Below, in pieces: positions 1 to 64,000 of a stretch of 64,000 bases of DNA (positions are counted from its first letter, which is position 1; the number at the start of each line of letters is the position of its first letter). The DNA lies in assembly GCA_019400425.1 (NCBI GenBank), contig JAFREE010000084.1:1-64000 (forward strand), given 5' to 3'. This stretch comes from Hymenochaete sp. R1 (lineage: Eukaryota > Basidiomycota > Agaricomycetes > Hymenochaetales > Hymenochaetaceae). The notes under the pieces were generated by a model that saw nothing but the letters and a program-made list of their open reading frames with translations, made no database searches and had not been told where the DNA came from. Both the position numbers and the translations under genes were made by a program.

Positions 1-73
1 TTCTGGGTGCGAATTCCCTTTACCCTCCGTTTTTAACGGGAAAACGGAGGGTAAAGGGAATTCGCACCCAGAA
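1..73. repeat. Perfect 33-bp inverted repeat (hairpin)
   Basis: Bases 1-33 are exactly reverse-complementary to bases 41-73, separated by a 7-base loop (34-40). The arms begin TTCTGGGTGCGAATTCC. The left end coincides with the window edge, so the arm may extend further. A foldback or MITE-like element, or the junction of two transposon ends, would give this structure. No transposase or target-site duplication can be seen from here. Confidence 0.9.
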
Positions 74-596
74 TAGACAATCTATTTGCTCCAAACAATT
101 TGAGGAAATGCAAATTTTGATTTAGAAAGGCATGTATCACGATCAAAATTTGACAACATAGTCTAAATACGGTTACTTTATTTCGCTACAACAACTGAAA
201 AAGCACATCTAAATTCTCAATTCCCTTCTAAGTCCCTTTCTCATTGCGGGATATCCGCAAATCCCCGGAGTGTCCGAACCCGAACCAGCTCTTAAAGTCT
301 TTTCTTTTCAACTTCTGATTTGTGACGGCCGTTTAACACCCCCTGGGTCAATTACAATGAGTCGCACGGATACCAGGCTCGAATAGGCTCACCCATTGTC
401 CTCTAGTCCCTCTCAAATGTCGGACAGCGATGGTTTTTCGCTCGTAAGTCAAACAGTTGCAAGCGACAGGAGACTTAGCATCCCATTTTGCTGTGTGTAT
501 TGGTCAATTCGCCACTGGAACTCATCCTACTACTATGGACGAGCATCTCTCTCGGAAATGGGCTCACAAAGACCAAGGAACACATATGCCGCATGA

Positions 597-1001
597 TTAA
601 GGAGAAAGTACCTTGAAATCGAAGTTGATACGGAATTGGCGCCCTTCAAGTGCGGTGGCCTCGATAACCGACCTCGTCTCTACCATGGTCAGTCCCTGAG
701 ATATAAAAGCCGCATTATGGTGTTTGACCTGCGAGTTGTATAGCTTTTTTTCAGAAGCTATTGATTCACAGTGCATGATGGTGCCGACAAGAGCATCAAT
801 TGTTATAAGTAGCTGGTCAGCCCAAGGAGTCAATGTCGTTGGCTTATCATTATGAAGTATAGCTGACTATAATTTGGAAAGGCATGGTCCATCCTTTCTA
901 AGTCTATTATGCGTCCAGAATAATCACAAGCGAAACTGTACCCTGTTGGTGCGAGCCTCCTCCGGTATGCAATTTAGCCATTCCCAGTCAAGCTTTCGCA
1001 T
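597..1001 (-). CDS. Unrecognised two-exon gene or gene fragment
   Basis: Two minus-strand exons join in phase 0: 1001-942 (starting MRKLDWEWLNCIPEE) and 866-597 (ending FDFKVLSP and a stop). The 75-nt intron has GT and AG ends. The product would be about 109 residues and I do not recognise it. Protein-like reading continues upstream in the same frame to about 1160 (containing FTRRAAVTVRDR), but it meets a stop at about 1170 with no usable AG acceptor. Either the true start is the internal ATG at 1001, or this is the 3' part of a damaged longer gene. Another reading at 1352-1612 on the same strand may be a further exon, but it could not be joined. Confidence 0.3.
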
Positions 1002-1828
1002 CAAATCTTCCTCCGTCGTAAAAGGCACCAGTTTACTTGAAACGATCCCTTTTCCAATCCTGTCTCTGACTGTCACTGCGGCACGGCGAGTGAAAGCGCG
1101 GAAAAAAGAGGCATTGAGGACCAGATGATAGCAGTCATGAGTTCGGATATGTATTGTGAGTATGTTAACGTTTCAAAGATCATTAAGTGACTAAAACACC
1201 TTGCACACCCGTATCACCCAACGTAGTCTCCACACCGTAAAGCTCGGTATTTGTATGACGTTGAAGCTCTGAGAAGTTGAATGATCGACGTTGAAAAAAG
1301 GACATCCATCGTATTGCCTATGATACAAAGTGCGTACTTTCTTCTATTCTTCTACACAGGTCCAAGTCTGACATTGTGATCTTCTTGCTCGAATGCCACG
1401 CTGGTAGGTCGAATATTTATCGGGGATAAATTAACCCCTTGGCAATGCACCCTACTTATATCCCAAAGTTTGCCGCATATTTCTAGCCCCCATCCAAAGG
1501 ACATATTTCGTAAAAAGGGGAGGGACACAGTTGCCAAGAAATGCAAACGTGGCGCCATTAGAAGGAAACTCACCTTGAGTTTACATTTCTCACATCCGCC
1601 AAAATTTCGCACGTTTGCATTTGATCAGACAATGAATCAAATATGTGCCATTACTAAACTTTGCACATGACTCGTTTGCGCTGGTGAACTAGCATTTGGC
1701 GACTCGCCTTCGCAGGTGCGGTTTTACACCATGTGAATAAATGAGGTCAGTTATGATTTTACCGTTGTAATTCGTAATCGAACTAATATTGTTGCTTTAA
1801 TCTCTCCATGCAAATCATTATAGCACCG
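1002..1828. other. No assignable gene
   Basis: This stretch holds protein-like but unjoined readings on the minus strand (about 1190-1340 and 1352-1612) that may belong to the gene or relic at 597-1001. Nothing else is recognisable. Confidence 0.4.
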
Positions 1829-2326
1829 TCATTTCGAAGCTCCTGTGGCGACATACTGATCAACGGGTCTGCAACGGAGATACGCCATTACCGTTTCCTT
1901 CGTATCATTTTTGTCATCGGACCCAACGTAAACTTAGCCGCCTCGTCGTCCGGCTTCATATTGATTCCGGAGTATGAAACTAGTTGACGTGCGCGCGAGG
2001 GATTCACATTAGCACCCATTCAGTGTTAAACTTATTCGTCTCGGATTCACGAAGCATTTAAGTTACTTACCGAGGAACTTTCTAATTCCGCTGTCGAGCT
2101 CCTTATACCAACAAGAGATGCTGATCTCTGCGCGAAGCTTGGGCTTAATGTCTACCAATTCATATATAAATCAAGCTTCATGACGCAAAGACACCGAAAA
2201 AGGAAAGTAGAGCGTACGTTCTTCAATAGCATCGTAATACGCCTCGAAAGAACTCAACGGAACATCTTCATAGTCTTTTTTCAGAGTGGCTTCGTTGCAA
2301 CGTTCCGGGATACCATCAAGCCTCAT
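1829..2326 (-). pseudogene. Small three-exon family member, probably frameshifted
   Basis: Exons 2326-2218, 2151-2071 and 1979-1829 use GT-AG introns, both in phase 1. Exon 1 begins MRLDGIPERC and contains AYYDAIEE. Exon 2 contains IKPKLRAEIS-like sequence (DIKPKLRAEISIS). Exon 3 begins SYSGINMKP. The same layout and motifs occur in the gene at 3776-4242 (AYYAAVDK, IKPKLSQGIS, YYSGPSM), so these are paralogues. In exon 3 the clean frame stops at 1888. Similarity to the paralogue continues one frame over (ETVMAYL aligned with AQVTAAL) to a stop at 1829. A one-base indel near 1920 would explain this. The function is unknown. A real gene with a different C-terminus is possible if the shift is a sequence error. 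Confidence 0.5.
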
Positions 2327-2400
2327 CTTAAGATGAGATAAAGTACGTATAAAGAGGTGAGAGAGAAAGTATGGTTTGTACTTGCCGCCATATCTTTCTT

Positions 2401-2783
2401 TTATAGGCCCTGTATCCCACTTCTTGGTAGCCCCATGGAATCACCAAGATACGGGACTCCCACCCCGTGCCAGACAACTCCGGGTGGCGAACCGTAGTAG
2501 CCGACTCTTGTTCAAGCAAGGACTCACTTATTTCCTGCAAGGTTTCTACTTAACCATGTACCATTTTTATTCCGAGATGTTGATAGGCCCGGATCCTTGT
2601 ACAGAAAGCGGAAAATGTACCGCTTCCTCGCCTATTTGACTCAGTATCCGGAAGGCCAAGTAAATGCGACATTGCCAAGTCTGCGATGTGGCGAGTTTCA
2701 ATGCACTTTTGGAGTTCGTTCATGGATACATCATTCATACAGGCCCTAAAACAAGCTCCGGCCTCGCTTTCATACTCTAACAA
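2401..2783 (-). CDS. Possible small two-exon gene, unrecognised
   Basis: An ATG at 2783 opens a 76-codon reading (MLEYESEAGACFRACMND). It can be spliced in phase 1 (donor after 2555, acceptor before 2504, 50-nt intron) to a second exon ending at a stop at 2401, giving about 110 residues. Unspliced, the frame meets a TAA eight codons before a second open stretch. No family is recognised. The only evidence is an open frame with compatible splice phases, so this is tentative. Confidence 0.25.
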
Positions 2784-3775
2784 CGCAGACGGAATTTACC
2801 ATCAAGTACATTTTGTACTTGATTGTTACACGCGCGTATGCCAGTGAAGTAGACTTTTTTCTTTCATCTGCGCATCTCATGACTATATTATGACACGCTA
2901 TTGCTCTCAATCAGATACGGGCTTCATAATTGAAGCGACGACATAATGAGAATCTGACCCTCTGTCAAGCTTCGCGAACGCTTTTTTCTTTGCCGCTCGA
3001 TGATTTTCTCTCGTGAGCCGAAGCTGCATACTAACAGTAACAAAAAGCGACGCTGGGAAAGTTTGCAATGCTCACGAGTCAGCTCTGTTATTGAATACTG
3101 AGATGTTCTGGAGCGCATGGCTTTGACCTCTTATGTGCCATCGTCGAGGGTCCTGAGTATGGGGGTTATTTCGATGTCCTCTTGAAACCCGGGCTTGATC
3201 TCTGAGTATGTATTCATTTCGATAATTAGAAAGGTAAGAGGTTCCGAATATACAAATGACGAGTTCTCAGTGATCAGAGAGCAATACTCTTCAGACATAA
3301 TGCCATTCCCGTATGTCTTATTGTGGATCCATCATACGCCTTCGGGAGACCGTCAGGTCCCAACCAAGGAATAGTAGAGGATCACGATGTGAAAAATCGT
3401 ATAAGAAGACTCGCGAGCCTAAGAATAAAAATGACTCCGTACGGCGACGTCCACTTTCAATCAACGGACAACGTGGGTCAACTTCAAATAGCAGACCTCG
3501 GAGACAAAAATTAGCTTACCAGTAAGCCCAGATGTGTACATCTATGAAATCTTATTTCAGCTCAGGAGAGGTCGGCTGGTTCGACGAGCTTCAAAGAGAG
3601 GGGGAGAGAGAAAGTTTCAAAGGGAGATAATCTTTCTTATTCAAAAATTTGCTGTCATTCGTGTGTTTGGGGGAAATATCGTTTATCATTTATTACTATC
3701 ATTTATGCTTCATTGCATGGAGATCTAAGCATCGCCAGACTATACCATAGCCATCAAAGCTAGAGATCAAACTTA
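2784..3775. other. No gene supported
   Basis: A plus-strand open stretch at about 3301-3514 (containing VDPSYAFGRPSGPNQG, preceded by an AG acceptor at 3297) reads like an exon. No upstream exon could be joined without an in-frame stop, and its product is unrecognised. The remainder shows nothing. Confidence 0.35.
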
Positions 3776-4242
3776 TTAGAGGTAAGCAACATCCAAAGCA
3801 TCGCTGTCGATATAGTCTGAGGGCTCTCTCTTTCCCAGAGCTGCAGTCACCTGTGCCTCTGTCACCCCGGCTTTAACCTCGCCTAATTTAAACGCCTTGT
3901 TCTGGCGAGCTGGTGCCATGCTAGGTCCAGAATAGTAGGCTACACCATACCACGATAATCGTGAGTTGCGAAATGAATCAGAAAATTATTAGACTACTCA
4001 CCTACGAACTGTTTACCGTCAGCGCCTACAATGAGCCCAACGGTAACGCTGATGCCTTGACTAAGTTTAGGCTTGATCGCTGATGGATCCAAGTCAGATT
4101 ATAGCCCATAATACTCGGAACCGAACCGGAAGGGAGGATACGCACTCTTGTCGACCGCAGCATAGTACGCCTGCAACGCACCAACGTCGCCGTGCTCGCT
4201 AACAAGGGTGCTGAAGGTAGACGGAAGTCCAATGATTTGCAT
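3776..4242 (-). CDS. Small three-exon protein of unknown family (112 aa)
   Basis: Exons 4242-4146, 4079-4002 and 3939-3776 (97, 78 and 164 nt) join through two GT-AG introns, both in phase 1, into 112 residues starting MQIIGLPSTF and ending SDALDVAYL. Without splicing, the first intron puts a TAA in frame, which at first looks like a nonsense mutation. The gene at 1829-2326 has an in-frame stop at the same codon and the same splice sites, so the intron is real in both. A TATA box lies about 100 bp upstream at 4341. No domain is recognised, and there is no signal peptide or membrane helix. It probably shares an ancestor with the genes at 1829, 5280, 12683 and 13673. Confidence 0.65.
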
Positions 4243-4340
4243 CGTAAGAATCAAGTTTGTATGAGAGTAGTGGAAGTAGTAGTGTCGATGAAGTAGAAGA
4301 AGGATCGATAATGAAAGTTATGCTCGCACAACCGCCCTCC

Positions 4341-4346
4341 TTTATA
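4341..4346 (-). promoter_or_regulatory. TATA box of the gene at 3776-4242
   Basis: TATAAA on the minus strand lies about 100 bp upstream of the ATG at 4242. That is a normal distance for a fungal core promoter with a short 5' leader. Confidence 0.5.
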
Positions 4347-4471
4347 GGTTTTTGAGGCCTCCTTTTCAGAGTCGCCTGTACAAGAGTCGCAAGCTCCTGA
4401 GTCGGATAAAAATTGCGGTGGCATAATCGAGCTCTCCGCGAGGAGCCTCGTAAGTTGCATTGCATTTCCAC

Positions 4472-5279
4472 ATTACCTACATACGAATCCCCTTTTTACC
4501 GCCACCGGATACATTGGCGAAGACCACTAGATCAGGAAACAAAAGAGTAGGACGAGTAGCCATTCAACTTGATGTTATGATAAATGTAAGTGAATCCCTT
4601 TCATATTATCTATAATTTTAAAGCACCTCTGAGTATATCGTTTGAGTATTTTGATGCTGAACACTTACTGTGTATAAGTGGACGAGGTACGAATATTCGG
4701 ACATGAGCAAAGCCTTTCTCGGAATTATCAAAAGAGGAAGCAGATTCCGTTCCGAAAACGAGGCGGGATCGCGTGTCCAAGTATCCTATGCGCCGTCGTG
4801 TGGAGAGAACGACAAGATTGGCTCCAAGGCCGAGCTACGAAAACTCATAGCCACCTTCTGCTGAGGACAGAATGCCATAGCCCAAGCGGCACAGGCTGCC
4901 GAGCAGACGACATTGCTTGCCAGTGCGAAAATATACCAAAAGGAACAATTCGCAAGTTTGACGCTCGGAGACTCGGACTAGCTGGAAACGTCTCTAAAAA
5001 CCCTGCCGGTGGCGTCACATCTTTGAAGAGTCCCACACGTTACGTCAATGATTCGTCATTCGGTGCGTATAGTAGACAGGAATGACTATCTGCGCTCGGG
5101 CGAGCAAAGCTCGCATGTTTGTATGATCCTGAAGTCAGTCCCGTGGCACTGTCGCAACGTCTGTAAGGTGAATCAAATAGTCTTCGTTGACGGGATGATT
5201 TTTTTCCAGCACACACGATAATTAATCAAGGAACACAAAACAAATTCTCTTGGTCCAGAACTACAACTCAGAGCTCCTT
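4472..5279. other. No gene supported
   Basis: A 135-codon plus-strand frame (4678-5085) and an overlapping protein-like frame (around 4870-5030, containing AIAQAAQAAEQTTLLASAK) are present. Neither could be extended into a spliced gene or recognised. Confidence 0.35.
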
Positions 5280-5774
5280 CTATTTAAGAGCCCACCTCGG
5301 AACAAACTCGTCGTGTTTCTTGTCGAAACCGCCTTCGAGGGTATTTACCGTCTCCCTGTCGTTAAGATTTCCCCAAGTAACAAGTGCGTTCTTGATTCCC
5401 TCGGTAGTCTGTATTTGGTAGTAAACTAAACCATTAACGGACAGAGAAAAATGGTCAGTTGCATCGGTAGGAGTAGGAGTAGTTACCAAGATTGACGCAC
5501 CGCAAAAGTACGAGCCATCATTCTTTACATCATAAATCCGAGGGTATATGTGTACGTCACCCTTTAACAGGGGTTGGACATCTTGAAAAATACAAGTGTG
5601 AATGGCGAGTCGCAAACAGACGAATCAGAAGAAAAATCAGGACAAACTGTTATCCAAGAGTTTGTAATACGGTTCGAGAGCAGCCACATTCTTCCGATTC
5701 TTCACCCCATCGAACCTTCTCGGGAGTTCTTCATAACCACCGTTGTCCTTTGTCCTTTTGATAAATTTTAACAT
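5280..5774 (-). CDS. Small two-exon protein, probable member of the same small family (142 aa)
   Basis: Exons 5774-5648 and 5581-5280 join in phase 1 across a 66-nt intron (donor GTTTGT, weaker than usual), giving 142 residues from MLKFIKRTKD to EFVPRWALK. The start at 5774 matches the length of exon 1 in the paralogues; an in-frame ATG at 5828 is also possible. Around the intron the protein reads ALEPYYKLLDN, then VQPLLKGDVHI and DGSYF. These align with ALQAYYAAVDK, IKPKLSQGIS and DGKQF of the gene at 3776-4242, with the intron at the same place. The second intron of that gene is missing here. The function is unknown. Confidence 0.5.
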
Positions 5775-6240
5775 GACGAAGGGTGGCCAACAAGTCTGCA
5801 ATCGAAAGAGAAAGCACCGTTTGGTCATTGTACGATTTATGATTCATGTATCTAGCCGCCACTTCTTTGCATAAAAAGACCTAGATATCGGTCGACCGAG
5901 TAAAGAAGACCGTCCATGTGGCGGCAGAGGTTGCCGGAGATCCGTGAGTATTAGTGTCAAGAAAGACTATAGGCCGCAAGAGGATGTTTTTAATGAGTGG
6001 TATACTCCACGAGACGCATCGAAAAGGTCGATTCAAGTTGACATCAATAGCGGTGAGCCTCAGGCTGAGAGTGAAACAAAGAAAGGAGAGTCGAGAAAAA
6101 GAATCCCAAATTGCCCAATGAGGAAGTCTTGTGCACGTGACCCTAGCCGAGTTTGTTGAGCCCCGAAAAAGAAAGAAAAATTCAAGATAGGATGATGAAA
6201 AACTGTGTAGCAGAACGGAACACACGAGAGAACGTCGTCC

Positions 6241-8486
6241 ATGGCACTCAGTCCTCCCCCGCCTCCCGTCTTCGCCATCGATGACAATGTCGGCATCGGC
6301 GGCGCCAGCAATGTTGACGGCGTTCCAAATGCATTCACGCCTGCTCGGCAGGATACCATCGAGGATGACCCCATTATCGATCCAGGACTGTTGAGCGCAC
6401 ACTGCGATGATGTGAGCACGACCAATGCCAATGCAAGCCCAAGCCTCAACAAAACCGTAAGCTCGAAAGAGAATGACGATATATACACGCTCAAGAAGAC
6501 GTACCTCAGTCTGCTGCCGACTGATAAGCTTGTCTCGACAATCTTGAAGCTTGTTGCTCACGCACCGCCGTCGGTTCTGTCCGAGATATGGCCCAAGGAC
6601 CTCAAGTCCGCAGTGGTGGAAGCCGCGGTCGCAGCCATCGTCGGAAGTGTGACTGCTGCGACAGCGAATAATAGCAGTGGAAATGGGACTGGTGACAGTG
6701 GCCCTACGCAGGCCGAGAAGGACAAGGCGATGGGGGCGTTGAGGGCTATGGGTGTCCGTGCATCTGCGAGCGAGACGCAGGCTCAAACGCAGAATGGGAC
6801 AGAGGACGATAACGATACATTGGTGGCCTCATCTTCACAACCGTTGACGACGCCGACAGAAACGAACGGAGCAGCAGTGGAGATAACGACAGAGGCTCCA
6901 GCTGCACCTGCAACTTCGCCCGCGACAGCGCCAGTACCGACGACAACCCCGACGCCAGCTCCCGTATCAGCGCCCGCACATTCGGACCCACTACCTACTC
7001 CTCCACCTCCGCCCCCACCAGCGCCCGCACACGCGCCTGAGCCTACAACGACGCCGATTCCCCCTCCTGCTCCTCCTGCACCCCCAGCGTCATCCTCATA
7101 TGCACATTCTCCTCAACCCGGCTTTTTCACGAATCCTTACGCCTCCGGTACATTTTCATATCAAGCAACAACCTTCAACCAAGCCTACTTCGCTACTCCC
7201 CCACCTCCACCTCCAGGACCCATCGCCGGACCCTCACACCATGCCACTATCATTCCACCCCCTCCACCTCCACCGGTCAACACTTCAAATCACATGAGAA
7301 GTGGTATGACAGGTCCTAGCGGAGGAGACGACGACCTTCCGTCGTACGAGGATATGATCGTCCAAGCGCTCCTTGTACTGAACGACCCGAACGGCGTTGC
7401 ACCGAAGCAGCTGTTCCAGTGGATGGCAGCGACGTATCCACTACAGGCAAATTTTCGGCCGAGCGCGAGTCAGGCGCTTCAAAAGGCATACAAGCGTGGG
7501 CGGTTTGAGAAGAATCAAGAAGGAAGGTATCGATTAAATGTGAATTGGTTAGGGGGACATGTGAGTGGTTCTCTTCAAAAGAAATCCTACTCCTATTTTT
7601 TTCTGAATACTGAATGGGACATCAGAGTGCCCGTCGGACGACTCGCCGTCCCCAATCGTACACCAAAGCAGTCACAAACCCGAACCCTTCCTCACATCAA
7701 CCTTCAAATACACACCACTTCCCACCACATCACTACACTTGGACGTACGGGCCTGGCGCCGTTGGCAAGTCCTCATCACGCCGTACGACTAGTCAGAGCC
7801 CTGTACCTCCTGGATCTGCGTTTTCGCCTCCGCCGCCTGACCTGATTAACCAGGTGGACTTGGATTTGCATAATAGCGTCGAGGCGGAGGAGAGCGCGAG
7901 GGATAGTATGGAAGCTGCGTATAGTATCTTGCAGGCGCTTAACATGGCACCTATACGTCCAGGAGATGGGGCCAATGGAAGTCATGTGTTCGCATCGGGT
8001 GATGATCCTGGTGATACTTCGCCGTCCGATGAGCCTGCGACGGAAACTGCTACGACGTCTCAAAACGAAGTAGATCCGGAGCAGAATGTCACTGTTAGCT
8101 CTTTGTCAACAGCAGCGAACAAAAATCCTTCTGGGCCTGCTCCTTCGACGTTGGTACCACCACCCATCTTCGCTTCAGAGGCCGACTTCCACATGCCTAC
8201 GCCCCCACCATCCGCCGCAACAAGGCCTTCCGCATTATCAACGGCAGCACCAGCAACTTCGTCTTCTCATATAGATCCCTCCCCATCCTCTCGCGCTCAG
8301 CTACAAGGTGCTCTTGCACTCCTTGCAGCACAGCTAGCTGAAATCGCTGCGGAATCGTCTGCTGCCCCGGTGGGCATCAATTCCGGCGGGGCAGCAAAGG
8401 CGACGTTAGAGAGTCTGGGGCTTGCTGACTTAGGGCTCTTTGATAACTCTTCATGGGCAGTATCGGCTGGGGACTCCGACTCTTAG
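6241..8486 (+). CDS. Linker-histone H1/H5-type winged-helix protein (726 aa)
   Basis: Two exons, 6241-7560 and 7626-8486, are joined in phase 0 by a 65-nt intron (GTGAGT...CATCAG). The only clear domain is at about residues 367-438. It starts LPSYEDMIVQALLVLNDPNG and continues through GRFEKNQEGRYRLN, which fits the winged-helix fold of linker histone H1/H5 (helices followed by a basic wing). Upstream is a helical segment (YLSLLPTDKLVSTILKLV) and then a long region rich in Pro, Ala and Thr with several poly-proline runs. The C-terminal part is also low-complexity, with one short helix near its end (LQGALALLAAQLAEIAAES). A nuclear, DNA-binding or chromatin role is inferred from the fold alone. 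The extended disordered arms make a true core H1 unlikely. Confidence 0.7.
7561..7625 (+). other. Intron of the winged-helix gene
   Basis: The donor is GTGAGTGG and the acceptor ACATCAG. The intron falls directly after the last residues of the winged-helix domain (NWLGGH). Confidence 0.8.
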
Positions 8487-8967
8487 CATTCTCCCTTTTC
8501 GCGTTCTATTTACTTACATTTTCGTTCATTCGTTGTTCTACTTTGGAATCCGTTCTGCTTTCACTCATTGTTTTTTTTTTCAATTAATACCATTGTATCA
8601 ATGTATCGCTCTCGATCCTATACTTTATCCTTCAACTGTTTCTGTTGTAACAGGATATCCGATTCTTATTTCCAATACACTGGCCGACGTTCCCGCCAGT
8701 CTGACAACATACATAGTTCTCATATTTGTTGTACATGTGTGTTGAGACGAGAGAAAAAAGAAATGCTTCCGGACTTCGGCCCGGCATTATTTACGGTCTT
8801 CCGAAAACAGTAAGGTTAGTCTGAAATGGACTGCCGATCTGTCGATCTACCGTCATTAAAGGCACGCTTGCTTCGCGACTGGCTTGAGTTGATAGCACTC
8901 CTCCCTCTCCTTCTTACCATCACTTTCTACATCGTTTATAGTGGTCAAGCAGTCTATCAGGTAAATA
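8487..8967. other. Intergenic, putative CHFR-like gene promoter
   Basis: About 480 bp, T-rich at first (likely 3' end of the upstream gene). No TATA box or gene is recognised. Confidence 0.5.
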
Positions 8968-11900
8968 ATGGCCTCGGAACCAGACCCTGGACGATCGATA
9001 AGGGTAGGCGACCAACGCAGAGACGAGCGATTGCCTGTCGGTGCCAATACCGATATACGGAACGAAGGTGGAAGCAGCGCTTCCGGACACGCCTACCACT
9101 CTACTTCAATCTCACCCTTACCCTCGAGCTCCACAATCGCAACCTTTGCTGCAATAACAACTTCCTCAACGATGTTGAAACGGCCCATCTCGTCAGCGGA
9201 CGTTGAAGATGACGTGGATGAAGAACAGGTCAACAACAGCCGGAAGAAGAGGTTGAAAGAGTCCGGTACTGGCGACGATGAGAAGGATGTTGATGTTGGA
9301 CCCAGTGGGTCAAGCACAAGCGCTAATGGCGTCGACTATGAATGTGAAGGGGAAAGCAAGGATCGTGATGTAGTAGGAAGTAATGTCGCAAAGATGGCAA
9401 TGATCGATGGGGACGCGCTTGTAGAGCGTCTCGCGCAGGAGCTGGAGTGCGGATGTTGCGCCGGGCTCGTATACAAACCTGTCGTCGTCCTGCCTTGTGA
9501 CCACTTCTTTTGCGGAAGGTGAGCTGTCCTCGTCTTTTATCGAAAATGAATGAAGCTGATGAAGTTCGGGACGCCCAGCTGCTGTACGCTCTGGATCAAG
9601 GTGCGTAATCCCATCGTCATAACCTAGCCCTTTGAACGGGGATGAGGTTGACATATATTGCTGGTTTTAATCTCTCGCCTTCGTGCTTTTAATTCTTGTA
9701 GAATGGAGGAACAAACTGTCCTACGTGTCGAACTGTGTCGTCCGCTGTTGTCCCATCTCGAGCGCTGCAGACAATGGTGGATGTGCTGCTGGACGTGGCA
9801 CCTCATCGGCAGCGAAGCGAACGCGAGCGGATACAAGCAGACGAGAGTTACCCAGTCTCTCGTGCGTTCAAAGTGGGTTCTTTGATCTTGTATTTTCAAA
9901 TGGCATGTATATATCATGGCTAATTGTCGACTTTCTAATGATAGATCCCGGTCCCTCGCGAACCTTCCCCAGAACCGATCATCCCAACTCCGTCTGAATA
10001 TCTCCAACCCTGCCCTCACTGTACCCCCAACAACGCTTACAACTACACCTGCCCACAACCCGTGCCAACTCCTCCCTCTTCCTCCACCCCCGATAGGTCC
10101 GGACGCGGATGGCCGATTGACGACGGTCCACCCCCAGGTCACGGCTTCTGCGGGAACTGCGAGTCTCTCCTTGCCCTTCGAGCACCCGCCACCACTCGCT
10201 GTGACTTTTGTCGCGTTTCATTCTGTGGAATCACTATTCAAGGTCGATGTGCCGCGCTTTCATTAGCGTCGCAAAGCCCAGCGGGCCTCGCTGATGTCGG
10301 TGATCTTGTACAATGCCCCGAAGTGTACGAATTATTTGACGATAACACGATCGAAGTGGAGGCAATGATTGATTACATGCGGGTACAGGGGATCTTACCG
10401 AAGCATGTCTTCAGACAGGTCAGTGTCTCACTCCCCATGGAATTTATCACACCACGCCGAACGCTGCGACTGACTGACCATATGCACCAGATCGCAATGT
10501 ATATCCAATCACAACCACGAGGCTTCCAGCCCCTCATCGAACAAGGCCTCTTTTCCGACATTCATGTTGGCTCAATCGCGGGAGCGTCTGGGCCTGAATT
10601 GGATTCGTCTGCGCCTCGGGGGACTATTTGCAGGCCCTGCGCGGCAGAGGTGTTCGTCGATGGACTGAAGGATTGGTGGATCCGAGAGAGGCGGAAGGCG
10701 ATTCGCGAGGGAAAGCTACCTGTGAAGACGGATTGTTTGCGGGGAACGGAATGTCCAGATTTGAACGAACCTTGTGAGTCGGATCATTTGACCTTTGTTA
10801 ATTCGCAGAGGGTTGGTCACTGATACATATACTCTACCTTATCTGCGGGTTATACGTGTCGTAGCTCATGGAAAAGAATGTAAAGCAATTTCTTTTGCTT
10901 ATCTTGAGCTCATTGAACTGACGCCCGGCCATAGTAAATCACCTCCTTGTACCACCAGAGCCTATCCTATCGCCCGAGCCTACTTCCAACCCTATGATGA
11001 TACCCGGCGCTCCAACGCGCCCTAACACACAACCGATGACTACCCATTCTTCAACTGCGCCTCTTCCCCGCCTCCCAATCCTTGATGCTCCTCTGCCCAA
11101 TATCATCCTCCCACCTTTTCCTGACGGTCCCATCCCGTCATACATAGCCCAGAATGACCTTGTGATCAGCACAACAGCAGGACCCTTTTCAAACTCGTAC
11201 TCGTCGACTGCACGCCCAGGGTTTCAAGACCTCTTACGACGATTTGGTGCCAACAATAGTGGTTCCAGTGGTTCCAGCCATGCGTCTAGTACAGGTGTAA
11301 GTCCAGGATTAGGATCGGGAACTGGGCCGAGATCTGGCCATATGCTTGGCAATAGAGGTGGTAGTCGACCAACAGAAATGAGTGAGATCCTGGGACAGCA
11401 CAGACCACCCATCCTCGCGCGTTCGAACTCAAGAACAAGACGACTAGATACGCTGTTCGCACCGGGAACCACGCACAGTGAAAGCGAACACCGAACGTTA
11501 CGTGTTCCGCAGCCCAGTTCGAGCGCAGCTATGGTTGTCGATGTGGAACAAGAAGAGGACACAGACGTCGACGTTGACTTTTCCGATGTTGAGACTATTG
11601 ACGCAGGTGAGGGACACGGGAATCGCGATCTAAGTCACCAAGACAGTATGAACGATCGATACTTCCACGAACGGCAAGACCCAGCCTCAGACGAATCGCA
11701 AGAGTCTGTCGAGGCATTCTTGATGGCAGGTGATACTGCCTTCGGAGGCGAGCCGGTGCCCAGTAATAACACCACCTCTACCTCTGCCTTTAGTTCTGTC
11801 TTTCCATGGAGCACCACTAACGATACCGTAAATATTGGTTCAGGCACAGTTCCTCCAAATGTCTTCTCAAGGCCGAACCACGCTCAACTAGGACAAGAAA

Positions 11901-12175
11901 GCGAAAATAGCACCTTCAAGTTCCCCGAACACGAACGTGCCCAACCGTTCGAGTCAAGCGCGAGTCACGCCTTCCCTGACGCTTCGCCCTCTCGACTAGC
12001 ACCCAGACCGCCTTCTTCATTCCTTTCCTTCCGGTTCTTTTCGCCCTTGACGGATGATCATGGAGTTTCTGGAGGCGAAAGTAATAGAAGTGGTGACGCT
12101 GGTGTTGGGCTGAGTGCATCAGAGCCGACTGCTACGAGCTCGACTACCAATCCCCATGCTCTACAGGTTGAGTGA
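8968..12175 (+). CDS. CHFR-like RING-finger E3 ubiquitin ligase (918 aa)
   Basis: Seven exons (8968-9518, 9579-9600, 9702-9872, 9945-10418, 10491-10773, 10865-10879, 10935-12175) splice with consistent phases to 918 residues. A C3HC4 RING is visible once exons 1-3 are joined: C161, C164, C177, H179, C182, C185, C197 and C200, ending CPTCR. Downstream come a cysteine-rich region (CPHC; GHGFCGNCESLL; TTRCDFCRVSFCG; ICRPC) and the pattern DCLRGTECPDLNEPSHGKELNHL. The last resembles the C-terminal zinc-binding end of animal CHFR and its relatives. These are mitotic-checkpoint ubiquitin ligases that pass ubiquitin from an E2 to substrates. No FHA domain is present; the N-terminus is acidic and low-complexity, and the C-terminal 400 residues are disordered. 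The start at 8968 is the first ATG in frame; an upstream exon is possible. Confidence 0.75.
10865..10879 (+). other. 15-nt micro-exon in the CHFR-like gene
   Basis: The flanking introns are 91 and 55 nt with GT-AG ends. The exon supplies SHGKE of the conserved SHGKELNH zinc-ligand stretch. Skipping it keeps the frame but loses a putative metal-binding His. Confidence 0.6.
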
Positions 12176-12682
12176 TTTCATACACTGCCTCTATACCCTC
12201 ACTCTCCATATCCCGCATTTCCTATCTGTTTTTATTCGTTTGCCTGTCGCTGGAATTTTCGCTTCATCCCTAAGATGTTTATGAACTGTTCAACGTTTCC
12301 TCTACTCTGTACGCTATAGTTCCTCCCTCTCCTTATCCTTCCTGTCATGACGCTAAGCTTACTCCCCTTCGTCCCATACTTTGATCTCACCGTGTATTAC
12401 TGCTTTAAACTGTCATTTTTTTTCATTACTATTCATTTCACCTTTGAGCTTTCAGTAACGACCTTTTCTTCAGTGGCCCTCTTTTGTACTTTATGCTTAT
12501 AGCTTCTCGGATTCTTATCGTTGCTCCCGCGCTCCATACAATGTACATGCTCTGCATTTTATTTCGTTTAACAGCGTCCCTTGAGATGCAAACGGCTTCC
12601 ATGGGACTTGGAGTGAAGTATACTACTTGTAACATATGCACATATGCATGGCAGGTAGAATTCGTCTTCATCCTCCCAAACG
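12176..12682. other. Convergent intergenic region
   Basis: This lies between the 3' ends of the CHFR-like gene (plus) and the small gene at 12683 (minus). It is pyrimidine-rich. No gene was seen. Confidence 0.5.
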
Positions 12683-13360
12683 TCAACCACTTCCAGCCTG
12701 AGCCTGACTCGGAACCCCCTTCGCAGCGCGCCTCTTCCCTTTCGCTTTCAATCTTACACACTCCTCACACTCGTCTAAGTTCTTCCACTTTTTATCAATC
12801 GTGATGTTCCTCAACCAATGTGTTACCACCATTTTCGCTAATTCCTCAGTAGTCAGGCCTTTACATCCAAAGATGAGAGCGGCTACGTCTGTGCCGTCAA
12901 AATTGCCGTCTTTTCCTTTGTAATTCTTGCCCAATCTCTTTTCCTTGATGTTCACCCGTTTACCGTAGTAAACTAAGTTGTCAGGCGAGACAAGTGCCAG
13001 TGGTGGTAGTTGTGATGGGGATTACAGGGGATAGTGTTGGGCGCATAATAACAATTAGTACAAGAGAGTCATGAATTGAACGTCAGAGAAATGTAAGAGC
13101 TGGTAGTAGCAATTCAAGTATTTAAATTTTAAAGGCACATTAGCGCACCTGTAAGGACGTCCATGTGAAGAGTGAGGTAGAACGCTACATCTTCAGCAGC
13201 GTGTTTTAGCAAATCTGACAGGATATCATAGAGCAGAGCGTTCAGCATTCGACGCGGCCGTCCAATCCAGTATGTCGAAATGTCAGTGAGTGGCCTGACG
13301 AACTTGTTACCTCAAATCGCACACTGGCACACCTTGCTCAATAACGCCGAAGTCGATCAT
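12683..13360 (-). CDS. Small three-exon protein, paralogue A (127 aa)
   Basis: Exons 13360-13333, 13214-13149 and 12972-12683 (28, 66 and 290 nt) join through two phase-1 GT-AG introns. The protein starts MIDFGVIEQ and ends in a basic tail (KAKGKRRAAK). Exons 1 and 2 have exactly the lengths of those in the neighbouring gene at 13673-14240. Both proteins share KGL-T-EL--MVVTHW and the ending LDECEEC or LDDCEEC, so they are tandem paralogues. No domain is recognised. The conserved CEEC near the end could bind a metal or form a disulfide, but that is a guess. The lysine-rich tail is absent from the paralogue. Confidence 0.65.
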
Positions 13361-13672
13361 GATATTGATAACGACGTAAAGCTTGGAAATGACAGATACT
13401 AGTTACAAGAGATAGAGAAAATGTATGCAAATCTTCTGGTGAGTGAATGTTTTATTATCTATTTTGATAAACGAGAAACAAACTTTGGAACGAGAACAAT
13501 CTCCTTTCACTTCGTTTGAAGAACGTCAGAACAAATAATCATCTATAAAAAGTCGAGACAATGCTAAAAGCTGAAGCGTGCATCACCGTGATGAGAATAT
13601 GTATGAGAAGTTGAAATGTAGAGCAAAGTCCACATTGGCGCCCTATCCAATACCATCCGAGTCATCTCCAAC
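13361..13672. other. Intergenic spacer between tandem paralogues
   Basis: About 310 bp between genes on the same strand. No gene or clear TATA box in the minus orientation was found. Confidence 0.5.
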
Positions 13673-14240
13673 TCAACGCTTGCATTCCTCACAATCATCC
13701 AATTTCTTCTTCCACTCGCTTCCGATATTGCTATTGCTCTCCCAGTGAGTAACCACGACTTCTACCAGTTGGTCGGTCTTCAGTCCTTTGTAATCGGTAT
13801 CAAAAACACCTGCAACATCAAGTTTGCCGTCCTTATTCTTCTTACCATATTGTACTAGATATAAAAATTGACCGAAACGAACAATGGGATCCGCGGTGCG
13901 CATTGAAGTGAGCATACGTGTGGTGTGGTCAAAGGGTCAGATTGGGTGACAAGGAAGAAAGGGAAGATAAATTGTGTACCATAAAGGCTGCCATCTTCAG
14001 GAGTAAGAACGAACTCTGTCTCGTTGGCAGCACGGGCCTTCAGTTCTAAGGTGTCGATGTCCAATATATTTTGTAGTTGGACATCCAAGTGTCGTAGTTT
14101 TGGAGAAATAATATGCGCATGGAACGAGCGTCGAGCGATGAGAAGCAACAGGATGTTTGGGTTAAAGGGTCAGCATATGGATGCATGATAGAGATTTTTG
14201 AGACATGCGTACCTTTATTAACAGTAGTGAAGTTTGGCAT
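13673..14240 (-). CDS. Small three-exon protein, paralogue B (91 aa)
   Basis: Exons 14240-14213, 14045-13980 and 13854-13673 (28, 66 and 182 nt) join through two phase-1 introns (167 and 125 nt). The 91-residue product starts MPNFTTVNKELK, contains EFVLTPEDGSLYVQYGKK and ends DDCEECKR. It is a paralogue of the gene at 12683. The DG-x-x-(F/Y)-V core next to the second intron also matches ADGKQFVAYYSG in the gene at 3776, in the same phase. That suggests all these small genes are one family. The function is unknown; it lacks a signal peptide or membrane helix. Confidence 0.65.
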
Positions 14241-14312
14241 GATGTGCTCTTTGGTGTCCAGGAAAGGCGTTGGGTGTAATAGGCGCCCATCTCAGGTCCA
14301 TACTGCGGATAT

Positions 14313-15277
14313 TTATACCAATAGAGTGAAACCACAGCAGACACGACTGGCAAATTGAAACTGTTCGGGTTCACAGTCATTGCTTTTCACTCGGCGCCAC
14401 TCCAAGTACCTCACAGGTCAGAGCCGACGCCACTTTGATGCAGATAACCTAACGCCTTGTCAAGCAATGAGCAGTATTCAAACGGAAGGTCCTAATCATA
14501 TGCATGACAATACCTCTTGTAAGCTGTTCCGTTCTGAAACAGTGAAATGCATCGAAGCAGAGCCGACGTCTACTATTACACGTTACCTGCAAACTCTGGT
14601 CGCTCGCATCTGAAAGGAGAGGAAAGGGTGATGTTAATTTCTTTTACTCATTAGTCAAGAGAAAGAATTAACAGGCATGATCACGTATCCTCGACTCTTA
14701 GTGTGAGCAGGATGGGTTGGTCGTCTCCGTTCACCTAGAAATCCTTCTCGTAGCATCGACAAAAAGGAGAAGAAATAGCTTGTGAGTTACCATAGAAAAC
14801 CACCCCACTTTTTTTACAAAAGAAACTGAAGCACGTCAGAGCGCCGTTATACAGCGGTTCTCTGACCGACACGCAGGGCACGGATACCTCATATACGACA
14901 CACATCGTGTTACCTTCCAGTCGGCAGCCTTCCCCTTTCTTCTTGGGGTCAATTGAAAGTGTATGTGACACGTTCTTGGGCAGCTCGAACACCCATCAAG
15001 ATGAGAGACGGATATCCCTGAAACAAGAGGACACAAAAAAACAGAGAAAACGCGCGCGGAAACATAAGCACCAGCTCACCAACGTGCCTTCCATGATTAT
15101 TGGTCTAATTCCGGGCGTTGCGGTGTCCGAAGCATTACGGCGAACACGCCATCCAGTGTATTTGCCCAGTGATGCTATTCGTCTGGGCAATCATTGAACC
15201 CGAAATTCGCAAGCGAAACCATTCCAGCTAGGTTATAGCGGACAAAGACACGGGTCTGGCACGATTCGGAGACTCAT
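14313..15277 (-). CDS. Nine-exon micro-exon gene, unrecognised (133 aa)
   Basis: Nine exons join with consistent phase at all eight introns: 15277-15252, 15182-15080, 14983-14914, 14825-14791, 14734-14685, 14609-14587, 14533-14514, 14455-14415 and 14346-14313. Several exons are only 20-41 nt. The product starts MSLRIVPDPRIASLGKY, passes through VSFVKKVGWFSMVNGDD and CERPEFAERNSLQ, and ends CCGFTLLV. No domain is recognised. The third acceptor (CGAG before 14983) and the last exon are the least certain joins. The gene ends only 72 bp upstream of the start of paralogue B on the same strand. The evidence is phase consistency across eight introns plus a protein-like composition. Confidence 0.5.
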
Positions 15278-16095
15278 TGTTCAAGGATCTGGGATGCGAA
15301 AAGCTGACAATATTAATGTAGCACTTGACCGTCCACGCTGAGAAGGTCATGTAGTGAAGTGAAGAACAAAGAGCCACCACGACGATGACGGAGCTCTCGC
15401 TCACTGACTCGATAAGGTTACATTTTCCCACCCAGAATGCATATACCGTGGATACTTGAGTACTTGTCGTAAGATCTGTCAAGAAGCTGACTACGAATTT
15501 TATTAAGTTCAGAACGAAGACTACGCAAAAGAAAGGAGAAGTCTACTCAACATCGGTAAATTACATTTTTACAGCCCGTAACGAGTCTGAGCGTCTTACT
15601 CGGTACGGTCTATACAAACACTGAGGGCGAGGAAGGGATGCACGAAAGAATGGTAGCGGTGGTATCTCGTAGATGATGCGGACGAAGTCGCGAAAGAGAG
15701 GCTAGGGCTAGGAAATGAAAGCGAAAACATAAAATGGTATAAAGTTGATGCAATACGAGCAAGAGACGGTGTATGAGATCCCAAGAGTGGGTAAATGTGG
15801 AGAGGCGTACAAACAAGCATGGTTATTTACGCTAAGACACAAAATAGGAACGAAAGGACAGTGATGGCAAGATTTGCCAGAAAAGAAGACAATGAGGGAG
15901 AAAGTACGCACACATGTACGCGCGAAGCAATGCAGGAAAGTAAAAAGAAATGATCACGGAACACAAACATAAGTTAAACTCTTCCGAAGAACCAACAACA
16001 GAGCTTTCCATCCCATCCAAGACGCGCTCAAAAAAGCGAAGAAAGCGAAGAAAGAAGAAAAAGCCAAAACGCGAGATAAAATGACACCACCACTC
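15278..16095. other. No gene supported
   Basis: About 800 bp upstream of the micro-exon gene and downstream of the kelch-BTB gene. Only purine- or pyrimidine-rich open stretches are present (for example 15596-15820, minus), with no protein-like signal. Confidence 0.5.
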
Positions 16096-19000
16096 TCATA
16101 ACGCTCCCCAACTTGAGATGATCCCTCCAGCCCCATACATGCATTTACTATCCTCCACCCACTCGTTCGCCATCTTTCTTCTTTCCGCACTCCCGCTGCT
16201 CCCTCCACTCATCACACTGCCCCCACCGCTTCCAATGAGACTCGCCACGTCGTGCTGCGCATTCTTTGTCCGCCCCTGGCTGAATTGCTCCGCCAGCGCC
16301 TCCATACGCGCTTTTTCCTCTTCCTTCTTGCGCCGCTTCGCCTCAGCTTTGGCAGATTTAGGTGAGAGGGGTCGTGTTTCGGGGCAAGGGCTGTTACTAA
16401 ATGCACCTGTCATAGAGAAAGGCGTTGCGGGCGTGGGAGTGAACGACCTGGAGCCTGAGCCAGATTCTGAGGTGGACGAAGTACTGGAGAACGTGATAGA
16501 AAGTGGAGAGCCGACCGCCATGTCCGGCTGGCTCTTCTTTTTAAGGTTTTTCCCGAATTTCTTTGAGAAAAAGCTCCCGCCGCCCCCGCTGTTGCCTTTC
16601 TCCGGAAGTGTTGGCATTGGTACAGGTGTCACAGAAGCCTCGGTATATGGTCTCAAGTTCGGAAAATTCGGCGAGGGTGGAGGTCGCGTTACGAAGTGTT
16701 GCGGGGCAGCAAAGCCGGCGTCTGATGCATGAAGGCGTAACGGTGAAGGTGGGGCGTTTCGGACAGAGCCGTTTCTATTCGAAGGCGAATGCGTTTGCGA
16801 AGAACTTGTTGATGGGATAGTCAAAGCAGGCGGAGGTTTCTTCTTCTGGGATTGGACCACAAATCCTGCAGCTGCGAGGCCCTGCTGCGATCTTGCTTTA
16901 GCTTGCCGTTGCTCCGTCCGGTCATACTTCGCATCCGCGTGTCCTTGTTCGGAGGTGGCAAACGCAATATGCCCAAGGGTACCCCCGTTGACGCTCACGC
17001 GTTTTTGAGTTGAGCTAACCCCGAAAGCATGAGAGGATGGCGAGACGGGAGGCGGGGGAGATGCCGATAGTGAGACACGCTTGCCCCCTTGCGTTGGGCT
17101 GGCCAAACCGTTTTCATTCCCCAATCCCACTTCAAATCCAAGGCCCAATTTAGATGCACGATCATTGCCGTTTCTCCGCGCCAATAAAGCTTCTTCGAAC
17201 ATCCCCATGTCCACATCCTCTGCAACCTCATCATCTTCACTAATCATACTTAGTTCAACCTGCCTCGGTGCGTGCTCGATCTCGCTCTCCTTCCGCTTGA
17301 TATCTTCAGCATCTTCCGGTCCGCCTTCTAAACCATCTCGATGCTGCGCCCCCAAACCGACGCATAACCCATGCACAGCGGCAAAGGTCTGAAGCACCTC
17401 AAAATCAACAACACCTGGGGTAGGGAGCGCAGGTGAATCGGGGGTGAGCGGCGAAGGCCTCGTACTAGCACGGGACTGGTGAGAATGATGAGATGAAGCG
17501 CTGCTCTCGCCTTCGTTTTCCTGATCTTGCTCTCGATAGCGATCCAAAGCGCGTTGGGATTCGCTTCGCGTATCCAATCGCGGGATATCGAGTTTCGTCT
17601 TCGTCTTGGGAGTTGGGACTGGTATAAGTGCGGAATCGGATACAGCTGAAGGTAAGGGAGGGTGGATCTCTCCTTTCGCGCTTTTAGGGCTCGGTGCGTA
17701 CAAGGATGGGGATGTAACGAGGAAACTCCCTTTGGGCGAAGCAGGTACAGATGTCGACGTTGCTGTCTTCGGGGAAGGGGAAACCGGACCACCGTTGGCA
17801 GGTGGGAACGACGGTATAGTGAGCGCAAGGTCCGCCAAAGCAGTATATGCCCTGCGTCGAATCGGCGAAATGCTGGGGTTGAGAACCTGCTCCTCAATCT
17901 CGGGCTCACGATTAACGATTGACCCGTTAAGTGCCTGCATACTCTCCTCTGGAAAGTACGATTCAAACTCTTCACCCTCGATCGATCTCTCCTCCACACC
18001 CTCGAGTTTCTTTCTGGACACATTCCTACTGTCAGGACTCATATCAAGTAGATTCGGGCTCGCTACCGCCGTCTCGCTCGGTGACACTGGCAAGCTCGAT
18101 GCAGGTTCCGCAAGCGGGTCATTCGAAACATCGATCGGTATAGTCGACGGTGGCATCTCCATGATAAAGTCAAATTCTCTTTCTTTCCCTTTTCCTTTCC
18201 GATCGTCGAAGGGGAAAGCAGGTGCCGATGCTGCGCGTGGGGGAGCGGGTAGACCTTGGGGCGGTGTTGGTAACGGACGAGATCTGGTACGAAGAACCAA
18301 GCCACCCATCCCGACGTCGACATTCGTGCTGCTTGTACTGGCGCTGGTAGCAGGACTCGAACTCATACTAGCACTCGCAACACCGGCTGGCATCCATCGT
18401 ACACCACTGACGACTTCACCAAGCTCCAAAACTCCGATATCTTCATCATCGCTGTTGCCGGCTGAGGATGCAGGAGAAGACAAGACACTCTTCGTGCCAA
18501 ATGTTCCTGCCGGTGAAGGCGCTTCTGGAGATTCTGCCGCTTCCCGAGCCTTCAACAGCGTCTTCCCCATCGCCTTCTCAACCTCGGCATCTACGTCTTG
18601 CAGCGCGCGATACAAGCTATCCATGCTAAGATTCGGCTGATGTTTCTGGCGGATCTTCGACATTCTTATTTCAATCTTTGCCCTGTCCGCTTCTGAGAGT
18701 GTTGCCGACGTCGGCGTAGTTGGTGACATTGAATCAGAAAAAGAGTCGGTAGTGGCCGAGCTCGGGAACGTGGAAACCGAAGGGGAGATGGCAGAGAGCG
18801 GGACGGCAGTAGTAGGTGTAGCTGACTCGGCTCTCAGCCCTACCACAGAAGAACGTTCACCGTCGATCTCGAGCTCAAAGTTGATATCCCCATCAACACC
18901 TCTCGCTTCATCCAAGTCTACCTCATCCTCTTGGAGTTCAAGTAGGTGAATATCCTCCGGCACGCCTGCAGATGCACCAGTGAGATCACCATTCGATGCG

Positions 19001-22000
19001 TTATTGCCGTAAGCACCAAAGCCGATGCCACGAGAATCACTCATTCCCCGCGAGCGCGACATGCTTACGGCCAAGCCTTGAGTCGACCCGCCCGGACCTC
19101 CTTGTGTGCCCCCATGCCCGTCTCTTCCGCCAGGACCGCCTCCGTGGCCTGAAGGACCAGGACCAGGGCCATTGCTTGGGCCAGAACCTGGTCCAGCATT
19201 GCTCGTCGAGCCGCCACGCGGCCGGTTGGTATTGCGTCTGCTAGAAGCCATGACAGCTTTGAGAGCTCTGATAAAGGGATGAGAAGGGGGCAAATGAAGG
19301 AAAAAGAACATTTGAGTCAGCGACGAAGGATCTTTTATGTTCGCCATAACGACGGCAAAGCGGCAAAACCAACTAACCGGATCTGCAGACTTTGGCATCC
19401 ACAGAGGGTCGCGACTTCGTACACTCCCACACTAGTCGCAGGTGCCAAGGCCCTGTGCATTGCATGCCGTACAAGTCTTCCGAGTTCTTCTAAGCCATAA
19501 CTTGCGCTCATTAAGAGAATTTGACTCAACACTGCCGGCGCATGCTGCAATGGCGTCAATAACGCCCGTGTGTACAAGTACTGCAGCAAGGCAAGTGCAA
19601 CTGCGTATGGTTCGCTGAGCACGAGAGCACGCGGAGTCAATCGAGGATCTGGTCGTGCGTCAGGTTGAGCGCCGACGGCAAGCGGAACAGGTGCAGGTAT
19701 GGAGTCACTTGAGGACGGTAACGGAGGAGCGGATGCAGCGGCGATTGAGAGCTCTTGGGAGTTATTGACTGCGCGACTCGCATGTTCACGAAGAAGTCTT
19801 CTTTGTTCCCTGAACCACGGCCATCTCGCCTCCAGCATCCGACGTGAGCAAGGGATCCGCCGTCCATCATCTGTCACAATCTCAAAGTCCGCCAGTAGGC
19901 CCTCTTCGAGGGCTGCCAAGCCTAGCTCCTGGCTTCGAATATCCAGGGCTCGAGACGGGGGCTGATATATACCAAAGGCTTCTAAATCTAACACCGCAAC
20001 GTCGTCCCAAGCAAGCAAACGTCTATTATAATCCTCGACTAAAGACCCTTGCCGATTTCCGAAGATCAATAATTTCGACGTTGCTTTCTTTTGTGATATC
20101 CAAAGTGCCGCGCGGAACCATGAGCCGGTAGATAATGCGGCACCCGGATCAAGACGTGTCCAGGTCATTGTGGTCAGATCTAACGCCCAGATAGAGTAGG
20201 ATTGGTAGGAATGGGCCAGATAGGTGCCCGTGAAGATGAGGTGGTGGCCACAGATGGCACCGGTGGGGAAGCGAAGACCTGGCGGTAGGACGGTTCCAGA
20301 CATGGCAGATGAACGGTCACTCATGTCAAAGTCAGCAGCGTGATCTGGCCTCGGAGAAAAGACTTCCAACTCGCGCTTAACGTCAGTGAACTACGCAGAC
20401 GTAAAACATCAGCTAAGTTAATTACCTGTGATATTGAGAAACATACTTACGTTGTAGTTGCTATATAGGAAGATATCATTCGGATACTCATCCGTGGCTT
20501 CCGTCGAATATGGGAGATGAATGAGATTCTCCGCCGAAGTAAAATCCTTCCCAACGACACTCGAACTTCCACTCGCACTACCAAACCGGCCACCCAACGG
20601 ACCGATCCCAACCGCACGGTTCTCCGTAACATCTTCCTTCGTCGGGTCCCGCACTCTCCATTGAGCCGCAACTGCGACGGATCGATAAGTGCCCGCATGC
20701 CTCGGGTACGGTCTACGAGCGGCCCACTTTCTTGAACGGAGGTCGTAAACACATATATCGTCGAGCCATGCGTTCTGGAGGTCCTGTCCACCTATAATGT
20801 ACAATCGAGCCCCGCTAACGGCACTTAGATGAGCATATCGTGACCGCGGGTTGAATGGTACATTCAAGTTGGATGTCGAGGGTAAAGGACGGCCAGAGTC
20901 TCCAGTGGTAGATGGGTCAATGGGGTCCGCATCGGTTGGATTAGAAGGTCCAATAGGACTACGGGGGTCAACCGGTAACCATCGATAAGTCGAAAGATCC
21001 AAGAATCGAACATCATTCAGTACGACGAGGTCGTCCGTAGAGTTCGCCTCGGGTTTATGGCCCATCCCTCCGAAGATGATCAAGTAATTTTGCCCTGTGG
21101 TGGTGATAGTGAATTGATTGAGTTATGCGAAGCCATCATATGTCAAAAGAAGTGATGACAGAATGTATAAAAAATGGGAGTTAGCGAACAGAGACAGCGG
21201 CTTGATAGAAGCAAAGAAAAGGAACGAAGATGGCGTTCTGCGTTTATGCGTGTGGCAGCTTGACCCGAGGAGCACGGATGCAGCCAGTGATGGCATTTCG
21301 TCGTTGCCACCATTACCAATGCTGCGCCATGATATGCCCGGCGACATAGAGGACGATATTGACTCCAATGTCAGAATTCAAAGCGCGTTGGCAAACAGAC
21401 TCCGTTTAAGGGTTGCGACGTGTTCCTTGATCGGCAACTATCTCCCTGCATACGCGAAGACCTCCAGGACCAATCCCCTGCTTCTCAACATGAGGCCGAG
21501 TCCTGTGGCCGTTTTATCGCGCTGTTTGTCGATCGACGAACCCAAGAATGGTGTTCAGCAGATACCACGAAAACCATCCCATCAGTGGACTTGAGAGACA
21601 AGACGGGCAGGCGCCGCTCGGGCGTGCCAAAGGCCGAAGTGCGCGTGCGTGCGTGACCCATTACAACTCCCCCACTTCCACTTATTCAGTTGCCCACAAC
21701 TGCCACCGATGCCCAAGCTGAAGCAAGAGAAAGAGAAAAAACGAGACCAAATACTCACAAGAATCTGCACTATGAAAGTACCTCGCCTGTGGAATGTCGT
21801 CGCCTGCATACGGGGGCACGCGTGTCCAGATAAACGTCTCCAAGTCAAAGACATATAAGTCCGCAACCATACGCCTTTCGGATACCAATCTGCCGCCAAA
21901 GAGATAGAGCTTGTCTGCGACGATGGTGGTAGAAGCTCCTACAAGTTTAGGTGGCACCGTACCCGACGTCTTGCGAGACGAAGTGGTAAGATCTGAGACG

Positions 22001-22008
22001 GAATGCAT
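16096..22008 (-). CDS. Kelch-repeat and BTB protein with long disordered C-terminus (1,692 aa)
   Basis: Four exons (22008-21759, 21094-20451, 20390-19378, 19267-16096) join in phases 1, 0 and 2. Residues ~1-460 hold kelch-type blades (KLYLFGGR, NYLIIFGGMG, RLYIIGGQD, each followed by a W-containing strand). Residues ~464-635 are a BTB/POZ domain (LADFEIVTDDGRRIPCSRRML; later SLQIRALKAVM). The last ~1,050 residues are Ser/Pro/Gly-rich and charged. The 110-nt intron 19377-19268 runs from LQIR to ALKAVMASSRRN, so the kelch-BTB part and the long downstream frame are one gene, not two. Kelch plus BTB in one chain is the layout of fission-yeast Ral2 and animal LZTR1, which act on Ras signalling; a similar role is inferred only. 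Upstream 5' exons are possible. The first intron is unusually long (664 nt). Confidence 0.75.
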
Positions 22009-23647
22009 GATGGGAAGGGGGTTCGCGCCGCGGTTGGGTTTTGGATTATGGTGCTGCTACTGTTTAGCCAAGATCGAAGGCTGCGTCTTTCAATGGCCCT
22101 GGTAACGCGTCGACGTCAACGTGCTCGACGTCGCTACGGAAAGCGACGATTGCGATGGCCAGCAGCTGGAGGTGGTGGGCGTAGGAGGAGAAGGACTGAA
22201 CAGACAGTCGACGACAAGTGAGAGAAGTAGCATCTACAAATTTCTTACGAAAATGTCCAAAACTGTCATCTGTCCGTTACTGGAATCATTATATTAACCG
22301 AATCGAGCGAAAACGATCAACAAAATTCCCCGAACGAGTTGCTTATCAAATTGAGTTTTTGAGTTTGATGGCTTATCTAGATTTTGCGAATTCTTCTGTT
22401 TTCCGCTTTTCGGCCGGCGATCCGGAGGACGAAAATCCGGAGTTGTGGCTGCTGAAGGCGCTCTGATGGCAATCCTCTCTCTTTCTCTTTCCATCATCAT
22501 CATCCCACTCGTCGTCAACATATCGTTCGGGGTTAACATCCTTACTCGACGACGACGACATCACACCGTTGCCTCGCGGCCTATAGCCTACAGCCTCGTT
22601 CGCGGTACGTTATCTCTCTAGAGAGACATTTCGAACACACGAATAACACACTCTCGCTTCTCTCCTTCCCACATCCAATTTCAGACTCCGAGAGCTCGCC
22701 TTGATTGAATTTCCTTATCGTCCCCGTCCAATACAAAGCAGGTCTGAATGCGGGCGCAAACTGTTTCAGTCTGCATTCTTGATTCTTTAGTTCTGTCCAT
22801 AGCCAATTGCAAGCCCGTGTGCTAACGTGCCGGCCCACGCTAACCCCACCGCGTGAGGTCAGCGTAGCCTTTTATGAGACTCAATTCTCAGGAAGACCCT
22901 TCTCTTTGGGCGGTTCCAGCTGCGGTCTCCACTTTCTTCAAAGTCTATTTACTAAAAACATCCGATCTTTTCGCCACCGAAACTCACAGGCGTCCTTCGT
23001 TCTGCCTCCGAAGGCCCAATATGGACTCGCCGAGCTTGGCAACACAAACACGACTCTTTCGACTTTTTTTTGTCTTACCCCATTCTATTACTTCCCGTCG
23101 TTATCAGTCTGTTTACTTCTGATCGAGGAAAAAATAAGTATTTCCTATGTTTCCAGACAGGAAGCATCGCGACTGGCTACAATGACTTGCAACGATTGCG
23201 CATTGTAAAGTCACGCGCACTCGATAGCATAGATCATCACGGTTCCGTCCTTCGGACCATCTCACGCTTGAAAGTTTAAATATATCATACTTTGGCACGG
23301 AGCTGATCGCCCGAGTTGCCCAGAAGTGGAACAAAGACTGCGTACACTTATGCACTTGCTTTGTAGTCACATTATCGAGACGGAATGATAGGGTGCAATT
23401 CACTCGTTCGTGTCTTTTTTTACATGGTCTTGTTGGAGTTATTGATGATGGCGTTAATATTAGGCAAATCATTCATCTGACCGCAAGATTGTACAAGAAG
23501 GAGAAAGAAGAAGGTAAATGCAATGCATAAAGGATACGGATTTGTGGGGAAGAAGAACAAGACGCAGCATCGAGCTATCCAATACACCTTTCACAGCCCA
23601 GATCCCATGCTGAAGCGAAAGCCTCAAGCCCCGACTCAACTCATCAT
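22009..23647. other. Intergenic, possible short minus-strand exon
   Basis: A minus-strand frame from 22564 begins MMSSSSSKDVNPERYVDDEW and is acidic and Ser-rich. It could be a 5' exon of the kelch-BTB gene or a small separate gene, but no clean donor connects it. The rest (22.6-23.6 kb) shows no coding signal. Confidence 0.35.
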
Positions 23648-24502
23648 CTAATAACCCCTTCCCTTTATCACAAACCAAGCCTCCCTCCCCAAAATAAACA
23701 CAGCCCAAACCAACGCGCCCCACCTAACAACCCGCAAAACAATCGGCAACGTTCTTTCTTCCTCCACTGTAAAGTCTCCAGATGAGATTGGCGTACCGCC
23801 GAAGAGGGGGGCTCTTTCATCATGTCCACGGTAAGAACGAGAGGACCTGGAACGGTGGAAGATGGAGCGGAAGAAGGAGCCTGATTAACGACACAGAGGG
23901 GTGAAAGAGTGGAGGTGAAAGAAGGAACCCGAAGATGAAGTCGAAGTCCATATCACATCACATTAAAAACAAAACGCCAAATCAGCACCCAATCAACGCC
24001 TTATCATCAAAGGAAGGAAACAGGCAACTCACGTCTCCCCGTCGCCCGCCCTCTCGCATCCTCTACCACTCGCCCTGTTCCCTCCCCGACTTCCCTCACA
24101 TGGCTATCCATTCTCCTCACCGCATCGGTACCGAACCAAACGGGTAGCATGAGGATATGGGGCCATGCGAAAAGAACCAGGAGAGCGAGGGATGTTAGGT
24201 ATGGGTGTGCGAGGGCTATACCGGGTGACGCCGCGGTGAGCAAAGGTGATGGGGCGTTAGCAAAAGTTCTGCCAGTGCTAGTTATGAATCGATATAGGAA
24301 AGAACGTACTTTCGTCATTTATCCCCTGCATCGTACGCAGAAACCACGTACAGAACGCAGCCCAGAAATCATGGATCCGTCTCGTCCAGTCTGAGTCCAT
24401 GACGTGAATCCCATTCTCCTTCGTCAATCCAGTTACGACTCGAGTTCCGGGCCTAGGCTTCACCTCAGAGGAACTTGGGTCCAATAAAATGACTGCAGGC
24501 AT
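23648..24502 (-). CDS. Two-helix membrane protein, unrecognised (about 220 aa)
   Basis: Three exons are read on the minus strand: 24502 to about 24306, 24268-24033 and 23880-23648. The protein starts MPAVILLDPSSSEVKP. It has one hydrophobic helix in exon 2 (YLTSLALLVLFAWPHILML) and another near the end (IVLRVVRWGALVWAVFILG). Between them lies a basic, serine-rich stretch (RSIFHRSRSSRSYRG). The second intron (24032-23881) is clean, with phase 1 on both sides. The first junction is unsettled: the consensus donor GTACGT at 24309 gives the wrong phase, and the phase-correct GTTCTT donor leaves an intron of only 37 nt. No family is recognised. A start at 24532 is also possible. Confidence 0.5.
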
Positions 24503-25404
24503 TGTCGTTTGCCTTCGAAAATTGGCGATCACTTGCCAAGTCGAATATTAGATAAATCCTCTCCTCGCTTTCGGGTTGAATACGGTCGAGTGATATACGG
24601 ATGAAAAAAAATTTAGTATGCGAGTTGCTGTTAAGAGACGCAAAGAAAGGGCACTAAACTTTCCATGCAAGGTGCGAGACGATGTATAAAGCGATTTTTT
24701 TCGGGTATACACGCCTGAGTCGTTCGGAATTCATTAAGAACAGCAGTCATTGGAGTGCCAACGTGCACCTTTTTGACACAGTAAAAGCAATGATCTATTA
24801 ATTCTAAATATCGCAATCACGATAGTTCTATATAATTCACCCGCCGTGGAAAGCACTCGTTTCGCAGTTTCCGACTCACCCAAAAAGGATGCGCACCTCA
24901 ATTGTTTATATTTACGGCGTTACAAATTCCATGCTGTATTTGTATTAGGGTATTTCTCCCTTCGCTCAGCGAACTGCAAGCTTCCTCTAGATGCGCATGT
25001 CCTTGCAGTAGCGAATCGACATACAATAGCTTTGCGATGCCTGTAACTCGCTGGTACATGACGTATTCGTAAGGTTGATTCGTGAACTGGTAAAGCGTCT
25101 TTTGTCAGTCTGCTGCTGTACGCTCAAGTCCCAATCCAGGCCAACAAGGCGAATATTAGTAGTATCCAAGTGTGCGCCGGTCGAGCCCGGGTATAAACTT
25201 TTCTGGCGTTTGTCTTCGAGCTTTCATTGGCATTTAAACAGTTTGATTTCTGTCATTTGAACGCTATTAAAAGACAAAAAAAATCCTCGAAAAAAAGACA
25301 ACGCCAATAACGAAGGACGGCGAAATATAAAGACTCCAAAGCCGCCAGGATGCGTAAGAGATTTGGCAAAGGGAATTCAAGTTGGCACATGCTGTCCAGG
25401 ACCT
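24503..25404. other. No gene supported
   Basis: About 900 bp, AT-rich, with only short open frames. Confidence 0.5.
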
Positions 25405-27450
25405 TCATTTATAAACCGGAAAGACGGCAGAGTCGCTGTCAGAGTTTGAACTCTGCTGCGAGCCCTATTGGTTTATTCCCGTAGATCGAAGTAAAGGATA
25501 TGATTGTTCGCACATTCATCAGCATTTTTTCAGTGGAAAAAAAAACACGGAATTGGGGGAAACTGAGACGGTGAATCATCGAAGAAAACATTACCTTCAC
25601 AAGACCATTCCCATACCCATTGAATTCCTGCCCCCTACCCTGCTCTCGATCATTCCGGTCCCTTTCCGTAGCTGTCTCTGTATCCACCTGAATCAACACA
25701 GTCTCACATTGCGCGTTCTGACTCTGACTTCGATTACGACTCCAACCTGCCTTCGTCCACTTGCTTTTCTTCGAATCAGGTTCGAGTTCGGAGATGCGAT
25801 AGCGTCGAGGCAAATGAATTAAATCATTGTTCTCTGTTCTGTTGGCATCGTTTGTTGAGCTGTTGACTGTGTTTGAGCTGTTGAAGCTGTTGGACCCGGA
25901 GGAGGTTCGACTGTTGAGGGTCGCCATAAGGGAGTTTGTATACACTGAATAACAGGTCTATCAGCAGCAGCCATTGTGTTGTAGGGTAACACATGTTGTG
26001 GCGCATTACGATGATGAAGGAAGGCAAATCCAGAATGAGAATGAGAAAGGGGACGTACATCTACTGTTATACATGTAGAACATGATATAAATGAACGTAT
26101 CGGGCATAGCCAAGTACGTGATCAAACTCGTAATTGCATCGACCGTCGTGAGCAGGCAGGTATTGAGCGAGAAGAAGATCAGCCTATTGATCATGCTCTC
26201 GGAGCGCGCAAATCCTGTGCGGGAAGTTTGGAGGAGGTAGATGAGAGAGACGGCAATGAGAATATCGGTGACAGCTCCGAAGACATTAATGAGATGGGAC
26301 AGGATGGAGATCGAGTTGAGTTTGTCGAAGGTGCCAATTTTCAAGCTGGGGTAGTATTTGGTGTCAATTTTTTGTTGAACGGGGTTGACGGTGAAGGAAA
26401 AGAATAGCTTGGTTTGATTTTGTGGATAATGGGGATGGGGAAGGACTCACCCCTTCTCAAAATATACAACGGACGCAATAACGTCGCATAGAATTAAGAA
26501 AGCACATAAACCGCAGATGTAGATGTTCCTGTTAGATACTGAAAGATGAGAGTATTAGCATACAGTGAGACAATGGTTGGTTCCATCATTTTTTTCTCAA
26601 TACCTGACAGGACTTACGCATCCAGATACGGTATACAAAGAAGCCTTGAACGAGAGATACGACGGTCGTCTTGATGCGTAAGCAGAAGACGAGGATGAAT
26701 GTTAGCGCGAGTTGATAGTTAAATACCATCGCCGCACAAGGAAACTTACACTAATCAAGACTTCAAACTAAGCAAGTAGATTTGTGTCCATTTGGAATGA
26801 TCAAAATTATAGAAGATATATAAGTAGAGAGCGTTCTAACTTACCAAGAGTGAGAATTCGATGTGATTGAGATGTGCTGCATCTGCGTAGTGTGAGATGA
26901 GGTAGGAATAGGCAGAGTGCGAGATGAGTCCTTGGTGCATGGTATCGAAGACCCAAACAACGACAACCTATTGGAAAAGGCAAGCCACACGGATCGTTGG
27001 TGTCCGTTATGTCACAGCGTGCCAAACCAAGGCGGATGCGAAGAGAGAATGAGTTTAGAGCAATGCGATGAATGGAGTTTTGCAGACATACGAATATCTT
27101 GATCCACAGGGCATCCGACTTGTATCGCTAGAAATAATATTTTCTTAGAATGAATGACGCTTCATGAAAAGGGGGAGAGAAATATGCCCACATCGAAGTA
27201 ATAATACACCTGAACGCTACTCGTACCCCACAGCCTAATGCATGTCGTTTTGCGTTCATAGGTTGACCTCTCAACAGAAAAGAGAGTAAAATACGCACGC
27301 CATTGCCAGTCTAAATGCAAAGAGAATTGCTTAGACGTGATTATATGGACTTGATTGAGTTGACGGGAAGTATACTTACAAGACACCGAGGAAGAAGACA
27401 CCAAAAGTGTTGTCCAGTGCTGGTAATGACGTTGATTGAGAATCCGCCAT
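25405..27450 (-). CDS. DUF6534-type seven-helix membrane protein, copy 1 (374 aa)
   Basis: Eleven exons (27450-27380, 27310-27299, 27234-27192, 27127-27092, 26967-26845, 26767-26750, 26669-26618, 26538-26451, 26345-26065, 25944-25595, 25455-25405) splice in frame to 374 residues. It starts MADSQSTSLPALDNTFGV. The pattern of seven hydrophobic helices with LWGTSSVQVYYYF, ALWIK, VVVWVFDTMHQG and RLIFFSLNTCLLTTVDAI is that of basidiomycete DUF6534 proteins, which are expanded in Agaricomycetes and have no established function. The cytosolic tail is Asn/Ser-rich and acidic at the end (SNSDSDS). Exon lengths of 12, 43, 36, 123, 18, 52 and 88 nt are identical to those of copy 2 at 36989-38964, confirming the model. 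It is transcribed divergently from the P450 gene. Confidence 0.85.
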
Positions 27451-28433
27451 ATTATCTCTTTCATATATCCTCTTCAGTCTGAGTTTGCCGCTGGCTAGTA
27501 AGAGGGACTGATCGTTTAGCGGTCGATGCAGGTTTTTCGACGCTGAGTAAACAGAGGACAAAGACAACCTATCAGAGGTAGGGTATCGACAGGAGGCAAG
27601 CGAGTAGTAGCGCAGTTCTTTTGTTTATATGCGATGTCAAGAATGGTTGCGGGCTATTGAGTGGTAAAGCTCTGAATCTGGGGCCATGCTTTATTCGTAC
27701 GCTGCCCTCGTGCACACGATGATGATCAATACGAGCGGAAATGAGAGCGGGCAATCTCGGACATACCAAGACTGTTTTTGACGTGTTATTTTGATGATAG
27801 AGACATAGGAGCACATTTAAAGGTAAGAGATCATGTTGACATAGTGTTCATCAGTCCGTCATAATCGATTGAGACACGTCGTTATCTGTCAATGTCTGAA
27901 GTCAGATGGTCCCGGGTGTGAATTAGCAGGCAAAGGGTGAGAGAAAGCGTTTGAAATAATATTAAGGTAGACTCGCACTCAGCATTGATACTATTTTTTT
28001 TGGTGTGCAACTGGTAAGTATTGGTGCAAGATGGAGCGTAAGAAAGAGTTAAATATGGCCGACTCGGTCAGTGAGAAGTGTGTCGATCACGGCGATCAAG
28101 GTGTTCTCACCTGAAGAAGTTGTTCATCTTCCTCTTTGTCTCACGCTGACAAGTAACGTTTGATTCCAATGTCAGTAGTAATAGAAACCCGCAGCAACAC
28201 GCGCAAAATCAGAGAAGATGGGGAAGGTGAACAACGATACTTGGCACAGATCGGAGACAACTTCCCGCTGTTGTTGATGACAATGTCCAACCTGGCAAGT
28301 CGAATACACTGGTTTCTAAGAGACTGATGGTGCACCTTATTCAATCCAAGTATGTAACTTCCTTTTCAGATCTCGTTCAACAGAAATTCGTTTTACTAGC
28401 TACTTGCAGTGTACCACCACCATCTTCAACACT
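27451..28433. promoter_or_regulatory. Divergent promoter region between DUF6534 copy 1 and P450
   Basis: About 980 bp separate the two start codons on opposite strands. No gene was found inside. No single TATA box stands out. Confidence 0.4.
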
Positions 28434-30181
28434 ATGGCCGATATCTCTTCTGTGTCGTTTCTCGTCGCTGCTGGTGCAATTGCCTTCGCCTTAACTCGTT
28501 TCGTTTCTTCCAATTCTAAGGCACCGAAACCACCGGGCCCACAGCCAAAGTTGTTCATAGGAAACATAGGAGATTTTCCATCGCAAGGAACGCAAGAATG
28601 GGTTCACTGGGGCAAACACAAATCTCTCTACGGCCCTATCTCTTCGCTCTCCGTCTTTGGCAGCACTATCATCATCATCAGCGACGCACGCATTGCATCC
28701 GATCTCTTCGAGAAGCGTGCCGTCAGCTACAGTGACAGACCGAAACTGGTCATGGGAGGCGAAATGATTGGTTGGGACCAGGTGTTGAGCATGCAGATGT
28801 ATTCCGAGCGATTGAAGACGTATAGGAAATATATTCATGCGATTATTGGGACAAAGGCCGCGGTTGGACAGTTTTATGGAACAATCAATATCGAAGTGAA
28901 GAGATTCTGTTTGAGGTTGCTGCAGACGCCCCAAAATTTTGCTCATCATATTCGAACGTGAGTATTCTTATTACTATTTCTTTGAGTGGGTTTGATTCTC
29001 TCAATTAATAATTTCACCGCCTCAGTGAAACTGGTGCAATCATCCTCAATATTGCCTACGGTTACAATATCGAACCTCATGGTAACGATCCACTTGTCGA
29101 CCTTGCAGAAGAGGCTGTTTCCCAACACGCAAAGTCTGCTATCGCAGGCACCTATCTTGTTGACTCTCTTCCATTATGTACGTTCCATGTTCTGCTTGTC
29201 TTGCTTTCCTCTGCTAAAGTGGTTTATTTATACAATGCAGTAAAATACGTCCCCTCATGGTTTCCCGGAGCAGACTTCAAGCGTACTGCTGCCCTTTGGA
29301 GATGCACTCTTCTCCAAACCATCGAGCAACCATATCAACTTGTCAAGCGTCAACTCGCATCCGGTACTGCCAAATCGTCCTACCTACGCACACTTCTTGA
29401 AACAACACCCGTTGATGCGGACGGGAATCATGTGCTAACCCCCGAAGACGAGCACACATTCAAGTGGTCTGCGGGATCGTTGTATACCGGTGGGGCGGAT
29501 ACAACAGTCTCTGCTCTATCTACCTTCTTCCTTGTCATGGCGCTCTTCCCAGACGTCCAGGCTCGTGCCCAAGAAGAACTCGATAGTGCCATTGGTGTCG
29601 ACCGTCTACCGACGTTTGAGGACCGGCCGAACCTACCATATATTGATGCGGTGCTAAAGGAGGTCCTGAGATGGCATCCTGTTGGGCCAACGGGACTTCC
29701 GCATGTAGCGAGCGAGGACGACATCTACGAAGGCTATTTCATCCCCAAGGGTGCCCTCCTCATTCCGATGATCCATGGTTTCGCGCACGACCCGTCCGTC
29801 TACCACGATCCAGAAACCTTCGATCCCGCGCGTTTCCTGCCAACAACAGGCAAGATCGGAAGAAACCCAGAACCGGACCCGAGGAGTATCGCGTTCGGTT
29901 TCGGAAGGAGGATCTGTCCCGGGAAGGAACTCGCAGAGGCTAGTTTGTGGATGAACATCGCGATGGTCCTTATGGTGTTTAAGATCTCGAAGCCAATGAA
30001 AGATGGGAAGGTGGTAGAACCGCACGTGGGTTTCATGCCGGGGATTATCTCGCATCCCGAGCCATTTGAGGTGACCGTGAGGCCGAGGAGCGAGAAGGCG
30101 GCTGCTTTGATTAAGGCTGTTGAGGAGGATCATCCGTTTGCGGAGAGCGATGCAGGAGAGCTGATGGAGGTGGAGGTGTGA
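28434..30181 (+). CDS. Cytochrome P450 monooxygenase (538 aa)
   Basis: Exons 28434-28957, 29026-29177 and 29241-30181 join in phases 2 and 1 to 538 residues. The N-terminus has a membrane anchor (SFLVAAGAIAFALTRFVSS) followed by the proline hinge KAPKPPGPQP. The I-helix oxygen-binding motif GGADTT is at about 309-314, the K-helix ExxR (EVLR) at about 366-369, and the heme-binding loop FGFGRRICPG has its ligand Cys at about 451. All catalytic landmarks are intact and the length is normal for the class. Its general look is that of the basidiomycete microsomal P450s often annotated as O-methylsterigmatocystin oxidoreductase-like. The substrate cannot be told from sequence. There is no neighbouring biosynthetic backbone gene, so no cluster is implied. 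The tail is acidic. Confidence 0.92.
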
Positions 30182-31071
30182 GACGGTTGTACTTCTTTTG
30201 ACAAATCAGGTTCTTTTTCTTTTCTTGTTCGATCTTGAGAGCTACGCCCTATTCCTCGTATGTCTGTATCTGATCTTCACTCGTTCAGATCAGCTACGGA
30301 GCCATTGCAAGTCGTGCGTCATTCTGATAAATAATAATAAAATTGTTGTGTAAGCCTGATATAATGGATTTGGAGGCAACGACAGCTGTTGATGCCTTCA
30401 AGGGGTGAATGAAACTCAGAAAACTGGCAAGGACGTCACTATCACTGTCGGGATCCCATCCCCGTTCACATACCGATCCCTTTTCAACCCGTTAACATGC
30501 TCCTCTTCTTCATAGTTCGCGTAGGACTATTACCAATACCACCATCAAATACGGAATCGTCTCGAGATTTGACTTCACGCTACCTATGGCCATAGTTACG
30601 CTTCCCGTCCGATGGGCTTGTTCCGGTATGAATGAAGCGAGCGGCGCCTTGCACTGGCAGCATCTAAGGGACTTGAATTCATATATATCGCTTCTCGCGA
30701 GCAAGTGTTGACGTGCTTGCAATACCTCCTACATCCAGGCGCACTGTTAATACACTGTTATTTCGGGACTGTACTCTTAAGAGCCATGTCTTCATCCATT
30801 TCAATTCTGACCGTCGACTTTTATCGTTATTTGCGTTCCAATTAAGACTGGCTTTTCTACTTTTCGAACCTCAGCCTTTACCATTGTCTTTCGGTTCTGT
30901 TGTGATGGGAATCCTGCCATTCTTTCATTCATTGCGTAGTAGCATACTTTTATATAACTAGATACATACTTTGTAATTAATACCAGAGCCTCTATCAACA
31001 TCTTTTGAGCTAGCTGAGATACATGTTTTTCAAGCGTAAACCTGCTGCTTTAAATCGGGCGGGGTGCACCA
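30182..31071. other. Intergenic, no gene supported
   Basis: This is the 3' flank of the P450 gene. A 70-codon minus frame at 30510-30722 (containing IPEQAHRTGSVTMAIG) is protein-like but isolated. Confidence 0.4.
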
Positions 31072-31890
31072 GGGACTTTGAGCGATAATGGTGATGACCG
31101 AGATGAGGTAGTCGCGATTGACTGCCGCGTCTCTCCTTCATACCATCATATTACCATGAACAATGCATACTATCCGCAGAGGTTCTCAGTCAACCAACAT
31201 GCTATGCCTTTCAACCACTCGTTAAAACTAGGAAAAAGTGACCTCCAGGCGCTTCCGTACAGAGAGGACACTCTAACTTCTAGCTGTTCTGTTATTAACA
31301 TTGATCATGATCTTGGCCTCGATTTCGTCAATCCGTTTAAGCCAACCGTTATTTGAAGATGTCGTCGAAACCTGATGGTAGATCCTCAGTACTGTGCAAA
31401 CTTTAAGTACGAAGAAGGTCTAGATGTCGGTGGAGCAACTTAAATTCACTCGGGATTTGAGCACAACAACAAGCACTGCTACGAAGTATTTCACGTTTTC
31501 TTTCGAGAAACTTCGATAGATAACTCGCTCACAAGTGCATCATTTAAAAATTTAATTATCACTGGATGTAGCCTCAGGCGGACACTATGTTGAACGCAAC
31601 ACTGTCTTTTCCTCACGAAATTGATTCGATCCCCGACAGCGCAAAAAAATGTGGTTTTTCGATTACGCTGGACCAAACTCCAGGGACTTCCGGGCGATAT
31701 TCTAGTGATGTCTGCGGATATAATTGCCTAAGCCTTGAAGCAGACTGGTTTTTAAGAGCTGAGTGAACTGTCAACGTCTGGTCTCTCTCAAAGCCACTTA
31801 CCTGTCCAACCCTTTTCAATGTCGGACGGTGAACTTGAAGGGAGGGTGTCAAATTTTCGAAGAGCTGGTGGCTGGCGATTTCGGTGACTC
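31072..31890. repeat. Duplicated ~820-bp segment, copy 1
   Basis: It is similar along its length, in the same orientation, to 34706-35540. Shared stretches include CAATATGCTATGCCTTTCA-like sequence near 31196, TTAAGCCAACCGTTAT at 31337, and ATATAATTGCCTAAGCCTT at 31719. Scattered differences and small indels show the copies are not recent. Its right end overlaps the last codons of the kinase gene. Confidence 0.75.
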
Positions 31891-34596
31891 CTCTGCGCAT
31901 TCCCCATTTCCAAATATCACGCATTTGTCGACTGACCAGAGCATAAAGCTATTTCGCAAGGATTTGATATGGACGAGGAGAGAAATAGGCGCCCTGGCGC
32001 CGCGCGTATATTCAAGTACGCGCACATCCCGAGGCTTAAATATTCGCTTCGGAAGATGCGGCACCCAAAACCCATCTAAAACCTGACGAATGATGCAGTG
32101 GTAATACTGTAGTTCCAATAAAAAGCTGCTTATTCGGTGGGCATTAAAATATATTTGATAAACTGCAGACGATTGCGTGTTAGACCCAAAATCGGAAGAC
32201 ACAAACGCGAATGCGTCGCTCACCGAGTCATAATTCTTCTTAGGAGGCTTACCAGCGGCTTCCGGTTTCGATTCCGGTAACTCGGGATACATATCTGCTG
32301 TGACCCTCGCAATTTTGCCATGATGATCCATGAAAGCATTATCTGGATAGTTTTCCAGATTGGATGGATAGTTTCGTCCTGGTGGGCAGAACACAACATA
32401 TCCTGTTTCGGTGAGATGATCACCACGGCGATTCCAGAGGCCCAGACGAACATGTCGACTGTTACTTTGGCTTCTTTGTTTTGAAAGACCATGGGGGGAC
32501 GCCTTTGAAGACGAGGTGGGATGGGTATTCTTGTTTTGGTGGTTGTGTCCCGAGTCTGAAGCGGTAATTGTAGCGTTAGTAGCCATGGGTGGCTCTAAGC
32601 GTTGGAAAACAGGTGCTTTGCTCGTGGCTCTTCGGGTCAATATGGGACCTACATCGGTGTTAGTAATCGATTTGGATGTATGTTTTGTTGTGCATGCACC
32701 TTTTCTTTCCCGTCGCAAATCAGCTGGATTCAATCGGGGCGCGTCTCGGATTTCGACCGGCAACGATGATTCCGAAGTCGGGCTGGACGTAGTCCAGTGC
32801 CGAAGTTGAAGCAGGGTTGACCTGATTTCCAGCATTGAAGGTCGAGCCAGCGCGTCTCGATCCCAGCATTGTTTACAGAGTTTTTGAATTCTATCTTGCA
32901 AGCCATCGTCTTCGGTCTTGCTCTTATTTGATGCAGCTGGGAATGTCGGAAGCTTTCCGGTTAAAATGGACATGTACACCTGAGCTTCCGTCATATTTTG
33001 GTAGGGTCGCTGTCTGCTATAAATTTCCTGCGGACATAATTTAGATTCGGATAAGTGATGGGTGATGGCAAAACTGTACATATAGAGTCATTCCGAACGC
33101 CCAGACATCAGTTTCCTTTGAATGTTTTGCGTGGATTTCAGGGTCAATGAGCTCAGGAGCAAGGTAGTTTACTGTTCCTTTTGTGCTCGATGTCATCTTC
33201 GCCAACGATTTCGATGGAAGAAGAATGCGTGCGCTCCCGAAATCACATATCATTGCCCTTCCTTTAGGCGAGATCACTACATTGTCCTTGATTATATTAT
33301 TAGCTCTGGACAACACAAAATAAAGTAGTCATTCACGGATTTAAGATCTGAGTGAACTGTGTCGTTCACATGAAGGTACTCAAGGCCTGCTGCAACGTCA
33401 GCGATCTACAAAGAAAAAGCTACATGAGGATTATTCATGGACAAAAGATGAGATCGTACCAGTCCCAGCACTACCATCGTATCCAAAACAGGTCTTCTTT
33501 GTAGGAATACCCATATTGTGCCGTTTTCCATCCACTCTGAAACAAGTTGCGGGTAGCCCGTCTCCGCACAGAAAGCATAGCCCAACAGCGGTAGGATATT
33601 TGGATGATTCAATCGAGACCAGACATAAATTTCCTTCTCGAATAGCTGTAGAAGCAATTTAGAAAGGTCGAGCAATGTCAAGCGGTTTAAACGTACATTA
33701 CTGCAGTCTACGGTGTTTACGTGAAAACGTAGGCGTTTTATGGCGACAATTATCACTTCATGGTGATGTTCCGGGTCGTATCTGCCTCTGAACACTTCTG
33801 AGAAAGCTCCTTGACCAATAGGATAGTTAGAACGCTGGGTTATTCTGCCATGTAGATCCAGAAGCTGGAGGTGTGGTAGGATGCTCTTGTCAATGACTGG
33901 TAAGGGTCTTTGAACAGTCAACGGCTTGTTGACGGAAGTGTTAACGACTGTGTTCGATGAATCAATATCGCCTTTCTTCCTGTGCGTTACAAACGTGTTG
34001 GGCTTTAAGTCACTGGGATTTGAGAAGCCATGATCCGGGGAGGTAGGTGGTGATGTTGGCGGTGAAGGCAACCGGGCTGAAGCACCTACACGGGTTAGAG
34101 GAAGGGCTAATGCATCAAAATATCCCCAGTTTGTCGCCGACGTGCCAATATTCGAACGTTCGAAGTCTGACATTGCATTAACTGTCAAAGGAGGTGGAGA
34201 TGATCGATTAAGAGGCGGGGGTATTCGAACTGGCGAAGGAGGTGCGGACGACGGTTCAAGAGGCAAAGGTTTTCGAATCGAACCGTCTGTGTCAAGTGGA
34301 GGAATGTATCCATCAGGAGAATATGGAGGACGCAAACTTGATTGATCATAAAATGAAAATGCTAATGGCAATTCATGAGGAGGAGGCAGTCGAATTGAAC
34401 CGTCTGATTCAACTGAGGGAATGAAACCATCAGGGGGAAATTCAGTAACAGCGCGGGAGCGAGTAATTGGTGAAGACGGTAATGTTAATTCATGAGGAGG
34501 AGGTATTCGAATTGAGCCATCGGGTTCGACTGAGGGAATAAAACCATCAGGGGGAAATTCGGTGACAGCACGGGAGCGAGAACCTGGCTGCAGCAT
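31849..34596 (-). pseudogene. TKL-like protein kinase gene, apparently broken after the catalytic loop
   Basis: Exons 34596-33697, 33645-33460, 33405-33337, ~33305-33080 and 33027-31849 carry a protein kinase domain. It shows the glycine loop IGQGAFSEVFRG, VAIKRL lysine, HSDLK catalytic loop (Ser for the usual Arg or Gly before Asp), CDFGSAR and a KGTVNYLAPELI activation segment. The look is that of the TKL-type kinases common in Agaricomycetes. The N-terminus has three ~38-residue repeats (RSRAVTEFPPDGFIPS, DGSIR) and the C-terminus is a ~300-residue unrecognised extension. Exon 3 ends in phase 0 after HSDLKS, but the only acceptor is 31 nt away and leads directly to a TAA. Reading through also stops. 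The upstream and downstream parts do not join in frame, so this copy is probably inactive, unless an unusual splice or a sequence error is involved. Confidence 0.65.
34360..34590 (-). repeat. Tandem ~38-codon repeats in kinase N-terminus
   Basis: Two nearly identical copies encode RSRAVTEFPPDGFIPSVE followed by DGSIR and PPPHEL. A third, degenerate copy follows (PPYSPDGYIPPLDTDGSIR). The DNA copies are also similar (GGGGGAAATTC near 34433 and 34550). Confidence 0.8.
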
Positions 34597-34705
34597 TCAA
34601 CTTCAAGTATATTTTCTGAAGCTTTTATGCAGCACGACAGCAGAACAGAGCTGATGATGGAAGTAGGAGGAAAAGATCATAATAAGCGCTGGCTCGTCGG
34701 AAGCT

Positions 34706-35540
34706 GACGACTTTCAGGTGATGGAAAATGGTCGGAGAATGCCTGAGTTGCCGCGACGACGATCGACAAGCGGCTGCGTCTTTCCTTTACACCATCATCA
34801 TGATCATCTCACTTATGAACAACAGCGGGTCTTAGTCTACCAATATGCTATGCCTTTCAGCCATCTGACGCACAAACCAGAAAGAAGTGGCATCCAGGCA
34901 TTTCCGTACAAAGAGGATGCTTCAACCTCTAGTTGCTATTATTCACGATCTGGGTCTTGTTTTCGTCAACCTGCTTAAGCCAACCGTTATCCGAGGATGC
35001 GACATGGAAGGGAGGAACGAACCTTCTCACTGTACAAACGAGGAAGGACCGGATGGCAGCGGACCAATTCAAATCTACTCGGAACTTGAGCACAACAGCC
35101 AGCACTGCTATGAAGTTCTTGATGCTTTTCTTTCGAACACCGTCGGTATATAACTCGTTCACAAGTTCTCCAATAATAATAAAAAGTTTATTTTCCCCTC
35201 ATCGAATATAACCTCATGCTTTTGTAGGATCTTAGCCTAAATGTATGGTGGAGACGGCACTATCTTCTTCCTTGGAATCGTTTCGATCCCCGACCGCGCA
35301 AAAATACTGTGGCTCTTTGATCGCGCTGGACCACACTCCAGGGTCAAAGACTTCCGGGCGACATTCTAACGGTGTCTACGAATATAATTGCCTAAGCCTT
35401 AAAGCAGACTGGGTTTTAAGAGCTGAGCAGACCGTCAACGTCTGGCTTCTCTCAAAACCACTTACCTGTCCAACCATTTTCAATACCGGACGGTTGAAGG
35501 GAGGATGTAAAGTCTTCGAGGAGTCGGTGATCGTGGTTCA
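34706..35540. repeat. Duplicated ~820-bp segment, copy 2
   Basis: Second copy of the segment at 31072-31890, same orientation, on the other side of the kinase gene. Open frames inside both copies (for example 35245-35604) are not conserved as proteins. Confidence 0.75.
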
Positions 35541-36988
35541 GGGCCTGTTTGGGGTGATGAAGGGTATTGTCGTTATGCAATATGCTGCGAGTCTAGTGGT
35601 TTAAAAGGTGCGCATATGGCACCTCATTCTTATGTGTTTTCTTAGGGCTTTTCTTTACAGAAGTCAATGACAATCACCCAGCCTGCTCTCCATGTGTAAG
35701 CCTCTCCCATTACATGCCTACGAATCTCGTAGACCGAAGTCATTTTGTCACGGATTCTCTCATCTCCATATGATAGTCCATTGCCATGGTAATTATCATC
35801 GGATCCAATGCAAAAGACCCAGACATCTTCGAGGTCTAATAGGAAAGGCTGTCAAGCGCCATGAAAGTGAGAGAACGAGAGAAGTTGTACGTGGCCCAAG
35901 ATTATCGTACATTCTCTCAATTTTTGTTCTTGGGCTGAACGATTAATACCAAATCTCTTTACAATCAGCCGTGCGCCGATATATTTCAAAAAAACGCGGA
36001 ACTTCACCTCGTCTCGATACCAGTACCCGAGCTTAGTCGCCGCTCACATCCCGAATGCGTATCAACGCAAAATGTATGTCAGTGCGCTGTTCAATTTGAG
36101 TAGCAAACACTATAAAATGTCGACAGACGACATAGCATGCCAGTTGGTTAACAAACTTTCAAACCAAAATATGAACGGTTTGTCGGAATATCTGAGACTT
36201 TTCTCGCCGCGAAGGTACAAAAATGCGAACAGTTTCTTCAATCTGACGTTAAACGTCGAGTGGTGAGTTGTTGTGCTCCCGCAGTTAACATTCTTCAACG
36301 CTATACTAATGAAAAAAACGATGCTTGCCGATGTTTGATTGCAGCCGGTTAAGAGAGAGATTGGGCGCGTCACATCCCGGCACCCGCAATTTCACTCGAA
36401 GACTCCACCGGGCTTGGACTTTGTTCCTTCCCTCTCGCCAGGTCCCTTGTCGCCTCGCAGGATATTCGCCCTTTCGCCCTCGTAGTTTACCTCTTTCTTC
36501 GCCGAAGCCGAGGCTAGAGCAAACTCTTCCGGTCGGTATGTTCTCGTATTGTGTTGCTTCCGGCGACCTCAAATTGCTTATGGATCCGTGTTCTCCGTCT
36601 CCGTGCCTCTCGCTTAGAAAGCTCGAGGCGATCGCTACGTCTAAGTCCCGCCGGCGGTTGTGGACAAAGTATTTATCACATCGGCACTGGCTAGTAAGAA
36701 AAAAGGTACGCGTATATTGTAGACTAAGATAGGCTCATTTACTCAATTCAGACTTTTAAGTAAACGCGAGGAAGATTTCATCAAGAGCCGGATTCCTCTG
36801 ATTCTGACTCGTCTTCGACGTGAAAATTACGGACATCGGCGCCCAGTTCGCCTACTTCAACTACCACCTCAAACGCCTCCCAGCCAGCTCTTCTCCTCAC
36901 TTCCACTTCACTGACAATACCCTTCTTCCCTCTGTCCCTGTCGTTCATTCCAACTCCTCTCCGCGTTTTCTTTTCTTGCTCAGCGAAC
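35541..36988. other. Intergenic, no gene supported
   Basis: About 1.4 kb. A 135-codon plus-strand frame (36325-36732) has no recognisable family, and similar stretches are open on the opposite strand. It ends in the promoter of DUF6534 copy 2. Confidence 0.45.
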
Positions 36989-38964
36989 ATGGCAGAATCT
37001 GCGGCTGCGCTTCCGGCCCTCGATAACACCATGGGCGTATTATTCGTTGGTATTGTGTGAGCCCGCGTTTATTCTCCTCGCTTGATCATTGTCGTCGTGC
37101 TGATCGTATTTTAATTTATAGACTGGCAATGGCGTGCGTACTCTCAGGCTTGTCTGTACGCATGCAGTTCATACTCACTGGTCTGCTATTAGGTTATGGG
37201 GAGCGGGTATGGTCCAGGTGTATTACTATTACAACGTGAGTTCTGTCTTCTCGATTACGCAGCCGAACCCGTTTATCCAAAAAAAAATCTTGCCTACAGA
37301 CGTACACGAAGGATGAGTTATGGATCAAGATTATCGTACGTATTTGCGCTCTTTTTCCCCCCGAACCCTTTCCTTTCTCGCCGGTTTTGCATTCGATACA
37401 TATCTGTCTTTTTTTCACACCAATGCCAATGTCATTATTGCACAATAGGTTTTCTTCGTTTGGGCTTTCGACACTGTCCATCAGGGAATGATCACGCATA
37501 CGGCGTATAAGTATCTGGTGACGGAGTTTGACAACCCGCTTTTCCTCGGAGAGATTGTGCCCACCCTTCTGGTACGTGTTGTGAATCGGCAGTCCGCACA
37601 AAACAATTTTCTGATCCGATTTCTTGACAGTATGAAGTTCTGTTCAGTGTAAGTAAAACTTATTATATGCCGCAGAACTAGCGTTGCTTATTCTCAATAT
37701 GGGCATGCAGTCTTTGGTCGTCTTCCTCGTTCAAGGTTTTTTCTGTCTCCGTATTTGGAAACGTGAGTACGAATTGTACAACCTCTTGCCTTGAATCTGA
37801 TCGACCGGGCTTCTCATTTGCAGTATCCCAGCACAATTACTTTGTCGTCGGCATTTGCGGCAGCCTAACCCTGTTCGCCCTCATCGCTTCAATTGTTTAC
37901 ATGGCAAAGTCGTACGTCACGAGCCTCTCTTTTCTTTTCTTTTTTTTTCCATTTCGCACCCATTAACCTTCAACGCCTAACACTGGCAGACTCCCGCTCG
38001 GCACATTCGTCAGACTTGCATCCATCGTGAACTTATCGCGCCTCGTCAACGTAGCTGGAGCCGCGGCCGACGTCGCCATCGCCGGCTCCCTGATCTACCT
38101 CCTGCATAACTCGCGAACAGGCTTTAAGAAATCCGATAGTATTCTCAATAGGCTGATCATGTTCTCGCTGAACACGGGTTTGTTGACGAGTCTGGATGCG
38201 ATTGCTAGTTTGATCACCATCTCGGTTCTGCCGAACACGTTTGTGTATATCATGTTTTACGTGACGTGCTCGCGCTGTGCGTAGTAGCTCCTCTGATGAT
38301 CCTCAGGCGTGCATTTGACTGTGGCCCTAACTTTCTACGTCCATTTGTCTAGTGTACACGAACTCCCTCATGGCGACGCTGAACAGCCGCAAGGTGATCG
38401 CCTCCAACGGTCTCGGCGATGACAACACCGGCGAGAAAGGGAACAACGTCTCGCTCTTTCAAGGCGGCTTCCATGCTCGCGCCGTAGAGGTCGACGCACC
38501 GAACGCATTCAGGGTGCGTACTGCCTCTTTATAATCACCTGTCTCGTCCCCGCCGAAAGTCGTAGATGGACTGACTTACACGATTCTTTTATGGCGTGGG
38601 GTTTCGTTTTCGGCCGCGGCGTTGGATTCGAATTACAGACTCTTGCGAACAATCCTCATACGCTTTCGATCAGGATCAACACTGAGACAGAGATGCGGCG
38701 CGACGACTCGGATGTTGTCAAAGTAAGTTTTTTCTCTCTACTATCAGTGTCCCACCACCCCCACCCCCGCCCGACTCTCTTTTCCATCGCCCCCTTCTCT
38801 CACATGTAGATATAAGTAGACAGGTGCTGGTTTGCAGAGCACAGCGATTTGGGACTCACGAACGTTCTTTTATTTCTTTATAGCACAGCACGCCATCTGA
38901 AAGCGACGCCGACGCTGACACGGACCGATGTGACAAGCCTTACACCATGCGCCACGCGCAGTAG
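36989..38964 (+). CDS. DUF6534-type seven-helix membrane protein, copy 2 (350 aa)
   Basis: Twelve exons (36989-37056, 37122-37133, 37191-37233, 37300-37335, 37449-37571, 37631-37648, 37711-37762, 37824-37911, 37990-38276, 38353-38513, 38639-38722, 38884-38964) splice in frame to 350 residues. It starts MAESAAALPALDNTMGVLF and ends PYTMRHAQ. Seven hydrophobic helices and the motifs LWGAGMVQVYYYY, ELWIK, VFFVWAFDTVHQG and RLIMFSLNTGLLTSLDAI match copy 1 closely. The family is basidiomycete DUF6534, of unknown role. The C-terminal cytosolic tail is acidic and Asp-rich. It differs from copy 1 mainly in the tail, where one long exon of copy 1 is split in two here. Confidence 0.87.
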
Positions 38965-40329
38965 GCTTTTATATTTCGTTTCGTCTCACCACGTTCCCCG
39001 CATTCTTCCCCCGGCGGCTCGCTATCAATGTCAATGTGTTTTCCCACCTCCCCGGTGCATGCTTTCGTACGCTTTGATTCGTGTGCATGGGTTCACACTT
39101 TATGGACTTCTATTAGACATCCATCGCCGCCCAAAGTAACAGCTGTCTTGTCAAAAAAACACTCACCCGCCTGCTTTCGTTTAGGAACTATCTTTTTTAT
39201 TGTCCCAAGTACATCTAATTACTTTCTCTGTTGGTCCGATCCCGATACTTCCCCTTTTCCCCCTGTCTCCTTTTACTTCCACCTCGAGTTCTGTCGAGAC
39301 ACGTCGTCGAATAGCTAAACCTCAAAGGAGCAGAGAAGAAACATGACTTAAAATAAACCTTTGGATTGTAGAAGAACACTGGACTGGGCTCTAAGTTGCC
39401 GATTTATTTGATATCTCGTGTCGCAACCAGTACCAACTATATCATGGTACTGGCGTCGGAACTAGGATTGAGATCGGGACCGGAATCTGGATGGCTGGAG
39501 TATATCTGCTCTTAAGATGACTGATGAGCTGAGCTGAGGCAATGAGGACATCAAGGAGGTGAAGGATGAAAGGGGAGAGGAGGGAATTCGAACTTAAAAG
39601 GCGGCCGGTAACGATGCAGATTGACTTTGCACGCAGTTTAACCAGACAGAGGAGACAGATGAAAGTGAAATGAACTGCGCACGCCTGCATGCTCATGATT
39701 ATGAATACAATAACGTTGAGTCCGCATGCATGGTGTATCGCGAAGCTGCTTCCGTTGTCCCTGCTGCTGAGTGACTCGGGATTGGGCCGACGGAAGTTTG
39801 AGGGGGGAGAGAAGCACGAAGGAGATTGGATCCTTGCAGGCTTGTGTATGCCAGTGTATTCCGGGGATGAAGACAAACAGAGACGCAAAAGGAGGGAGCG
39901 AACGAGCGGGATTGGAAGTCTTGGATGGATATGAATGAAAACATGAAAACATGAGATGGATACCTTGGAAACCCAGACGAGCGGAGAGTTAACGTGTCGG
40001 CTGTTGTTGCTAATAAAGGCTCCTTTGTTACGGGTTCGGAGTGTCGACTCGATTGGGCTGCGGAGAGGAAAGGGGGCGGCTTCCGAGGCCAAGCAAAGTC
40101 ATTTCTGTCTTAAAATAGTAAAAATGTTAATTAGATTAAGCAAAAAACGTGTTCAAAAATGGATTTCTTTTTTTCAATTCAGAATTCTTCGGAGAAACGC
40201 GACCTCCGCCAAAAAAAAAAGAAGAAAACAAAGGTGTACTGCGAAGACGAGCTCACTCCCTCTCTCTTAAACCACCACCATCTCAACAACGAGAACAACG
40301 AACAGGTCGAGTTGAGGACTCGACGCCGA

Positions 40330-40349
40330 ACGACGACGACGACGACGAA
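40330..40349. repeat. (GAC)n trinucleotide run
   Basis: Six or more tandem CGA/GAC units in non-coding DNA upstream of the ferric-reductase gene. Confidence 0.8.
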
Positions 40350-40447
40350 GGAGAGGGACAAAGAACAAGGGACTGCATCCCGGGTGGCTTCAGGGTCCTA
40401 TATTCCTTGCATTTACTCTGGGTCTCTCTGGTAGTCTGAGGCTTAAA

Positions 40448-40453
40448 TATAAA
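40448..40453 (+). promoter_or_regulatory. TATA box of ferric-reductase gene
   Basis: TATAAA lies ~290 bp before the ATG at 40744. The leader between them is CT-rich, as is common before fungal starts. Confidence 0.45.
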
Positions 40454-40743
40454 GCCTCTCTCCTCGTTTCCTCCTTGCCTACCCCCCAACCTTCTTCTCC
40501 TCTTCCATACAACAATCGCTCGACGCATTCTCTCGCTCTCTAACGCTCTCTAACGTGCTCAACTTGACGGAACCGTCCGCAACGGGCTTGCGAACGCTTC
40601 CACCACCCTCCCCACATCTCCAAGACTCTCCAAGCAGTCTTTGCTCTCGTTTTCGGATTCCTCATCAAAGACTGGTTCTTCAATCAACGACAATAACAAC
40701 ACCGATATCTTTCTTTCTTTTCCATTCGTGCAAGTAACGAACA

Positions 40744-43064
40744 ATGTCCTCCGTCATCTCTCTCGTTCAATCTTCCATCGTCGCAGTCTCGACGGCGGCG
40801 GCGGCCGCAACTACTGCAAGCACGCAGGCATCAGGGAACGCGGCTTCGGGCGGGCAAGCAGGCGGCAGTGGTGGTGGAGCAGCTTCCGGTGCTGGTGCTG
40901 GTGCTGCAGCAGGCGGCGGAGGTGGAGGTGCTGGAGGCTTAAGTCCAGACGAGATGCTCGTCGACACCTACGATATCGCCCTCCTCGGTGCCCTCGCTCT
41001 CTTTTTCCTCGCCTTCCTCCCTCGCGCAATTGCTCGCTTCTCCAGCTCCGCAGAATGGGCACGTGGATTCGTCCTCCGCTCGGGCTCTCCTGCCTCTTCA
41101 TCGTCCATACCCACATATGGTTATGATAACGGTTATGGCTATGGAGGGAGCACAGCTACAGTCAACTTCAACGCTCAAGGTGGACTATACCGCTCCCAAA
41201 CAAACGCGACGGTGTACGATGGCCGATCAGACCAATCCCATACGTACGTGAATCACAGCTCGACCAACGGCTATGGCGGGAACAAGAAATACGCGCCCCC
41301 GCTGCCATCGTCCCAGGCCCACCTCACCTCCACCCACCCACTCGCCGCACAGTCCAAACCACCCGCACACCTCCCGATGCTCTCGACGCTCCTCCACCCC
41401 CTCTCAAGCTTCTTCTCGCATCCGCTTTTCAATGGACGCACCGTCGGCGAACAGATCATACACTTTCTGTACACGCACTCGTTCTTTGTGCTCGCGTTTG
41501 TTAATGGCGGAGACCCGCTGAAGAGCTCGAAGAGGCTTGGGATGATTGCTGTGAGCCAGATCCCGGTCGCGATTGCGTTTGCGGCGAAGAATAACGTGGT
41601 CGGGATGTTGCTTGGGATGGGTTATGAGAAGGTGCGCCGACCATTTTACTTTCTAAGCCACCAAATTTAACTCTGTGTATGCGTGATAATTACCCAGCTC
41701 AACTGGCTTCATCGCGCTGCTGGCATTGTCGTCTTTGTAACAGGCACTATTCATTCTTTAGGATACCGTCCGTAACCACGTTTTGTTTTCACACTATCCC
41801 TTTTACTAATCGTTATTCTTCAGTATTCAAGTTCGCCATGAACGACCAACTCTCCGAGCAGCTCAGCTCTCCCATGATCCAAAACGGCGTCATCGGACTT
41901 ATAGGCCTCACCCTCCTCTTCCTCACCTCCCTCCCCTCCATCCGCACCCACTTCCATACCTTCTTCACCCTCGCCCACATCACCGGCATCGCCCTCTTCT
42001 TCGCCGGCATCTACGCGCACTACGCCTCCTCACAGAAATACATCCTCCTCGGCCTGGGGATCTACGCGCTCGACCACCTCCTCCGGCTCGTCAAGACGCG
42101 CATCGCGACGGCGCGGATCGAGGCGGTGCCCGAGTTGGGGGCGACGCGGGTGGAGGTGGAGGGCATCAGGGCGGGGTGGAGGGCTGGGCAGCATGTAAGG
42201 CTGAGGGTGGTGAGTTCTGCGATGGGGGTGCGGGCGATTGGGACTGCGCATCCGTTTACGATCGCGTGTGCGGAGGAGAAGGGGGACGGGAGGGGAATGG
42301 TGCTGATCGTTAAGAAAGCGGGCGACTGGACTCGGAAACTCTACGAGGTCGCCTCTGCCCCTACCAACACTACCACTTCACCTTCTAGCATCGACGAGCG
42401 CGAACGCGGCACCTCCACCTCGAAACACGTCAAAGTGATCATCGAAGGCCCCTACGGCGGCCCAGGCCACACCGTCCCCACCTCCTACACCTCCGCCGTC
42501 CTCATCGCCGGCGGCTCCGGCATCACGCACGCCCTCGCCCTCGCGGAGGACCTCGCGGCCTCCATCCGGGCCGGCACCTCCTCCGTCCGGTTCATCCAGC
42601 TCGTGTGGGTCGTGCAGAGCCGGTCGAGCGTCGTGCCGATGTTGGGCGCGTTCGAGGCGCTGATTGGGGCGGTGGACGGCGTTGGAGGTGTTTTGCTTCG
42701 CGTTGGGGTGTATTATACGCGTGTGGAGAGAAATGATCTGCCTCCGGCGACAAAGTTCGAACCCGACTTCCTTTCACCCAACAAGAACAAGAGTCACCCA
42801 CAAGACTCCTCCTCACTAGACACCCACCTCCGAACCCTCTCCCCTCACCTAACCCTCCACCCCTCCCGTCCACCCCTGCCCTCCCTCCTCCACACCACCG
42901 CCCTCCTCACCTCCTCCGTCCAGCACGCGCGCGGGATGGTCGTCTCTGTGTGTGGGCCCGCGGGGTTGGGGTTGGAAGTGCGGAGGGCAGTGAGGGGGCT
43001 GGATGGGAAGGTGCGGAGTGCGGTTGGGGGCGTTGAGGTCGTTGAGGAGGTTTTTGGGTGGTGA
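40744..43064 (+). CDS. Ferric-reductase-type transmembrane oxidoreductase (732 aa)
   Basis: Exons 40744-41631, 41698-41767 and 41824-43064 join in phases 0 and 1 to 732 residues. Paired histidines in the membrane helices (LHRAAGIVVFVTGTIHS at ~299-316; LAHITGIALFFAGIYAH further on) are the usual heme ligands of the FRE/NOX superfamily. HPFTIAC marks the FAD-binding lobe. IEGPYGG, VLIAGGSGITHAL and VSVCGPAGLG mark the NADPH-binding lobe. Such proteins move electrons from cytosolic NADPH through FAD and heme to reduce extracellular ferric or cupric ions. The first ~65 residues are a Gly/Ala/Ser-rich low-complexity stretch with no clear signal peptide, and a Tyr/Gly-rich loop follows the first helix. 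No ferroxidase or permease gene lies beside it. A NOX-type activity is less likely. Confidence 0.88.
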
Positions 43065-44049
43065 GTGGTGAGTTAGGGATGTGTGTGGTTTTTGTGTTGT
43101 TTGCCCCGCTTCGTATCGGGCGGGCGATGATGATGTGACGGCACATCTTTTCTTCTTCTTGCCCTTTCTTACCCTTCTTGTCCCCCTTTCCATTTTCTCA
43201 ATCTCATCTTCATGTTATGTTGTACACAGCGCGGCTCAGGAGCCCGCTTACCGCCCTTCTTTTTCTTGTTCTTGTGTCTCGTTTTACTCATTACACCCTC
43301 CGTCTCTTCGGGAAAAAAACCCCCGCCCACCGAAAACTCAGAACCTCAGGCTTAGGTTCCCATTCGGAAAACGGAAAACGGAAACGACTTCTCCCTTCCC
43401 TCTTCTCTCTTACTCTTCCTCATTTCTCCTTTCCTCCTTCCCCTTTCCCCTCTTTTGTTCCGCTTTGTATGTACGTCGTCTGTTTTATTTGGAGGAGATA
43501 GTTTAGTAGTCCAGTAAGTAAAGCAAACAAGCATTGAAGCAAGTAGCTCGTATCAATAGAATAAAATAGAATAGTAGGGTAAGTAACGAAAGAAAGAAAG
43601 AAAAGAAAAGGGAATAGAAAGATAAAGATAAAGATAAAACCCCTCCGGACTACCCAGTACACACAGTAGGTGTATAATGCAAAACCACGACGATCAGTGT
43701 ATTTGTGTTCCATGTCACATCGTTCCGCAGCGTCGGACCGTTCATCTTGTCTTTCATAGTGGGAAGCTAAGAGAGCGTTGGTGTGTGAGCTTGTTAAGGG
43801 AGGGTGGGGGCATGGACGGTTGGAGGTGGAGGTGGAGGAACATGGTCAAAGAGGACCTGAGAAGCGACCGAAATCCCGCTACAGCGCAGCTGCAAACGGG
43901 TATACATTCAAGTATATTTTAATCAAATAAATAGAGATAATTGTAAATAAATAAGAAGGGGAAGGGGAAGGGGAGGACATGGGACAAGGATAGAATAAAA
44001 GAAAGGGATCAGTGACTTGGAGTTATGAGCTTTACGAAGCTTCCTGAGT
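43065..44049. other. Convergent intergenic region with simple repeats
   Basis: About 985 bp between the 3' ends of the ferric-reductase gene and P1. It has long pyrimidine and purine runs, (GAAA)n at ~43587, three GATAAA units at ~43620 and (GGGGAA)n at ~43957. No gene. Confidence 0.6.
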
Positions 44050-45251
44050 CTAATTCTCATCTATTTCCGGCCCACTGAGACGTCTCAACTGTTCCTCAAG
44101 TTCGCCCTCTTTCTCTTTAAGCTCGTCGCGCAGCTTTACTTCCTCCGCAGACTTCATCTCCAAGTCTTTCAATTCATTCGCACGTTGTCCCAGCCTCTTC
44201 TTCCGTTCCTCGACGTCCTTATTAGCCTCCTTCTCAAGTTTCACGATGTAAGTTTTGTCGTTTTTACTGGGCTCTGCCCCGGAGGCGTCTCTCCGCTTCT
44301 GGATCAAGTGGAGCTGCATTTCGATGAGTGCCCCGTGGTATGCGTCGTCCACGAGGAAGCGTTCGCGAGCGATGTCCCTTTCGTCAGCTGCTGCCGCTAC
44401 GCCCGTCGGTTGGAATTGTGCCAGGCGTTCCGCGATGGCATGGTAGTCTGTTTTTAGCAGGATGTTCTTAGTCTCTTCCATGTATTTGTACATGTTCACA
44501 TGCCAGTTCACCAACGCGCGATATAGAGCTGCGTAGAGGAACACGTCGGACGTTTCGTTAAATACATTTTCCGGAGCCCAACCTGCCATGATAATTCAGA
44601 ACGTCGTACAATATCACAGGAGGCGATAGAAAGAATAAAGGGGAAAAAAGGACACTCACCTCCGCTTCTAGCATAGATGTCAATGTTTCTTTTTATATCC
44701 TCGCGATACGCTTTGACGAGCTTTTCCCGTTCCTCGTCGCCCTCGCTCGACGCGTTTTGAATCTCCTTCTGAAGCATTTCGGTATGTTTATGGAACTCTT
44801 CCCACATGTGAATCGTCATAACTCGTCGACCCTGGGCACTGGTGTTGGTGCCAATAAAATGCATATACGAGTCCATGACAAGTACCCAAAATGTATGCTC
44901 CACTCGGAGTTTGACGCGTCGAGCTTCAGCTCCGGAAGAACCCCCAACTTCAATGAGCTTGTCCGCCGCTTCCAGAAGTACTTTCAACTGCTTGCTAAGA
45001 CTATTGGTCCGACCTGACCTGGCGTTCATTATTTCTTTCTCTTGTACGCGACTTTCTCGAAACTCGCGGTATTCAGGATCTTCTAAGGCATCACAGAAGC
45101 CATCGGCGTTTTGTTTGAGCTCGTCGATGGTGTCAATCTGCGTGGCGTGGCCCAAGTCTCGGAGAGCTGGCGGAAGACGCTGGCCATCATTCGCGGATCC
45201 TGGAGAGATTTTGCGTTTTTCGCCTGAAGCGCGTTTCGAACGTGAAGACAT
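44050..45251 (-). CDS. Orphan helical family, paralogue P1 (374 aa)
   Basis: Exons 45251-44660 and 44582-44050 join in phase 1 (77-nt intron) to 374 residues. It starts MSSRSKRASGEKRKISPGS, with a basic KRK-x-x-P motif. A central hydrophobic helix (HTFWVLVMDSYMHFIG) is followed by NASSEGDEEREKL. Exon 2 opens APENVFNETSDVFLYAALYRA, contains RERFLVDDAYHGALIE and ends in a Glu/Lys-rich coiled coil. These are the conserved blocks of all five paralogues at 46980, 48838, 58860 and 61715, with the intron at the identical place. P1 is the most divergent together with P3. No known domain is recognised. The composition suggests an all-helical, soluble, possibly nuclear protein. Confidence 0.8.
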
Positions 45252-46979
45252 CGGACTGAGGGGTCGACGTGCAAGCGGGTGAACGGGTGGAAATTAGAAG
45301 TGGCGGGGTGCACAAGTAGATATTGGCGACTGTGGCGGACTCAAACAGAGTCTAGCCATTGCCAATGCGTCAGTATGTCAAGACGGGCGAAGTACAATTG
45401 GCTAAACTCACAGATAGAATCCAGGAGGACTGAGATTGTCGCTGGTTCACAAGAAGTACGGCGTAAAACTCAAGCAGACCGTGGGAAACTATAATTGGTT
45501 ATTGCAAATTGACGGCAAGAGCACCGATTTGAAGGAAAGCTCTGCGATACGTGTGGCGACACTGAGGGATTGTATGTCTCTGAAGAGGCTATACTCAACT
45601 AAGCGCCGAATCGTCCTGCAGACGGTAGTCAGTATCTGTTCTCGCAAAGAAATTTGCAACATGAAACTGACTAGATGGACGTCCAGGAGATAGGAGTGGG
45701 AGAGGAAGAGGCGTTGAGAGAGAGTGGTGAAAGACGTCGTATTTTATACGAATGTGCTTAACTTTGCTGAACGGCTAATGCTGAAGTAAGCAGGCATTAG
45801 ACCCGGTCAGACGTTTTCCCCGCAAAACAGCACACATCCGGTACGCCCCAATCTTCTCAAAGCTTGACGTGAAAATGCTATGCTCATAAAGACGAGGCAA
45901 GCTCATCGAAGTACGTATCTCACTGGTGAGATTAAGTCCTGCATGAGTGAGCCAAAGAGCAGGCACCACAGAACGACAAGACAAAGCTCAAGATGCTGCT
46001 GTTAGGATGACGACTCTGCTCCCGTCGCTGAATGGGGCATCAGTTGTACAACCGCCCGGAGAGTGAAAAGTCTGTCGAACACGTCATACGGTCGGTCTTG
46101 AGGAGATTATCAAGATCAGAAGCCATCGTCCCTCTCTTATGTCCATGTAGTACTAGTATTTAGGGAAAGTTATTGTCACCAAAAACAGCACAGAGAAGGG
46201 ATAACTCACGAATCACGAAAAAAAAAACGACCCTTCGCCACTCGTATGCAGAGTACTTGCAAAGAAAATTTGGTCCGGCCTCCTTTTGGATGTTTGCCAC
46301 AAGCATTACGGGTTACGACTAGGAAACGAAATAAAGTGAGAAAGATGGTGAGGAGGAGTTTCATTGACACGATCCTAAATGAGATATGACATAAGCATTC
46401 TACCTTACATAATTCGGAAGAAAAGAGCAAGGCGAACCGACGTATCGCCACTGGCGACTTCCCATCATGTCCTGCAACTTCAACTTTTTTTGCTCTTTCC
46501 CCTTTTATTTTGCTACATAGCTACTTTCAACAGGCGTAGTATAATGCTGGGGCAGAGGAAGAATGGACGCAAACTTCAGCGCAATGTGAAGCCCAACGGC
46601 CCTATAAACCTTTGCCTTTCCTGGTCACATTGATACTGACACCCTTCTTTCTCTTCGACATCCACCATCTTCTAACATTGAAAGGTGAGCGATATAAGAG
46701 TCTCCGGTGACGCTCAGAACTATTCTTACCTACACTCTCGAACTGGAAAAGTGGTTGATAAACTGGGATCTCTCTCGTACCACTCATCGATTCGTTACCC
46801 GTTTTACGCCACTCAGCGCGAGCAAGATCTCTCACTACAGCTACGTACCTTTCAGTCGGCCATTTCTAGCCTCTGCTCTTCACCACGAAGTACAGGCTCA
46901 TCAGTATCGCTTGCCACTACCGACAATAACCACACCCACAACCTGACTTCGGTTCTACTGGGATACACAACTTTATCCC
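45252..46979. promoter_or_regulatory. Head-to-head intergenic region between P1 and P2
   Basis: About 1.7 kb between divergently transcribed paralogues. No additional gene is supported; the open frames are short. It must hold both promoters. Confidence 0.45.
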
Positions 46980-48118
46980 ATGTCTTCTGAAAGAAAACGC
47001 AAGGCTTCTCCAGAATCTACAGATGCCGTTCCTCGTAGTCGTCCAGCTCCAGCACCGCTTGAGGTTGACGACGAAACTTGTAACTTTGATCAGCTTAAAG
47101 AGAAAGTTCAAGGCTTCTTGGATCGATTGGCAAACGAGGATGAGCGCAAAACACTCGTGCACAATGAACGCATAATGAATTACAGAAAATCCTCTCACCC
47201 ACATCCACTCCAAAATGACATGGGGGACTTGCGATATGCTATCGACTACTTCTTGTCTGTTAGGAATCAGGACAAGAAACTGAAGACCGAAACCGCAATC
47301 CTCCAGTTGAGAATTCAACATGCTGTCTTTCTGCTTGTCATGGATTCATACGCCCATTTCATTGCGCTTAGCAAGGCGGAGAAGCAGTCAAAGACGGTCC
47401 GTTCGAGGCGTACCAACATGTGGGACACTTACGGCGGTTACGTCAACGATCTTTGGAACGACCTGCAGGACGCATTGCGCTGTGGCGACGAAGAACGGGC
47501 AAAAACTTGTAGTGATTTTCGAAATGACCTCATGATAAAACAAGACGCTCATGTTGCTGTAGGAGGTGAGATCAAGTCCTTGTCCCGACGATGATGTTTC
47601 TCTGTGACAAACTAATCATTTCGATAGAATGGCCCACAGAAAAGATGTTTAAAGATCTATCGGACGTCGTAGTGTATGCATCACTTTACCGTGCAGCGGC
47701 TAACTGGCATCTGCGTCAAATCGAAGAGTCTCGTGCCAAAGTACGAGTCAACGCTTTGTTAACCACGATTCATCCGATGCTCTCAGAGAAATTGGACAAT
47801 ACTACCGATGATAAGACGGTAGTAGATCGTGAACGATTCCTCGTGGACGACACATACTACCACGTTATCATTGCTGCGAAACACGAATCAATTAAAGACC
47901 GCCAAAGGTACAAACTAGATCCAACCGACAAAAGTTACATTTTGACCCGGAGAATCGAGGCTGGGGATCTTATCAAGAAACGAAATAACAGAATAGCCAA
48001 ACGCTTCAAGGAGCTCTCAGACGCACCGTCGGAGGAATCAGCGGAAATGAGCAAAGAAGTCGAGTCTCGCCAAGAGCAGGCACGAGCGCAGGCTGCTTTT
48101 AACAGCGAAGACCCTTGA
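46980..48118 (+). CDS. Orphan helical family, paralogue P2 (358 aa)
   Basis: Exons 46980-47565 and 47628-48118 join in phase 1 (62-nt intron) to 358 residues. It starts MSSERKRKASPES. Conserved blocks are NERIMNYR, HAVFLLVMDSYAHFIAL, NDLWNDLQDALRCGDEERAK and, across the intron, VGGEWPTEKMFKDLSDVV. RERFLVDDTYYHV then leads into a charged C-terminal helix. It is clearly closer to P4 and P5 than to P1 and P3, yet lies on the opposite strand about 11 kb away, so more than a simple tandem array has formed the cluster. The family and function are unrecognised; it lacks a signal peptide or plausible transmembrane topology. Confidence 0.82.
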
Positions 48119-48837
48119 GTATTTTACAGCCCAGATTATCCTTGTCTCGACATATATACAAGATTAGCTTCTGAGCCCAGAATCTACAAACACAATGTCT
48201 TTTACTTCAATCACGCCTATTCTTACGTTAGTGCTGTGTTTGAATATCCATACATCTTTCATAACTGTCCATCATATTTCAACTCCTATAAGTTACTACA
48301 TTTTGATCTCCTTTCATCATTTGCTTGTTTGAATGCGTGGATAGTTCCAGTGTGAACAGTTGTCAATTTATTGGGCACCTTATCTACAAAGAGAAGTGTA
48401 ATCACACAAGACCTTCGCTATCAACGCAAATTCGTTGTGGCAAAGTGCGGAAACGATTCATGCTCAGGCATATTGAATATTGGAACAAATTAAACAGGAG
48501 GAAGCATATATTATGCTACAATCCTCCGACAAATACTCAGTATTCTGGATCGATGCACCGACTGTTACTCAAAAGACATGACTTTAGACATTTTGAACTT
48601 CCCCTATCTTTCGGCTTGTGTAATCGTCGAACCACGACGAGATCAGAGAAGGACGGTGAAACTATAAGGAGCGGAGAAGAATATCGACGACAGAGAATGC
48701 AAGAGCTTTGAAAGGGCGAAAGTACCCGATAGCGCTTAAGGTAAAGAAAGGACGACCCAACTAAAAATAGACACTCAATAAGGGCTGGCCCGAGCTCGCA
48801 CTTCACCTTCGGGATCAAGAATTTATAAGAAAAATAT
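48119..48837. other. Convergent intergenic region between P2 and P3
   Basis: About 720 bp between 3' ends. No gene is supported. Confidence 0.55.
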
Positions 48838-50006
48838 CTAAAGAGCATAAGTATGATAAAAATTTTCTCTCTGCTCATTGAGTTGACCCTCCAGAAGTTT
48901 GAGCTCTCGTAACATCTCGTGCTCCTCAGGCAGCGCCAGTTTCTCAAGTTCCTTTCGACGTGCCACCTGATTCCTTTCTCGACTTTCCATGATCTCCTCC
49001 GTCTCTGACTTCAACTTGCTCCTGTAACGTCTCGTGTTATCGTTAAGTTTCACTTCAGGCCCTGTCCGCTTTCGAATCGCGTGAGTCTTTGCATATACAT
49101 ACACATGGTAGAACGTGTCATCCACGAGGAACTGTTCCCGAGCGTGCTGCGCCATATCGGAAATTAGAGGATCAAGCCGCGCAAAGTCCTTCATTGCGGC
49201 TGACAACAACGCATGGATCCCGGTTAAACTGCTACTCGTTCTTACGTCTGACTCTCCTAATTGAGTCTTATACCACTCAGCCGCTGCACGGAAGAGCGAT
49301 GCGTATAGTAGCAGGTCTGTCGGTTCTTTAAATAACTCTTTCTTGGGCCAGCCTGAAAAACGGTGAGATTGATTCGAAATGACAAACGAGCACAGGTCCC
49401 TGGGGAAGATGGAAACTCTCTCTCACCTGCACCTGCAACATAAGTTTGCTGCCTACATACAATCTTCTCCCGAAGCTTAATGCAAAGGTCTTCTTGCTCT
49501 CGTTTACCGGCCACATGCGCTTCCCAAAGCTCTAATCGAAGGTTCTGCACATATGTCCCGTACGCGGTCCACATGTCGAACCGCCTCATCGCTTGCGTCT
49601 CGTTCAAACGGCCCCGTATGAGGAAAACGAACATGTCCATATCGAACAAGAAGAAGGCATTGTCGACCCGAAGCTTAAGGAGTTTAGCTTCAGCTTTCTC
49701 GTCAATAGAAACTTCATCACAATTGGAAAGGGCTTGATAAATGAGCTCTACTTTATTCACTTCATCCCGGAGCGCGGGCCTTCCTTGATGTTTTTTCTTC
49801 GACGCTTCCTGCACCTCTAAAAGCTTGGCGCGCTCCTCTTTCTCTTCGGAGTTCTCGAGTTGATCCAAGACGATGTTCGCGGCTTTTCTGAATGCCGTGA
49901 TGTCGATGGGGTCTTGCTCTCGAAGAGCCGGCGGTGCACGGGAGCCGCCATCGTCTGTAATCGGAGGAACCTTGCGTTTCGCTTTGTTTTCGTTTCCGGA
50001 CGACAT
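48838..50006 (-). CDS. Orphan helical family, paralogue P3 (364 aa)
   Basis: Exons 50006-49427 and 49352-48838 join in phase 1 (74-nt intron) to 364 residues. The start MSSGNENKAKRKVPPIT fits the N-termini of the paralogues better than an in-frame ATG at 50099. Shared blocks are the KRK-x-P motif, NAFFLFDMDMFVFLIRG (matching FLLVMDSYAHFI), WPKKELFKEPTDLLLYASLFRAA and REQFLVDDTFYHVYV. A long Arg/Glu-rich coiled coil closes the protein. The sequence has diverged substantially from P2, P4 and P5. The function is unknown. Confidence 0.8.
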
Positions 50007-51680
50007 CGAGCAAATACACAGATGGCAAGGGGGAGGGGGAGGAAAAAGCGACTGGGAATGAACGTTGACAGAGATGTGTGGCGAGTCGGGTACTTTCACC
50101 GGATGGCTATATCTCGAGAAAAGCGGTGGTGACCTCTGTACGACGTGGTGAGCCAGATACAGACTGCAAGGACAAAAAAATTGGTAAACTTCGTTGATTC
50201 CAAATACGTTATCGATGAAATAAAGAAAGCGAGAGAGAGGGGGGGGGGGAGGGGAGAGTACTCGACAGGAATATGCGGTTCCGACTTGAAGGAAATCCAG
50301 AGGACCAGAGCTTGAGCAAAGTAAGAAACCAAATCAGGCTAGCACTGGCAGTCACGGTCGACCTGAGCAAAGTACTAAGCGGAAGCACCCCTCAGCTGCC
50401 AACGAAGGAAAACTCACCGTCCAAGCTTTCGCAGTAGCCTGGATAATGCTAATAGATGAAAAGAGAATGATCAGTCCGGAAGACGGGGAGTGACGAAAAA
50501 GAACGTACCCAGACCACCAACTTGAACTTGGAAGAACCCCATTGCGAAGACGATTCCAACGTCTTCTTGCATTGCAACTCGAAGTCCCCTCTTTCCCACG
50601 ATGCTATTAGGACGCTCGAGCAGGTCAGCCGCCGAGGGCCCTCCGACTACACGAACGGTTGAAAACCAGCGAAAAAAAAAGAGAACTCGGAGAGAAACCC
50701 GTTGACGTCAGACGAGGGCAAGTTTGAGCGCGAGGTAAGGTCAAAACGAAGGTACGACTCGGATGTGGACAACCAACGCCCACTGGCATCCGTAGGCGCC
50801 TACTTTGTATCCCAAACCTCGATTCCTGATTCTTGATTACTTCCGGCAATACGGATGTCGGATGCATTTGGCTGGCTGGAGCAGAGAGCTACCACCATAG
50901 ATCAAAGTCTACCAGTAGCTTGAGTCCGAGTCGAGTCGAAAGTTATCCTAGTAGTATCAGTAGCACCAGTAAGTCCGTCGGCGTCAGTCACGAGTCGCAG
51001 CTGCTTAATGGTTCAGCAGATTACGATCCTTCCTTCCTTTCTTTTATGCATGCATGCTCGCTTCAACTTGAAGTCCAGCACCAAGTCCAGCTCCACAAAA
51101 ACGAAAAACGAAAAACGAAAGAGGTCCGAAATACGTAGATGTCCGTCCATGAGAAAAGTAAAGTAAAAAGAAACCGAGAGAAAGGATGGTTGGTCCCAAG
51201 CTCAAGCCAGGAAGAAAGAAAAGAGAGAGAGAGAGGAGTGTCCGAGTCCGTGAGTGTAAGATTATTATGCTGATAAAAAAGACAAAAGACAAAAATCCTA
51301 CCAAGACAGGCTGAACGATGACGATAACGATTTCGATTTTCATGAAGGAAACGTAAAGACGGAAGAATTGAAAGAAGGATTGGTTCTAAAGGCATAAAGA
51401 GGAAGAAAAAATTGAAGAAAATTGAGTCAGAGGGCGTGGTGGAAGGGAAGGGATGCCATAACGTCCCTTACATGTGCAGGTGCGGGTGCGGGGTTTCTCT
51501 ATTTGGGGGATTGATGCTTAGAAGGGAATGAAACATTCAAGAAAAAATGCGAGGGCATTTGGGTGGAGGTTACGTTGTGACGAAGAGATTTGACGATTAG
51601 AAGAAATAGCAGAGATGACGGCGTAAGGAAAGTCAAAAACGCAAAAAAAAACGAAGAAAGAAAAATACAAGAGGAAGTGT
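50007..51680. other. Intergenic, possible unresolved minus-strand exon
   Basis: At about 50520-50630 on the minus strand a protein-like exon (containing SIVGKRGLRVAMQEDVGIVF) ends near a GT donor, but the following exons could not be joined. A G-rich run lies at ~50231-50258 and (GA)n at ~51220. Nothing else. Confidence 0.35.
50231..50258. repeat. Purine run with poly-G tract
   Basis: GA repeats followed by about ten G and a further GGGG, in non-coding DNA. This could form a G-rich secondary structure. Confidence 0.8.
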
Positions 51681-53590
51681 CTATAGAAGCAGACCAATCG
51701 GGAGAGTGACGAAAAGCGCAAAAACGAGGAAAGAAGGCAATAAGACGACGATACTCAACATCCCAGTCCGTACGAACCGCATCTCCCCCAATATCCGGAA
51801 CGGCCCAGGGAAACCCACCCTCCTCACCCCCTCCGACGTCGCCTGCTGCGGCCTGCTCACCACCCCGACGGTCATAACCGCCACAAGCCCATCACAAGCG
51901 TTCGTCGAGAACCCCTGAAAATGGTTGATCCCCTCGCTCGTATTGCTCAACAACCCCGCCGTATACACCACGCTCGTCTTATACGTCCACCCCTCGCTGC
52001 TCGTCTGGCCCTCATAGCTCGTCCCGTTCGTCACGTTCCGCGTGTCGATGAGGGACGACTGGGCGGTGGCGTTCCCGACGAGCCAGTCGCGCCCGAGGTT
52101 GTACCCGTTGTCGATGATGTCGTGTTGTTCTGCGATGGGCTTCTCGTACGAGAGGGCGAGGAAGTAGGCGTTGGAGGGGTGGGAGGAGCCGGATTGGACC
52201 CAGTATCGGAAGTGGTTTCCGCCTTTGATGGTTTCGGTGCAGGTGCCGAGGGTGGGGTCGCCGTAGTCCCAGCGCATGACGGCCGTTTCGTTCACTGGAT
52301 GATATTTAAAAAAGGGAATGACATTAGTAAATAGCTCGAAACAAACGACTACAAGCCAGTCAGACGACGAAAAAATGAAAACTCCGGAATGTAAAAAGTC
52401 TCTCTCGAAAGAATGCAGATGAATAAGAAATCTGGTTTGTGAGCATGTCTTCATCGCGTTGCTCGCCGACCAATACAAAATGACAAATGGGGATAGAACC
52501 CACGGTGCCCTCCGATCACTATAGAGGCGCGCACGAGCGCTAAAAATAGCTGGCGGGTGGATGGCAATGACTTAAAAGAAACTCCCTTCTTCCGTAGTAT
52601 CGAGGTACGGATTAGCTCGTAGGGGGCCCACAAAACTCCCGGTAACATACCCAAGAAAAGACACAAAAAAACAAACAAACAAAAAAGTATCCACTCACAA
52701 AACCCATTCCCATCGCCCAAGTTCGCAGCCTGGTCGGAGCCCGAATGTTGGCCGAGACACTCGCCGCTGAAGCCGATGGACGCAAAGTAGTTCCGGAGCC
52801 CGCCATTGTCCGTCGAGTCGACGAGCACGGCGGCGTCCGAGTTGGCGGTGAGGATAACGTTGATGGGTTCGCCGAGGCCTTCGGGGTAGGTTACGGGGAT
52901 TTGCTAGGACGAGGGAGTGTGTAAATTAGCTTTTAATTTTTTAATGAATTTATTTGGGAATCTTAGGAAAAATGGAGATGGCCAGGAGAACGGAACAAGA
53001 CATACTGTGAGCATGCTTCCGCCTATCGTGTTTGGGTCGAAGTACCCTTGCGAGGGGACGTCCGCCCTCTTCGACTTTCCCCACCTCCCGTAGCCGTACA
53101 GAGAGCCAGCACCCTCATCCCGAGCGTCCAGCCCAAGCCAAGACCTCACCAAACTCCTCTTCCGCGACCTCGAACTCGAGGTCAAGTTTTCGGTTCCGGT
53201 TCCGGTTGTGTCTCCACGGGATGACGTAGAGGCAGACGAGCCACTTGGCTGAGCCGCCGGGACAGTCTGCGTTTGCGTCGCGCTCAGACTCAGAGTTGGA
53301 CTCAATGACGATAATGATGATGGCGATGGCGATGGTGAAAGTGTAGAAGCCGAGACGGAGGAAGCGAGAGCCAGCGAGAGGGTGCACGCAAAGACGAGCG
53401 ACGAGACCGAACGATGCGTTGTCGGCTGACGTCGACATCGACGTCGTCTCCCACCTCTTGCGCACGTTTCCGACTCCTCTTTCAAGTTACACGACACCAA
53501 CACCGACGCCGTGCCGCTCGTTCTTCGCTGATATTCCGAGTCGGGGTTGCCATGATAAGCCGTAGAGTTTGACGAGCTTGCCGTGTCCAT
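51681..53590 (-). CDS. Membrane-anchored extracellular glycoprotein, unrecognised family (467 aa)
   Basis: Exons 53590-53006, 52903-52699 and 52294-51681 join in phases 0 and 1 to 467 residues. After a basic N-terminus comes one hydrophobic segment (SLVFACTLSLALASSVSAS), then a Ser/Thr-rich linker. A folded domain follows: NTIGGSML, VTYPEGLGEPINVILTANSD, GECLGQHSGS and NHFRYWVQSG, with several N-glycosylation sites (NGT, NTS, NAT, NET). The chain ends in a hydrophobic helix (GMLSIVVLLPSFLVFALFVT) that could be a transmembrane segment or GPI signal. Cell-surface location is inferred. I do not recognise the family, although it reads like a conserved fungal cell-surface protein. The first hydrophobic segment could be a late signal anchor or could mark a downstream true start. 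Confidence 0.72.
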
Positions 53591-55510
53591 CCTTTCCTTT
53601 CTTTATATTCTTCTCTCTCTCTCTCTCCAAAGGATCTACAGGAAGCGCTGCTTCTATTTTTCCCCGACTGCCGACTGCTTGGCCTGATGATGAGCTAGAT
53701 CTGGGCAAAATGATAGCGAGTAGCGGGGGGCTAAGAGCGAATCTGGCAGAGATGGCGAGGCGAGGCGAGACGAGCCTGATGATGACGATGATGCGAGACA
53801 GCCAAAAGGAAAAGAAGGGGGAAAAGGCGGAAACGACAAGTGAGACCGAGAGGCGAGAGGCGAGCTCGACGATCAACGTTGAGCCAGGAGCTGTTCGCTG
53901 CCCGTCGATGTATGCAACGTCGATGTCGAGAGAGAAAGAGATGACGATGGTGGGTGGAAAGCAAAAGGGCAAGGGAAGGGAAGGGGAAGGGGCAGGAACG
54001 TGGTGGTCGTCTGTGTGCAGCCGGTGCGAACAAATCCACCTTCACTCCCTGAGTCCCTCAAATATTTAATATCAATCTCCTGTAATTATTACAACAATCA
54101 ACGATCTCGCACGCCTTCAACACGCAGAACAATATAACGGTCTCCCCCAAGACTTGCCAGCTTGCAAGGCAGTGCTTGGTGCTTGGTAACCTCTCGTAAT
54201 ATTCGTCTGTAAAAGAAAAAATACAATACAAGGGAAAAGGTACACCGGACGCCGGCCTCTCCGCAGATTTGAAAGCAACTCAAACTCACGGCGGACACTT
54301 AAGATATTATTTTAGGCGTCGAGATTGTGTACTATATATGCTAAAATACGCCAATATCAATAGTCGTGGAAAGAGTTGGGGTGGAATGAATGCACAAAAG
54401 TACGCAACGTCGGGTACTTCCAACTTCAGGTAGTACTACGGTAATAGACTCAGACGAATGGTCAGCTCCCTTAGTTACGCAATGCCGCGCCATCATGGAC
54501 GACATGATGGAATCCCAATCCATTCCTCGGATCCTTGTTCCAAAACAACAATGACAAAAGGAAAGTCCAAGGGACGTTACCCGAGAGACAGAATACAGAG
54601 TCTACATTCTTCCGAGTTAGGTAAGCGTTACCTACATTGGCATTGGCATCTCAAAGCTTCCATAATGCATATACAGATACAGACATTCCTTATCTACAGT
54701 AATTCCACATACCGATGATACAAACCTTTCCGCTGCGTCGCGACAACACCCGTTCTTCTTCCCTCGTCCTCGCTAGAAAAGACGTAGCCATCAATATCGA
54801 CCGATGGCATGCTCGATCATTTTTGCGTCTTTCTTTTTTAGTTTTGGAAGTACCCAAGCTCGACGCCCTTCAGATGTAAGCCCTGGTAGGTAGAAAAAAA
54901 AACGAAAACGAAAGTAGTGAGCGAGGCAAATCGATACGATACCAAAGAAGCAAATAAATAAATATAAAGCCGAAAAGAAAGGGAAACGACAAAATAGTAA
55001 GAAAGTCATGCAAATGTAGGAAGAAAACGTAGTGGCATTTGGTACCAGAAAAGTTTTCGGGGGAATCCGAGCCTCTTGACCAGAAACGAGACAAGGAAAG
55101 ATATCGTAGCATGAGAGCAAGCCGACGTCTCAAAACGAAAACGAGACTCAGAACCCCAGGCACACGCACACGACACGTATCGTATCGTATCGTATCGTAC
55201 TGTGTCCGCCTCGATAACGTATCATGGGGAGACGTCGGACGTCGCAATACGAACGCAATAACATATGCCTATGTTATCGTCTTCCGGTCCCACGAAGGTG
55301 GAAATACTTCCGCGAGGCTCAGCTCGAGCCCGGGAGCTTCGAAACGACTCAATTGAGAAGCTCGGACGAGGAAGGTGTGGTTGGAGATAAGGAGGGAGAG
55401 GGAACGTGATACGTAGTGGAAGAGAAAATCCCGAGCGGGTCGGTGAAAGAAGAGGAAGGAACCAAGTCTCGAATTTCGAATTTCGGAACTAAAAAAAAGG
55501 AGAAACTCAC
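53591..55510. other. Intergenic, no gene supported
   Basis: About 1.9 kb. It includes a (TC)n run at ~53613-53631 and five CGTAT units at ~55176-55199. Open frames overlap on several strands with no protein-like signal. The last exon of the monooxygenase gene may lie at its right edge. Confidence 0.5.
55176..55199. repeat. (CGTAT)5 microsatellite
   Basis: Five tandem CGTAT/C units in non-coding DNA. Confidence 0.9.
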
Positions 55511-57686
55511 AAGGAATTTACAGTAAAACCTCGTCGTCGCAAAGTCTCCAGGAGCGAACCACAGCTACAGCAGACGAAAAAATATCAGCCCAGTTCCGGC
55601 CAAATCAACACCAACAAAGCAAGAGAGGAAGCATAAGCAATTGAAAAAATAAAGGAAAGAGGTTGAAAGAAAAGAGAAAAGAGAGAAGAGAGAAGGAAGA
55701 CGCACCCCAGGCTGGCCAGACGGCTGGTACCCGACACGATGCTCCCCATACTCGTCAATACCCCATATACGGCCCGTACGATCGACCATCTCGTCCCCCA
55801 GGAGTCTGCGGAGCTTGTCCCCGACATGCGTGTAGCCCGTTCTGTTGGAATACCAAGGTTTGTTAGGGTTTAAAGGTCATAGGTGAGGGAAGAAAGGGTG
55901 GCGGGGGACGCACGCGAGGATGATGGCGTCGACGTCGAGCGTGGAGCCGTCGGAAAAGACGACGCCGGTGGGTGTGAGTTTCTCGATTTCGCGGCCTTGT
56001 TTGATCTTGACCTTGCCTTGCTTGATAAGGTCTGCGCAGCCTACGTCGATGTCTGTATACACGGTCATGTTAGATATGCTGCCACCCAGGTGAGAACACA
56101 GATCCGAAATGAAACAAAACGAAGAAAGAAAGGAAGAAAGAAAAAAGGACGCACAATATCCGCCCAACTTCTCATACACCATCACGAGCTGCCCACTCCC
56201 ATCCGGGCCCGCGTTCAACTCGAACCCAGCCCCCCTAAGCCCGTCCAAAACGTCCTTATCAAACTGCTCCGCAAACCCCTGCATCAGCCTCCCCATCTCC
56301 CTCACACACCCCATCGGCATCCCCGCAAACTTGAAGTCGCTATAAAACACCGGCACGCCCGGCGGGAACGCCGCCCCGAAGGTCGCCGCGAGGTACTTGT
56401 CCGACACGACGCACGTCGACGCGCGTTGCAGCACCGTCACCGCGGCGGAATCGTGCACGGAGCAGTCCTGCGCGATGTCGAGTCCCGAGGTCGCTGCGCC
56501 CACGACGAGCACCTTCTTCCCGCGGAACGCCGCGCCGCCCTTGAACGTCCCCGCGTGCAGGAGCGAGCCCTTGAATGACTCCGCGCCGGCGTAGAGCGGG
56601 ATGGCGGGGTCGCCGAAGGTACTGATGGCGAAGACGAGGTGCTGAGGTCGGAGATGGTAGGGCACGCCGCCGTTTCGCCGGATGGTGAGGGCCCAGCGGT
56701 GGGTTTGGGGATCGTATCGGGGGTGGGGGTCGAGCGTGGAGGAGGTCCAGACGACGAGGTCTTGCGAGAGGGTGTATTGTTCCATCCAGTCGGCGAGTTT
56801 GTCGCGTGGGGTGTAAGTGGGCCAAGTGGTAGGGAAAGATTGATATAGGACTACAGAAAAAAACATTCAAATTATGAATTACTGTTGTGGGATGAAGGAG
56901 AACGAACAGTTATGATGCTCTTTGGGCGTGTGCAGGACGAGAGTCGGGTAACGGTCCCGCCATACATCCCCGACGCGCGCCGTCTGCTCAACGACAAGGA
57001 CCCTGTACCCGAACTGCTTCAATCTTGCCGCAGTTTGAAGCCCGGACTGTCCAGCACCCACTACAGAGAAAAAGAGGAAGAAAGTTCAAATCGACTCTGT
57101 AAATCAAAATCTTGAGTTACGCACCGACGATAACCTGGGGATCATGCTCGACCTCCTCTGCCCTCCGCTTCTTCACCTCCTCCCACGACATCGAATGATT
57201 TTCATAAACCCCAGTCTCACAGCCCGCCTCCTCGTGCCCTTTCCAGTCATCGAGCATCAACATCACCGCCATCGCCTTCGGCTTTTCCCCCTCCTTCGGA
57301 TACTTCAGCCTCGCATGCCCCTTCCCCACACCCTTGGCCGTCTCGAAATTAAACGTGAGCTCGACGATCGGGATCGCGGGCCCGAATTGGGAGCGGGATG
57401 GCTGGCCGAAGGGGCTCGGGTCGAGGTGGAATTTGGAGAGGGGTAGTTGCAGCGAGGAGGAAGAGAGAAGGGGTTCAAGGTAGGTGGAGATCTGGTCATG
57501 TCCTTTGCGCGCCTGGAGAGAGGGTGAGAAGATGAGGATGTCGCGGAACCAAGCGTCGGGCTCTAGGATGTCGATAAAGGCGCTGAGGTTGGGCTGTTGG
57601 GGGTTAGAAGTGAAAGCTTCGGTGAGCGAGTTGAGCCACGTCTCGGCGAGCTTGTACTCGGGAGACGGTGTTGTTGAGAACGACAT
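55511..57686 (-). CDS. Flavin-containing monooxygenase with extra N-terminal domain (580+ aa)
   Basis: Six exons (57686-57125, 57060-56908, 56850-56155, 56052-55914, 55841-55706, 55564-55511) splice in frame to 580 residues. The final short exon after the GTGAGT donor at 55510 was not resolved. Residues ~1-185 look like a small SnoaL/NTF2-type domain (LAETWLNSLTEAF; ARLKYPKEGEKPKAM). VIVVGAGQSG (~188) is the FAD dinucleotide fold and VLVVGAATSG (~350) the NADP fold. ATGYTH (~517) is a typical motif of FMO-like enzymes. The enzyme would oxygenate a nitrogen, sulfur or ketone group of a small molecule using NADPH and O2; the substrate is unknown. Fungal proteins of this build are often annotated as dimethylaniline monooxygenase-like. 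A TATA box sits ~90 bp upstream. Confidence 0.8.
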
Positions 57687-57771
57687 TGGGAACAAACGAT
57701 AGCTGGTTGATATGCGAGTGTCGTTGGGTTGAGATAAGCCTTCTTGCCTCTACGACAGAGCTACAGACGTC

Positions 57772-57778
57772 TTTTATA
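57772..57778 (-). promoter_or_regulatory. TATA box of the monooxygenase gene
   Basis: TATAAAA on the minus strand lies about 90 bp before the ATG at 57686. Confidence 0.55.
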
Positions 57779-58729
57779 GACACCAGAACTCGAGAGCACC
57801 ACGACGAAGAGGGACCCTGATCACGATGGACGCACGGTGGCCGTCCCGTTATGGACGAATGTATTGAAGACGACCTCGGGACGGTCGAGCGCGGCGGATC
57901 GTGTACGTATACATTATCATTATGGCTTTAGTGCCGTTTCTGATAGCTCTCATGCTGCATGATGCGTTCGAGTTTCGAAGATGGGCGGTCGTGGGAGGGA
58001 TGTAATTGTAAAATCGGGGTTTGTAAGGCTCCTTCACTGGCTGGCATGAGATACAACTGGAAGTCGTGCATGTCGCTGCCATGATGATGATGATCGCGAC
58101 TCGTCCATTCGCCTCCGGTGAACAACAGGAACGCTGGAATGGGGCCCGTTCTGGGAGCTCTGAGTCTTGCGAGAGTAGTGACCACGTTTTTCTGGGTGTT
58201 TTTGCTACCACTAGGGAGATGATGGTGCCGATATCGCTTGTGCGTTATCCGTCCGAGTCTTCGCGGCGTTGAACTGAACTGCTGCACATTCAAATGTCAT
58301 TGAAATCTGACACCGTGTTTGAGAGTCGGATGGTTGAAGATGCTGCGGATATTGTCGTAATGAACGAAATATCGTGTCCCACCACGTTACTGTACATGTT
58401 TCCTTTCCGTTGAAAGTCGGAGGGTGAGGATGAGGGTGAGGTATAGAACGAAGCCGATTTGTTCGGAATAAGGTCAATAGATCACATGACAATCAGTCAG
58501 TCTTACATAACTGCCCTTGATTTAGTCGGTCGCAGCTCGTACGTGGGGTCCCTTTGTTGTTTTTTTCAACTCTCATGTCGATATTGATCTACCTTGCAGA
58601 AACAAGCCGAAAACGAGCAACTAACCCTTTGCTTCGGGAGAGGCGTTAAGCTTACTTCTAGATCAAGATCTTTCTATACCGAGAGTCGAGCATGAGCAAT
58701 GGACTACTTATGCAATGAAGAAAGGTACG
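57779..58729. other. Intergenic, unresolved minus-strand readings
   Basis: Overlapping minus-strand frames at 57849-58293 and 58211-58492 are partly protein-like (ERIMQHESYQKRH), but no spliced gene could be built. Confidence 0.35.
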
Positions 58730-58859
58730 CATGAATTGCCTAAACGTAGTTCTGAACTGAGGATGAAAGTGATAGTGACAAGAAACCAGCATTACATCTT
58801 CTTCAAAGACAAGCTTACACGTCTTTATCCACACTAGGCAGCAAAGGTAAATCAGGCTG

Positions 58860-60016
58860 TCAAATGTCTTTTTTGTTGTAAGCAGCCTGCTCCTTCGCCT
58901 GATCCTCTCGAAGCTGGATCTCCAGGTTCAGTTCCTCGACTTCCTCCGAAGGCGCCTCTAACAGTTCCTGAATACGTTCAGTCAACCTCTTCAGCCGGTC
59001 TTCAATGAGTTCAGATACACTATTTTGCATGTTCTTGATTTCATTCCTGAGAGGCGCGTCCACCTTGAACTGCTGTAAACGTGTTCGAATCTTGTGACGC
59101 CTTGCTTCAATGGCTACGTGGTAATACGTGTCGTCTACAAGGAACCGCTCTCGAGCAATCTGTGACTTGAGTTTGTTATCGGCAGGAAGAGACTGTTCGA
59201 CGTCTTTCAGGGCGTTCGAGAGCGTTAGACGGGTTGAGCCTAGTAAACGGTTCAATCTCATGTTGGAAGCCTTGGATTGGCACAGATTCCAGTTGGCCGC
59301 TGCACGGTAGAGCGACGCAACCACTACAATGTCCAACGGATCTTTAAACATCTTTTCTATGGGCCATTCTATCGAAATGATTAGTGTGTAATAACGAAAC
59401 ATCATCGTCCGGACAAGGAATTAATCTCACCTCCTATAGCAACATGAGCATCCTGTTTTGTCATGAGGTCTTTTCGAAACTCATTACAAATCCTTGCCCG
59501 TTCTTCGTCACCACAGAGCAATGCGTCCTGCAAGTCATTCCAAAGATCGTCGACATAGTCGCTGTAAGATCTCCACATGCTGGTACGTCTCCAACGCACC
59601 GTTTCAATTTTGCTTTCTTCCTTGCCGATGTTTATGAAATATGCACAAGAGTCCATGACGAGCAGGAAAAACGCGTTCTTGGCTCTCGTCCGGAGCAACT
59701 TAACTTCAGCCTTCGTTTTCATGTCCTGGTTCGATTCAAACAAGAAAAACTCGATAGATTTTTGCAAGCTACGCATTTTCATCTGGAGCGGGTGCGGGTG
59801 CGACGTTTGTCTGTAGTTCATGATGCGTTCATTTTGAATAAGCGCTCTGCGCTCATTCTCGTTCGCCAAAGAATCGTAGAAGGCTTGAATCTCGTATCTA
59901 AGCAGGTCAAGTTTAGAAGGTACGTTGTCAGCGTCTCTCTCCTGTGGAATCGGTCGACCGCGAGAGCCGTCATCCACCAATTTCGGAGCGAGCTTGCGTT
60001 TTCCAGGAAGTGACAT
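58860..60016 (-). CDS. Orphan helical family, paralogue P4 (364 aa)
   Basis: Exons 60016-59431 and 59368-58860 join in phase 1 (62-nt intron) to 364 residues. It starts MSLPGKRKLAPKLVDD. All family blocks are present: NERIMNYRQ, NAFFLLVMDSCAYFINI, DDLWNDLQDALLCGDEERAR, GGEWPIEKMFKDPLDIVVVA, RERFLVDDTYYHVAIEA, and a C-terminal coiled coil ending EQAAYNKKDI. It is nearly collinear with P5 and differs by scattered substitutions and no indels in the reading frame, consistent with a recent duplicate that is still selected. The start is supported by the matching start of P5. An upstream in-frame ATG (60205) lies in the 5' leader and is not conserved in P5. Confidence 0.85.
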
Positions 60017-60217
60017 AGAGTGGGTAGCGAAGAGAGTGTGGCGAAGGATAAAGTTACCGGTGTGAGGCGGCACTCCGGTGACCTCTTCGCCAATCTGATG
60101 AGATATGAGTGATTTGTTAAGCATATGCATAGTGAACAATGATGATGCCCACATACAAAGGTTTGTAGAAGATGAACGTTGAGAGGCGTGTACCAAGGCA
60201 TGCATGAAAAGCGAAGG

Positions 60218-60224
60218 TTATATA
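60218..60224 (-). promoter_or_regulatory. TATA box of P4
   Basis: TATATAA on the minus strand lies ~205 bp before the ATG. The surrounding sequence (GCGAAGGTTATATACTA on the plus strand) is conserved upstream of P5. Confidence 0.55.
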
Positions 60225-60457
60225 CTACCCGTGGCCTTCGCTTTGAACCAAAGTTATCACCCATTCTCCTTCCGATCCGGCATTGTACAATGCACTTCGT
60301 ATCTTGACGGTGTCTTCGTGGCAAAATAAAAGGGTAGAAAGCATAAAGTTTAAAAGTCGCGGGACAAGAATAGATGGGAAGACACGGGTAACTTAGTAAG
60401 CCTTTTCTTTGAGAGTTATGTAATGTGCAATATGCTTATGTCAGTTCTTGTTTACGC

Positions 60458-61589
60458 CCCATCCGGTATCAAACTTAACGGAGGGTAACGTAGGTCCCAG
60501 GAATACCAAGAATATTCCTATATGCTTTAATATAGGCCTCGTCCAGAAATCGGTCCTCAGACCTGTATTTTTCCGGAAATTCTTGAGTTTCTGGACCCGT
60601 ACTTTCTTGGCCTACTACCAGGGAGGGGATAATATTCCCGGGTCCTTGTTAACGTTAACGCGTTTTTTTCTACGCTTTGGGCTCGATTGTTTAGCCCATG
60701 TTAATGTTAACTTTGTTGCTAAATAGAGGCCTAGTAAGGAAGGGTCCCTTCTCTGACCGCTTTCTTTTGGTTTCGAGGAGATACAACTATGACATGGGAA
60801 ATCTACCGCGATAGTGCTCGCTTGCTGTGTGGTTGAGGCCACTCCTGTTCAGTACTTTGCTCGAGTCGCCCCGAGTCGTGCTTCGCGAAGGCCTTGGATT
60901 TGATTTGAGATCTCATTTCTTCACTGTTTTTTTTTCATGCTCGAACTACCTCTTTCACTCTGATGACAGCCCTTTCCATAGCGGAAGAAGAAGCGTGAGT
61001 GCCTTAGTGGTTGTCTGGTGTTGTCTGAGAGACACGCAGAGGCAGTTTAGAGAGCTTAAAGCTGAGGAAACGCAATTTGATGAAGAGGAAGCCATCCATG
61101 GAGGTCTTCATGCTGTACGCTACTTTTTCTAATAGAGTCACGGACCAGGGTACCCTTTTCCAATATTTTAGAAGTGAGCTTAACAAGATCCTGAGCTCGT
61201 CCAGAAACAAGGTACGTCTCTAGTTCGCTTGGTTTCGATAGAGGCAGCGAACAGGTATCGACATCGACGCATCGCTCCGTAGCGGTTGCATTGCTTTTCG
61301 GCTGGGATTTGGAGAAGGTGAACGAGCTGTTCTTGAAAAATGATTATTAGAGGTTAGTGATAATGAAGTCGGCTCTACTGAAAGAGATGACGCACTGTAG
61401 CTCGAGGAGGATGAAGGAAGGGTCGAAGCCGTTGAGAAACGAGATGACGGCTGAACTGAAGTTCAAAAATCATTCACACTTGAATTATCCACTGCAACGT
61501 CCTATGACGAGACAAATAGGAATATTAATATGCTGAAGAAAGTATCCACTTGTTGTAAAGTAAAGGACACCTCTATCAAGTACGCGTGA
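60458..61589. other. Spacer between duplicated units P4 and P5
   Basis: About 1.1 kb, present in one copy only. It holds palindromic GTTAACGTTAAC (~60649) and GTTAATGTTAAC (~60700), and a plus-strand protein-like fragment at ~61030-61130 (RELKAEETQFDEEEAIHGG) ending in a stop. No complete gene or transposon was recognised. Confidence 0.4.
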
Positions 61590-61714
61590 AATGTTTAAAC
61601 ACAGTTCTGAACTAGGGATGAAAGTGATAGTGACAAGAAACCAGCATTCCATCCCCTTCAAAGACAAGCTTACAAGTCTTTATCCACTCTAAGGAACAAA
61701 GGTAAACCAGGCTG

Positions 61715-62870
61715 TCAAACGTCTTTTTTGTTGTAAGCAGCCTGCTCCTTCGCCTGATCCTCTCGAAGCTGGATCTCCAGATTGAGCTCCTCTACTTCCT
61801 CCGAAGGCGCCTCTAACAGTTCCTGAATACGTTCACTTATCCTCGTCTTTCGATCCTTGATGGTTCCGGATACTCTATCTTGTATGTTCCTGATTTCATT
61901 CCTGAGAACTGCATCCACCTTGAACTGCTGTAAACGTGTTCGAATCATGTGATGCCTTGCTTCAATGGTTACGTGGTAATATGTGTCGTCTACGAGGAAT
62001 CGCTCTCGAGTAATCTTTGACTTGAGTTTGTTTTCGACAGGAAGAGATTGCTCGGCGTCTTTCAGGGATTTCGAGAGCGTCGGATGGGCTATGCCTAGTA
62101 TACGGTTCAGTCTCATGTCGGAAGCCTTGGCTTGGCACAGATTCCAGTTGGCCGCTGCACGGTAGAGCGACGCAAGCACTACGACGTCCAACGGATCTTT
62201 AAATATCTTTTCTGGGGGCCATTCTATCGAAATGATCAGTAAGCCACAACGACAACCATCATCAGGACAAGGATTTAATCTCACCTCCTACAGCAACATA
62301 GGCGTCCTGTTTCATCATGAGGTCTTTTCGAAACTCATTGCAAATCCTTGCACGTTCTTCGTCGCCACAGCGCAATGCGTCCTGCAAGTCGTTCCAAAGA
62401 TCGTCGACATATTCGCTATAAGTGTCCCACATATGGAGTCGCCTCGTACGCACCGTCCCAGTTTTGTTTTCTGCCCTGCTGATCGCTATGAAATATGCAT
62501 ATGAGTCCATGACGAGCAGGGAAAACGCGTTCTTGGCTCTCGACCGGAGCAATTTGACTTCAGCCTTCGTTTCCATGTCCTGGTCGGACTCCAACAAGAG
62601 AAAGTCGGTAGATTTTTGCATGGTACGCAATTTTTCACGGAGTGGATTCTGACGTTTTGTTAGTCTGTAGTTCATGATGTGTTCATTTTGAATAAGCTCT
62701 TTGCGCTCATCCTCGTTCGCCAAAGAATCGCAGAAGGCCTGAAAGTTGCTTCTAAGCAGGTCAAATTCAGAAGGTTTGTCGTCAGCGCCCCGCCCCTGCG
62801 GGGCTGGCCAACCACGAGAGCCGGCATCTGCCGATTCCGGAGAGAGCTTGCGTTTTCCAGAATGTGACAT
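61715..62870 (-). CDS. Orphan helical family, paralogue P5 (364 aa)
   Basis: Exons 62870-62285 and 62223-61715 join in phase 1 (61-nt intron) to 364 residues, the same exon lengths (586 and 509 nt) as P4. It starts MSHSGKRKLSPESADAGS. The blocks NEHIMNYRL, NAFSLLVMDSYAYFIAI, DDLWNDLQDALRCGDEERAR, GGEWPPEKIFKDPLDVV and RERFLVDDTYYHVTIEA are intact, and it ends EQAAYNKKDV. Function, partners and location are unknown; KRK-x-S-P at the start looks like a nuclear-localisation and phosphorylation motif. Its promoter has gained ~150 bp relative to P4, so the two copies may differ in expression. Confidence 0.85.
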
Positions 62871-63233
62871 TGAGGGAGAGGGATGATGTATGTCTTACCC
62901 TGGACAAGGTCGAGTCGCGGGATATGACTATGGTGGATAGTGACAGTGGATGCTGCCGAACTTCGACTTCGAAGTGAAATGCAAAGATGGAGGATAACCG
63001 AGTCAGATACTCGTGGCTGTCACAACAGATCTTGCTCGTACGGAGTGTGTGGCGAAGGATAACGTTACTTGTGTGAGACGGCACTCTAGAGACACCTTCG
63101 TCAATCTGGAAAGACATGAGTTATTTGTTAGGCACGTGTACAGTGAATATCGATGATGCTCGCATACCAAGGTTTGTAGAAGATAAACATTGAGGATGAA
63201 GAGGTGTATCAAGGCATGCAAAAAAAGCGAAGG

Positions 63234-63240
63234 TTATATA
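63234..63240 (-). promoter_or_regulatory. TATA box of P5
   Basis: TATATAA on the minus strand in the conserved context shared with P4. It lies ~365 bp before the ATG because of the ~150-bp extra leader sequence. Confidence 0.5.
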
Positions 63241-63665
63241 CTAGTACCCACCGATCTTCACTTTGCGCTAGAACTTTTGCACATTCTCCTTCTAATCCCG
63301 CATTGTGCAATGCACTTCATATCTGGATGATGTCTATGCCGCAAAATAAAAGGGCAGGGAGCATAAAGTTGCAGGACAAGAGGGACTTGAAGACGCGAGG
63401 ACCCTCTCTGAGAATTATGTAATGTGAGAAGTGATTATGTCAGTTCTTGTTAAGGGCCGGCCAATTTGTATCCCAATAGCATTTTATTTATTATAATCTT
63501 ATAATTTGTTTGAATGTTGTGTACATCGTACGTTGTAGATGGTGATAGCTATACCGGGTCACTATGCGAATCTGCTGCGGGTCGTCGAGCGTTGTGTGGG
63601 CGCTGAAGACTCCGAGTCGAAGTGCAAGTTGTGCAACCGCGCAAGCTCTCCCTTCTTCTTTTACC

Positions 63666-64000
63666 ATGCTCCTCCGCCCCCGGCCTCTGCCCGCTCGACG
63701 ACTTTTCGCTCATAAGACCGCCTTTACTCGGAGACGACATGCAAGTCAACAGTCGGTGTCACAATCAAGAGAAAGCCGTGGGCTTGAAGACGACGACCCC
63801 GAGTTCCGTGACCCTCGTCCGCCTTGGCTTTTCTCAGCAAGTAGTGTGCTGAGGGTCCTTTGCGTACCAAGTAAGTAACACCGTCTCTCTGGAGGAAAAG
63901 GAAACAAAAAGTCTAAACTGACCCGCTCTCGCACTTGGTCTACGGATGCTATCGAATTGTACGAAATTGCTGTGGGGTATCTTTTAGCGCTACTTGGCTA
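63666..64000 (+). CDS. Partial gene, probable mitochondrial protein N-terminus
   Basis: The first exon 63666-63870 encodes 68 residues, starting MLLRPRPLPARRLFAHKTAF. It is rich in Arg and Ala with almost no acidic residue, as in a mitochondrial presequence. This is followed by an acidic stretch and PEFRDPRPPWLFSASSVLRV. A GTAAGT donor follows at 63871. The next exon is at or beyond the window edge, so the protein is incomplete and the family is not identified. An in-frame ATG at 63564 could be the start instead. Confidence 0.5.

What the first reader, a model, noticed from the sequence alone, without database searches (positions are those of the whole stretch)
44050..62870. Five-member orphan protein family (P1-P5) clustered in 19 kb
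Five genes (44050, 46980, 48838, 58860, 61715) encode 358-374-residue proteins with the same blocks: KRK-x-x-P at the N-terminus, FLLVMDSYAHFI-like helix, DEER, ASLYRAAANW, RERFLVDDTYYHV and a C-terminal coiled coil. All have one intron at the same position and phase. I recognise no known domain. Copies lie on both strands with unrelated genes between them, and divergence ranges from near-identical (P4/P5) to distant (P1, P3), so the cluster has been growing for a long time. This is the best candidate here for an undescribed system.
Basis: partly seen in the sequence, partly recalled or inferred. Interest (0 to 1): 0.82.

Follow-up and report, generated by a model that had tools for sequence, protein, structure and literature searches.

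The report
Clustered orphan helical-protein superfamily in fungus
The five genes belong to a much larger group of related genes in what looks like a fungal genome, encoding helical proteins, perhaps nuclear, that match no family in the libraries searched; the family is real and under selection, but its job is unknown.

Summary
P1-P5 are two-exon genes (358-374 aa) with one phase-1 intron at the same column. P4/P5 are 74% identical in protein, not near-identical. The family is much larger than stated: the host assembly (27.8 Mb, probably fungal) holds 14 intact close members (A), two more subfamilies (B, 5 loci; C, 10) and at least 6 further relatives, mostly clustered. A, B and C are homologous over most of their length (profile E 1e-16 to 1e-17). 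AlphaFold2 gives all-helical models for both exon products (pLDDT 80 and 86). Both halves show the same helix order and match weakly by profile, suggesting duplication of a five-helix unit, one per exon. A tail motif R-x-[P/A]-P-x-x-R is in 16 of 28 members against 0.2 expected. Pairwise dN/dS is 0.18-0.55 in the measurable A pairs. No Pfam, PDB-sequence, prokaryotic or viral relative was found, only apparent metagenome alleles of two members. Best reading: nuclear-targeted helical binding or scaffold proteins multiplying by duplication. Function is inferred, not shown.

The parts
44050..45251 (-). P1 gene: exon 1 45251..44660, intron 44659..44583 (77 nt, GTGAGT..CAG, phase 1), exon 2 44582..44050; 374 aa
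   Evidence: model; alignment; intron column
46980..48118 (+). P2 gene: exon 1 46980..47565, intron 47566..47627 (62 nt, GTGAGA..TAG, phase 1), exon 2 47628..48118; 358 aa
   Evidence: model; alignment; intron column
48838..50006 (-). P3 gene: exon 1 50006..49427, intron 49426..49353 (74 nt, GTGAGA..CAG, phase 1), exon 2 49352..48838; 364 aa
   Evidence: model; alignment; intron column
58860..60016 (-). P4 gene: exon 1 60016..59431, intron 59430..59369 (62 nt, phase 1), exon 2 59368..58860; 364 aa
   Evidence: model; alignment; intron column
61715..62870 (-). P5 gene: exon 1 62870..62285, intron 62284..62224 (61 nt, phase 1), exon 2 62223..61715; 364 aa; apparent alleles of both exons found in a metagenome (P0001, P0002)
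58725..60452 (-). P4 copy of the tandem duplication unit (gene, 3' flank and upstream region)
   Evidence: 58725-60020 vs 61580-62874 85%, 60032-60452 vs 63043-63451 74%
61580..63451 (-). P5 copy of the same unit, with extra bases (62875-63042) between coding start and upstream match
45553..45559 (-). TCGCCAC element 308 nt upstream of P1 start codon, sense orientation
46445..46451 (+). TCGCCAC 535 nt upstream of P2 start (weakest of the set; may be chance)
50078..50084 (-). TCGCCAC element 78 nt upstream of P3 start
60038..60044 (-). TCGCCAC element 28 nt upstream of P4 start
63049..63055 (-). TCGCCAC element 185 nt upstream of P5 start

Best explanation
P1-P5 belong to an undescribed superfamily of soluble, all-helical proteins. 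Shown by sequence and prediction: a short N-terminal tail, disordered in the P5 model, with a basic KR(K/R) cluster and in most members an R-x-[P/A]-P-x-x-R motif, followed by two predicted helical bundles, one per exon, joined at a phase-1 intron. Probable: the two bundles descend from duplication of one five-helix unit. Shown: the genes lie mostly in local clusters, several of which hold each other's closest relatives, are under purifying selection, have fragments among them, and in two gene pairs show a mosaic synonymous divergence best explained by gene conversion. Inferred: the basic tail takes the protein to the nucleus, the tail motif docks to a common partner, and the variable helical faces bind different ligands, so the family works as a set of non-enzymatic binding or scaffold proteins whose specificities diversify by duplication.
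For: Gene models and intron. 14 intact A members on three contigs. B and C subfamilies with profile homology A-B E 1.4e-16, A-C 1e-17, B-C 3.3e-17. Split codon of the intron at one column in 14 A and 3 B, one column off in 1 B, three columns off in 10 C, next to alignment gaps. Five residues identical in 28 of 28 besides the start Met (W148, R181, D208, D275, R320 in P5). K6 and R7 each in 25 of 28. R-x-[P/A]-P-x-x-R in the tail of 16 of 28, against a mean of 0.2 and a maximum of 3 in 1000 shuffles of the tails. Highest 19-residue Kyte-Doolittle mean 1.64 among 28. AlphaFold2 exon 1: pLDDT 79.8, pTM 0.72; exon 2: 86.4, 0.84. Exon-1 unit vs exon-2 unit: hhalign score 23.7 over 124 columns in the register given by the helices; reached by 0/100, 0/100 and 1/100 shuffles. 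dN/dS 0.18-0.55, 0.22-0.39 in five B/C pairs. Change-point p 0.0002 in two C pairs.
Against: No expression, localisation or binding data. The repeat signal has an hhalign probability of only 8.9%, and smaller profiles did not show it. The uneven synonymous divergence is not significant in 5 of 8 pairs tested, P4/P5 among them (p 0.58). Nuclear targeting rests on a short basic motif. The tail motif was defined on the same sequences it was counted in, and P2, P4 and P5 lack its strict form. One Cys (C47) is kept in 22 of 28, so a metal- or redox-linked role is not fully excluded. No site-level positive selection was tested, so 'diversifying specificities' is inference. No fold comparison was possible.
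Confidence: 0.42

Rival explanations
1. The family is a self/non-self recognition repertoire (somatic incompatibility or recognition of foreign nuclei or parasites), with diversity kept up by duplication, conversion and haplotype divergence.
For: Clustered family with fragments, mosaic divergence in two C pairs, an apparent metagenome allele of P5 differing at 17 of 364 residues, 12 of them carrying the P4 state, and contig ends C20/C276 carrying the same gene 92.3% identical (dN/dS 0.23 over 210 codons). The published het-d/het-e family evolves by concerted exchange (PMC1805685, abstract and outline seen).
Against: No NACHT, WD40, HET or other recognition domain in the 22 members scanned. Family contigs are not those carrying STE3 or homeodomain matches. 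dN/dS is below 1 in every gene pair measured over the whole gene. No background heterozygosity is known, so the allele divergence cannot be called unusual.
Confidence: 0.15
2. The genes descend from a mobile element or an endogenised viral protein (for example an all-helical nucleoprotein) amplified and domesticated in the nucleus.
For: Multi-copy, orphan, all-helical proteins with a basic tail; some contigs end at or near family sequence (C20, C276, C141).
Against: No relative among IMG/VR contigs (one peptide pattern, 7 matches, 0 confirmed); PHROGs matched at best at E 0.0023 in one of 15 members; no transposase or RT domain in the 20 window ORFs scanned; a conserved intron; the P4/P5 duplication carries flanking sequence. 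Terminal repeats were not searched for, and the viral fold library was unavailable.
Confidence: 0.12
3. Ordinary nuclear structural or regulatory proteins (for example development-linked scaffold proteins) whose copy number drifted up, without a recognition role.
For: Purifying selection; a shared sense-strand element upstream of 12 of 14 A genes suggests common regulation.
Against: At least 35 loci plus fragments is many for a housekeeping role (my judgement); no DNA- or chromatin-binding domain was recognised.
Confidence: 0.25
4. A secreted effector family acting on a host or competitor.
For: Expanded, clustered orphan families are typical of effectors (general knowledge).
Against: No strongly hydrophobic N-terminal stretch in 28 of 28 (highest 10-residue mean 0.79; hydropathy only, no signal-peptide predictor was run); basic clusters near the N-terminus.
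Confidence: 0.04

Closest known systems
het-d/het-e family of Podospora anserina (PMC1805685, abstract and outline seen)
   Same: Fungal multigene family (10 members) with exchange between copies.
   Different: Those proteins have WD repeats with positions under positive selection (abstract); here no WD40 or NACHT domain was found and positive selection was not shown.
DELD family of Piriformospora indica (PMC3192844, passages seen)
   Same: Lineage-specific expanded family without known domain in a small (25 Mb) basidiomycete genome.
   Different: DELD proteins are small, secreted, with a fixed C-terminal motif; a degenerate DNA pattern for it had 0 matches in this genome, and the present proteins lack an obvious signal peptide.
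Snowball (snb1) of Agaricomycetes (PMC10949477, passages seen)
   Same: Shows that unannotated gene families are common in mushroom-forming fungi and can matter.
   Different: SNB1 is predicted to have seven transmembrane helices and is present in almost all agaricomycetes; the present family has no obvious membrane span and is highly multiplied.
Five-helix-bundle repeat proteins such as talin/vinculin (recalled, no call)
   Same: Units of roughly 160 residues with five long helices, arranged in tandem (recalled).
   Different: No sequence match to any solved structure; structural comparison could not be run.

Membership tests
NLR/HNWD-type fungal recognition proteins | NACHT/NB-ARC core with WD40, ankyrin or TPR repeats | tested here: not met
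   Pfam scan of 14 A and 1 B and 3 B (one repeated) and 5 C: no match with E below 0.001; the sporadic weak ones are other families
Secreted effector families | N-terminal signal peptide | tested here: not met
   Hydropathy of the N-terminus in 28 of 28; a proxy only, no dedicated predictor
Mating-type genes | Homeodomain or STE3 receptor, or location at those loci | tested here: not met
   STE3 matches only on C293, Homeobox_KN on C68 and C201; family contigs are C320, C74, C168, C276, C141, C79, C224, C20, C90
Transposon or viral proteins | Transposase, RT, integrase or viral protein match | tested here: not met
   Pfam, PHROGs, IMG/VR scan with one pattern; fold library of viral proteins not available
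Transposon or viral proteins | Terminal repeats or target-site duplications around copies | not tested
   Only the P4/P5 duplication was delimited
Nuclear proteins | Functional nuclear localisation signal | not testable with these tools
   Basic cluster conserved: K6 and R7 each in 25 of 28 rows; localisation needs an experiment
Two-unit five-helix repeat proteins (proposed architecture) | The two halves are homologous | tested here: inconclusive
   Pooled profiles: probability 8.9%, E 0.0037; 0/100, 0/100, 1/100 shuffles reach the score; reversed profile 17.7 vs 23.7; same helix order in both models; not seen with smaller profiles
Talin/vinculin-like bundles | Structural similarity | not testable with these tools

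The most novel reading that the evidence does not exclude
An undescribed nuclear recognition repertoire of a fungus: dozens of two-unit helical proteins, one unit per exon, sharing a docking tail, with specificities renewed by tandem duplication, gene conversion and diverged haplotypes, used to tell own nuclei from foreign ones or to restrain intruding nucleic acids.
Probability: 0.12. Interest if true: 0.87.

Novelty: new variant of a known kind. Interest (0 to 1): 0.52.

Why it matters
At least 35 loci in a 27.8-Mb genome form a superfamily that no library searched here describes, which is a large investment for an unknown purpose. The invariants (five residues, tail motif, intron) and the ready-made pairs (P4/P5, C74 5k/7k) make it directly testable. 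If it proves to act in recognition between individuals, it would bear on the poorly known molecular basis of somatic incompatibility in mushroom-forming fungi (general knowledge; a search for four terms together found no paper in the held library).

Tried and rejected
Protein database: three searches used. A1 (5 members) gave nothing among 7998 scored candidates. A4 (15 members) gave one hit among 7989, P0001, 96% identical to P5 exon 1. A5 (exon 2, 14 members) gave two among 5795: P0002 (94% to P5 exon 2) and P0003 (the C168 165k gene with 2 differences). No control showed how many fungal proteins that database holds, so 'orphan' is not proven for fungi at large. GTDB genomes: one peptide pattern, 89 matches, 0 confirmed. 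Weak Pfam matches (Bunya_NS-S, TetR_C_37, SICA_beta, ApoO and others, best E 0.0012) were rejected: in one or two members each, and below the cut-off where it was printed. NCBIfam gave one SDR-oxidoreductase match at E 0.00048 and one other at 0.0089, in one of 15 members each, and PADLOC three at 0.0037-0.0067 in one member each; rejected as sporadic. PDB profile searches gave nothing below E 0.03. Telomere repeat TTAGGG x4: 0 matches in the assembly, so subtelomeric position could not be judged. tRNAs: none in the window (bacterial settings); Rfam: none in 43000-64000. P4/P5 gene conversion was considered and not supported (p 0.58). (A4 vs A6, E 1.9e-31) is not used as proof because the two alignments share one B member; one search keeps the groups apart.

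Rows dropped: one B model (C276 61.9k) with a non-consensus donor and phase 2 was left out; the C20 57k model had phase 0 with a poor donor. Model choice was by profile score, which favours the common intron position. Six of 28 modelled members (1 B, 5 C) were not scanned against Pfam.

The upstream motif was found by counting words in the same 14 sequences in which it was then tested, and the paralogues are not independent, so its p value is optimistic. In the first count (500 bp, both strands) the 7-mer was in 11 of 14 genes, against a maximum of 9 in 30 random draws of window segments.
Full report
OBSERVATION. A script that enumerated GT..AG introns gave several candidates for some genes; in each, one phase-1 intron of 61-77 nt with a GTGAG donor was chosen. 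The proteins are 374, 358, 364, 364 and 364 aa, and all five carry KRK-x-x-P. Pairwise protein identity among the five runs from 27% to 74%; P4/P5 is 74% and 85% in DNA, so 'near-identical' is wrong. P4 and P5 arose by tandem duplication of a unit that includes upstream sequence (58725-60452 and 61580-63451).

THE FAMILY IS LARGER. The window is the first 64 kb of a 106-kb contig (C320) of a 27.8-Mb, 336-contig assembly. Searching that genome with P5, P1 and P3 found nine more intact genes: two on C320 (83k, 95k), five on C74 (5k, 7k, 11k, 21k, 23k) and two on C168 (165k, 182k), modelled. That makes 14 intact A genes. Fragments lie on C74 (9.4k, only exon 2 matched, with an internal stop) and C297 (51 residues matched, one stop). 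A distant hit on C276 opened subfamily B, five loci on C276 and C141. Another on C79 opened subfamily C, ten genes on C79, C276 and C224 plus fragment matches at C79 255k. Further relatives lie on C90 (two) and C20 (four); three of these six were modelled and three are seen only as matching ORFs. The one at the C20 end has a 92.3% identical copy at the start of C276, possibly an allele. The total is at least 35 loci: 14 + 5 + 10 + 6. The search tool says its counts are lower bounds.

ONE SUPERFAMILY. Profile comparison of separately aligned groups gave A-B 98.8% (E 1.4e-16), A-C 98.95% (1e-17) and B-C 98.9% (3.3e-17), aligned from the N-terminus through most of the common core. Of 29 A, B and C models, 28 have the intron in phase 1; the exception has a poor donor and was dropped. 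In the 28-row alignment the split codon falls in one column in 14 A and 3 B genes, one column off in 1 B and three columns off in all 10 C, beside gaps. Of the three further models, two have phase 1 and one (C20 57k) phase 0 with a poor donor. Five residues besides the start Met never vary in 28 rows: W148, R181, D208, D275 and R320 in P5 numbering; C47 is kept in 22 of 28. The tail keeps a basic KR cluster (K6 and R7 in 25 of 28 each). A strict motif R-x-[P/A]-P-x-x-R occurs in 16 of 28 tails against a shuffled mean of 0.2 and maximum of 3 in 1000; a looser form in 20 of 28 against a mean of 4.6 and maximum of 11. Both patterns were framed on these sequences, and the members are related, so the counts show retention, not independent gain. 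The tree puts A, B and C in separate clades with 99-100% support, groups the five C74 genes (100/99) and P2/P4/P5 (100/99); P3 groups with the C168 pair (97/93). So clusters grow locally, with some older exchange between them.

STRUCTURE. AlphaFold2 models were made exon by exon from the five window sequences. Exon 1 of P5 (195 aa): pLDDT 79.8, pTM 0.72, with 34 residues without helix and mostly low confidence, then helices 35-51, 53-60, 63-66, 76-93, 99-133, 137-167, 171-194. Exon 2 (168 aa): pLDDT 86.4, pTM 0.84, helices 3-6, 10-34, 40-59, 65-97, 104-136, 140-164. The long helices run in the same order of lengths in both halves. Smaller profiles of the halves did not match. Profiles pooled from 28 members matched over 124 columns in the register the helices predict (score 23.7, E 0.0037, probability 8.9%). 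Column shuffles reached this in 0 of 100, 7-column block shuffles in 0 of 100 and 11-column block shuffles in 1 of 100; the reversed profile scored 17.7. I take the internal duplication as likely, not proven.

NO KNOWN RELATIVE. Pfam: no match with E below 0.001 in 14 A and 1 B member or in 3 B and 5 C members (one B member is in both). PHROGs, NCBIfam and PADLOC (15 members each) gave a few matches in single members, the best at E 0.00048. PDB sequences: best E 0.032. IMG/VR and GTDB, one peptide pattern each: no confirmed relative. The 5.8-billion-protein database gave three proteins, all close to members found here. I did not control how well that database covers fungi, so restriction to this lineage is not shown. 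Eight paper searches turned up no paper whose listed title or start of abstract describes such a family; subscription journals are mostly not held.

EVOLUTION. NG86 dN/dS in the 10 of 91 A pairs with pN below 0.35 is 0.18-0.55; several of these have dS above 1 and are rough. For P4/P5 it is 0.55 (bootstrap 0.36-0.79), with dN about equal to dS in codons 0-90 and 180-270. Five B/C pairs give 0.22-0.39. These are genes under constraint. A permutation test for uneven synonymous divergence was run on 8 pairs: two C pairs gave p 0.0002 (their 3' parts are far more alike than the middle), P2/P5 gave 0.0046, and five were not significant, P4/P5 included. Gene conversion is the simplest reading for the two C pairs. 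The apparent metagenome allele of P5 differs at 17 of 364 residues, 12 of which carry the P4 state; shared ancestry may explain this as well as conversion.

REGULATION. Word counting upstream of the 14 A genes picked out TCGCCAC: 11 of 14 within 500 bp on either strand, against at most 9 in 30 random draws. In sense orientation it is within 700 bp of 12 of 14 genes, and never in antisense, against a window density of 0.109 per kb and strand. TCGCCACA occurs 8 times in the window against 2.04 expected, with 0 of 100 shuffles reaching 8; four of the eight lie upstream of P1, P3, P4 and P5, two lie inside P2 and P5 in antisense, two elsewhere. By the positions, 7 of the 12 genes have a TATA box 180-206 nt before the element, so it may lie in the transcribed leader; no control was run for that spacing. 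It is absent upstream of 4 of 4 B genes (two with only 395 and 421 bp held) and present in 1 of 4 C genes with 700 bp; the other six C genes had 79-267 bp held and none. The p value is optimistic because the word was chosen from the same data and the genes are related.

CONTEXT. Among the ten ORFs scanned between 41.6 and 61.3 kb two have Pfam matches, a ferric-reductase-type protein and a flavin monooxygenase; of ten in 6-40 kb, four do, including a cytochrome P450 and a kinase. No transposon domain was seen in these 20. STE3 and homeodomain matches are on other contigs.

HOW IT PROBABLY WORKS. None of the five invariant residues is a Cys or His, no catalytic signature is evident to me, there is no membrane span or signal peptide by hydropathy (28 of 28), and the tail has a basic cluster. 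I infer soluble nuclear proteins that bind partners through helical faces, with the common tail motif docking to a shared factor. Steps shown: gene structure, homology, clustering, constraint. Steps inferred: nuclear location, binding, diversification of specificity.

VERDICT. A real, sizeable superfamily that I found described nowhere in the libraries searched. As a kind of thing it is a lineage-expanded orphan family, which fungi often have; the Snowball paper says the Coprinopsis cinerea genome alone contains 158 families of conserved developmental genes that are unannotated or of unknown domain (PMC10949477, passages). What lifts it above the ordinary is the copy number, the apparent unit-per-exon plan, the retained tail motif and the shared upstream element.

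Noticed in passing
L078 (C20:75500-78610) and L079 (C276:1-2300): The two contig ends are 92.3% identical over 1149 bp and carry the same family gene, so they may be two haplotypes or a very recent duplication.
   Followed up: partly
window 45553, 46445, 50078, 60038, 63049 and upstream of other A genes: A sense-strand TCGCCAC element lies upstream of 12 of 14 A genes, in 7 of them 180-206 nt after a TATA box.
   Followed up: partly
L069 (C276:104100-108500): Two subfamily C genes have a 3' part almost identical at synonymous sites (dS 0.12) while the middle is saturated (dS 2.4), as after gene conversion.
   Followed up: yes
window 34363-34580: A 117-nt tandem repeat (1.9 copies) lies inside an ORF (33409-34596) with a protein kinase match.
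   Followed up: no
window 6211-7842: Large ORF with a linker-histone domain match.
   Followed up: no
L064, L067, L068: Subfamily C proteins (450-493 aa) carry an extra C-terminal region of roughly 90 residues absent from A.
   Followed up: no
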